Source: Ignisphaera sp. (GTDB taxonomy: Archaea > Thermoproteota > Thermoprotei_A > Sulfolobales > Ignisphaeraceae). From it: a stretch of DNA of 38,247 nucleotides. Positions 1 to 38,247 of the stretch are shown one piece after another; position 1 is the first letter of the stretch, and each line of letters starts with the position of its first letter. The position numbers were made by a program, and so were the translations under genes. The DNA lies in assembly GCA_028275825.1 (NCBI GenBank), contig JAPWTX010000014.1, positions 1 to 38,247 on the forward strand, read 5' to 3'. The notes below the pieces were generated by a model. It did no database searches. It was not told the origin of the DNA and saw nothing but the letters and a program-made list of their open reading frames with translations.

Positions 1-2
1 AC

Positions 3-92
3 CAATATGAAAAACAGTATGAAAGACGCATCAGAAGCTACATTAAGTACATTGAATACGAAGACCTCGACACATATGAATACGAAGAATAG
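3..92 (+). CDS. C-terminal end of a gene truncated by the window edge
   Basis: The reading frame is open from the first bases and stops with TAG at 90-92. The visible 29 residues are strongly charged and rich in Tyr, Glu and Arg (QYEKQYERRIRSYIKYIEYE, then a short acidic tail). That composition is typical of a real coding end and not of random AT-rich DNA. No start and no domain can be seen, so the product is unknown. The other forward frames are either closed early or have unlikely composition. Confidence 0.35.
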   Translation, partial: QYEKQYERRIRSYIKYIEYEDLDTYEYEE

Positions 93-354
93 CCCCATTG
101 AGAGAATGAACACTAAGCATCTCTAAAACTGTTTATACATCTATCTCCCTAGATTATAAAACTTTATGTAAATCTGTAAAAGAGTTGCTAACCTTAGAAA
201 TAGGTGTTCAATACCTTTGAATTCTCAAATTAAACTGATTTTAAATCATATTTTTAGCTATGTGTATGTAGGATGAAATGCAAGGCTGTTCTTTATAGAG
301 ATCTGCAAAAATCTACAATTTCATTATCTATGTTTATCTTCTTTGTATTCTTCA

Positions 355-740
355 AAAAAGTGTTATATGATATTCGTTATCCTTACCTTTTCTATAATCT
401 TCCTATATAGCATTACCAATTTCATAAACAGTAAGATCCAGTACAGCAAGTATATCTTTGTATCATAATATCCTCTCTTTTAACTCGATTAAGAGTGTGT
501 ACAGCTGATGCTTCAAGCATATACCTAATACCTTCCAGTCTATATCACCTTTTATACCCTCCTCTTTAACGGTTTTAACACATTTATCAATTAAACTTCT
601 TAGCCTCTCCATCTTCTACCTTCTAATCTCTTCTTCTAAAGCTTTCTCAACAACACTCCTAATATCTATACCGAGCTTCACAGCTTCCTCACTATGCTCT
701 TTCCTGATCCCAATAGATAAATCAACAGTAGATACCCCAC
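355..740 (-). pseudogene. Decayed VapBC-like toxin-antitoxin pair
   Basis: On the minus strand a single frame from 735 to 463 reads like a VapB-type antitoxin: an N-terminal strand (VSTVDLSIGIRKEHSEEAVK) followed by LGIDIRSVVEKALEEEIRR. A TAG at 616-618 then interrupts it, and the frame continues with MERLRSLIDKCVKTVKEEG to a TGA at 463-465. Immediately downstream, ILAVLDLTVYEIGNAI resembles the start of a VapC PIN-domain toxin (D..VYE.GNAIW), but it meets a TAG exactly where Trp is expected. The toxin then dissolves into stops. The family assignment rests on motif resemblance; the disruption is directly visible. Confidence 0.5.
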
Positions 741-855
741 TACCTGCCGATAATATATACTGTGAATAGATATTTAGATACTACGGATACCATAGCTACA
801 TAGACATATAATACAGATACAAACGTCTTTCTCTACTACTCAGCATTGATCACCT

Positions 856-1642
856 CTATTCTACTATATATCTCCAGGACAAATCTTTTAGAATAAGTAT
901 ACTCTCTGCCTCCTCACCGAGACCTATACTGGCAGTCAGGATAACTTCTTCTCTTCTATCAGCTTTAGCAATACAATATAATTGAGTTATGGCCTACTCA
1001 ATTGTATTCGATCACTGCTTTTATATCTATGGTATAGGAGGTGAAGTCAGCATAGCTAAGGCTTGGTATGAAGTCCAAGGTTAGTGTTCCCATACTGTAA
1101 ATCCCTAGATCTCTACATCTCCATACAACTACACTCCCACTTACATAGAATTCTATTGACCTGTTAATAGATGTGGATATCTAAGCTAATTCAGTGAATT
1201 TTGTTGGTGGAGGTATAAACTCGATCCCTAGATTTTAATCTTGGAATCCTCTATCACTTCTAAGCTAATTCTGATGGGTACTCTATAGGGTTTTGGCTTA
1301 GGTATCCTTATATACAACTCTCTAACATTTGTACCCTCTACACTGATATAAGTAGTATAGTAGATGAAAGTTTCATCCTTCTCAAAACCCTTCGATTCTA
1401 CAACTGCATATCCCAACCTCTGACTAGGTAACAAAAATGACATGAAAAGTATTGTTAAGATCCCGATAGCTATTCCTATTCAATATTAATGCCGACCACA
1501 ACCCTCTTTCCATGAAGCCCACATTTACAGAGTTTCCCTGACCATAACTTAATAATAACAGTAAGAACATTGATGCGATGCAAAATGTAGAGAATTTGAA
1601 TCCAGTTGTCACACTATCAATAGCTAGTAAGAAAAGATGCAA
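856..1642 (-). pseudogene. Decayed membrane-anchored protein of unknown family
   Basis: Several minus-strand segments in different frames join into one plausible protein of about 250 residues. A hydrophobic segment (FCIASMFLLLLLSYG) is followed by GFMERGLWSALILN. A second hydrophobic segment (IGIAIGILTILFMSFLLP) leads into an extracellular-looking beta-rich part (YAVVESKGF, IPKPKPYRVPIRISLEVIED). Then come GIEFIPPPTKFTELA, a TAG, VSGSVVVWRCRDLGIYSMG, a TGA, and a last piece QLYCIAKADRREEVILTASI ending in TAG at 856-858. At least two frameshifts and two stops separate these pieces. No family was recognised; two N-terminal membrane segments and an exported domain are inferred. Confidence 0.45.
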
Positions 1643-1935
1643 TCAGGCCGTTAACAGGCGTAGAAATAATGAATTTGATACTGTTAGTAAACATTGTTTG
1701 GTTTTCTATAGGTTTAGCGATATTAATAAAGAAAATTGATGAAGTGTGAAATCCAAATGAATAGATCTAACTAAGTAAATTAAAAAACTATTGATAATCA
1801 ATTGCATAACTACATATTTTATTTAATTGGATCTGGAACTATAATCACTGTTGATACAATGTATATGAAAGCTATAAGCTTATTTACATGAGCTAGTATT
1901 GTCTTGATGAAAGATTTTTATCTATAAATTGGTAT

Positions 1936-2658
1936 CTAATGAAGTTTGTAGCATTCTAGATCAACAGGTGCATCTGGGTTATCTAAGACTACCTTCTTTC
2001 TATAGGGATCTAGGTAGATACCTATTGCTTTAAATTTAACACCTTTTTCTTGAGCATGCCTAGCTATAGCATCTATCTCTTTATCCTCGTCGCAATAAAG
2101 CTGGAATTTCTTGACACTAGGTAATGCGCATATGAATACCACGAGAGATTCATAGCTATGCTTTGAAGCTATATCTGCAAGTAGTTTTAAGTGTTGTCTA
2201 CCTCTAGGTGTTGGAGCATCAGGGTATCCAGCTACATCGCCTGGTAACCTAAGTACTGCACTCTTAATTTCCACCAAAATATACCTACCTCTACTCACCA
2301 GCAGGTAGTCAAGTACTCCTCCATCTACTCTCGGATACCTTTTAACGATTCTGAAACCTTGTAGCCATGGAAGAAGATCTCTATCTACAAGAACAGCGAA
2401 GACCTCTTCATGCATCTTCGTATCAACAATAGCTGCATAACCTTTATCCTTTATACCTACAAGTCTATAGCTAAGTTTCCTAGCATTGCCTCGATTCATC
2501 TTAGTTAGATAACCTGTACTACCTGGTTTCAAAAATTGCGAAAGTCTCCCACTATTACCTAAATAAGCTAGCGTCTCCTTGCCATTGATCTCAACGGCAA
2601 CTGTAAATCTAGTGGTTCTCATCAGGATCTCACACTCGATCAATTCATCAATACTCAT
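1936..2658 (-). CDS. sfsA: SfsA-family nuclease-like protein
   Basis: This 240-residue protein matches the SfsA (sugar fermentation stimulation protein A) family in length and motifs. An N-terminal OB-like part contains the YLGNSGRLSQFLKPG motif (family: NTGRL..LL.PG). The C-terminal nuclease-like part has DYLL near 117, VEIKSAVL near 129 (acidic and Lys residues of a restriction-like core), the YPDAPTPRGRQHL motif near 144, and FKAIGIYLDP near the end. SfsA proteins bind DNA and some act as nucleases; the cellular role in archaea is unsettled. It lies 52 bp downstream of the AGOG gene on the same strand, with no clear TATA box between, so the two may be cotranscribed as DNA-metabolism genes. 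Confidence 0.88.
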   Translation of the reverse strand: MSIDELIECEILMRTTRFTVAVEINGKETLAYLGNSGRLSQFLKPGSTGYLTKMNRGNARKLSYRLVGIKDKGYAAIVDTKMHEEVFAVLVDRDLLPWLQGFRIVKRYPRVDGGVLDYLLVSRGRYILVEIKSAVLRLPGDVAGYPDAPTPRGRQHLKLLADIASKHSYESLVVFICALPSVKKFQLYCDEDKEIDAIARHAQEKGVKFKAIGIYLDPYRKKVVLDNPDAPVDLECYKLH

Positions 2659-2710
2659 AACATCTATAGACGTAGTGCACCACCAAACCTATGTCCTTGT
2701 CTCTACATAT

Positions 2711-3583
2711 TTAGTGCTCTGGTAGTCTGTAGAATAGATTGTCTGTAAGTATTTTGATATCCTCTTCGCTAAGGGTGTTTCCCAGGTCTTTAACTGCTTT
2801 CTGAAGTACTTCTCTTCTACTGGGTAAACCGGTGTATTTTCCGAAGAACCAGATAACGGAGTCTAGGTTTAGTGGGGGGACACTTGATAGTTTAGCTACA
2901 TTGCTCCAGATAAACCTTATTGTATCTGCATATCTCATAAGAACTTCTCTACTAACCCTATGTGCATCAATTTCTAGCAATCCGGAGTAGTATGTGATCA
3001 TGGCTACTCTCCCATCTACAGGTATTGGGATGTCCATAGGGATTTCAATAACCTCGCCAAGGGCTTTCCTAGCATAGTAAAGCATTTTAACAGCAAATAC
3101 AACTGTTTTAGCATCTAGCTCAGAGTTAAGGCATTTACCAATAGCTTTCCATGCATCTACAAGAGACCCTCTGTAGATAGTATTCAAAAGTTCTCTACAT
3201 CTAATCGCTCTTAAAATTCTAGAGAATTTCTGACCCACCAAAACCTTGTTGAACCTCTCGATAAAATCTTTGAACAGATGCTCAGGACTGGACAACGCTT
3301 CACCACATTTATCTGCAAAATAGTGAGAAAACTTCTCCCAATACTCTTCACCACTCATAACAAGCCTATAGCTAACTAGAGCATTTAGCACAACTAGTAG
3401 TTGTGTATATCTAGAACATCTCTGAACAAGATTCTTAATAGAGATGAACTGGGGATCTACATCCTCAAAAATCAAGATCTTCTCTCTACCAAAAGATCTA
3501 AAGATAGAGCTAAGCATAGAGATTCTCAAACTATTAACAGAGACAACATTCATATCAATACCCGCATCTAAGCACTTAAACAT
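2711..3583 (-). CDS. Archaeal N-glycosylase/DNA lyase (AGOG), 8-oxoguanine repair
   Basis: The 290-residue protein resembles the archaeal GO glycosylase (AGOG) branch of the HhH-GPD superfamily, which removes 8-oxoguanine and cleaves the abasic site. Supporting motifs are YWEKFSHYF near 81, the helix AKTVVFAVKM at about 158-167 with the expected catalytic Lys, and IPVDGRVAMIT at about 187-197 with the expected catalytic Asp190. The C-terminal part contains SVIWFFGKYTGLPSRR. Length is a little above the roughly 250-270 residues usual for the family, so translation could begin at an internal ATG (Met11 or Met23). A TATA-like element sits so close to the first ATG that the transcript is probably leaderless. 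sfsA follows on the same strand. Confidence 0.8.
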   Translation of the reverse strand: MFKCLDAGIDMNVVSVNSLRISMLSSIFRSFGREKILIFEDVDPQFISIKNLVQRCSRYTQLLVVLNALVSYRLVMSGEEYWEKFSHYFADKCGEALSSPEHLFKDFIERFNKVLVGQKFSRILRAIRCRELLNTIYRGSLVDAWKAIGKCLNSELDAKTVVFAVKMLYYARKALGEVIEIPMDIPIPVDGRVAMITYYSGLLEIDAHRVSREVLMRYADTIRFIWSNVAKLSSVPPLNLDSVIWFFGKYTGLPSRREVLQKAVKDLGNTLSEEDIKILTDNLFYRLPEH

Positions 3584-3601
3584 TTAACAAAAAGAAATAG
3601 A

Positions 3602-3612
3602 TATAATAAATA
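3602..3612 (-). promoter_or_regulatory. TATA-like element for the AGOG gene
   Basis: On the minus strand the sequence reads TATTTATTATA with an upstream AAAG that could serve as BRE. Its distance of about 20-25 bases to the ATG at 3583 would place transcription start at or next to the start codon, as is common for leaderless archaeal genes. Confidence 0.4.
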
Positions 3613-3637
3613 CTTTGAAAACATCAAACCTCTGTGA

Positions 3638-4033
3638 ACACTTTATAGAGATACCCATGTAGAGTATACAGCTGAGAAACACTACATACCTCTACCTCCA
3701 GCAACTATTATTCTAGCTACAGAGATCCTAGGCGCGTTGAACAATTTTGCCGAGAAAACCATGGAAAAGAGTACTTCAGCCCATTTCCACGATTTCAACA
3801 AGAATATATGCATGGTTTTAGCAGGTTCTGAAATAGGTGTTCTATACAATATTCTCCAGAACCCTGGAAGCTCTCTATGGTAAACTAAAGGTGAGCTAGA
3901 GAGGGTGGAGAAGAAAGTGATCGGCGATAGAGTATTCCACGATATATTGAGAGAGTTAAGAAGACGCAGTACTATAGATGAGAACAACGGGTTCGCAGAC
4001 TCTATATACAGAAAAGCATTGCTAGAGCTATAG
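3638..4033 (+). pseudogene. Broken reading frame, unknown protein
   Basis: One forward frame reads a protein-like sequence from 3638 (including HYIPLPPATIILATEILGAL and SEIGVLYNILQNPGSSLW). A TAA at 3881-3883 interrupts it, and the frame resumes in the same register with ELERVEKKVIGDRVFHDILR and a charged tail ending in TAG at 4031-4033. There is no convincing start codon upstream and the frame begins just after a TGA. The conserved register and sensible composition on both sides of the stop suggest a gene inactivated by a nonsense mutation and loss of its 5' end. The family was not recognised. Confidence 0.35.
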
Positions 4034-4193
4034 AATAGAGATGCCGTTAATTTCTCAAACTATAGGGTCGCGGCTCGCAAATTGAGCCATGGTGTAATCA
4101 ACCTTGAATCAACTCCTTGGCACTGTTCTTTTATGTTTTCAAATAATGTTTTAAGGAATTTGCTACACATTTTTTGTATAGAGGTTGTCTTAA

Positions 4194-4745
4194 ATGAATG
4201 TGTTAATTGCTTTGTGGAGGTTTAGTGGTGTCATAGCTATGGTGCTAGCGTGGATTGTCATAGCTTTAGCTGTGTTGAAGAATCCTTGGTTTAATGTATT
4301 CAAGCATGCTTTAAGCGATCTTGGAGGTCCATTGGCGAATACGCCTCAGATCTACAATCTTGGCCTTATAGCTACAGGTATTACTATATGCTTGTACTCT
4401 TTGTATATAACCTACGCTTCTGAAGCTAAGGTTCTGGTGTTTGCATCAGCTCTACTCTTTGTAGCAGGTGTATTCCTAGCACTTATAGGTATCTACCCAT
4501 CTGGTACAAGGCCACATACATTTGTCTCTACATGGTTCTTTATACAAGTGCTTATAGCAATAATTGCAACTGCTTTAGATATGACACTTGAGAAGAGCTT
4601 CTATCACGCAACAGCGCTTTGGATTATATCAATTGTAGGCCCTGTTGGAGCACTGCTCATAAAATGGCCTTCGGTAGCGCTTCAAGAGATATATGGAATT
4701 GTTTTGATAGACATAGCTGTTATCATAATGACTACCAAGATTTAG
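4194..4745 (+). CDS. DUF998-family membrane protein
   Basis: The 183-residue protein has about six hydrophobic membrane segments and almost no soluble domain. Family features of DUF998 are visible: an N-terminal helix followed by ALSDLG (residues about 38-43), IYNLGLIATG, GIYPSGTRPHTFVSTWFFI in the middle (the conserved GxxP...H..VS motif), and a C-terminal EIYGI segment. The function of the family is unknown. It starts with ATG preceded by GAGG 11 bases upstream. It converges on mfnB, whose end lies only 7 bp away, so it belongs to a separate transcription unit. Confidence 0.8.
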   Translation: MNVLIALWRFSGVIAMVLAWIVIALAVLKNPWFNVFKHALSDLGGPLANTPQIYNLGLIATGITICLYSLYITYASEAKVLVFASALLFVAGVFLALIGIYPSGTRPHTFVSTWFFIQVLIAIIATALDMTLEKSFYHATALWIISIVGPVGALLIKWPSVALQEIYGIVLIDIAVIIMTTKI

Positions 4746-4752
4746 GGTTTGT

Positions 4753-5448
4753 CTAGCTCATGTCCAACGCTTTTTTAAGTTCTTTCACAAGTTCTTTAGA
4801 TACCCTTCCATTTCTACCACCCATGCATACAGCAGTTCTCACCCCTATCACATCAAACCCCAGCTCTTTTAGCATCCCCATGTAACTCTTTTTAATGCCT
4901 CCAGCCACTGCTACCAACAATCCACAGTTCTTTGCTTTCACAACAAATTTCTGTAAGTAGCTTTTTTGGAGAAGCTCTGGAGTTGTGTAAGAGCCTTTAA
5001 TGAGTGTATCAATCATAACTCCGTGGGCACCAAATCTTGTTGCATAGTCAATGAGTTGCAAGGGCTCTACAGAATTATGTGCTGCGTAATCAGCATAGCC
5101 TACTAAAACCACCCTGGCTTTTGAGGTATTCTCAACAACTTCCCTCACAATCCCCTCAACATCTTCCAGGCTTCCAGAGGCTATCCCAACCTTCACGTAG
5201 TTTACAATGGCATCTAAAGCCGATGCTATATAGCCTATTTCAGGGGTGTACCTATGGATATCCCCTATAGCAACACTACACTCCCTTAAACCCTTAACAG
5301 CCTTTGCAACCTCCTTAACAACACCTATTCTTGGAAGACCAAGACTACCTGAAGCAGGATCCTTAACATCTATAATATCTGCACCACCATCTAGAGCCTC
5401 TACAACCTCACTCAAATCCTTCACAGAGACGAGTAGCTTAGGAGACAT
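4753..5448 (-). CDS. mfnB: (5-formylfuran-3-yl)methyl phosphate synthase MfnB
   Basis: This 231-residue TIM-barrel protein matches MfnB (formerly DUF556), which condenses two glyceraldehyde-3-phosphate molecules to the furan precursor of methanofuran. The N-terminal GGADIIDVKDPASGSLG motif carries Asp27 and Lys29, at the positions of Asp25/Lys27 in the Methanocaldococcus jannaschii enzyme. YVKVG holds Lys86 (cf. Lys85), and MIDTLIKG holds Asp147 and Lys151 (cf. Asp151/Lys155). All catalytic residues known for the family therefore appear present. Its start overlaps the end of the MfnD-like gene by 11 bp, indicating cotranscription. Finding it beside mtrH and an mfnD-like gene supports a methanofuran/tetrahydromethanopterin C1 pathway. 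Confidence 0.88.
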   Translation of the reverse strand: MSPKLLVSVKDLSEVVEALDGGADIIDVKDPASGSLGLPRIGVVKEVAKAVKGLRECSVAIGDIHRYTPEIGYIASALDAIVNYVKVGIASGSLEDVEGIVREVVENTSKARVVLVGYADYAAHNSVEPLQLIDYATRFGAHGVMIDTLIKGSYTTPELLQKSYLQKFVVKAKNCGLLVAVAGGIKKSYMGMLKELGFDVIGVRTAVCMGGRNGRVSKELVKELKKALDMS

Positions 5449-6427
5449 GGGTACGAGCCTCTGTCACAAGCACTGCACCAAGGTCATATACAAGATTCTT
5501 CACAAAGCTTTTAACTCTATCTAAAGCCTGTAAAGGGTTTTTCACCTCACCTACAACAATAACCTTCTCCGAATATGGAAACACAATAATGTCTTCACTC
5601 AACTCTGCAAAAGGTGTAAAACCTCTCTCAGCTTTTACATAGTATGAGTACCCTGTTACCACATCCCCAGCATATGTAACAGCATCGCTGAGCAATGCAT
5701 TCTCTACAATGCCTTGAGACAGTTTTTGAAAGAGCTTAGCTAGAGAAACAATAGCTGTTGTTGGTCTCGGATTAACCTCTACAACAAATGGTTCTCCACC
5801 GCTCCACACAACATCAACACCAACAAAGCCGCGAAGCCCTGGAATACACATCTTCAGCTTACTAATAATAGCCCTGCCCGAGTCTCTAAACACATTGCTT
5901 CTCAAAGGCGTTAGACCTCCGAAGAACCTCAGCTTCCCATCCATGGAGCTTATGAGCTGTAGATTTGCTGAATAAAGTAATGATTCATCGCTACCGTAAA
6001 AAGCAAGCACACTTCCATGAACCCCCTCTACAAATCTTTGCACAACAACCTCATGTTCCGAAGAACACTCTGCAACACCTTGCACAACTCTATTCAATTC
6101 ACTAGGGCTCCTAATCACCTCAACACATGCTGCACCTGTTAACAGAGTTGGCTTTACCACTACAGGTAAAGACATTTCCTCCCCAACCACATCACTATAA
6201 ACATTAACGAGCCTTGTATCAGGTGTTGAAATGCCACACTCTCTAAGAACTTGAATAGCTGTATACTTATTCGAAAGCACCTCTATTAGATGTGGCGAGG
6301 GCTGCAAAAGCTCTGCATGAAGAGTTCTAGTAATCTCTACAAGTTCTTTTGGAGGGGCTACTACAACAGCATAGTCAAAATCTTTTGAAAGCCTTTCTAA
6401 ATTGTCTATGCAGTTCTGAGGATCCAC
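5438..6427 (-). CDS. mfnD: ATP-grasp ligase, MfnD-like (main C-terminal part of a frameshifted gene)
   Basis: The 329 residues form an ATP-grasp ligase body: SNKYTAIQVLRECGISTPDT, LPVVVKPTLLTGA (ATP-binding Lys), VVVQRFVEGVHGS, then FFGGLTPLRS, RGFVGVDVVW and FVVEVNPRPTTAIVSL (Mg-binding Glu and Asn). This resembles MfnD, tyramine-L-glutamate ligase of methanofuran biosynthesis, or a close COG1821-type ligase; the mfnB overlap favours MfnD. The GTG at 6427 is only a formal start. The same frame is open upstream, and the missing N-terminal domain lies in another frame at 6433-6621. Whether the piece is translated by reinitiation, by slippage, or not at all cannot be decided here. Confidence 0.72.
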   Translation of the reverse strand: MDPQNCIDNLERLSKDFDYAVVVAPPKELVEITRTLHAELLQPSPHLIEVLSNKYTAIQVLRECGISTPDTRLVNVYSDVVGEEMSLPVVVKPTLLTGAACVEVIRSPSELNRVVQGVAECSSEHEVVVQRFVEGVHGSVLAFYGSDESLLYSANLQLISSMDGKLRFFGGLTPLRSNVFRDSGRAIISKLKMCIPGLRGFVGVDVVWSGGEPFVVEVNPRPTTAIVSLAKLFQKLSQGIVENALLSDAVTYAGDVVTGYSYYVKAERGFTPFAELSEDIIVFPYSEKVIVVGEVKNPLQALDRVKSFVKNLVYDLGAVLVTEARTHVS

Positions 6428-6432
6428 CTCAA

Positions 6433-6621
6433 CTATGCTAGCTGGAAAAAACTGTAACCAAGGTCACTACTCACAGAAATATTTACATCAAGACCTGCAC
6501 TAGTTAAGAAGTTGCTAAGGGCATGCACCATTGCATAACCTTCAACAAGTATATCCCTGTAGAGCTCTGCTACCTCTCTTCTAAAGCACGTAACTAGATA
6601 CTCAACTACCAATACTCTCAT
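6433..6621 (-). CDS. N-terminal piece of the MfnD-like ATP-grasp protein
   Basis: This 62-codon frame (MRVLVVEYLVTCF, then GYAMVHALSNFLTSAG and SVSSDLGYSFF) looks like the first half of the pre-ATP-grasp domain seen at the start of MfnD-like ligases (hydrophobic strand, VEY, EG.AM...L..D). It terminates at TAG 6433-6435. If one base is added to the T6 run (A6 at 6446-6451 on the plus strand), the reading passes directly into the frame of the downstream piece as SFFPASIVEVDPQNCIDNL. The two pieces are therefore one gene of about 395 codons broken by a single-base difference. Confidence 0.65.
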   Translation of the reverse strand: MRVLVVEYLVTCFRREVAELYRDILVEGYAMVHALSNFLTSAGLDVNISVSSDLGYSFFQLA

Positions 6622-6650
6622 CGGATTCAGCCCTTAACCATATCCATGTT

Positions 6651-6668
6651 GATCTATAAACATAGATC
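6651..6668 (-). promoter_or_regulatory. Palindrome overlapping a TATA-like element upstream of the mfnD-like gene
   Basis: GATCTAT and ATAGATC form a perfect 7-bp inverted repeat around AAAC. On the minus strand this contains GTTTATAG, a TATA-like sequence about 33 bases before the ATG at 6621. It may be the promoter of the mfnD-mfnB pair and a binding site for a repressor. mtrH ends 57 bp further upstream, so readthrough from mtrH is also possible. Confidence 0.35.
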
Positions 6669-6725
6669 CACACCCAATACTAATAACCATGCTTGCAAAG
6701 CATTTGGAAGGAACTTCACCAGAAT

Positions 6726-7604
6726 CTACAGCTGAATTAGATTCTCTTTTCTCCTAGCCAGATACTTGTATGCAGTATACACTGTGTAGACAGCTGGAAA
6801 TATCTCTTTAGCAACTTCTATAGGTCCATAGAGCAGGAAATCCGCTCCCAGCGCGATTGACATAGTGTTCGATGTTAGCTCACATGCTTTATACCCTTCA
6901 GCACCAAACCTTTCCTTAAATGCTTTCCTCTGAGAGGATACAGCATTGTGTGCTCCCATACCAGCTGGCAAGCCATACCTAGCCTTAACCTCTATTAGCG
7001 CTTTACAAGCTGCTGAAAGACTCGGTATATCGATTACGAAGGTATCTACAAGGAGCTTTTCAATGCCATAGGTACTCGCCTTTGAGAGCACTGTTTCAAG
7101 GGCTTTGAGCCTCGCATCTACATCTATAACCCTGTCCGTGTAGAGAAGTGCCACAACAGCCTTAATTTCGTATTCCTGCAGAAGCTTGTACTCATCATCC
7201 TTAGACTTAGCTGTGACTGAATTATATGCAACCCTACTCAAAAGCCCTGCCTCCTTAGCAAAATGAAAACCGGCCTTAGCAACTTCTATAGCTGGAGAGT
7301 CTATGAATATAGGTAGCTTTGTTGTATTGGCAACAAACTCAAGGTATCTAGCCATAGCCTCAGGACTCTCAGCAGTAACATCGATAACTGCAGGTATTCT
7401 AGTCTTAGATGAAACATCCTCCACAGCCTTAATAAGCTCCTCCGCCTTACTCCTATCAAAATCACCCCTCTTAGGATCAGAAACAACTTTGTGACCATGA
7501 TAAAACATTGTACCTACCAAAACAGGCGGATTTTCAAAAGCCTGCCCCCCAATCTTCACACCACCAATTTCAAAAACCTTTTGCTGAACTCTATACATAA
7601 ACAT
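6726..7604 (-). CDS. mtrH: Tetrahydromethanopterin S-methyltransferase subunit H (MtrH-like)
   Basis: The 292-residue TIM-barrel protein matches MtrH along its length. Visible motifs are VFEIGGVKIGGQ near the start, ENPPVLVGTMFYHGHKVVSD (family: PTVL.GTIFY..HKIV.D), GDFDRSKAEEL, PAVIDVTAESPEAMARY, PIFIDSP, and ACELTSNTMSIALGADFLLYGP near the C-terminus. In methanogens MtrH moves the methyl group of methyl-tetrahydromethanopterin to the corrinoid of MtrA. No other Mtr subunit is in the window, so this is a stand-alone MtrH that may serve a different corrinoid acceptor. Two Met codons (7604 and 7598) are possible starts. A TATA-like element lies about 40-50 bases upstream. mfnD-like and mfnB genes follow on the same strand. 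Confidence 0.88.
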   Translation of the reverse strand: MFMYRVQQKVFEIGGVKIGGQAFENPPVLVGTMFYHGHKVVSDPKRGDFDRSKAEELIKAVEDVSSKTRIPAVIDVTAESPEAMARYLEFVANTTKLPIFIDSPAIEVAKAGFHFAKEAGLLSRVAYNSVTAKSKDDEYKLLQEYEIKAVVALLYTDRVIDVDARLKALETVLSKASTYGIEKLLVDTFVIDIPSLSAACKALIEVKARYGLPAGMGAHNAVSSQRKAFKERFGAEGYKACELTSNTMSIALGADFLLYGPIEVAKEIFPAVYTVYTAYKYLARRKENLIQL

Positions 7605-7637
7605 CTCTGACCACCATACTACAGCATCCTTAAATCG

Positions 7638-7655
7638 CTAAAAAATAAGCTTTTC
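7638..7655 (-). promoter_or_regulatory. Candidate promoter of mtrH
   Basis: On the minus strand this reads AAAAGCTTATTTTTTAGC: a purine-rich BRE-like part followed by a TATA-like TTATTTTTT. It lies about 35-50 bases before the first mtrH ATG at 7604, the usual spacing for a short-leader archaeal transcript. Confidence 0.35.
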
Positions 7656-7826
7656 TTCAGCTTGACACATGCCATCTGAGGAGCATTCGATGTGGCCAGA
7701 GATCCCCACATCTCAACCAGTTCATGTGGTTTCCAATCCAGCATCCAAATACTTGGAGACAACAACATTTTTCAATTACTCATCACCAAAAGCACTCAAA
7801 GTAGAGGAAGTTCATAGGCTTTTCTA

Positions 7827-7858
7827 CTCATCCCCACCTTAAAAGGCGAGGCTTTCAG
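7827..7858 (-). repeat. Short IS605/TnpB right-end-like hairpin remnant
   Basis: On the minus strand the sequence contains CCTCGCCTTTTAAGGTGGGG followed by ATGAG. It forms a stem of the kind found at the 3' end of IS605-family elements (omega-RNA end). No transposase remains nearby. It lies between the end of the hydrogenase operon (7874) and mtrH (7604), where it might also act as a transcription end. The related tails at 24604, 28618 and 34218 end in GGAGGTCAG on the same strand. Confidence 0.35.
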
Positions 7859-7873
7859 ATGTAACGTTCTTAA

Positions 7874-8137
7874 TTAGAGTGGTGAGAGCTTTATGTAAAA
7901 AATCTCCTTTTCTACATCTTTACAATACTTTGCAATGCTTTCGCTGAGTTTTGCAGACATTGTACATGGTATTATGACTTCTGAGCCTTTGCTCAGAACT
8001 TTAGCGAATTCAGCGGGAACTTCGCTTATTGGTATCTCTCCAATTCCACTACATATTGCAATATGTGTCAGGAAGTGTCTATATGTTTGAATGTCTGGAG
8101 GTTCGACCTTGCATAAACTGATCCTAGCTTTCAACAA
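7874..8137 (-). CDS. Small protein at the end of the hydrogenase operon, unknown family
   Basis: The 87 residues begin with a TTG codon inside the last codons of the hydrogenase small-subunit gene (14-bp overlap), which argues for translational coupling. The sequence has three spaced cysteines (in SLCKVE, AICSGI and IIPCTM), a fourth in KYCKDV, and a short amphipathic middle part. It has no membrane segment and no recognisable domain. Its position as last gene of the operon suggests an assembly or accessory protein of the hydrogenase, perhaps taking the place of HycH-like factors. That is inference only. Confidence 0.55.
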   Translation of the reverse strand: MLKARISLCKVEPPDIQTYRHFLTHIAICSGIGEIPISEVPAEFAKVLSKGSEVIIPCTMSAKLSESIAKYCKDVEKEIFYIKLSPL

Positions 8138-8612
8138 CTTTTACAACCTTTGAAACCTTCTGTTTTACATAGCCTAGTGCTAAGAGCAGGCCATATATTA
8201 TAGCCTCTGGCCTAGCTGGACAGCCAGGGACATAAACTACTTTGTCAATTTCAACTCCTTGTTGTTTCAAGACTCCTTGGAACTTTTCAAAGCCCCCTAT
8301 TGTTGAGTACGTGTTCCACCAAATTCCCCCTCCAACAGCGCACGAACCTATTGCAACAACTATTCTTGGCCTTGGCACAGCTTTCAAAGTCTTTACAACC
8401 TTTGGCAAAGCCTCCCTCGTTACTGGACCTGTAAATAAAACCACGTCAGCATGCCTTGGAGATGCAACGAGCTTTACCCCAAACCTCTCAGCATCAAAAA
8501 ATGGTGTTAAAGCATCGAGTATCTCAATATCGCATGCATTGCAAGAACCGCTATTCAAGTGATATACCCAGGGGCTTCTCCTAACGCCCCTAAGCCTCTC
8601 CTCTAATTTCAT
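8124..8612 (-). CDS. mbhJ: Membrane-bound [NiFe] hydrogenase small subunit (MbhJ/NuoB-like)
   Basis: This 162-residue NuoB-like protein carries the electron-relay [4Fe-4S] cluster next to the Ni-Fe site. The four expected cysteines are in GSCNACDIE (Cys24, Cys27), IGSCAVGGG (Cys91) and PGCPARPEA (Cys131). The PGCPARPE motif with the short length is typical of group 4 hydrogenases and complex I. The ATG overlaps the stop of the preceding ferredoxin-like gene by 4 bp. In the cell it would sit on the cytoplasmic arm, joining the large subunit to the polyferredoxin subunit. Confidence 0.92.
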   Translation of the reverse strand: MKLEERLRGVRRSPWVYHLNSGSCNACDIEILDALTPFFDAERFGVKLVASPRHADVVLFTGPVTREALPKVVKTLKAVPRPRIVVAIGSCAVGGGIWWNTYSTIGGFEKFQGVLKQQGVEIDKVVYVPGCPARPEAIIYGLLLALGYVKQKVSKVVKVVES

Positions 8613-9130
8613 GTGCTTGCACCAAACCTCATACCAAATGCCTTAACAGCTCTCTTCTTCCTACACTCAGGACATATATTTGCATACTCCTCAGTAATAG
8701 GCTGCATCTTCATAACATCTCTAATCTCTGCTGTTGCAACAAATGGTTTGCCGCATATGGCGCACTTACTCATTTTGTGTATAACATCCTCCTTCAAGTC
8801 TTCAACACTTGTTGCTGCAAGTTCAAACTCCTTAGTTACTATAATGGCATTTGCAGGACATGTATCTGCACACATTCCACAGAATATGCATCTCCCTTTA
8901 AAGTACTCTAACACTATTTTCTCTCCCTCAAGCCTCATGGTTAATGCGTTTGGTGGGCAGACCAATGTGCATGCCCCACAACCCCAGCACTTTGCAGGGT
9001 CTATACTTATAGCACCTCTAAACGATTCTGTAAGCAGTGGTGGGCCAAATGGGTATTTCTTTGTGACCCGCCCCACTTTCAATGCTATTGTAAGCAGTTT
9101 TAGAGGGCTTGCAATTCTACTTATTTGCAT
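8609..9130 (-). CDS. Polyferredoxin subunit of the hydrogenase (MbhN/NuoI/HycF-like)
   Basis: This is a NuoI-like subunit with two [4Fe-4S] sites: CWGCGACTLVCPP and CIFCGMCADTCPA. It is followed by a C-terminal zinc-ribbon-like part (CAICGKPF ... ICPECRKK), as in HycF of formate hydrogenlyase. It hands electrons from ferredoxin or other subunits to the small subunit. The frame is open to 9157, but GGAGGT directly precedes the ATG at 9130 (MQISRIASPLKLL), and starting there gives a 14-bp overlap with the large-subunit gene, so 9130 is preferred. The MbhN of Pyrococcus lacks the zinc-ribbon tail, which makes this one closer to the formate hydrogenlyase type. Confidence 0.88.
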   Translation of the reverse strand: MQISRIASPLKLLTIALKVGRVTKKYPFGPPLLTESFRGAISIDPAKCWGCGACTLVCPPNALTMRLEGEKIVLEYFKGRCIFCGMCADTCPANAIIVTKEFELAATSVEDLKEDVIHKMSKCAICGKPFVATAEIRDVMKMQPITEEYANICPECRKKRAVKAFGMRFGAST

Positions 9131-10766
9131 ACCTCCTACCCTCAAATAAACTTGCAAATCTTCTGAAGCCAGACCTCACATCACGTATGACCACTGCTCT
9201 GTCTGTGCAAGAGAAGCACGGATCAATGCTAGCAATTGTTAGAAATGCATCTGCTAAAGGTGTGTTTCTAAGCATTATCTTTAACGCTGGGATGTTTTGA
9301 TATGTTGGTGCTCTAACTCTCCATCTATAAGGCCTTCCATGCCCTGTTATGATGAAGTGTACATCCTCTCCCCTGGGAGCCTCAACAGCTCCCACAGCTT
9401 TTCTAAATGATGGGATTTCATAGGACTCCACAGCTATAGACCCCCTGGGCAACGCATCTAGAAGTTGCTCAACTATGCTAATGCTCTCAAAAACCTCATC
9501 AACTCTAACTAAAAGCCTAGCCAAGTTGTCGCCTTCGCTATAGACAGGCACCTTAAATGAGGCAAGCCTATATGCAAAATATGGGTAATCCTTCCTAACA
9601 TCTCTCCTAAGTCCCGAACCCCTTGCTGTAGGACCCACTACACTTAAAGCCCTCGCATCATCTTTAGGCAAAACACCTGTACCCGTAGCCCTCTTCACTA
9701 TTTCAGGTACAGATGTGAAGACCTCTACAAACCTCTTAAACTCCTCTCTAACATTCCTCAAAACATCTAACGCCTTCTTCTTCTTAGACTCATCTATATC
9801 CCTTCTAACACCACCAACAATGTTGATTCCATACGTTTTTCTAGACCCTGTCAAAAGCTCTGCCAGTACCATTATAGGCTCTCTTATTCTCCATATATGC
9901 ATGAAGCCAGCATCGTACCCTAGAATGTGTGCTGCTACTCCGAGCCATAGGAGGTGGCTATGTATTCTCTCAATCTCTAGCACTATAGATCTTATGAATT
10001 GTGCTCTTTCTGGCACCTCTATCTTAGCAGCTCTTTCAACTGTAAGCACATAGCATGAAGAGTGAACAAAGCCACATATACCACATATTCTCTCGGCTAG
10101 AAACGGAATGGTTTTGTATGTAAATCTCGGAGACTCGGCAAGCTTCTCAATACCTCTATGCACATGAAATCCTCTGTAAAAAACATCTACAACCCTCTCA
10201 CCTTCAACATAAAGCTCGAAGTACTCTGGCTCATGAAGTATTGGGTGGTAGGGACCAACAGGAAGCCCAACTTCACTTGGAAGCTCCTTGCCAAAATTCT
10301 CAACACTGCTCGGAGGTCTATAATCGTATGGCACATCCTTTCTCAACGGATATACAGCATTGGGCCAGTCCTGAGGAAGAACAAGCCTCGGTTTTGACTC
10401 ATGACCCAATATATGCAATCCCAGCATATCTCGTGCCTCCAGTTCACACCACTCAGCTGCAGGAACCTCACTAGCTATCGATGGAAGCGCCTCGCCCTCG
10501 AGGCTTGAAATCCTTAAAACAACATCTATACCCTTCTCATCAAGTCCAAATATGTGGTACACAGCAAATCTGCTATTTATGCTCCTCTCATCCACGCCTG
10601 CACAAGTCTTTAAAAATGCGCCAGCGTTGTAAAGCCACTTAGCGAATTCTTTCACTCTCTCCTTCGGGATTTCAACAAATACAGCCGTGTCAGTGATAGT
10701 CTCTACCACACCCCCAAACTCCACTACTTTACCCTCAATCTCCTTTACAACATCTTTCATACTCAT
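9117..10766 (-). CDS. [NiFe] hydrogenase large subunit fused to a NuoC-type domain (MbhK+MbhL / HycE-like)
   Basis: The 549 residues consist of an N-terminal NuoC-like domain (about 1-150, with WCELEARDMLG and PQDWP.A.YPLRKD) and a NuoD-like catalytic domain. The Ni-binding cysteines are intact: ERICGICGFVHSSC (Cys228/Cys231) and IDPCFSCTDR (about 514-523). This marks a real hydrogenase and not the Mbs/Mbx sulfur reductase, where the ligands are incomplete. About 26 residues follow the DPCxxCxxR motif, fitting a C-terminal tail to be removed by a maturation protease. None is encoded in this window. The NuoC-NuoD fusion is HycE-like, whereas Pyrococcus Mbh keeps separate K and L subunits. The ATG overlaps the mbhM-like gene by 4 bp. 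Confidence 0.93.
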   Translation of the reverse strand: MSMKDVVKEIEGKVVEFGGVVETITDTAVFVEIPKERVKEFAKWLYNAGAFLKTCAGVDERSINSRFAVYHIFGLDEKGIDVVLRISSLEGEALPSIASEVPAAEWCELEARDMLGLHILGHESKPRLVLPQDWPNAVYPLRKDVPYDYRPPSSVENFGKELPSEVGLPVGPYHPILHEPEYFELYVEGERVVDVFYRGFHVHRGIEKLAESPRFTYKTIPFLAERICGICGFVHSSCYVLTVERAAKIEVPERAQFIRSIVLEIERIHSHLLWLGVAAHILGYDAGFMHIWRIREPIMVLAELLTGSRKTYGINIVGGVRRDIDESKKKKALDVLRNVREEFKRFVEVFTSVPEIVKRATGTGVLPKDDARALSVVGPTARGSGLRRDVRKDYPYFAYRLASFKVPVYSEGDNLARLLVRVDEVFESISIVEQLLDALPRGSIAVESYEIPSFRKAVGAVEAPRGEDVHFIITGHGRPYRWRVRAPTYQNIPALKIMLRNTPLADAFLTIASIDPCFSCTDRAVVIRDVRSGFRRFASLFEGRRYANK

Positions 10767-11635
10767 ACCAGCCTCACTACAAATATCATTGCTACAAACA
10801 TCAAAAATATCAGTATAAGCATTACTTTGAGAAGAGTTATAGGCCCTACATCAACTCTTGTCCTACCAAGCATAACACTAACAACTCCAAGCACTATCCA
10901 TGTAATGGGTGTTAGTAGCAACGTTATTAACGATGCAAACCCTGTACCAGCTATGCCAATGAGTTTAAGAAGAGTATAGCTAAGAATTTCAGCTAGCACA
11001 TATCTCCTAATATGCAAAGAATACGATGTAGTTGCGAGTAGAGGTCCTGAAAGCTCTATATACACACCACTTGCAATTTCAGGCTCAGCCTCAGCAATGT
11101 CAAATGGTGTTCTACCGCTGAGAACATAGCATGAGAGAGCAGCTATGCAGAAAAGCAGCATCTTTATTATTATCGGTTCTTCAACCAGCAGCATTATTGC
11201 TAATGAGGATAGGAAAAAGCCTTCTACAGCTAGCGTGACGTAGAATTCTCTGAAGGCTCCTATAGAAGAGAATGGGTTATCCAAAGATATTGCTCTAATC
11301 AATGAAAAGGCTGAGGATATCGATAGAAATGTTATGAGCAGTGCGATGACCCACTCCAATTGGGGGGTTATGAGAAATATCTGGAGTATGACCACTGTTA
11401 TCGATACGAATAAAAGCTCGAGTATTGTTATCAAGGCCATGCCATAACTCGTTAATACAAGTTCTTTACTAAACAGCTTAATGAGGTCAAACCAGCTTTG
11501 CAAAAAGCTTCTGGCAAGACCTAGGGGACCTATTCTTGATTGTATTGCCGCTTTAACCTTTCTCTCAATACTATCATATATAGGGGCTACGAGGAAAGGT
11601 ATAGCTGTTATTAGTGCAAGGCTAGTGTAGTCCAA
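10763..11635 (-). CDS. mbhM: Membrane anchor subunit MbhM / NuoH-like
   Basis: This 290-residue membrane protein has about eight hydrophobic helices. The NuoH/HycD signature is present: an early loop with RKVKAAIQSRIGPLG, the middle SSIGAFREF, and AEAEPEIASGVYIELSGP (the acidic loop that lines the quinone-like cavity in complex I). It anchors the hydrogenase arm to the ion-pumping membrane arm. It begins with TTG, overlapping the preceding small gene by 14 bp, and ends in an ATGA overlap with the large-subunit gene. Confidence 0.9.
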   Translation of the reverse strand: MDYTSLALITAIPFLVAPIYDSIERKVKAAIQSRIGPLGLARSFLQSWFDLIKLFSKELVLTSYGMALITILELLFVSITVVILQIFLITPQLEWVIALLITFLSISSAFSLIRAISLDNPFSSIGAFREFYVTLAVEGFFLSSLAIMLLVEEPIIIKMLLFCIAALSCYVLSGRTPFDIAEAEPEIASGVYIELSGPLLATTSYSLHIRRYVLAEILSYTLLKLIGIAGTGFASLITLLLTPITWIVLGVVSVMLGRTRVDVGPITLLKVMLILIFLMFVAMIFVVRLV

Positions 11636-11957
11636 TTATTATCACCATAAAGAGCAGTGCCATTGTTAAAGCTACTCCAGCCCAGAGAGAGGCAAGTAGC
11701 AGTGATTTTTCAAACGCTCGTTGAATACTCTGTATACCTAAAGCAAGTTTTTGCTCCCCCCTAGCCACATTTTCTTCAATGCTGTGAAAGTAGAAAACCT
11801 TTCTAATTTTCTCAAAATTTGAAAGGTAGGACATTATCTGGGGAGGTCTAAACTTAACATCGATCTTAATTGTATAGATAGCTTTAGATGTAACAGGTTT
11901 TCTTTCCGGCTTACTCTCTTCTTCACTATCTTTATTGCCAGACTTTCTCTGGCTCAC
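11622..11957 (-). CDS. Small membrane subunit, probably MbhI-like
   Basis: The 111-residue protein has a highly charged, likely disordered N-terminus (SGNKDSEEESKPERKPVTSK). A short beta-like and helical part with IMSYLSNFEKIRKVFYFHSI follows, then a long helix and one clear C-terminal membrane helix (LLASLWAGVALTMALLFMVI). Its place between the second antiporter-like subunit and the NuoH-like subunit matches MbhI, which joins the two membrane modules in Pyrococcus Mbh. Sequence identity to MbhI is not obvious by eye, so the name is positional. It starts with GTG in a GTGA overlap with the preceding gene. Confidence 0.6.
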   Translation of the reverse strand: MSQRKSGNKDSEEESKPERKPVTSKAIYTIKIDVKFRPPQIMSYLSNFEKIRKVFYFHSIEENVARGEQKLALGIQSIQRAFEKSLLLASLWAGVALTMALLFMVIIIGLH

Positions 11958-13456
11958 GGCCTTGCACCACCAAGCCAGCTTTCATCAACTCTAAACACTT
12001 TTTGACTTCTATAGATTGTATAGAGTATTATTGCTAGGAAAGCTGCTGAGAGCGCTACAATGAATAGTAGAATCTGTGCATAGACCACTAGTTGTGTAAG
12101 TGTAATATAAGCTGTGATAGCAATTGAGATAATTATTGTTGTGAGTATAGGTAATGTTAGCTGCTTTAGCTCTTCCAAACCTCCACGAAGAGGTACTCTA
12201 ATAGCTGATGAACCAAAGTGTGTCAAGAGATATTTAGCTCCATAGCCTACGCTAAGAGCTATTTCAATTGCTATAACTACAAGCAACACCACAGCAGAAA
12301 AGGCTGTGCCAAGTTTACTTGTTATGGAGAGTATTGTTGTGAACTTAGCTATAAAGCCTGGTAATGGAGGTGCCCCTATTAAGGATAGTATTGCCAGTAA
12401 AGCAGTAGTGCTCTCAAGTGAATAGAGTCGCGATATATAGCCTAAGCTTCCTATGTCTCTTGTATGGGCAATTATTTCAACAACTCCAGAGTCCATGAAT
12501 AGAGAGGCCTTGAAGAAAGCATGTGCCACAATATAGAATAGCGCTGCCTGTAGAGCCTCTACAGAGTTAAATCCAATGTAAAATCCTAGCAGGATAGCCA
12601 TAACACTTGTATGCGATATTGTGCTATAAGCTAAAATCCTCTTGATGTCTACCTGTGCAAGTGCTTGAAGACCACCATATACAGCAGTTATGCTACCGCA
12701 CACCATCAGCATATAGGCATACATTTTGACATCAATTGGATACAAAGTTAATAGGTATAATCCATATATTCCCATCTTAACCATGAGACCTGAGAGCATG
12801 GCTGAAGCTGGTGCAGGTGCTAGTGAATGTGCATCTGGAAGCCAGAAGTGCAGAGGTGCTACAGCTGCCTTAGCCAAGAAGCCTATCATACAAAGTATTG
12901 TGAGTATTGATGAGCCTTGTATAGCTGGGGCAATACTAGCTATATTTACTGAAAAAGCTTTTTCAACACCTGTTAGAGCAACTAGAGTAAATAGTGTTAT
13001 GTCTGCGGGAACCATTGAAACTAAGAGATATCTTACCCCAGCTTCAAGCGCTTCTCTAGCACCTTGAATAAGCCAGTCGAAAGCTATTAAGACAAATCCT
13101 ATGAGCTCTGCTATAATCCAGCATGTAACGAACTCTATTAAGTATCTAGATACAAAGGTGAAGGTTATTGAAAGTGAGAATGCGTCTATGAGTAGCTGTA
13201 GATATGGAAAACCATATTTGAATTTAACATAATTTGTGGTGTAGATAGTTACTAAAGCAGCTATTATACTACTAGATACTGCCAGCACCCTGGCAAACAG
13301 GTTTTCTATTGCTATAGAGGAGTAGAGTGAGATGAGTGCAAATCCGAGTACACGAAGCGAAACACCTAGTCTCTTATCAAACACCTTTGTTGTTCCTCCA
13401 AGGAGCACTAAAAGTGTTGAAAAAACGTAGACAAGGTATCTATATAGATCCTCCAA
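11954..13456 (-). CDS. Second antiporter-like membrane subunit (NuoN/MrpD family)
   Basis: The 500-residue protein is a 14-helix proton-pumping subunit of the NuoL/M/N-MrpA/D type. The core motifs include AAVAPLHFWLPDAHSLAPAP (Lys and His of the channel), SGLMVKMGIYGLYL, DIKRILAYSTISHTS and FKASLFMDSG. It is distinct from the MrpD-like subunit at 15015-16580, so the complex has two ion-translocating modules. The start is a TTG at 13456 with GGAGGATC around it, overlapping the polyferredoxin gene by 17 bp. A GTGA overlap links it to the next gene. Confidence 0.85.
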   Translation of the reverse strand: MEDLYRYLVYVFSTLLVLLGGTTKVFDKRLGVSLRVLGFALISLYSSIAIENLFARVLAVSSSIIAALVTIYTTNYVKFKYGFPYLQLLIDAFSLSITFTFVSRYLIEFVTCWIIAELIGFVLIAFDWLIQGAREALEAGVRYLLVSMVPADITLFTLVALTGVEKAFSVNIASIAPAIQGSSILTILCMIGFLAKAAVAPLHFWLPDAHSLAPAPASAMLSGLMVKMGIYGLYLLTLYPIDVKMYAYMLMVCGSITAVYGGLQALAQVDIKRILAYSTISHTSVMAILLGFYIGFNSVEALQAALFYIVAHAFFKASLFMDSGVVEIIAHTRDIGSLGYISRLYSLESTTALLAILSLIGAPPLPGFIAKFTTILSITSKLGTAFSAVVLLVVIAIEIALSVGYGAKYLLTHFGSSAIRVPLRGGLEELKQLTLPILTTIIISIAITAYITLTQLVVYAQILLFIVALSAAFLAIILYTIYRSQKVFRVDESWLGGARP

Positions 13457-13946
13457 AGCTCATCACTGCTTTCATAATTCTCGTTAAAGCCCTTTTCTTA
13501 GCTTCATCAAAAACTGCTTGCGGCACCCCAATAACTATCGCTTTGGTGGGGCACATAGCTACACATGCAGGCTCTAAGCCATCTCCTCTAAGCTGTTTAC
13601 ACAAATCGCATTTGGTTGAAGTTTTTGTAATGATGCTTAGCTCAGGTATTCCATAGGGACAGGCATAGAGGCAAGCCATACAGCCTATGCATCTAGATCC
13701 ATCAACATACACAGCTCCACTATCATCTCTTCTCATAGCCTTTGTAGGGCAAACCTCTACACACGGTGCTTTTGCGCAGTGAAAGCATGATATGGGTTTT
13801 ACTAGTCCTCCACCTATATCATAAAGTTTTATGAAGGAAACCCCTTCGTGTATAAAATCACATACAGCTGAGCACACCCCACAACCAATGCACTTGTTGT
13901 AGTCTATCCATCTTAGTAGAGTTGGGTTTCCAGATGATTTATCCAT
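13440..13946 (-). CDS. Four-cluster ferredoxin-like electron carrier (CooF/HycB/HydN type)
   Basis: The 168 residues hold four cysteine groups typical of 4x[4Fe-4S] electron carriers: CIGCGVCSAVC, CFHCAKAPCVEVCP, CIGCMACLYACPYGIP, and CDLCKQ...ACVAMCP. Such subunits shuttle electrons between a dehydrogenase and a hydrogenase (CooF with CO dehydrogenase, HycB with formate dehydrogenase). No catalytic formate or CO dehydrogenase is encoded here. Instead, the flavoprotein gene lies directly upstream (3-bp gap), so the pair may form the electron-entry module. It is cytoplasmic, with no signal peptide. Confidence 0.85.
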   Translation of the reverse strand: MDKSSGNPTLLRWIDYNKCIGCGVCSAVCDFIHEGVSFIKLYDIGGGLVKPISCFHCAKAPCVEVCPTKAMRRDDSGAVYVDGSRCIGCMACLYACPYGIPELSIITKTSTKCDLCKQLRGDGLEPACVAMCPTKAIVIGVPQAVFDEAKKRALTRIMKAVMSFGGSI

Positions 13947-13949
13947 GTT

Positions 13950-14993
13950 TTAAACACCTCTAAGAAACCTCTCCACATCCCTCGCGGTATAGAGTCCATG
14001 TTTACAGGCTTCGCCAAGTTTTGTTGGGCCTGTGAGTACATCTCCTGCTACAAACATGTTAGTGTTTCCAAGTCTATACCCTTTAGAAATTATGTAGCCT
14101 CTTTCATCAAGGAATTGCTTAAACTCTGCACACTCCTGAGTAAAGGGAGGTGTTGACACTTCTCCTATAGCGGGAATAACTAGATCTGCTTCTATAGTGA
14201 ATTCACTGCCTGGTATAGGTATGGGTGCGGGTCTGCCTGTTTTATCTGGAGGACCTAATCTCATTCTCTGAAACTCTACAGCCTTTACAAATCCATTCTC
14301 AACTATTATCTTTGTTGGTGCTGCTAGCTCAAGCCATTTCACGCCTTTGGCTATGAGGTCATCTACATAATATTCGCCAGCAGGAGCCTCTTTCTTAGTT
14401 CTTCTGTAAATTAAATAAACTTCCTCAGCACCAAGCCTCAAAGCCTCTTCAGCTGCATCAACAGCACTAAGACCTGCACCAACTACGACAACTCTTTTTG
14501 GCTTTGTCCAAAACTCTTCAGCAAGACCATGCTCAGCTAGTCTAAGCTTGTATAGAAAGGTGAGGGCATCCACAACACCCTTAGCATCCTCACCTGGCAC
14601 GCCAAGCTTTCTAGATCTCCAAGTGCCAGTAGTTATAACCACAGCGCTATACTCTTTCACAATATTCCGCAAATCCACAACATGCTTAACAAAGTCATCG
14701 CCTTCATCATGCCTCTCGCCACACATCACCTTAGTATTTAGATATAATTTTACCCCAAAGCTTTTCACCAAGTCCTCAACACCTTCATCAATATTATTAT
14801 AGGGTATTCTATATGATGGTATAGCTAGCGCTGCAAGTCCTCCAGCTACTGGCTGCTTATCATATACATCAACTTCAAACCCTTTGCAAGTAAGGTAGCC
14901 AGCTGCTGAGAGCCCTGCAATACCTGCACCTATAATTGCCACTCTCTTTCCCATTGAAGTTGGTTTTGATTTGCAGAGAAATGCAAATTTCAT
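13950..14993 (-). CDS. NAD(P)H-dependent FAD oxidoreductase, glutamate synthase small subunit-like
   Basis: This is a GltD/NfnB-like two-dinucleotide-fold flavoprotein. The FAD site is GKRVAIIGAGIAGLSAAGYL near the N-terminus with GGLAALAIPSYRIP. The NAD(P)H site is VVVVGAGLSAVDAAEEALRLG followed by YRRTKKEAPA, whose arginines favour NADPH. The second FAD motif is NTNMFVAGDVLTGPTKLGEA. The N-terminal Fe-S domain of true GltD is missing; the adjacent CooF-like protein could supply clusters. The frame opens at a GTG (15002), but GAGGTGATC spaced before the ATG at 14993 makes that the better start. Location inside the hydrogenase operon suggests coupling of NAD(P)H to ferredoxin or H2. Confidence 0.85.
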   Translation of the reverse strand: MKFAFLCKSKPTSMGKRVAIIGAGIAGLSAAGYLTCKGFEVDVYDKQPVAGGLAALAIPSYRIPYNNIDEGVEDLVKSFGVKLYLNTKVMCGERHDEGDDFVKHVVDLRNIVKEYSAVVITTGTWRSRKLGVPGEDAKGVVDALTFLYKLRLAEHGLAEEFWTKPKRVVVVGAGLSAVDAAEEALRLGAEEVYLIYRRTKKEAPAGEYYVDDLIAKGVKWLELAAPTKIIVENGFVKAVEFQRMRLGPPDKTGRPAPIPIPGSEFTIEADLVIPAIGEVSTPPFTQECAEFKQFLDERGYIISKGYRLGNTNMFVAGDVLTGPTKLGEACKHGLYTARDVERFLRGV

Positions 14994-15014
14994 TATGATC
15001 ACCTCTCACAGCAT

Positions 15015-16580
15015 TTATGATCCAGAGCTTAAGAACGCATAATAAGCTTTATACCCTTCAATAACATTGTATCCAATTTCGTTTATAAATTTTCTAGCAC
15101 TTGGGCTAAGCATATAAAGCGCACCAATAGCAATTAAAATTACTACGCATAGAGCTATGGTTATGTCTGCAAGCATGCTATTTCTGAGTCTAGGATCTTC
15201 CCTAATCTTCTCCACAGGCTTAAGGGTGCTGAACAACATTTTGAAGTAGCCTATAGCAGATATGCCTGTGGCTAGCACTAGTATAACAACTCCATATATC
15301 TTTCCTGTATCGAGAAATGCCTTAAATATTAAATACTTGCTCCAAAAGCCTAATAACGGTGGTACACCAATCAAATTGAGCATAGCTATTATTATGCCTG
15401 CCAATGCCACTCTATACTTTCTTAAAACTCCAAGAGTATTTATAGATCTGCCCACAGCCACTATTGCTATGCCTGCGCTGTAGAACAGTAGTGATTCTGC
15501 AAAGGAGTTAGATATTGTATGAAGAATGGCAGCAGATATGCCTTCTCCACTGTCTAGTGAAAGAGCCATGAATATGAGTCCTAAATGGCTAATTGTGCTA
15601 TATGCTATAAACTTTTTAACATCCTCTTGAAGTAGTAAAAGAAATACTCCTATGAAGACAGATATTGCCCCCAGTATCTGAAATATTTCAAGTGTATATG
15701 ATCTAAACTGCAAAGCGATTGAGCCTTGGCCAAAGAATGTGTAAAACATTCTTATAGCTCCATAAACCCCTATCAAATCTATTACACCAACGAAAACTGC
15801 TGAAATGGGTGTGGGAGCCTCTGGCACAGCATCAGGAAGCCAGAAGTAGTTTGGGAATATAGCAGCTTTAAAGGTCCAGGTCCAGCTAGCTAAAGCTATC
15901 ATCATTGCCGATGCTATCGCCACATTCCCAACAACACCTCCACTAAACTGCGTTACAGCATTAAGATCCCTCGCCTTGAGCGCTATATCAGCCATAGTAA
16001 GGGTTCCAAAAGATGCATATGCTACGAATGCTGATAATAGGTAGAAGCTTGAGGAGATTATGCCTGTGAATGCAAATCTTATTGCTGCCTCGATGGACTT
16101 TGGGCTGTCTCTAAAGTAAGCAACGAGAGAGTATGATGAGAGGGAGAGCACTTCGAGCATTACAAAGAAGTTAAAGTAATCACCTGTATATAGACATCCC
16201 AGAGAGCCTGCTAAGAGCGTTAGAAAGAGTGTGTAGTATAGGTATGTTCTTGGAAAATTCATGTACCAAGCACTATATATGCCTGACAAAAGCATTATTG
16301 ATGTTGCTAAAAGTCCGAGAAGAGCGTTGAGATTATCAATCTCATATGCTATTCCCAGTGGCGCTGGATATCCGCCGAAGAAGTATAGTTGAATACCTTC
16401 ATCCACCACTTTATGCATTATATAAGCCGAGATTGCAAACACTATAGCTGTATTGACAATTGCAAACACTTTAAAGAACTTGTTACTCCTGATCACCAGT
16501 CCTAAAGCTGCTGTTAAAAATGCTACTGCTATTAGGTAAAGAGGGGCTATACCTGTTAAGGGGTCTTGCAGAGTGCTCAA
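15015..16580 (-). CDS. mbhH: Antiporter subunit MrpD-like (MbhH)
   Basis: This 521-residue, 14-helix NuoL/M/N-MrpD family subunit has the channel motifs AIFPNYFWLPDAVPEAPTPI, AVFVGVIDLIGVYG, DVKKFIAYSTISHLG and SFAESLLFYSAG. It belongs to the Mrp-type Na+/H+ antiporter module of the hydrogenase, using the energy of electron transfer to move ions. It starts with TTG 6 bp after the MrpE gene. The next gene in the operon is the flavoprotein, so the Mrp module ends here. Confidence 0.88.
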   Translation of the reverse strand: MSTLQDPLTGIAPLYLIAVAFLTAALGLVIRSNKFFKVFAIVNTAIVFAISAYIMHKVVDEGIQLYFFGGYPAPLGIAYEIDNLNALLGLLATSIMLLSGIYSAWYMNFPRTYLYYTLFLTLLAGSLGCLYTGDYFNFFVMLEVLSLSSYSLVAYFRDSPKSIEAAIRFAFTGIISSSFYLLSAFVAYASFGTLTMADIALKARDLNAVTQFSGGVVGNVAIASAMMIALASWTWTFKAAIFPNYFWLPDAVPEAPTPISAVFVGVIDLIGVYGAIRMFYTFFGQGSIALQFRSYTLEIFQILGAISVFIGVFLLLLQEDVKKFIAYSTISHLGLIFMALSLDSGEGISAAILHTISNSFAESLLFYSAGIAIVAVGRSINTLGVLRKYRVALAGIIIAMLNLIGVPPLLGFWSKYLIFKAFLDTGKIYGVVILVLATGISAIGYFKMLFSTLKPVEKIREDPRLRNSMLADITIALCVVILIAIGALYMLSPSARKFINEIGYNVIEGYKAYYAFLSSGS

Positions 16581-16586
16581 CTATAG

Positions 16587-17093
16587 TCACCCAAAGATTT
16601 TTGCAGCATATTCTTCAAACACTTTTGAAATCTCCTCACGAGCTTTTTCAGGCTCAATTGTTGTAGCGTAGATCCAGTGCACATAGAATAGGTGTCTCTT
16701 TTCATCTACATCAACAACACAAGTACCAGGAGTGTTGGTTATGGAGCCTGCTATTAGTGTCATTCCATAATCTGTTTTAACACTGTAAGGAACTTTAACT
16801 ATAGCTGGTTTTATATCGAGTTTGCGGCTAAGAACTATCTTAATTACTTGCTTATGTGCTTTATACTCCTCTATAATCATGTAGCGGAAGTAGTACAGCA
16901 ACAGGTATGCAAAGCTCTTGAGATCATGAGCACCGAGATTTCTTTGTATTAGAAATGGTGTTGACAATGCTGCTAGCAATGCTGAGGCTATAAATCCAAG
17001 TGTGAGGCTGAATTCTGTTGTTGATGCTGTAAACATTATGTAGAAAGCGTATATATATAGAAATACTGCTATGAACCTTGTTAACTTCTTCAT
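16587..17093 (-). CDS. Mrp antiporter subunit E (MbhA-like)
   Basis: The 168 residues carry two N-terminal membrane helices and a soluble tail with the MrpE signature TLIAGSITNTPGTCVVDVDE followed by FYVHWI. MrpE is the small peripheral subunit of Na+/H+ antiporters. In Pyrococcus Mbh the equivalent gene (mbhA) comes first; here it sits between MrpC and MrpD, an altered order. The ATG overlaps the stop of the MrpC gene by 4 bp. Confidence 0.88.
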   Translation of the reverse strand: MKKLTRFIAVFLYIYAFYIMFTASTTEFSLTLGFIASALLAALSTPFLIQRNLGAHDLKSFAYLLLYYFRYMIIEEYKAHKQVIKIVLSRKLDIKPAIVKVPYSVKTDYGMTLIAGSITNTPGTCVVDVDEKRHLFYVHWIYATTIEPEKAREEISKVFEEYAAKIFG

Positions 17094-17482
17094 ATCTTCA
17101 CCCTCCTCGTACTTGTTGAACCATAGTATTTATAGTAAAGCATTATCAATCCTACTAAGAACATGTTAACTGCAAGACCTATTACTACTGCTGTGAGTAC
17201 AAGGGCTTGTGGCACCGGATCCACGGCTTCACTAACAAATCTCTTTAAATCCTCTACACTCTGAGGTGGTGAAGGCATTACGGCTATGGATGGGTATCCT
17301 AAGGGGGTTCTTCTAAACCCAATTAGTATAGCGAAACTGTTTACACTATCTGAGAATATTGTTAAGGCTATGAACTTCTTTACTAGTGAAGGCTTTGCAA
17401 AAACTCCGTAAAGCGATATGGCTATGTTTATTATGAAGGAAATCATTATTGTTGTGAGTAAGAATGTTGTTGCACTACTCAT
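17090..17482 (-). CDS. Mrp antiporter subunit C (MbhG / NuoK-like)
   Basis: This is a three-helix NuoK/MrpC-like protein of about 130 residues: an N-terminal helix (LLTTIMISFIINIAISLYGV), then DSVNSFAILIGFRRTPLGYP (the conserved N.....G), then DPVPQALVLTAVVIGLA (the family motif DP.PQALVLTAIVI). It lines an ion path in the Mrp module. The frame opens at a TTG (17497), but the ATG at 17482 in an 8-bp overlap with the previous gene is the probable start. Confidence 0.88.
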   Translation of the reverse strand: MSSATTFLLTTIMISFIINIAISLYGVFAKPSLVKKFIALTIFSDSVNSFAILIGFRRTPLGYPSIAVMPSPPQSVEDLKRFVSEAVDPVPQALVLTAVVIGLAVNMFLVGLIMLYYKYYGSTSTRRVKI

Positions 17483-18284
17483 GCTCTCCACCCCCAATTA
17501 TAGCTTTCAGCTCCTCTTCTCTCAATAGCAATAAGACCACTCCTAGGGTTAAGCCACCTATTACAGCTATGGATTCTGAGAGATTGAAGAAGAATAGTAT
17601 TCCTGCAAGTGGCCTGTCAAGAAACCATGAGGGCATGGAATACTGGGAGTTTATCCTAGGCATGTTTTGAAATATATATGCGTATCCCCCTAGCAGTACA
17701 GCTTTAACTAGTAGATACACTGAGACCACAACTATTGCGAGCAATCCTATGCATCTAATTGCAAGCAATCTGTTTAGTGTGAGTTTCTTCTGCTGGAAGA
17801 ACTCTATGGAAAACGCTATTGCAAGCAATGTCATTGCCACAGTCATGAATGACCCTCCCTGGAATCCCCCTCCTGGGGATAAGTGGCCGTGAAACGCTAG
17901 TGAAGCTCCTGCAACTAGTATGAGTGGAGCGACAAGCTTTGTCGAAGTTTTGACAATTATTGAAAGACCCTTTGAGCTCACCCCCTGAACCACATTTGCA
18001 CCTCTAAACAGTGCTATAAGACCTACTATTGCTATGAATAGTACTGATGTTTCAAAGTAAGTGTCTAACCCTCTGAAATCCCATACAATGGCTGTTACAG
18101 CCTCTGGTGACATAGCACTGTAAACTATTTTCCATGGATTATACGTGTAGTTTAGAAATGATACTGCAAGTGGTCTCAGATTAAGTGTTGCTATTGGTCC
18201 GAGACCCCCATAGACAATCAAATATGAAAGCAATAGGGCGAGCATTGCCATGGAGACTCCTATTGCTATGTCAGAGAGTCTCAT
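17475..18284 (-). CDS. Fused MbhE- and MbhF (MrpB)-like membrane subunit
   Basis: The 269 residues join two subunits that are separate in Pyrococcus Mbh. The first third has an N-terminal helix and WDFRGLDTYFETSVLFIAIV, the MbhE/MrpA-C-terminal signature. The rest has LAFHGHLSPGGGFQGGSFM, the MrpB/MnhB signature, followed by helices and FFNLSESIAVIGGLTLGV. It belongs to the ion-translocating Mrp module. The ATG overlaps the MbhD-like gene by 4 bp. Confidence 0.87.
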   Translation of the reverse strand: MRLSDIAIGVSMAMLALLLSYLIVYGGLGPIATLNLRPLAVSFLNYTYNPWKIVYSAMSPEAVTAIVWDFRGLDTYFETSVLFIAIVGLIALFRGANVVQGVSSKGLSIIVKTSTKLVAPLILVAGASLAFHGHLSPGGGFQGGSFMTVAMTLLAIAFSIEFFQQKKLTLNRLLAIRCIGLLAIVVVSVYLLVKAVLLGGYAYIFQNMPRINSQYSMPSWFLDRPLAGILFFFNLSESIAVIGGLTLGVVLLLLREEELKAIIGGGEHE

Positions 18285-18526
18285 TCTTCATACCTCTCAG
18301 TCTTTTTAATCAATATTATTGTGATTAGAGGCAGTATACCTACTGATACAGGGAGATATACAAGCACTATGTCAGGAGCCATGAGGAGGTAATATATTAG
18401 AGCATAGCATGTGCTTTGCAAAGCTGAAAACAATGTAGCTATTAGCATGTCTCTCTCCTGTACTGCAAGCCATGTTGCTACAATGCTTATTAGAGCAGCT
18501 ACAAACGCCATGATTACAGGTAGCAT
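18281..18526 (-). CDS. MbhD-like membrane subunit (MrpA C-terminal part)
   Basis: This small protein has three hydrophobic helices. The segment AVQERDMLIATLFSALQSTCYALIYY with the following APDIVLVYL matches MbhD/DUF4040 (family: L....AVI.FS..SL..A..Y..L.APDVA). The frame extends upstream to 18568. The ATG at 18526, one base after the MrpG stop and behind GAGGTGA, gives the usual family length and is preferred. Part of the Mrp module. Confidence 0.82.
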   Translation of the reverse strand: MLPVIMAFVAALISIVATWLAVQERDMLIATLFSALQSTCYALIYYLLMAPDIVLVYLPVSVGILPLITIILIKKTERYEE

Positions 18527-18527
18527 C

Positions 18528-18893
18528 TCACTCACTACTATCACCTCTCTTCTCAGCCAATGCATCATATGTTATTGGTTGGAGTGGTGCTGCTCTTGCT
18601 CTGTAAGCTGCTCTCGCAAGTGCGTGAGAACCTGCTTGTGACAGTATCATGGTTACAATGCTTGTAGTAAAAGCAACACCAGCTAAAATGAATCTCGTTT
18701 CTCCCAAGGGCTCATAGCCTATGGCTAGCAAGGCTGCTCCAAGCATTGGAACTACAGCGCCACCTATAGCCCCAACTGTTGCGGCATGGAGTCTTGTGAA
18801 GAAGTTGGGAAGCCTTATTAAACCTATTGCTGCTACAAAATCGCAGAAAACCCCTATTGCTATTAGTGTTAGCCCAGCTGATGCAAGCACCAT
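18528..18893 (-). CDS. Mrp antiporter subunit G (MbhC)
   Basis: This MrpG-like protein has three hydrophobic helices. The family motif is visible as GVFCDFVAAIGLIRLPNFFTRLHAAT, followed by GAIGGAVVPMLGAAL. The frame is open to 18944, inside the MrpF gene, but the GGAGGTG at the end of the MrpF gene points to a start just after its stop, at ATG 18893 (or TTG 18902). The C-terminus (ALARAAYRARAAPLQPITYD) is typical of MrpG as well. Confidence 0.85.
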   Translation of the reverse strand: MVLASAGLTLIAIGVFCDFVAAIGLIRLPNFFTRLHAATVGAIGGAVVPMLGAALLAIGYEPLGETRFILAGVAFTTSIVTMILSQAGSHALARAAYRARAAPLQPITYDALAEKRGDSSE

Positions 18894-18903
18894 GTCTATC
18901 AAT

Positions 18904-19188
18904 TTAGCCGCCCACCTCCTTAGCTTCCAAGTACTTTGCAACATATATGTCTAAAGCGTAGATCCATAGTGCTAGAGAAAGAGCGCATACAGCCATCATT
19001 GGAGAGTTTAGATATATGGAGAGAATTAGCATGAAGGCTGCCAAGTCATAGCCAAGAGAATCCAAGGCAAGCACTCTATCAGGAATTGTAGGACCCTTTA
19101 GAACTCTCACAATGTATAGAGCGAAGGAAATCAGATAAAGCGCTAATAGTGTCGTAAGTACCGTCAAAATAATGTCATAGGGAGTCAA
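18904..19188 (-). CDS. Mrp antiporter subunit F (MbhB), first gene of the hydrogenase operon
   Basis: The 94-residue, three-helix protein has the MrpF signature VLKGPTIPDRVLALDSLGYD and a C-terminal ALSLALWIYALDIYVAKYLE. As first gene it sets the start of an operon running without break to 7874. The start appears to be TTG at 19188 (the nearby ATG at 19192 is out of frame). The palindromes and TATA box upstream are listed separately. Confidence 0.87.
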   Translation of the reverse strand: MTPYDIILTVLTTLLALYLISFALYIVRVLKGPTIPDRVLALDSLGYDLAAFMLILSIYLNSPMMAVCALSLALWIYALDIYVAKYLEAKEVGG

Positions 19189-19211
19189 ACATGTGCACCA
19201 AAGCCTAGCCC

Positions 19212-19247
19212 TAGTTAATTAACTAAAATACATTTAGTCAATTGACT
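19212..19247 (-). promoter_or_regulatory. Twin palindromic operator sites at the hydrogenase promoter
   Basis: Two related perfect palindromes occur: AGTCAATTGACT at 19236-19247 and TAGTTAATTAACTA at 19212-19225, centred about two helical turns apart (23 bp). They share the half-site AGTYAA. On the minus strand both lie just downstream of the TATA box, over the expected transcription start and between it and the TTG of the first gene. This is the classic place for archaeal repressor binding, so a dimeric regulator probably controls the operon. Confidence 0.55.
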
Positions 19248-19250
19248 GAG

Positions 19251-19260
19251 GTATAAAAAC
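19251..19260 (-). promoter_or_regulatory. TATA box of the hydrogenase operon
   Basis: On the minus strand GTTTTTATAC is preceded by CTAAAA, a BRE/TATA arrangement about 65 bases upstream of the first start codon. Transcription would begin near 19228, between the two palindromes. Confidence 0.5.
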
Positions 19261-19309
19261 TTTTAGTATAGTTATTGATATGAAACTAGGTAAGTAAGCT
19301 ATTCCGACA

Positions 19310-20656
19310 CTACCTTATAATTGCTATAAATATGTCATTAACATTAGTGCCTGTATATCCAGTTATAATAGCTCTGCTTAGCTTCGATAAGATTGTGTAG
19401 CTATCGTTATTATTTAAGTAGGCTAGGGGGTCTAAACCCTTTGACACAGCTTCGTAATACATCGAGCCGTCAATTATAGCGCCTGCAGCAGGACTTACGC
19501 CATCAATTCCATCAGAACCTATGCATATAGCCACAGCATTGTTCATCCCCCTAATTGATACTGCTAGCGATAGGCAGAGCTCTTGGTTACGACCCCCAGT
19601 GCCACTTCCTCTAACTGTGACCACGGTTTCTCCACCTGCAAGCAGAGCAGCAGGCTTTTGTATTGGGAGAGAGTGCAGATCTATGCTTTTGATTATTGAT
19701 GCCAGTACCCTGCCAACTTCTCTTGCCTCCCCCTCAAGCATTGATGTAAGTATCAATGTATTGAACCCAGCTTCCCTAGCTCTACGAGCCATAGCCTCCA
19801 ATACAATCCTATTGCTCGCTACAATAATATTGACAACATTATTAAATATGGGGTTACCAGGTTTTGGGGTATCTTCTAAAGAGCTTGAAAGTCCCTTCTC
19901 AATAATGCCCCTCATGTTCTTCCCCAGTTCACTCCAAAGCCCATACTTAACCAGAATCTTATAGACATCTGCAAATGTGGTTTCATCTGGTGCAGTAGGT
20001 CCTGAAGCTATTGTATCAAGTCTATCACCAACAACATCGCTTATAATTAGGGATGCAACTTTTCTACTCCTTATAAATCTCAGAAGCTTTCCGCCTTTAA
20101 CTTTTGAAAACCTCTTCCTCACAGCATTAAGTTCAAAAATATCTGCACCTCTCTTCATGAGCTCTCTAGAAATCCATGCAACATCCTTTAACGACACCCC
20201 CTCTTCGGGAACCTCGAAAAGCGCTGAACCACCACCAGAGATTAAAACGATTACAAGGTCTTCCTCTCTAACATTATCAATGAGATAATCTAGTAAAAGC
20301 TGTGAAGATCTCAAAGTGTTCTCACCTGGAATAGGATGATCACCTCTCACAATCATAATGTTGCCCACGTAACCTTCATCACTTGGCGTTATCACAACAC
20401 CTCCAGCAATCCTATCCCCAAGAACGCTATAAACAGCCTCCGCCATTCTCTTAGATGCTTTACCAAAACCCACAACATGAATCCTACCAGCAATACTCAT
20501 CTCAGCATTGCCAACAAAAATCTTGTTATTTAAAACCCTGAGGTTTTCTCTTACAGCAGCATAGGGATCTGCAACACTCAACCCATATTCAACGAGTTGA
20601 AGTGCTAATCTATGTAAATCACTTTTTACAAGCTCATCAAAATTCTTTATAAACAT
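19310..20656 (-). CDS. Glycerate 2-kinase (MOFRL family)
   Basis: The 448 residues match the GckA/TtuD-type glycerate kinase, which phosphorylates D-glycerate to 2-phosphoglycerate in the non-phosphorylative Entner-Doudoroff pathway of archaea. Motifs: HVVGFGKASKRMAEAV (N-terminal domain), RGDHPIPGENT, VIVLISGGGSALFEVPEEGV (phosphate-binding glycines), NAVRKRFSKVKGGKL, SDVVGDRLDTIASGPTAPD, and in the C-terminal MOFRL domain GGETVVTVRGSGTGGRNQEL and GSDGIDGVSPAAGAI. ATG start. The divergent fucose-isomerase-like gene begins only 75 bp away, so the two may share regulation. Confidence 0.92.
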   Translation of the reverse strand: MFIKNFDELVKSDLHRLALQLVEYGLSVADPYAAVRENLRVLNNKIFVGNAEMSIAGRIHVVGFGKASKRMAEAVYSVLGDRIAGGVVITPSDEGYVGNIMIVRGDHPIPGENTLRSSQLLLDYLIDNVREEDLVIVLISGGGSALFEVPEEGVSLKDVAWISRELMKRGADIFELNAVRKRFSKVKGGKLLRFIRSRKVASLIISDVVGDRLDTIASGPTAPDETTFADVYKILVKYGLWSELGKNMRGIIEKGLSSSLEDTPKPGNPIFNNVVNIIVASNRIVLEAMARRAREAGFNTLILTSMLEGEAREVGRVLASIIKSIDLHSLPIQKPAALLAGGETVVTVRGSGTGGRNQELCLSLAVSIRGMNNAVAICIGSDGIDGVSPAAGAIIDGSMYYEAVSKGLDPLAYLNNNDSYTILSKLSRAIITGYTGTNVNDIFIAIIR

Positions 20657-20731
20657 TGTACAGCCCTCTCTGTTACCACATCCACAAACTTTATTAACTT
20701 TTATCTTTATACATAGTGTGTTGAGGGATCT
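20657..20731. promoter_or_regulatory. Divergent promoter region between glycerate kinase and the isomerase-like gene
   Basis: In 75 bp both strands show TATA-like elements: on plus TTTATCTTTATACA ahead of the GTG/ATG at 20732/20735, and on minus AAAAGTTAATAAAG ahead of the kinase ATG. The two elements overlap, so transcription of the two genes may be mutually exclusive or co-regulated. Confidence 0.45.
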
Positions 20732-22063
20732 GTGATGGGGGTTGGGATCCCTATAATATTTATAGCTCCTGAAACAACTCCTGGCAGCTATACTGGTGCT
20801 CTTGGCGGCCCCCCTCTAATTAAGGACTGGCTTGAGCAGAAGAAGAGTGATTTTATATATAGGCTCAGGTCGTCATTGCCACATGTGGAGATTAAGCTCT
20901 ACACTATTACAACACCTGAGGAGGCGAGGAGGGTTGTGGAGCTGGAGAGGGACAGTGTTGGGTTTGTAGTTGTTCTGCTACATACATGGTCTGGTGGTGG
21001 TGCTAGGGTTTTTATAGAGAGTGGAAAGCCTGTTGTTCTCATTGCTGAAAGCTATGGTGGTGGAGGTGAGTTTCTAATAGAGTTTGGAAGAGGCTTGAGA
21101 GAAGGAAGACCTGTTATAGGGGTTTCTGTGAGAGAGTTTTCAGATGAGTTAGCTGTGAGAAAGGTGAAGTTGCTTGATGTTCTGCAAAAGCTGAGGAGCT
21201 CTAAGATAGTTTTTGTTATGGAGGATAAGAAGAGATTTGAATACATAGAGAGCATGCTGAGAAGCGTATTCGGCATCACAGCTATTCATGTAGATGGCAA
21301 GAGCTTTGCTGAGAAATATTATAGACCTGTTGATGAGGCCTTGGCTAGGGAATGGGCTGAGAAATGGATTGGTGGAGCAGCTGAGGTTCTGGAGGACAGA
21401 TTCGAGGATATAGTGAAAGCAGCCAAGCTCTACATAGCCATGAAGAGGGTTTTAGAAGAACACAGCGCTATTTCAATAGCTGTTGACTGCATAAGGTTGT
21501 TCGACGCTAAAATCCTTGATGCATGGCCCTGTCTGGGATTCATGCAACTGTGGTTCGATGGCTATATACCTGTATGTGAAGCCGACCCCTATTCAGCTGT
21601 AGCTCTTTTAATAATGTGGTACCTTGCAAAGAGACCAGGGTTTGTATCAGACCCTGTGGTAGATTATCAGAGAAATGAGGCAATATATTACCACTGCTAT
21701 GCACCCATAAACCCATTTGGCGGCAATACAAGAGTTCCCTACACAATTATGCCAGCACACCTCTATCTAAAAAGAGCTTCTGTCTACGTTGAGCTACCTA
21801 TAAACCAAGAAATTACAGCGTTTCAGGTTTGGCCGGAGCAAAGAGCATTCATAATTCATAGAGCTACTGCCATAGGCAATGAACGCAGCATACATGCATG
21901 TGCAACAAAGCTTGTTGCAAAGACCAATGCTAAGGCGATTGCCAGGAACTGGAAATGGACGTGGCATAGGGTTGTATTCTACGGAAACCTTGCTGAAGAT
22001 CTAAGAGATCTGGCTACACTTCTAGGATTCACAGTGATTGAGGAAGATGAAGAGATGCCATAG
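20732..22063 (+). CDS. L-fucose isomerase-like sugar isomerase, substrate unknown
   Basis: The 443-residue protein has the layout of the fucose/arabinose isomerase superfamily. There are two Rossmann-like N-terminal domains (IPIIFIAPETTPGSY at the start, IVFVMEDKKRFEYIESM near 160). A middle part has CLGFMQLWFDGYIPVCEADP (conserved Glu/Asp for metal), and a C-terminal part has YHCYAPINPFGG and TWHRVVFYGN. The membership is by pattern only and the substrate cannot be named. Start is GTG 20732 or ATG 20735, with GAGGGATCT upstream. It is divergent from glycerate kinase and convergent with the GH3 gene, giving a carbohydrate neighbourhood. Confidence 0.6.
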   Translation: MMGVGIPIIFIAPETTPGSYTGALGGPPLIKDWLEQKKSDFIYRLRSSLPHVEIKLYTITTPEEARRVVELERDSVGFVVVLLHTWSGGGARVFIESGKPVVLIAESYGGGGEFLIEFGRGLREGRPVIGVSVREFSDELAVRKVKLLDVLQKLRSSKIVFVMEDKKRFEYIESMLRSVFGITAIHVDGKSFAEKYYRPVDEALAREWAEKWIGGAAEVLEDRFEDIVKAAKLYIAMKRVLEEHSAISIAVDCIRLFDAKILDAWPCLGFMQLWFDGYIPVCEADPYSAVALLIMWYLAKRPGFVSDPVVDYQRNEAIYYHCYAPINPFGGNTRVPYTIMPAHLYLKRASVYVELPINQEITAFQVWPEQRAFIIHRATAIGNERSIHACATKLVAKTNAKAIARNWKWTWHRVVFYGNLAEDLRDLATLLGFTVIEEDEEMP

Positions 22064-22274
22064 AGAATCTAAATAAAGCTACATATTTTCAGATGCACAA
22101 CAATAAAGAGTTAAATACTGTTCATCAACTATAACAAACGAGTCTCTTTCTAACGACTGCAACTATGTTGTTGGAAGTGTGCTGCTAATGCTATGGAAAA
22201 ATGTTTGGAGTAATACTATGTTGTGATGCAAAGCAAAAATGTGTTAAAACACTTAGTTGAAGCATGACTATGTG

Positions 22275-24443
22275 TTAACAGGTTATTTGTCTCCATGAGA
22301 CATCGAAACACATATCGTTATCTATCTCTATAACGGTTTTAAGCCTGATATCTCTTGATGATGACCCTACCCTGATCTCGTACTGCCCTTTTTCAACTAT
22401 CCAGTACCTGCCGTTAAAACTCGCTAGATTCTCTACCGGTATGGTTATTGTGATCAACTCTTCTTCCCCTGGTGATAAGAGCTTGGTTTTGTGAAACCCT
22501 TTGAGTTCTTGAAATGGTTTAGTAAGTTTGCTTGCGAGAGCTCTGACATAAACCTGTGCCACTTCCTTGCCACTGCGGCTCCCAACATTCTTTACTTTAA
22601 ACTTTATCACAAGACCCTCACCAGATTTCTCAACTGCAAGACCTTCGTATTCAAAGGTTGTATAGGAAATGCCATACCCAAATTCGTAGGCTGGCTCTAC
22701 ATTGAATGTGTCATAATATCTATACCCAATGTAGATGTCTTCAGAATACACAACTTGTACAGGGTTGTCCTTAGGCTCGCCTGGGTATGCCCTCATTGCA
22801 GGGGTTTCGAAGAGGTTCCTTGGCCATGTGAGTGGAAGTTTTCCGCTGGGTGAGGCTCTTCCTAAGAGAATATCTGCTGTTGCTCTTCCAACCTCCTGGC
22901 CTGGGAGCCATATAACTAGTATTGCATCAACTTTGTCCATCCAGCTCACAACCTCTATAGGGCCTGCAACATTGAGAAGCACAACAACTTTCTTTCCATA
23001 TCTGTGAAAAGCTTGTGAAACTCTTGCTACAAGTCTATGCTCATCATCGCGTAGGTAGAAGTCTCCTTGTGCAGGAGCTCTGTCAAAGCCTTCTGTAGCC
23101 ACTCTAGATATCGTTATTATTGCAACATCGTTTCTCTGCGCTACCTCATCCAGAAACTCGTCTGTGAAGAAATCTTCCTGAATGTTAATGGTTCTAGTCC
23201 ATTCCATCATCCACTCAACGAACTGCGTCAAGAGGAATTCAACAGCGTTCATGTCTCCATTTTTGAGAGCCCATTCCCTCATCTGTTTGAATACCTGTTG
23301 GGATGTGCCAAATTCGAAAAATCTGTGCAAAGTACTTACATATATTTTCTCAACTTCGGGATCAACAAAAACATTCCTCTCCTTAAGCCCATCAGCTATG
23401 GACACTACATACCTAGGACATGTATCACCACTTCCCAAACCTCCCTTCACAGTCCAGTAACTACCCCTACCAAATAGAGCTACCCTAGCCTTTTCCACTA
23501 TAGGTAAAGCAGCCTCGTTTTTAAGTAGCACCATACCCTCTAAAGCAGCCTCATAAGCTATTTTCGCATGATCATCAAGATTAGGCTTGCCACTAGGTTT
23601 ATAGCCCCCTGCCTTAAGACTCTTTGCCACTAGGTTTAGAACAGCCTTAACACGCTGATTAATAATATCATCGCTGAGCAGCCCTTGCTTATATGCATCT
23701 AAAAGTCTCTTTACAATATCGTCGCTTCCCGGCATTATGAGGTCTGTGCCGGCCTTAACCTGCTCAACAGGGTTATCACCAGCACCCCAATCAGTCATAA
23801 CAAGTCCGTCAAAACCCCACTCCTTTCTCAGAACCTCTGTCAAGAGCCACGGATTCTGAGTGCAGTAAAGTCCATTTAGCTTATTGTAAGCTGCCATAAC
23901 AGCCCATGGCTTCCCCTTCTTAATAGCTATTTCAAAAGGTCTTAAATATACCTCCCTCAAAGCCCTTTCAGAAGCTATCACATTAATGACCATTCTACCC
24001 ACTTCCTGGTCATTGCCTACGAAATGCTTTAATGTAGCTCCAACACCCTCTGACTGCACACCTCTCACATATGCCGCCGCCATTTCACCAGCTAAAAGAG
24101 GGTCTTCTGAAAAATACTCAAATATCCTGCCACAGAGAGGCACTCTATGCATGTTTATTGCAGGTGAGAGCATAACATCTACTCCATATTCTTTAGCCTC
24201 CTCACCAATAGCCTTACCAACCCTTTCAACAAGCTCAGGATTCCACGTAGAGGCAAGCACTATTTCATTTGGAAACGCAGTAGCATAAAAAGTTTCACCC
24301 ACGCCAAACCTCAGAGGATGTATCCTAACACCAGCTGGTCCATCGCTTAAAACTATGGGTGGCACACCCAACCTATCAATTGCACGAGTCTCGCCAGCAG
24401 CACCACGCACGAGCCTTGAAGACCCTGCACCAACAATAAGCAA
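22275..24443 (-). CDS. Beta-glucosidase, glycoside hydrolase family 3
   Basis: This long GH3 enzyme has the three usual domains. The TIM barrel contains LSDGPAGVR, ATLKHFVGNDQEVGR, AVMAAYNKLNG and WGFDGLVMTDWGA with the nucleophile Asp218. The alpha/beta sandwich contains VVVLLNVAGPIEVVSWMDK and LPGQEVGRATADILLGRASP. The C-terminal fibronectin III-like domain begins about residue 605 (EFGYGISYTTF, KNVGSRSGKEVAQVYV). There is no signal peptide, so it acts inside the cell on imported oligosaccharides. The formal TTG start at 24443 is probably too late: the frame continues upstream with VARLSIDEKI, a conserved GH3 start, until a TGA at 24498-24500. A CTG at 24489-24491 behind GAGGT may be the true start. 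Confidence 0.93.
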   Translation of the reverse strand: MLIVGAGSSRLVRGAAGETRAIDRLGVPPIVLSDGPAGVRIHPLRFGVGETFYATAFPNEIVLASTWNPELVERVGKAIGEEAKEYGVDVMLSPAINMHRVPLCGRIFEYFSEDPLLAGEMAAAYVRGVQSEGVGATLKHFVGNDQEVGRMVINVIASERALREVYLRPFEIAIKKGKPWAVMAAYNKLNGLYCTQNPWLLTEVLRKEWGFDGLVMTDWGAGDNPVEQVKAGTDLIMPGSDDIVKRLLDAYKQGLLSDDIINQRVKAVLNLVAKSLKAGGYKPSGKPNLDDHAKIAYEAALEGMVLLKNEAALPIVEKARVALFGRGSYWTVKGGLGSGDTCPRYVVSIADGLKERNVFVDPEVEKIYVSTLHRFFEFGTSQQVFKQMREWALKNGDMNAVEFLLTQFVEWMMEWTRTINIQEDFFTDEFLDEVAQRNDVAIITISRVATEGFDRAPAQGDFYLRDDEHRLVARVSQAFHRYGKKVVVLLNVAGPIEVVSWMDKVDAILVIWLPGQEVGRATADILLGRASPSGKLPLTWPRNLFETPAMRAYPGEPKDNPVQVVYSEDIYIGYRYYDTFNVEPAYEFGYGISYTTFEYEGLAVEKSGEGLVIKFKVKNVGSRSGKEVAQVYVRALASKLTKPFQELKGFHKTKLLSPGEEELITITIPVENLASFNGRYWIVEKGQYEIRVGSSSRDIRLKTVIEIDNDMCFDVSWRQITC

Positions 24444-24603
24444 TATCTTCTCATCAATACTAAGCCTAGCAACAATTTCATCTACATTCAGATTACCTCA
24501 CCACACAAAACAACCTCTATCAAAAATATAAATAAGCTTTTTACACAATCATCACCAACATAATGAGACTCTCACAACTAGGTTTAGATATCTATAAATG
24601 TTT

Positions 24604-24740
24604 CTGACCTCCTCTAACCCTAAAGTGCAAGGGTTTCCTACAAGAGTAGAGAAGTTTGAGGCTGTCTCTTCCCACTTCGTGATTTAACCCTGGGTTGAGT
24701 ATTCAGCTCACTACCTCCACTCATTAGGTTCAGAGTTGCG
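24604..24740 (-). repeat. IS605/TnpB right-end-like remnant (copy A) in a 485-bp gene-free gap
   Basis: The gap 24444-24928 holds no gene. On the minus strand it carries AACCCTTGCACTTTAGGGTT followed by AGAGGAGGTCAG, a hairpin plus tail like the 3' end of IS605-family elements. CTGACCTCCTC (plus strand) is followed 101 bases later by AGCTCACTAC. The copy at 34218 has the same two blocks 103 bases apart, so both are remains of one element. No open transposase frame is left. Confidence 0.45.
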
Positions 24741-24928
24741 AGTAGTTTGTTATGGTTATAGGCATCATAATTTGCTATGCTCTGAGCCTTGGTCTGCCAT
24801 TAATGATAGCATTGCTTCTGTAATGCTTAAGGGCTCTCGCCAATTTGATTTATGTTGAGGTTTTTGTTAAGTACATATTCACTTATTATTGTTATTATTC
24901 TCATAGGATTTGAGTGTGAGGGTGCTTA

Positions 24929-25774
24929 ATGAGGTTTCGCATAGTTGAAGTTAATGTGGGTAGTGCTTTGTCTAAGTCTGGTCTTCCGGATTTGGACTAT
25001 GCTTTGAATCCCTATATAGGGTGTTCTCATGGTTGTTTATATTGCTATGCGAGGGAATATACAAGGTTTTCTGATGTTGCTGATAATTGGGGGTTGGTTG
25101 TAGTGGTTAAGAGGAATCTTCTGGAGGTGCTTTCTAGAGAGATTAAAAAGGTTAGGAGGGGTGTTGTTGGGTTGGGTACAATTACGGATGGTTATCAACC
25201 TGTAGAAGCTATTTACAAAATTTCTAGAAGAGCTATAGAAGTTCTAGCAGAGAGTGGGTTTAATGTCAGTATACAGACTAAGAGTACTCTCATTTTGAGG
25301 GATTTGGATGTGTTGAAGAGGTATTCTAATCAAGTTGATGTAGGTTTTACAATAACGTCTACAAGAATGGGCTCAAAAATGCTTTTGCTAGAGCCATTTT
25401 CCTCACCGCCAAAGGCGCGGATAGAGGCTCTCAAAAAACTTTCAAGAGAAGGTGTAAAGACGTGGATATTCTATGGCCCCATAATCCCGGGCTTTAACGA
25501 TGATTTGGAGGAGGTGTCAGAGATTCTACAGATAGCTAGGGAAACTGGAAGTAGTGTCTACTTTGACAAGCTGAGGGTGAAGAGATTTATGTGGAGAAGC
25601 AAGTTTTTGTCTGAGCTGGCTAGAAAAAGCTTGGAGTATAGGTGGAGTGAGTTCATGGGGCAAGTGCTTGAACTTTGCCACAGGTTTGGGGTTGTGTGTA
25701 AGCATGGTTTTGCATATGTTGAGGAGAGTGATTCAGAACTTCACAAAACTCTCGATAGGTATTTTGCTAAGTAG
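24929..25774 (+). CDS. Radical SAM protein, SplB-like
   Basis: The 281-residue protein has the radical SAM motif CSHGCLYC (Cys32, Cys36, Cys39) within YIGCSHGCLYCYAREYT. This form is seen in the SplB (spore photoproduct lyase-like, Rv2578c) group. Further support comes from LGTITDGYQPVE, VSIQTKSTLILRDLDVL, DVGFTITST and GPIIPGFNDD. It would bind a [4Fe-4S] cluster and cleave S-adenosylmethionine. The archaeal members have no firmly known substrate, and no photoproduct-repair partner is near. It is convergent with the acylphosphatase gene, whose end is 2 bp away. Confidence 0.85.
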   Translation: MRFRIVEVNVGSALSKSGLPDLDYALNPYIGCSHGCLYCYAREYTRFSDVADNWGLVVVVKRNLLEVLSREIKKVRRGVVGLGTITDGYQPVEAIYKISRRAIEVLAESGFNVSIQTKSTLILRDLDVLKRYSNQVDVGFTITSTRMGSKMLLLEPFSSPPKARIEALKKLSREGVKTWIFYGPIIPGFNDDLEEVSEILQIARETGSSVYFDKLRVKRFMWRSKFLSELARKSLEYRWSEFMGQVLELCHRFGVVCKHGFAYVEESDSELHKTLDRYFAK

Positions 25775-25776
25775 TA

Positions 25777-26052
25777 CTAGGGTACAATGAAGAATTCTTT
25801 GAACCCCCTGCACATCTCTACAAAAACTCTGATCCCCCATATTGCAGTAGGGGACTCTCTCTTCAAATACTCAATAAACCTGGCAATAGTTTCCTCAGAA
25901 TCTTCAGCAAATATCTCTACAGATCCGTCTTCAAGGTTTCTAACATATCCCGTGATTCCAAAGTATTGTGCCAGGTTTTTTACAAATCCTCTGAAACCCA
26001 CACCTTGAACCTCACCCTCAACAACAATTCTCAAAGCCTTTGCACAAGGCAT
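25777..26052 (-). CDS. acyP: Acylphosphatase
   Basis: This small enzyme hydrolyses acyl phosphates. The family signature is clear: EGEVQGVGFRGFVKNLA with the catalytic Arg, followed by GITGYVRNLEDGSVEIFAED with the catalytic Asn. The usual length of about 90 residues is reached by starting at the ATG at 26052 (MPCAKALRIVVEG). The frame opens further up at a TTG (26070). It is divergent from purP and convergent with the radical SAM gene. Confidence 0.93.
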   Translation of the reverse strand: MPCAKALRIVVEGEVQGVGFRGFVKNLAQYFGITGYVRNLEDGSVEIFAEDSEETIARFIEYLKRESPTAIWGIRVFVEMCRGFKEFFIVP

Positions 26053-26160
26053 TTTACCCACTTTTAGCAATGCTGTCTCGGATTTTCATAAATATTGCTA
26101 TAGCAACACATATTAATACGCTTTATGCACTCTATACATGTGGTAATGTGGTGAGGTTTT

Positions 26161-27267
26161 GTGTCTAGGTATAGCCCTAGAGAGCTCCTCGCAGGTTACG
26201 ACTCGAAGTCCTTATCTATAGCCACTATAGCTAGTCATTCTGCGTTAGATGTTTTTGATGGGGCTAAGGATGAGGGTTTCAAAACCATTGCTGTGTGTCA
26301 GAAGGGTAGGGAAAAGCCTTATCTGAGGTTTAGAAGAGTTGTTGATGTGCCTATAGTTCTCGAGAGGTTTGCTGATGTTGCAAAGCCTGAGAATGTGGAG
26401 TTTCTGAGGAGGAGCAACGCCATATTTGTGCCTAATAGGAGTTTCTCAGTTTATGTTGGTTACGACGCTATTGAAGGTTCTTTTCCTGTGCCAGTTTTTG
26501 GAAACAGGTTTTTGTTGAGGTATGAGGAGAGGGTTGGGGAGAAGAATTATTACAGGATTTTGGATGAGGCAGGTGTGAGAAGACCTAAAACTTTTTCAAG
26601 CCCTGATGAAGTGGATAGACCTGTTATGGTGAAGATGCCTCATGCTAGGAAGAGGGTTGAGAGGGGATTCTTTATAGCTATAGATAGAGATGATTTTTGG
26701 AAAAAGTTTAGGAAGCTTGTTGCAGATGGTGTGGTGAGGGAAGATGATTTACCAAAGGCCTCTATAGAAGAGCTTGTTATAGGAGCTCACTTCAATGTCA
26801 ACTTCTTTGCTAGTGTCGCTAAGAAGGAGGTGGAGCTGATCTCTATAGATAGAAGAATTCAAACAAATCTAGATGGTTTCCTCAGGCTACCAGCTGGTGT
26901 GCAAATGGAGCTCAGTAACTACATAGATGTTGAAATGATTGAGATAGGCCATGAGATGGCAACTATTAGAGAGAGCATGCTTGAAAAGCTGTTTGAAGTT
27001 GCTGACAGATTTGTTGAGGCATGTAAAAAGATTGAGCCGCCTGGCGTAATAGGGCCTTTCACACTTCAACTCTTTGTAACCTCCAATATGGATGTAGTGG
27101 TTTTCGATGTTGCTTTCAGAATTGGTGGAGGTACCAATGTGCATATGGGTGTAGGTGGGCAGTATAGCAAACTCTACTTTGGTAAACCTATCAGCATGGG
27201 TAGGAGAATTGCTGTGGAGGTGAGAGAGTGTGCTGAGCTTGGTTGCCTAGAAGATGTTGTGACTTAG
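26161..27267 (+). CDS. purP: Formate-dependent FAICAR synthetase PurP
   Basis: The 368-residue ATP-grasp enzyme matches archaeal PurP, which makes FAICAR from AICAR, formate and ATP in purine synthesis. Motifs: SIATIASHSALDVFDGAKDE and TIAVCQKGREKPYLRF near the N-terminus, FVPNRSFSVYVGYD, PVPVFGNRFLLRYEER, VMVKMPHARKRVERGFF, and the C-terminal VVVFDVAFRIGGGTNVHMG. The GTG start follows GGTGAGGT, and TTTATGC about 40 bases upstream may be the TATA box. purB begins 10 bp after the stop, so the two are cotranscribed. Confidence 0.95.
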   Translation: MSRYSPRELLAGYDSKSLSIATIASHSALDVFDGAKDEGFKTIAVCQKGREKPYLRFRRVVDVPIVLERFADVAKPENVEFLRRSNAIFVPNRSFSVYVGYDAIEGSFPVPVFGNRFLLRYEERVGEKNYYRILDEAGVRRPKTFSSPDEVDRPVMVKMPHARKRVERGFFIAIDRDDFWKKFRKLVADGVVREDDLPKASIEELVIGAHFNVNFFASVAKKEVELISIDRRIQTNLDGFLRLPAGVQMELSNYIDVEMIEIGHEMATIRESMLEKLFEVADRFVEACKKIEPPGVIGPFTLQLFVTSNMDVVVFDVAFRIGGGTNVHMGVGGQYSKLYFGKPISMGRRIAVEVRECAELGCLEDVVT

Positions 27268-27277
27268 GTGTAGCTGG

Positions 27278-28621
27278 ATGGAGCATATATGTGTTTTTGA
27301 ATGGAGGTATGGATCAGAGGAGATGAGGAGGCTCTTTCTTGCAGAGTCTATTGTGAAGAGGTATATAGATGTTGAAGTAGCTGTTATGCGAGGGTTGGAA
27401 GAGGCTGGGATAGCTCCAAGGGGCTGTGCTGAGGCTATGAGGAGATGTGTCGAGGGTGTGAGGCCTGAGGAGGTGTATGAGAGGGAAGCTGTGACGGGTC
27501 ATGATATAGCATCGCTAGCTTATATCATTGGTGAGAGGTGTGGAGAATGTGGAAGATTTGCTCATCTAGGAGCCACAAGCTACGACATTGTTGACACTGC
27601 CTGGGCTCTCATAATTAGGGATGCTCTGCGCATAGTGAAGGAGAGGCTGTGGAGAGTGGTGGAAATGCTTATTGAGTATGCTGAGAGGTATAGAGATGTT
27701 GTAATGGTTGGGAGAACCCATGGGCAGCACGCTGTTCCAATAACACTGGGCTTTAAATTTGCTAACTACATCTATGAGCTTTCGAGAAGCTTGGAAAGGT
27801 TGTGTGAGGCTGAGAAGAGGATTGTGAGAAGCAAGGTCTCTGGTGCTGTGGGTACAATGGCTGCTTGGGGTGGCAGAGGTCTTGTTGTAGAATCTGTAGC
27901 TTCAAAGATGCTTGGTTTAGAGCCGCATACAATATCTACACAAGTTGCTCCTAGAGATAGCTTTGCTGAGCTTGTCACAGATCTAGCTATTTTGGCTAGC
28001 CAGCTAGATAGATTTGCTCTGGAGGTGAGGGAGCTTTCTCGAACAGAGATAGGAGAGATTTATGAAGCTGGTAAAAGAATTGGTAGCAGCACCATGCCGC
28101 AGAAAAGGAATCCTGTAACAGCTGAGAGAATATCTGGCTTGGCAAAGGTTGTAAGGGCTTTCACAATCACAGCGCTGGAGAACATTCCGCTCATGCATGA
28201 AAGGGATTTGACTAATAGCAGTAGTGAGAGGATTCTAATACCACACACACTTCTTGCCATAGACCAAATGCTTTTGGATATGGAGAAACTTTTAAAGACT
28301 CTGTACATAGATGAGGAGGCTATTGATAGAAACCTCAAGCTCTCCAAAGGCACAATAATGGCTGAAGCTGTGATGATTAAACTTGTGGAGAAAGGAATGC
28401 CAAGGCACGAAGCACATAAACTGCTCTCAGAGCTAGCACTAACTGTTGGTAATGAGGATTTCTACGCTGTTCTAATTAGAAACGAGATTGTGAGAAAATA
28501 TCTAACGCCAGAGGAGATTGCTAAGATACTTGACCCCCGAAGCTATTTAGGCAACTATAAGGAGCTCATAGATAGGGCTGTGAGCTATGCAAAAAATGTG
28601 AGAGCTCTATGCGGCTCCTGA
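27278..28621 (+). CDS. purB: Adenylosuccinate lyase PurB
   Basis: The 447-residue protein belongs to the fumarase/aspartase superfamily: GHDIASLAYIIGER, HLGATSYDIVDTAWAL, VMVGRTHGQHAVPITLG and the signature GSSTMPQKRNPVTAE with the catalytic loop. It carries out two steps in purine synthesis (SAICAR to AICAR and adenylosuccinate to AMP), directly next to PurP in the pathway. It starts with ATG. The last codons and the TGA stop (28619-28621) lie inside a CTGACCTCCTCC tail, so the 3' end of this gene may have been set by an IS605-type remnant. Confidence 0.96.
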   Translation: MEHICVFEWRYGSEEMRRLFLAESIVKRYIDVEVAVMRGLEEAGIAPRGCAEAMRRCVEGVRPEEVYEREAVTGHDIASLAYIIGERCGECGRFAHLGATSYDIVDTAWALIIRDALRIVKERLWRVVEMLIEYAERYRDVVMVGRTHGQHAVPITLGFKFANYIYELSRSLERLCEAEKRIVRSKVSGAVGTMAAWGGRGLVVESVASKMLGLEPHTISTQVAPRDSFAELVTDLAILASQLDRFALEVRELSRTEIGEIYEAGKRIGSSTMPQKRNPVTAERISGLAKVVRAFTITALENIPLMHERDLTNSSSERILIPHTLLAIDQMLLDMEKLLKTLYIDEEAIDRNLKLSKGTIMAEAVMIKLVEKGMPRHEAHKLLSELALTVGNEDFYAVLIRNEIVRKYLTPEEIAKILDPRSYLGNYKELIDRAVSYAKNVRALCGS

Positions 28622-28660
28622 CCTCCTCCCACCCTGGAGAGCAAGGCCCTCAGCTGAAAG
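28618..28660 (-). repeat. IS605/TnpB right-end-like remnant (copy C) at the purB stop codon
   Basis: CTGACCTCCTCC (plus strand) is followed by a hairpin-like ACCCTGGAGAGCAAGGCCCT, the same layout as copies A and B but shorter and more diverged. It supplies the stop codon of purB. It may also serve as a transcription end between purB and the convergent gene at 28672. Confidence 0.35.
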
Positions 28661-28671
28661 ACCGTGTCGAT

Positions 28672-29103
28672 CTATTGCTGTTTCTCACTTTCCCTAATCT
28701 TTTTTAGCATGTTTATATTAATTGCTGTCTCAATCCAGTAGGGGATTACTAGAGCTAGTAATAGTATTGCTGCTGGTGGTGGGGGTCTTGCTAGCACTGT
28801 GTATGTGGCTATAACTGTTGTTGCATATGCTGAGTATATCAACGCTCTTGGAAGTACATAGCCCTTGATTATAATGTATGATGAGAGTTCTGGAGGGAGA
28901 TTCTCTTTAGCTATATACTCAGACATTGGTGTCTTCTCGACTAGCCCAAGTCTTTCAAGTCTCTTAAGCATTCTCTCAGCTTGCCCAGGGCTGCTATACC
29001 CCATCAGCCTCTGAAAACCCCTAATAGTCACAGGTTTGCCAAGCCTTCTAAGCTTTAGGTAAGCCTCAAGCTCCTCTCTACCGGTAGGCATGAAAGCATC
29101 CAC
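28672..29103 (-). CDS. Winged-helix protein with two membrane helices
   Basis: The 143 residues have an N-terminal winged-helix-like part (about 10-70: EELEAYLKLRRLGKPVTIRG, LMGYSSPGQAERMLKRLERL, then LVEKTPMSEYIAKENLP). A C-terminal part follows with two hydrophobic helices (ALIYSAYATTVIATYTVL and AAILLLALVIPYWIETAI). It may be a membrane-bound regulator that senses the envelope. A truncated homologue lacking the membrane part is at 35443-35685. Together with the S/T-rich surface protein upstream it forms a minus-strand pair. Confidence 0.7.
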   Translation of the reverse strand: MDAFMPTGREELEAYLKLRRLGKPVTIRGFQRLMGYSSPGQAERMLKRLERLGLVEKTPMSEYIAKENLPPELSSYIIIKGYVLPRALIYSAYATTVIATYTVLARPPPPAAILLLALVIPYWIETAININMLKKIRESEKQQ

Positions 29104-29137
29104 AGCAGCTGATTTATTGTATGGAGGTGAAAAAGTT

Positions 29138-30379
29138 TTAATTAAGTAGGTGCCTGGATAGGTAAATGTATGTGAGGATTGCTGTTAGCACCCCTATAGC
29201 AATTGATATTGCAACTATTACCCCATCTCTCCACTCCCTCACAGTGATGAGTGGGATAGCTGTAGGCAAATTAGTTGTATTTAGTGAGGCAGGGGCTGAG
29301 TAGGTGCTTGGCTGAGGAGTGGGTGCATAAGTGCTGGTAGCTGTTGGAGTTATCACCATTAGTGCTACTGTTCTTGTTGCTATAGGTGTTAGCCTTGGAT
29401 AGAATATCGCTAGTGTTGTGTTGGTTAATGTATTCATAGACTTGATAACATTGATAATGTTTTGCGGTATATTAGCACCACAAGAATTTCCCCTCATGAT
29501 AACCCCCTTAATGAGGCCCCTACCTACAAGATCGCTGTATGGAGCCCATGCCCCAATTTTTTGTGAGTATATCAACCTATTGTTCCAGCCAGCTAGACCA
29601 GGTCTAGCGACACTACCAATCTCCTTTACATCATCTTCGCTAAGCCCGCTAATCACACCCATTCTAATCAAATATCTTAGGGTGTCTTCTAGCACAAGCT
29701 TAATGCCTGCTCCAAGCCCTTCATAAGCATTGCACTCAGTTTCTGTAGTTCTAGACCCACTCCATGTCTTATTCTGCTCAATGCTTTGAGTTGCCGGTTT
29801 TGTGATGGTGGGCTGTGGTTGTTTAGTCACTACCACCCAATTCAATGTGGTGTTTCTAGCTGTTGACTCTATTGTTGTGGTTATTAATATTTGTGGCTCT
29901 GCTACAGCTGTAATTGTGGTTGTGTAGGTGAGTATCTGCGGGGAATAGTTGGTATGCGTTTCTGGAGGTGGTGATGCAGGCTCTATTCTGATGCCGAGGT
30001 AATACCTTATCTCCCCAGGGGTTAAGCCCTCTACATAAGGTGCTTCATCAGCAAACTTAGCTAGGTATATAGTAGCTACAAAGTCTAGGTTGCTAGAAGA
30101 GGTATTGCTCATAGCACCAAGGCATTTAACAGCAAGCCCATATTTAAATATGTAAGTAGTGTTATCAGCCTTAACAACTCCTCTACCAACCAATGCCTCT
30201 AGAGGTGATAGATTATAGCTTACCCCAGGCTTGTTCAAAACAACCTCAACAGCATACACACTGCTGGGATCAACACATGCATTAACGCTCACAGCAAATA
30301 GTGCTAATTGCGCAATAACCACAATAATCAGCACTTCGACTAGCATCTGCACAGATTTGCGAGCCATGCTTGTTAGCAC
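29138..30379 (-). CDS. S/T-rich surface protein anchored by a C-terminal helix
   Basis: The 413 residues show an N-terminal signal segment (VLIIVVIAQLALFAVSVNAC), an extracellular domain with paired cysteines, and a Thr/Ser/Pro-rich region (about 150-215). A compact middle domain follows (GLGAGIKLVLEDTLRYLIRM and GAWAPYSDLVGRGLIKGVIM). A second Thr/Pro stalk leads to a single C-terminal membrane helix (GVIVAISIAIGVLTAILTYI). Many N-x-T/S sites suggest glycosylation. No known family was recognised. The first codon is GTG at 30379, with ATG at 30367 as alternative. Confidence 0.65.
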   Translation of the reverse strand: MLTSMARKSVQMLVEVLIIVVIAQLALFAVSVNACVDPSSVYAVEVVLNKPGVSYNLSPLEALVGRGVVKADNTTYIFKYGLAVKCLGAMSNTSSSNLDFVATIYLAKFADEAPYVEGLTPGEIRYYLGIRIEPASPPPETHTNYSPQILTYTTTITAVAEPQILITTTIESTARNTTLNWVVVTKQPQPTITKPATQSIEQNKTWSGSRTTETECNAYEGLGAGIKLVLEDTLRYLIRMGVISGLSEDDVKEIGSVARPGLAGWNNRLIYSQKIGAWAPYSDLVGRGLIKGVIMRGNSCGANIPQNIINVIKSMNTLTNTTLAIFYPRLTPIATRTVALMVITPTATSTYAPTPQPSTYSAPASLNTTNLPTAIPLITVREWRDGVIVAISIAIGVLTAILTYIYLSRHLLN

Positions 30380-30628
30380 CTAGAGAGCAAAATACTTTGG
30401 GGAGTTATAGTACCTACTTAAAATGACAAAAACGTCATAACAGCCATGACACTAATAGCACTGGAACTTTCTTAACCACAGCTCCATCACCCTAAACCCA
30501 ACTCTCCCTATCACCTCAGCCAAACTCTTCATTACGTGCCACAGGCTCTTAGCCCCCATTAGCAGAGAGTGTGAAAAACACCTGCTCCAGACATGCTATA
30601 ACGGTAGTGGTTTAGATGCTCTGCTCTA

Positions 30629-31594
30629 TTATCTTACTGGTGCAAATACTGCTTCCTCTGATGGTTTAAATCTATATACTCCTTTAGATTTTGCGAATCT
30701 CTGTACTGCTACTGCTAATGCTGGGAGAGATGCTATGGCACCTCCGATGAGCCCTGGTGTAAAGCTTTTCATTAGAAGTATTGTTGTTGCTCCCCCCACC
30801 ACGCCTGCGAAAAGCGTTGCTGCTAAGCCCATTGCCAAGCCTGCTGCCCTTCCCCTAGCACTTATTGGGTACTCTAGGTAGAGCGCTGTGCCATCTGATG
30901 CATCGATAATTGCTGTGTATTCTCTCCCCCTATACCTGTACCTTATGAGCCAGAAGGGGTAGTGCGCTAATCCAATGTACTTCGAGTTGTCCGCAACTTC
31001 ATAACCACTTCCGCACGCTGTTTGCGCTTCTGAAACAGCTTTCCTCAGGTAAGGCTCTTTAACAGTAGAGAAAACATGCTCTGGGTTCAGCGAAGGCTGT
31101 AGGTATACTCCATCCTTTAGCACAGAGGGTTTGAAGAACCTTCTGCTCCTCGCTGGAAAGCTGTAGCCCTGTGGAATGCCTATTGGCAGTGCGTGGGTGG
31201 CTGGGGTGATTACATAGGCTGCCTCCTCACCTCCATGAACATCGATCTCAACCTTCTCCTCATCAGCCTCCACCTTCTCACCCCTGCAAAGAGCCTTAAC
31301 ATTAACCTCAAATATGTAGAGAGGCACAAGGTACTGGTATGCAGAGACAAACTCTGTTGAGCCTTCAAAGTCCTCAGCAACCCCAACCTGTAGCAATGCA
31401 AAGTCCTTCATCAGCTTGTAGGCAGCGTTCTTATCGAAGTTCACTGAGAAGAGATAGTGCTCTACCTGAGCCTCAGGCTTATCAACTCTAAACGTTGTTC
31501 CGCAGTAAGGGCATGTAGCATATACAAATGTTTTTGGAACTTCAAACTCAGCTCCACAAAATGGGCATGTGAACCTAGTCCTATCTTCGCTCAT
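30629..31594 (-). CDS. Zinc-ribbon membrane protein, second of a pair
   Basis: About 320 residues: an N-terminal zinc ribbon (CPFCGAEFEV ... CPYCGTTFRV), a soluble middle domain of mixed strands (YLVPLYIFEVNVKALC, YPFWLIRYRYRGREYTAIID), and two C-terminal membrane helices (AAGLAMGLAATLFAGVVGG and LIGGAIASLPALAVAV). The ATG at 31594 overlaps the stop of the previous gene by 4 bp, though the frame opens at 31603. The layout resembles that of the gene just upstream and of bacterial YdjG-like proteins in Psp-type membrane stress loci. The function is not known. Confidence 0.65.
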   Translation of the reverse strand: MSEDRTRFTCPFCGAEFEVPKTFVYATCPYCGTTFRVDKPEAQVEHYLFSVNFDKNAAYKLMKDFALLQVGVAEDFEGSTEFVSAYQYLVPLYIFEVNVKALCRGEKVEADEEKVEIDVHGGEEAAYVITPATHALPIGIPQGYSFPARSRRFFKPSVLKDGVYLQPSLNPEHVFSTVKEPYLRKAVSEAQTACGSGYEVADNSKYIGLAHYPFWLIRYRYRGREYTAIIDASDGTALYLEYPISARGRAAGLAMGLAATLFAGVVGGATTILLMKSFTPGLIGGAIASLPALAVAVQRFAKSKGVYRFKPSEEAVFAPVR

Positions 31595-32694
31595 ATCCAC
31601 CACCTAGCGAGTGAAAAGGCTTTTCCAAGCTCTTTCTCCATAGACTCTATAGCGCTAGTGCCAAAGATCTTCGCCTTTACGGGGGCTAGCGCTTTCCTCA
31701 TGCAGTACCACGAGGCTGCAAACCCCAAGATGATGAGTAGAAAGCCTATGTATGCTGATAGTGTGGCGATACCTACGCCTCCTAAGAGACCTGCTGATAA
31801 AGTTGCTAAGGCAATCCATAAAGCTCTTTCACTAGCTCTCATAGGCTTTTCAAGCACTATTGCATCTCCATCCCAGCCACATAAAATAGCCCTGTAGAAC
31901 CCATTCCCATATCTATAAGAGGCTATGTACATGGGGAGCAAAATAGGTTTAGATGCAACTACCTTGACATTCTTAGGTGTTATTCTCTTCCAAAGAATTG
32001 TGGATCCAACAACAGTTTCGCCCCACCTCTTAGCAATTCTCTCAGCCTCTCTCTTAATCTCGTTTGTCACAATCTCCCTCAGCTTGTTTAAGTGGATGTT
32101 GAGCGCTATATCCATCGCCGCCTCTTTGTCAACTTCGATAGATAATGCCCCTTTCCAAAAGTCTTTGCCAAGCCCAGCCCTCTCTATTGGTAGAGCCTCT
32201 GCTTTGCTCTCCATGTACTTGCTCGCTAAAGCCTTTATAGAGACTGTTTCAGTACTTCTTCTAGCAACAACAGGTATCCTATTTTCGTAAGGTCCATAAA
32301 TGCCCTTCACAGATATTCTTCGTGATTCTGTCCAGCACACCTCCCTATCCTTCTCCCTTCTACACTTCCTCACATAAACAGCAACCCTGCCACTATAATC
32401 AGCTTCTGCCACTGCATCAACAAAGTAGTATGGTATTGCAATAAAGGCTTTGTTAACAATGTTCTCCTCTTTAAATACCCCCGCAAGGCCTTTCCCCGAT
32501 GCAAACCCCTGCAACCTCTTCAACAACTCCCTCTCATCCAGCGGCCTGATCACAAGCACCTCTTCCTTCAGATCTGCTCTAACCCAGTTCAGGTAGCCAC
32601 AGTAGCTACATATAACAGCAATTGTGTCTGGCGATACCTCTAAAGGCGCTCCACAGTTTACACACCTAAAACCTTCTCCAGAAAAAGCTACCAT
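31591..32694 (-). CDS. Zinc-ribbon membrane protein, first of a pair
   Basis: The 367 residues begin with a zinc ribbon (FRCVNCGAPLEV ... CSYCGYLNW), continue with a long soluble domain (IPYYFVDAVAEADYSGRV; LLPMYIASYRYGNGFYRAIL), and have two to three C-terminal helices (ALWIALATLSAGLLGGVGIA, YIGFLLIILGFAASWY). Order and secondary-structure pattern match the protein that follows, so the pair is probably an ancient duplication forming a heteromer. ATG start with no obvious leader. YdjG-like membership is inference from architecture. Confidence 0.65.
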   Translation of the reverse strand: MVAFSGEGFRCVNCGAPLEVSPDTIAVICSYCGYLNWVRADLKEEVLVIRPLDERELLKRLQGFASGKGLAGVFKEENIVNKAFIAIPYYFVDAVAEADYSGRVAVYVRKCRREKDREVCWTESRRISVKGIYGPYENRIPVVARRSTETVSIKALASKYMESKAEALPIERAGLGKDFWKGALSIEVDKEAAMDIALNIHLNKLREIVTNEIKREAERIAKRWGETVVGSTILWKRITPKNVKVVASKPILLPMYIASYRYGNGFYRAILCGWDGDAIVLEKPMRASERALWIALATLSAGLLGGVGIATLSAYIGFLLIILGFAASWYCMRKALAPVKAKIFGTSAIESMEKELGKAFSLARWWI

Positions 32695-33202
32695 AACAGA
32701 CCCTTTAACATGCTTAAACCAGTTAAGTAATCTTAAAAACTTTTTTCTAACTCCTGCACTGAGGTTTTCTAAAACTACTTACCATCAGGTTACACCTAAA
32801 TATCAATGCTACTCATGTTTGTCTATAGAAAGCTACTCTCCTTCCTATTAAACTAGCTATTATACCTGCATTAACACCATTATTTTATATTAGCTACCGC
32901 TAATTCCAATGGACATGCTTGTAACATTAAATATGACACCGCATCTGCATAAATCTTTGCGATGAATACAGATATTTAATGAGCATTAGGCGCTATGTTC
33001 ATTAAATTAGACTCCCCTGACTTCAACAACTATTGTCACATTCCCTCAATAAGAATGCCTAAAATCCAGCTTCGCTTAACAGGCTTAGTTGAGTCTTCCA
33101 GAAATTCTGGGGCTTTTTACATAACACATAGGTTTAGCAAAATGTTAGTCACAAGCCTTGAATCTATTTTACAGAAACAGTTAATATCGCTGCATTCCTC
33201 TA
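32695..33202. other. Gene-free gap, 508 bp
   Basis: AT-rich sequence between the divergent zinc-ribbon pair and the DUF973 gene. It should contain both promoters. A 76-codon forward frame (32995-33225) has no family features and poor composition, so it is not called. No tRNA or strong hairpin is seen except the palindrome at the end of the gap. Confidence 0.4.
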
Positions 33203-33223
33203 ATTTCTGCTGTGAGCAGAAAT
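33203..33223. promoter_or_regulatory. Perfect inverted repeat over the DUF973 start codon
   Basis: ATTTCTGCT-GTG-AGCAGAAAT is a 9-bp perfect inverted repeat with a 3-base centre. Its right arm includes the first two bases of the ATG at 33222. In RNA it would form a hairpin hiding the start codon; in DNA it could be an operator. Either would control the membrane protein downstream. Confidence 0.45.
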
Positions 33224-34034
33224 GACATTATCCCCAGTGGCTCAAGAGCCGCAACTTTCTAGTGGTGTTGTGATAGAGGGTCTGGAGAAGCTTAAAGTTG
33301 CAGCTCTACTACAACTGTTTATAGCTGTGCTTGTGGGGGTTTCAGCTCTTTTACTGCTAGCCCTCACACCCTTCTTAACCATTAGGACAGGTGAGAGTTT
33401 AGCTGGGTTAGCAAGCCTTATTGTGACAGTGGCTTTTACGGTTGTCACTGCATATGGCTATCTCTTGCCTTCGGTAAATCGTTTTGCCAGGTGGAAACCG
33501 AAAGATTTTCTAGCTCCATTGATTCTCATGAGGTCCGGGTATACGGGAGGAGCTCTAATAATGCTAGGAGCGCTCTTAGCTTTAACCTGGCTAGTAAGAG
33601 AGCCTGCCAGTGGATTTATTGTTGCAGGCGTAGAGATAAGGATTGAAGAGGTTATCTACATATGCCTAATTCTACTGCTAGTAGGCGGAGTCATGCTCTT
33701 CATGGGGTACACAGGAATCCTAGTACATCTCCACAAACTTAACGAAGCACTTAATTCCCCCAAGTTCTCAAGAATAGGAGCGTTTGTAGTGATATTTGGA
33801 ACAACATTTATATTACTTAGCACAGCTCTTCTCATTATTCACAGCGGGTCTCGAGCAGCTAGTGTAAACCCCTATGAGTACTACAACATCATCAACATAG
33901 CAGCAAACGCCACAACTGCACTACTAATAATAACCTTACTCATATCATTATTAGGCATTGTGATCTGGGCACAGGTATATAGTGAGGCTAGCTTAATAGA
34001 AAGGAGAGTTGAGGCAGGGATCATACAGGCATAG
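33222..34034 (+). CDS. DUF973-type membrane protein
   Basis: The 270-residue protein has an N-terminal VVIEGLEKLKVAALLQLFIA motif, as is usual for the DUF973 family of Thermoproteota (EGL.K.R.A....), followed by about six hydrophobic helices and a C-terminal charged tail. The function of the family is unknown. It lies between two groups of zinc-ribbon and SPFH genes that may act at the membrane. The start codon is covered by an inverted repeat. Confidence 0.65.
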   Translation: MTLSPVAQEPQLSSGVVIEGLEKLKVAALLQLFIAVLVGVSALLLLALTPFLTIRTGESLAGLASLIVTVAFTVVTAYGYLLPSVNRFARWKPKDFLAPLILMRSGYTGGALIMLGALLALTWLVREPASGFIVAGVEIRIEEVIYICLILLLVGGVMLFMGYTGILVHLHKLNEALNSPKFSRIGAFVVIFGTTFILLSTALLIIHSGSRAASVNPYEYYNIINIAANATTALLIITLLISLLGIVIWAQVYSEASLIERRVEAGIIQA

Positions 34035-34217
34035 CAGAGGAAGGTTTTAGGAACATAATCATCGTTGAAGGAAAAACATAACTCTCATAATAGACTTGGC
34101 ATATTTTTCATCACGAATCATATTAGTGATATGCTGATCTTTAAACGCCTCCTCAATAATCATGCGACTTTCTCTCATCATTTCAGAGTTTTAGCGAAAT
34201 TCGCCAGCTAAAAATAT

Positions 34218-34345
34218 CTGACCTCCTCCTTGCCTTGAAGGGATGAGGGTTCCTGCGAGGGCGGGGAGGTTTGGGATTACATCTCCCTGTTCCTGGTATT
34301 CAATCCCAGGCCTGGTCTCTAGCTCACTACTCCTATCCATCGTAC
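34218..34345 (-). repeat. IS605/TnpB right-end-like remnant (copy B) within a 457-bp gap
   Basis: The gap 34035-34491 has no clear gene. On the minus strand it carries CAGGAACCCTCATCCCTTCA followed by AGGCAAGGAGGAGGTCAG, and AGCTCACTAC (plus strand) 103 bases from the CTGACC tail. These are the same blocks as in copy A. A 40-codon minus-strand frame at 34059-34181 (MMRESRMIIEEAFKDQHITN) also lies in this gap. It has protein-like composition but nothing else to support it. Confidence 0.5.
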
Positions 34346-34430
34346 TCGGGGCTATGAATAAACTGTTTATCATCGTCAATAACTTAGAGAATTCAACGCT
34401 TATCACCAAGAGCGATCAAAACAGAGAAAG

Positions 34431-34439
34431 TTTATAATC
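34431..34439 (+). promoter_or_regulatory. TATA box of the small membrane protein gene
   Basis: TTTATAATC preceded by GAAAG lies about 55 bases before the TTG start at 34492. It is the best TATA/BRE match in this gap, predicting a transcript start near 34460. Confidence 0.4.
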
Positions 34440-34491
34440 TCTCTATTTCTACTTTAAAAACACAGAGGTTTGACTGTAAAGGTGAGTTTAG

Positions 34492-34683
34492 TTGAAGTGG
34501 TATTACTGGGCTGGGGTCATAATCTTTGTTATCCTAGGGATAACCACATTAATACCAGCACCTGCTAGCAAACCATCGCTCTTAGGTTACTATGCTCACT
34601 GTTCATTCACACCAATAAGCACAGTAATTTGCTGGGCAATAGCTGGTGTTATATACTGGCTTGGTAGGAGAAGAGATAGGTAG
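34492..34683 (+). CDS. Small two-helix membrane protein
   Basis: The 63 residues comprise an N-terminal helix (WAGVIIFVILGITTLI), a conserved-looking loop (KPSLLGYYAHCSFTPISTVI) and a second helix (WAIAGVIYWLG) with a charged RRRDR tail. Small proteins with LLGY.A.CSF.P.ST are found in several archaea without known function. The start is TTG with GGTGAG 11 bases upstream. A good TATA box precedes it. Confidence 0.6.
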   Translation: MKWYYWAGVIIFVILGITTLIPAPASKPSLLGYYAHCSFTPISTVICWAIAGVIYWLGRRRDR

Positions 34684-34861
34684 TAACACTTCTGCATTTT
34701 AAAACAATTTTTCTCACATTTTGTTTGCTCACTGCAACGTTATGAGTCTTTGTGATATGCAGCCATATTAATATACATAGAGTATTTATGTAATGAGTAT
34801 AGCTCATATTAAGCAATATTTAAAATTGTGTTATATGGCTATACAGCTCATCGTATTGTAA

Positions 34862-35456
34862 ATGCTTAGCCTGGTTATAGCAGGGCTTAGCAGTGTCCGC
34901 TCTTATGTTGTTTTCTATGGGTGCTAATGACATGGCGAACTCTATTTCACCTTTAATTGGCTCTGGAGTTGCAAGGTTTAGAGAAGCCCTAGTTCTGTTT
35001 TCAGTTGCTGTGTTTATTGGTGCCATGGTTTAGGGGTTTATGGTTATAAAGACTCTTGGTAAGGGTATTGTAAGTGAAATAGATGTTGTTAGAGATATTT
35101 CTGCAACTTTAGCTGCATTCACATGGATAATGCTTGCAACTGTAAAGGGTGTACCAATATCAACAATCCACAGCATTACAGGTGATGTTATTGGTATTGC
35201 ATGCATGTTTCTACATGGTAAGCCTTGCGATTTGAATCTCAGTGTTATTAGTGAGATAGTTTTGAGCTGGGTAACATCCCCGCTTTGCACCATGGCTTTA
35301 GCAATACCGCTATACATCTTAACAGAGAAGGTGTTTAGACACAGCAATGACGGATGGGTTATTCCAGGAGCTCTTGCCATAACATTTCTTGCTGCATACA
35401 GCTTTGAAGCTAATGATGTAGTCTACATGTATCTAGCTAAGCATGTGCTTAGCTAA
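34862..35456 (+). pseudogene. Decayed PiT-family phosphate permease
   Basis: Segments of an inorganic phosphate transporter are clear. After an ATG (34862) and SLVIAGL, a one-base shift near 34886-34893 leads to LMLFSMGANDMANSISPLIG (the GANDxAN signature). A TAG at 35031-35033 stands where GAMVQGF is expected. The frame then continues with MVIKTLGKGIVSEI, VKGVPISTIHSITGDVIG and LSWVTSPL, and ends soon after SFEANDVVY, the second signature. The C-terminal half after that signature is missing. One frameshift, one nonsense codon and a truncation make it a pseudogene; the part from 35040 remains an open frame. Confidence 0.7.
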
Positions 35457-35685
35457 TGAAAAAGACTTTTTCGCAGCACAATGCTTAGCTTTGCGTAGGA
35501 GGCATGGCAAACCAATTACTATTAGGAGTTTTCAGAGGCTGATGGGTTACAGCAGCCTTGGGCAAGCTGAAAGGGTTTTGAAAAGGCTTGAGAGACTCGG
35601 GCTTGATGAGAAAAATCCCTTTTCCAAGTACATTGCGAAAAATGTGTTTCCTCCAGACATCTACAAAACCTTTACCCTAGTTTAG
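35443..35685 (+). CDS. Truncated winged-helix protein, homologue of the gene at 28672-29103
   Basis: The 80 residues align with the first half of the winged-helix membrane protein: HGKPITIRSFQRLMGYSSLG (the other copy: GKPVTIRGFQRLMGYSSPG), QAERVLKRLERLGL and YIAKNVFPPD. Similarity stops exactly where the membrane helices should begin. The ATG lies inside the end of the permease pseudogene, and the stop overlaps the convergent SPFH gene. It may be a relic, or a soluble regulator that still binds DNA. Confidence 0.5.
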   Translation: MCLANEKDFFAAQCLALRRRHGKPITIRSFQRLMGYSSLGQAERVLKRLERLGLDEKNPFSKYIAKNVFPPDIYKTFTLV

Positions 35686-36718
35686 CCCCGCAAATGGGGC
35701 AGAAGTTGGCTTCAGCAGGAGCTACATGACCATTAGGACACCACTTGAGTTGCTTACCGCAGTATGGGCAGAACTTAGCATTTATTGGTATGGGTGAGCC
35801 GCCGCAATATGGGCATCTAGCAACATACTGGGTAGGTGTTGCAACACCTGCTGTAGCTGGCTGTTGTGGTGGGGGTTGCTGTGCTTGTGGGGGTGGGGGC
35901 TGCAATGCCCACGGTATTGCGACTACCCCTGCCCCGAATGCTGCTCCTCCAGCCTGGGTCTTCTCAATAGCTTCTGCAAACTTTCTCGCCGTCTCTTGCT
36001 GAACTAGGTATGCTGCTGAAGTCCCTTGCGTGAGCCAGAACATCCTCTCCCTATATTCTGGAGGCACATCTATACCCTCAAACTGTATATCCTCAAGTGT
36101 AAGCCCAATCTCATCAAAAGCCTTCCTCAGGGTCATCAAAGCCCTCTTACCAGCTTCCTCAACCCTCATGTAGATGTCTTTAATGCTAGAGCTGCTTATG
36201 AACATCATGAGCTTGGTTAGGAAGTAGCCCCTTATATAGTCATCGAGCTCCTCTCTAGTGAACCTAGAGTCAGGTCCAACAACCTTGTTCACAAAGAGAA
36301 CAGGGTCTGCAACTCTGTAGTAGTACACGCCATGGAAAGAGACCGGTATTAGCTCTACAGTCTGGCTCTTACCACCAAACTTACCCTGAAGCCTATTGAC
36401 ATTGACGAAGATCACTATTGCCCTAAAGATGCTCTCCCCATAAACACCCTCGACAAGGCCTTGGAGAAATGGAATGTTTTGAGTGTCTAGAACATGTCTC
36501 CCTGGGCCTAGGAGTCCATAGACCTTCCCATCCCTGTAGAACACTGCTCTCTCCCACTCCTTGACAACGACTGTTGAGCCCCATGGGATTACCTCTTCTG
36601 GGTACCTCCACACAATGTCATTTGGCGTTGCATCCTTCCACTCAATGAGCTTTGGCTGAAAGCCGCTCACCTTGCTACCTGCCTTACCAACTATTTTCCC
36701 AAGAATATTTGCAACCAC
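35672..36718 (-). CDS. SPFH (band 7) protein with C-terminal zinc ribbons, YdjI-like
   Basis: The 348 residues consist of an SPFH domain (about 30-260: VVVKEWERAVFYRDGKVYGL, GPGRHVLDTQNIPFLQ, YYYRVADPVLFVNKVVG, ALMTLRKAFDEIGLTLEDI), a Pro/Gln-rich linker, and two zinc-ribbon units (CPYCGG ... CPYCGK, then CPNGH ... CPICG). This is the COG4260 / B. subtilis YdjI layout, a protein of the PspA-linked membrane stress operon ydjFGHI. It starts with GTG. A coiled-coil gene lies just upstream and a membrane protein gene beyond that. It likely gathers at the inner membrane face. Confidence 0.82.
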   Translation of the reverse strand: MVANILGKIVGKAGSKVSGFQPKLIEWKDATPNDIVWRYPEEVIPWGSTVVVKEWERAVFYRDGKVYGLLGPGRHVLDTQNIPFLQGLVEGVYGESIFRAIVIFVNVNRLQGKFGGKSQTVELIPVSFHGVYYYRVADPVLFVNKVVGPDSRFTREELDDYIRGYFLTKLMMFISSSSIKDIYMRVEEAGKRALMTLRKAFDEIGLTLEDIQFEGIDVPPEYRERMFWLTQGTSAAYLVQQETARKFAEAIEKTQAGGAAFGAGVVAIPWALQPPPPQAQQPPPQQPATAGVATPTQYVARCPYCGGSPIPINAKFCPYCGKQLKWCPNGHVAPAEANFCPICGAKLG

Positions 36719-36777
36719 TTATATACACCTCTAGAGTTCTATAGCTAGTGCAACACATTAATAAATTGTAGAGAAAA

Positions 36778-37278
36778 TTACTGCACCCAGCCCTTCACAA
36801 TCTTCTCTCTCTCAATGAGCTGACTCCTCAAATCACTTATAAGCTGAGTTAGCTGAGGTGCTCTATCTCTAACAGGGTTTTTAAGCATTGTGTCTTTCTT
36901 CAAATCGCTTACAAAGCTCCTTATCTTCTCAGCATCATCAACAAGCCCACCATCAACCTCCCTAATCTTCTCCAAATCCTCTTCCTGGATCTTAACAATG
37001 TTGTAGTGGGGTGCATAGCCTTGCTCAGCCCATCTAATCTTATCTGCTACAGTCCTCAAATCCCTTAGAATAGCGTCATAGATGTCAGCTGTTTTAAAGT
37101 CGTATTCAGCTAGATTTGCAATGGACTCCTCTAGATCTCTTATTGCCTCGCTCAGGATCCTAACAATGTACTCCCTGACCAGCCTGTCATCCTCTCTAAT
37201 ATACTCCTTCTTTCTATACCCCCTAAACCCGGGTAGGATGTTGAGAAGCTTCTCCAACGCTGCAGAGCGCTTAACCAT
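36778..37278 (-). CDS. Coiled-coil protein upstream of the SPFH gene
   Basis: About 166 residues, almost wholly helical: KLLNILPGFRGYRKKEYIRE followed by REYIVRILSEAIRDLEESIA, then QGYAPHYNIVKIQEEDLEKI and a long C-terminal helix. PGFRGYRKKE.R..D is found in small proteins next to SPFH genes in bacteria, as far as I remember; no enzyme domain is seen. It may play the part of a PspA-like scaffold partner. ATG at 37278; the frame opens at TTG 37290. The gap to the SPFH gene is 59 bp. Confidence 0.6.
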   Translation of the reverse strand: MVKRSAALEKLLNILPGFRGYRKKEYIREDDRLVREYIVRILSEAIRDLEESIANLAEYDFKTADIYDAILRDLRTVADKIRWAEQGYAPHYNIVKIQEEDLEKIREVDGGLVDDAEKIRSFVSDLKKDTMLKNPVRDRAPQLTQLISDLRSQLIEREKIVKGWVQ

Positions 37279-37326
37279 AGCCTTACACAAGTATATTGTG
37301 TAGCTGTGTAGAGTATAAAAATCTTC

Positions 37327-37698
37327 CTAGTGTAGCACACCAAAGAGCATTACTAGACCTAAGCATATGAGGAGTGCTGCAAACCCAATTAGCATTGAGA
37401 AAAGCGTGGATATGGCAACAGCTACAGCAAAAGAATAGAGCACTAAGCTCCACACAGTATAGAATCTCCTCTCACCAGCATCTCCCTCAACAAGCCCTCT
37501 ACACATAGCCACCGTGCCGAGCACAGCAAGGTTAAGAGAGACCAGCAAACCAATGCTAAAGCCCTGGAGAGCAACAACAATACTACAACCCACTAGCAGC
37601 AGTACAAGAGCTATAAAAATTGAGCCAAAACGCTCTTTAAACACATTGACCACTGCAAGAACACCCCTCACTACATAGAAATAAGTGTTACACACCAT
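37327..37698 (-). CDS. Four-helix membrane protein in the SPFH locus
   Basis: The 123 residues include four hydrophobic helices (FIALVLLLVGCSIVVALQGF; LLVSLNLAVLGTVAMC; YTVWSLVLYSFAVAVAI; MLIGFAALLICLGLVMLFGV) with a short charged loop EGDAGERRF. No family was recognised. It runs in the same direction as the coiled-coil and SPFH genes with a 48-bp gap, so it may be the membrane partner of that set. Confidence 0.6.
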   Translation of the reverse strand: MVCNTYFYVVRGVLAVVNVFKERFGSIFIALVLLLVGCSIVVALQGFSIGLLVSLNLAVLGTVAMCRGLVEGDAGERRFYTVWSLVLYSFAVAVAISTLFSMLIGFAALLICLGLVMLFGVLH

Positions 37699-37865
37699 AT
37701 TTTAAACCTTGCTCCACATATCTCGAAGGCTATATGCACCTACTTTTCAAAGGGCTTTAAAGCTCTTCAGAAAACTCTTGGAGATAAACATATTTTGACA
37801 CAGCTAAGAACTGTGATGCAACCTAAGCAACAGCATAAAACACGAGGATGCTTAGCATAGCGTTT

Positions 37866-37920
37866 CCCCTCTAACGGTACTTGATGGTATTTGTAAATAT
37901 TTGTATTTCCGTTAGAGGGG
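37866..37920. repeat. Perfect 12-bp inverted repeat
   Basis: CCCCTCTAACGG at 37866-37877 is the exact inverse of CCGTTAGAGGGG at 37909-37920, with a 31-base AT-rich loop that contains TTGATGGTA and GTAAATATTTG. It may be a strong hairpin, a protein site or one end of a small mobile element. Confidence 0.6.
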
Positions 37921-38136
37921 CTGGGCCTCGATGTGGGTTCACTAGCTTCACCCACACACCATGGGCCCCGGTCGAGCCCAACGCCACGGGGCTCCCATCT
38001 GAATCTCTATATTGATTCCCTATGTCACCGCGGTGCGGATCATCTGAGAAACTATAGTAGTTATAGAGCTATTTAAACATTACTCTCTATTGGCAAATAT
38101 TTACAGATATTCACAGATATTTAAACTTACCATCAA
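37881..38136. repeat. Nested inverted repeats bounding a 256-bp element
   Basis: TTGATGGTA (37881-37889) is inverted as TACCATCAA (38128-38136), and GTAAATATTTG (37893-37903) is inverted as CAAATATTTAC (38094-38104). The order is nested, so the two ends are mirror images. The right end also repeats ACAGATATT twice. The bounded core is GC-rich and contains no long open frame. This layout fits a non-autonomous transposon (MITE-like) or an iteron-type control region. Confidence 0.5.
37922..37998 (+). ncRNA. Candidate structured RNA with pseudoknot
   Basis: This GC-rich stretch in AT-rich DNA can fold as follows. TGGGCCTCGA (37922-37931) pairs with TCGAGCCCA (37972-37980) with one bulge. Inside, TGTGGGT (37932-37938) pairs with ACCCACA (37950-37956). 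ATGGGCCCCG (37961-37970) pairs with CGGGG-CT-CCCAT (37987-37998), which lies outside the first helix and so makes a pseudoknot. The pairing is seen directly; that it is transcribed is inference. A palindrome CACCGCGGTG follows at 38026-38035. Confidence 0.4.
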
Positions 38137-38247
38137 TTCTGTAACAGCCTCTTGTAGCTGTTTCAAGTTTCATATAGGTTTAGTGCTACCCCCTGCTACA
38201 GTAAACCTATACAAGAAGTGTATTAAGAAGTGCTCAAGATGTGGGGC
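38090..38247 (+). CDS. Possible 5' part of a gene running off the window
   Basis: A frame is open from a TTG at 38090 to the window end, with GTG at a later position as another start. The last residues, VNLYKKCIKKCSRCG, look like the beginning of a zinc-binding motif (C-x3-C-x2-C). The N-terminal part overlaps the repeat end at 38094-38136, so the true start may be later. No family can be named from so short a piece. Confidence 0.25.
   Translation, partial: MANIYRYSQIFKLTINSVTASCSCFKFHIGLVLPPATVNLYKKCIKKCSRCG

What the first reader, a model, noticed from the sequence alone, without database searches (positions are those of the whole stretch)
4753..7604. MtrH-MfnD-MfnB cluster in a crenarchaeote without other methanogenesis genes in view
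A stand-alone MtrH, an MfnD-like ATP-grasp ligase and MfnB with all expected catalytic residues (Asp27, Lys29, Lys86, Asp147, Lys151) lie in a row on one strand. MfnB and MfnD make methanofuran; MtrH handles methyl-tetrahydromethanopterin. In a sugar-using, H2-evolving organism this implies a C1 branch with methanofuran, possibly run for methyl assimilation or methyl disposal through an unknown corrinoid partner. It also sits next to the hydrogenase operon.
Basis: partly seen in the sequence, partly recalled or inferred. Interest (0 to 1): 0.75.

Follow-up and report, generated by a model that had tools for sequence, protein, structure and literature searches.

The report
Wood-Ljungdahl methyl-branch genes in Ignisphaera
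Three genes beside a hydrogenase in a hot-spring archaeon (Ignisphaera) turn out to be the visible corner of a complete pathway for building acetyl-CoA from CO2 or methyl groups, in a genus usually treated as a simple fermenter and with parts of the pathway swapped for ones that use a different electron carrier in some species.

Summary
In detail: MfnB, an MfnD-like ligase and a stand-alone MtrH lie in a row on the minus strand. One correction is needed: the MfnD ORF is frameshifted and really starts near 6621. The same Ignisphaera genome (98% complete) encodes Ftr, a FwdDB fusion, FwdA, FwdC, Mch, an NADP-type MtdB, an MTHFR-fold reductase, complete CODH/ACS with a corrinoid activator, and MttB-type demethylase/corrinoid genes, but no Mcr. 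That is a complete tetrahydromethanopterin/methanofuran Wood-Ljungdahl pathway without methanogenesis. It is linked to the adjacent ion-pumping hydrogenase: in two other species the hydrogenase operon runs into MtdB-Ftr-Fwd-Mch, and in two more it lies next to Mer/MtrH or CODH/ACS. Two species, including probable I. aggregans, have broken MfnB and lost Mch and CODH/ACS but keep MtrH and the MTHFR-like gene. Two species carry F420-dependent Mer and Mtd where the other seven carry MTHFR-like and MtdB: a cofactor swap within the group. H4MPT/methanofuran genes in Ignisphaera were noted in 2016, and archaeal Wood-Ljungdahl plus lone MtrH is known in Bathyarchaeia. New variant of a known kind; direction and substrate untested.

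The parts
4753..5448 (-). MfnB, 4-(hydroxymethyl)-2-furancarboxaldehyde phosphate synthase (methanofuran biosynthesis)
   Evidence: PF04476 189.7 bits; five catalytic residues conserved against MJ1099; crenarchaeal MfnB clade 100/100 support
5438..6621 (-). MfnD-like ATP-grasp ligase (probable methanofuran glutamyl ligase), with one frameshift near 6446-6451: downstream part 5438-6427, N-terminal part from ATG 6621 in another frame
   Evidence: PF02655; frameshift and homologous N-terminus; adjacent or near MfnB in most relatives
6726..7604 (-). Stand-alone MtrH-family methyltransferase (methyl-corrinoid:tetrahydromethanopterin)
   Evidence: PF02007 279.7 bits, NF002142 above cut-off; next to Mer, MTHFR-like, corrinoid-MttB or RACo in relatives
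7874..8137 (-). small 87-aa gene at the end of the hydrogenase operon; similar-sized genes in the same place in G001, G003, G007, G008
   Evidence: position; no family hit
8124..8612 (-). hydrogenase small subunit (NuoB/MbhJ-like)
   Evidence: PF01058
8609..9157 (-). 4Fe-4S subunit (HycF/NuoI-like)
   Evidence: PF12838, NF009053 132 bits
9117..10766 (-). [NiFe] hydrogenase large subunit fused to 30-kDa domain; Ni ligands intact
   Evidence: PF00346, PF00329; L1/L2 motifs
10763..19188 (-). membrane, antiporter-type and electron-input subunits of the hydrogenase operon (NADHdh, two Proton_antipo_M, MnhB, Fe-S 13440-13946, flavoprotein 13950-15002)
   Evidence: Pfam hits; same operon contiguous with MtdB-Ftr-FwdDB-FwdA-FwdC-Mch in G001 and G003

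Best explanation
The three genes belong to a complete, non-methanogenic tetrahydromethanopterin/methanofuran Wood-Ljungdahl pathway of Ignisphaera. MfnB and the MfnD-like ligase make the methanofuran that Fwd and Ftr need. MtrH is the exchange point between methyl-H4MPT and methyl-corrinoid proteins: it brings in methyl groups released by an MttB-type demethylase, and probably also feeds methyl-H4MPT out for methionine. Methyl-H4MPT goes to CODH/ACS to make acetyl-CoA, or is oxidised through the MTHFR-like reductase, MtdB, Mch, Ftr and Fwd to CO2. The adjacent membrane hydrogenase balances ferredoxin and H2 and pumps ions. My best guess for the main net direction is reductive: acetyl-CoA/acetate made from CO2 plus methyl groups as a sink or supplement to sugar fermentation. 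Shown: gene content, catalytic residues, linkage, joint loss. Inferred: direction, substrate, identity of the corrinoid partner. The confidence given is for the pathway and the place of the three genes in it; for the reductive direction alone it is about 0.45.
For: In the window's own genome: Ftr, FwdDB (TIGR03129 514 bits), FwdA (730), FwdC (218), Mch (378) in one operon, over equivalog cut-offs (Ftr was scored on the relative's copy in L066, the own copy lies at the edge of L063 and L127 and was grouped with it); the FwdB cysteine motifs align with 5t5i and the FwdA His/Lys/Asp motifs with 8rja. CdhA 1128, CdhC 632, CdhD 328 (TIGR00381) and CdhE 552 bits, all over cut-off, with a RACo/AcsV-like activator. 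MtdB + MTHFR-like pair on contig C42; MtdB 155 bits to MtdA. MttB 293 bits + MtgC-like corrinoid + permease. Mcr absent in 12/12. Joint loss: Mch, CdhC, MtdB and intact MfnB all missing in G005 and G009. Hydrogenase operon runs into MtdB-Ftr-Fwd-Mch in G001 and G003, and lies next to Mer/MtrH or Cdh in G007 and G008. MtrH lies next to Mer (G007, G008), MTHFR-like (G009), corrinoid-MttB (G061) or RACo (L165). MfnB of Crenarchaea is one clade, 100/100.
Against: No biochemistry. The MfnD copy in this genome is frameshifted (assembly error or real loss not separable). MtrH and the MTHFR-like gene survive in two species that lost the rest, so MtrH has at least one role outside this pathway. MttB occurs in only 6 of the 9 pathway-bearing species. 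MfnA, MfnC, MtrA, acetate-forming enzymes and pterin biosynthesis were not tested. Genes of sugar use in the window point to a heterotroph.
Confidence: 0.82

Rival explanations
1. The pathway runs only in the oxidative direction: methyl groups from quaternary amines (or C1 units from serine/glycine) are oxidised through H4MPT and methanofuran to CO2, and the electrons leave as H2 through the adjacent ion-pumping hydrogenase; CODH/ACS serves to split or assimilate acetyl units.
For: MttB-corrinoid-permease operon in own genome and MtrH divergent to it in G061; hydrogenase operon contiguous with MtdB-Ftr-Fwd-Mch in G001 and G003; redox-active FwdB rather than the hydrolytic FhcB type.
Against: MttB is missing from three species that keep the whole pathway; gene content cannot fix direction, and complete CODH/ACS with an activator is kept wherever Fwd is kept.
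Confidence: 0.25
2. The pathway is mainly anabolic: a supply line of methyl groups for methionine and of C1 units and acetyl-CoA for biosynthesis; MtrH passes methyl groups from methyl-H4MPT to a corrinoid protein for a MetE-core methionine synthase.
For: MtrH and the MTHFR-like gene are retained in G005 and G009 after loss of Mch/Cdh/MtdB; in other families of the order a distant MtrH sits with a corrinoid protein, RACo and a MetE-like gene; a MetE-core-like gene exists in the own genome.
Against: Does not explain the MttB-corrinoid-permease operon or the tie to a large ion-pumping hydrogenase; the Ignisphaera MtrH is only 27-35% identical to the methionine-linked MtrH and is separated by a long branch.
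Confidence: 0.3
3. MtrH here is the methyl-H4MPT:corrinoid iron-sulfur protein methyltransferase of CODH/ACS, an archaeal counterpart of bacterial AcsE, rather than a partner of small corrinoid proteins.
For: Every genome with CODH/ACS has one MtrH of this clade, G012 (81% complete) excepted; weak similarity to the AcsE-type family PRK07535; RACo next to MtrH in L165.
Against: Archaeal CdhDE is reported to take the methyl group from the pterin itself (own knowledge); MtrH is retained where CODH/ACS is lost.
Confidence: 0.2
4. Contamination or chance: the C1 genes come from a methanogen binned into the genome.
For: The genome is a draft in 86 contigs.
Against: 0.2% contamination; the same genes occur in 9 genomes including assemblies in only 9-10 contigs, with crenarchaeal-specific MfnB sequences.
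Confidence: 0.01

Closest known systems
Wood-Ljungdahl pathway and corrinoid-MtrH pair of termite-gut Bathyarchaeia (PMC7886697)
   Same: Complete archaeal pathway without Mcr, stand-alone MtrH with a corrinoid protein, energy-converting [NiFe] hydrogenase, proposed methylotrophic acetogenesis.
   Different: Bathyarchaeia use Mer; here Sulfolobales-order Crenarchaea (Ignisphaera), MTHFR-like + NADP-type MtdB in most species, MttB-type gene present, hydrogenase operon physically joined to the C1 genes in some species.
Non-methanogenic methylotrophy of Culexarchaeia (PMC9723716)
   Same: mtrH together with mttB, corrinoid protein and corrinoid activator; no Mcr; suggested use of quaternary amines.
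   Different: Culexarchaeia encode portions of both folate and H4MPT branches; here the H4MPT/methanofuran branch and CODH/ACS are complete.
H4MPT/methanofuran genes in Ignisphaera noted by Chistoserdova 2016 (PMC5020050)
   Different: No mention found of CODH/ACS, MtrH-MttB, hydrogenase linkage or the F420/NADP swap in the passages read.
MtgABC glycine betaine system (MtgA structures 6sj8/6sjk)
   Same: MtrH-family protein works with a small corrinoid protein and an MttB-family demethylase.
   Different: MtgA uses tetrahydrofolate; the window protein scores 203 bits against an MtgA cut-off of 550, so it is not filed as MtgA.
MtrH of the methanogen Mtr complex (9qtp)
   Same: Same Pfam family and presumed half-reaction.
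   Different: Below the TIGR01114 cut-off and no Mcr; closer to PDB 8z9u_B (289 bits) than to complex MtrH (156 bits).

Membership tests
MtrH family (PF02007 / NF002142) | whole-domain profile match over curated cut-off | tested here: met
   279.7 bits over profile 2-293/299; NF002142 352 vs 287
MtrH of the Mtr complex (TIGR01114) | equivalog cut-off 271.4 bits | tested here: not met
   214.9 bits
MtrH of the Mtr complex (TIGR01114) | presence of MtrA and other Mtr subunits | not tested
   PF04208 not searched; Mcr absent
MtgA (NF047990) | equivalog cut-off 550 bits | tested here: not met
   203 bits
MfnB (PF04476) | profile match and five catalytic residues | tested here: met
   189.7 bits; D27, K29, K86, D147, K151 conserved
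MfnB (NCBIfam equivalog NF002575) | cut-off 304 bits | tested here: not met
   172.9 bits, divergent but alignable end to end
MfnD (NF040722) | equivalog cut-off 400 bits | tested here: not met
   56.7 bits here, 94.1 in the full-length homologue of G003; called MfnD-like by linkage only
Archaeal Wood-Ljungdahl pathway | Fwd, Ftr, Mch | tested here: met
[quoted passage not shown]
   MtdB-type by profile and PDB match; reductase by MTHFR fold, TM 0.70, and mutual exclusion with Mer, identity inferred
Archaeal Wood-Ljungdahl pathway | CODH/ACS (CdhABCDE) | tested here: met
   CdhA, C, D, E over cut-offs in own genome; 174-aa CdhB-sized gene between CdhA and CdhC
Archaeal Wood-Ljungdahl pathway | net CO2 fixation or acetogenesis | not testable with these tools
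   needs labelling
Methanogenesis | methyl-coenzyme M reductase | tested here: not met
   PF02249 absent in 12/12 genomes, controls positive
Group 4 [NiFe] hydrogenase | L1 and L2 nickel-binding motifs plus membrane subunits | tested here: met
   RICGICGFVH, DPCFSCTDR; membrane subunits

The most novel reading that the evidence does not exclude
Within one small group of hyperthermophilic Crenarchaea, a complete H4MPT Wood-Ljungdahl pathway has switched electron carrier: seven species use an NADP-type MtdB and a so far unclassified MTHFR-fold methylene-H4MPT reductase, two use F420-dependent Mtd and Mer, and MtrH plugs methylated amines into it; organisms described as fermenters would be methyl- and CO2-using acetogens tied to an H2-cycling ion pump.
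Probability: 0.5. Interest if true: 0.75.

Novelty: new variant of a known kind. Interest (0 to 1): 0.58.

Why it matters
A complete methanofuran/H4MPT Wood-Ljungdahl pathway without methanogenesis in Sulfolobales-order Crenarchaea bears on how old the pathway is and how archaea outside methanogen groups use it. In PMC8579995 Ignisphaera bins S33 and S23 (also among the present relatives) were read as fermentative heterotrophs. The natural swap of two F420 enzymes for NADP-type ones, with the rest of the pathway constant, gives a directly testable case of redox-carrier replacement and proposes a function for an unclassified reductase family.

Tried and rejected
PDB profile search for the MTHFR-like protein gave only noise; only the predicted fold helped, and many other TIM barrels also match with lower TM (about 0.46-0.63). 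Rejected: chance grouping, methanogenesis, contamination, MtrH as Mtr-complex subunit. A gene cluster near Mch in G008 that looked like a second hydrogenase holds a V-type ATP synthase subunit I. Paper searches for Ignisphaera with formylmethanofuran found nothing, and those with Wood-Ljungdahl gave no paper that describes the pathway in this genus in the passages read. No paper held names PDB entry 8z9u. Not searched: MfnA, MfnC, MtrA, pterin biosynthesis, acetate-forming acetyl-CoA synthetase.
Full report
What is there. The window is one whole contig (C21, 38,247 bases) of a 1.81-Mb draft genome, 98.5% complete, 0.2% contamination. Relative G009 is a single contig of 1,875,953 bases, which I take, from memory of its size, to be I. 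aggregans DSM 17230. MtrH and MfnB are clear family members; the MfnD-like ligase is a member of the ATP-grasp_3 family whose assignment as MfnD rests on linkage. Its ORF is broken: the ~58-residue N-terminus is found in another frame starting at ATG 6621, with the shift near a run of six T at 6446-6451.

The rest of the pathway. In relatives, MfnB is surrounded by MfnE-like, MfnF (TIGR03123 over cut-off), MptN-like, CofE-like, HisA/F-related and MfnD-like genes. In the window's own genome, contig C13 carries Ftr-FwdDB-FwdA-FwdC-Mch in a row, with FdhD and MptN-like beside it. FwdB keeps the Cys in VCHGP and the CPFCG cluster ligands of the tungsten enzyme, and FwdA keeps the His, Lys and Asp motifs, so this is the redox-active dehydrogenase. 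The same contig carries a MinD/CooC-like gene, CdhA, a CdhB-sized gene, CdhC, CdhD, CdhE and a RACo/AcsV-like activator. Contig C42 carries the MTHFR-like gene followed by MtdB. Mcr is absent.

Joint inheritance and loss. Ten genomes carry intact MfnB: eight of the genus, plus G012 and G061. All ten carry Mch (a fragment in G012) and CdhC. G005 and G009 have only pieces of MfnB, and no Mch, CdhC or MtdB, but keep MtrH and the MTHFR-like gene. This agrees with the 2016 remark that some Ignisphaera genomes encode H4MPT/methanofuran functions and some do not (PMC5020050). MfnB of Crenarchaea forms one clade with full support, which speaks for inheritance within Crenarchaea rather than a recent gift from a methanogen. 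Retention of MtrH and the MTHFR-like gene after loss means that MtrH has another job, most simply methyl supply for methionine.

Cofactor swap. Canonical Mer (437 bits, over cut-off) occurs only in G007 and G008, where it is adjacent to MtrH. F420-dependent Mtd (278 bits to 1qv9) sits inside their fwd operon. These two lack MTHFR-like and MtdB; the other seven well-covered pathway genomes have MTHFR-like and MtdB and lack Mer. The MTHFR-like protein has no Pfam or NCBIfam hit; its model (pLDDT 82.7) has its highest TM-score, 0.70, with Thermus MTHFR. Fold plus mutual exclusion make it the likely methylene-H4MPT reductase. In a concatenated tree of Fwd, Mch and Cdh proteins G007 and G008 are sisters beside G001, G003, G004 and G006, so the swap happened inside the group.

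Methyl entry. The own genome has an operon of MtgC-like corrinoid protein, MttB-family demethylase (293 bits) and amino-acid-type permease on C24, and a second corrinoid protein among UroD-type methyltransferase genes on C36. In G061 MtrH is divergent to a corrinoid-MttB pair. MttB occurs in six genomes, all with the full pathway. Elsewhere in the order a distant MtrH (27-35% identity, long branch) sits with corrinoid protein, RACo and a MetE-like gene, a methionine-type arrangement.

Hydrogenase. The neighbouring operon encodes a [NiFe] hydrogenase with intact nickel ligands, two antiporter-like subunits and MnhB. In G001 and G003 it runs directly into MtdB-Ftr-FwdDB-FwdA-FwdC-Mch; in G008 it is flanked by Mer/MtrH on one side and the Cdh operon on the other, and in G007 its two ends lie on contigs with Mer/MtrH and with Cdh. 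Different pathway genes in the same place in different species argue for a functional tie. These loci were fetched because they hold pathway genes, so species in which the hydrogenase lies elsewhere were not counted.

How it most likely works. Methanofuran made by the Mfn genes takes up CO2 at Fwd; Ftr, Mch, MtdB and the MTHFR-like reductase bring it to methyl-H4MPT; CODH/ACS makes acetyl-CoA. MtrH exchanges methyl groups between methyl-H4MPT and corrinoid proteins. The hydrogenase exchanges reduced ferredoxin, H2 and ions. These reactions are known to be reversible in other archaea, so direction is a guess: reductive use as a sink or supplement to sugar fermentation is my first choice; oxidation of methyl groups to CO2 and H2 and a mainly anabolic role are close rivals.

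Compared with what is known. Bathyarchaeia of termite guts have the complete pathway, corrinoid-MtrH and an energy-converting hydrogenase (PMC7886697); Culexarchaeia have mtrH-mttB-corrinoid (PMC9723716). The present case is the same kind in another lineage, with a different pair of redox enzymes in most species and a physical link to the hydrogenase. A 2021 study placed Ignisphaera bins S33 and S23 among fermentative heterotrophs (PMC8579995). I found no paper in the held library that describes the complete pathway in Ignisphaera; papers outside it, among them Adam et al. 2019 which I could not read, may.

Noticed in passing
window 6427-6621: Frameshift in the MfnD-like gene near a poly-T run; cannot tell assembly error from real mutation.
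   Followed up: partly
L025 9284-9884 and L026 9489-9689: MfnB remnants (pseudogene pieces) in G009 (probable I. aggregans) and G005, a record of recent loss.
   Followed up: yes
L025 4050-6576: G009 keeps a divergent FwdDB-like (46% identity) and FwdC-like (37%) pair without FwdA next to it and without Mch; catalytic Cys motif kept, CPFC motif not found. Possible repurposed formate-dehydrogenase-like pair.
   Followed up: partly
L063 10874-11965 and homologues in 9 other loci: Conserved ~360-aa protein with an NTP-transferase-like stretch beside MfnB, fwd or MtrH genes in Ignisphaera and Vulcanisaeta; candidate unknown step of methanofuran or pterin biosynthesis.
   Followed up: partly
L171 (Vulcanisaeta sp. 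JCM 14467): A named, non-MAG Vulcanisaeta strain record carries Ftr-Fwd-Mch with Mfn genes; several genes appear split, probably by sequencing errors.
   Followed up: partly
L069 9994-11007: Second, divergent Mch-like gene (337 aa) in G008, away from the fwd operon.
   Followed up: no
L124 3670-9378 (G000:C36): Corrinoid protein among several UroD/MtaA-type methyltransferase genes: a second possible methyl-donor system, perhaps for O-methyl groups.
   Followed up: no
window 26161-28621: PurP-type (DUF1246/DUF1297) and PurB-type genes next to each other: purine synthesis with free formate, relevant to the C1 budget.
   Followed up: no
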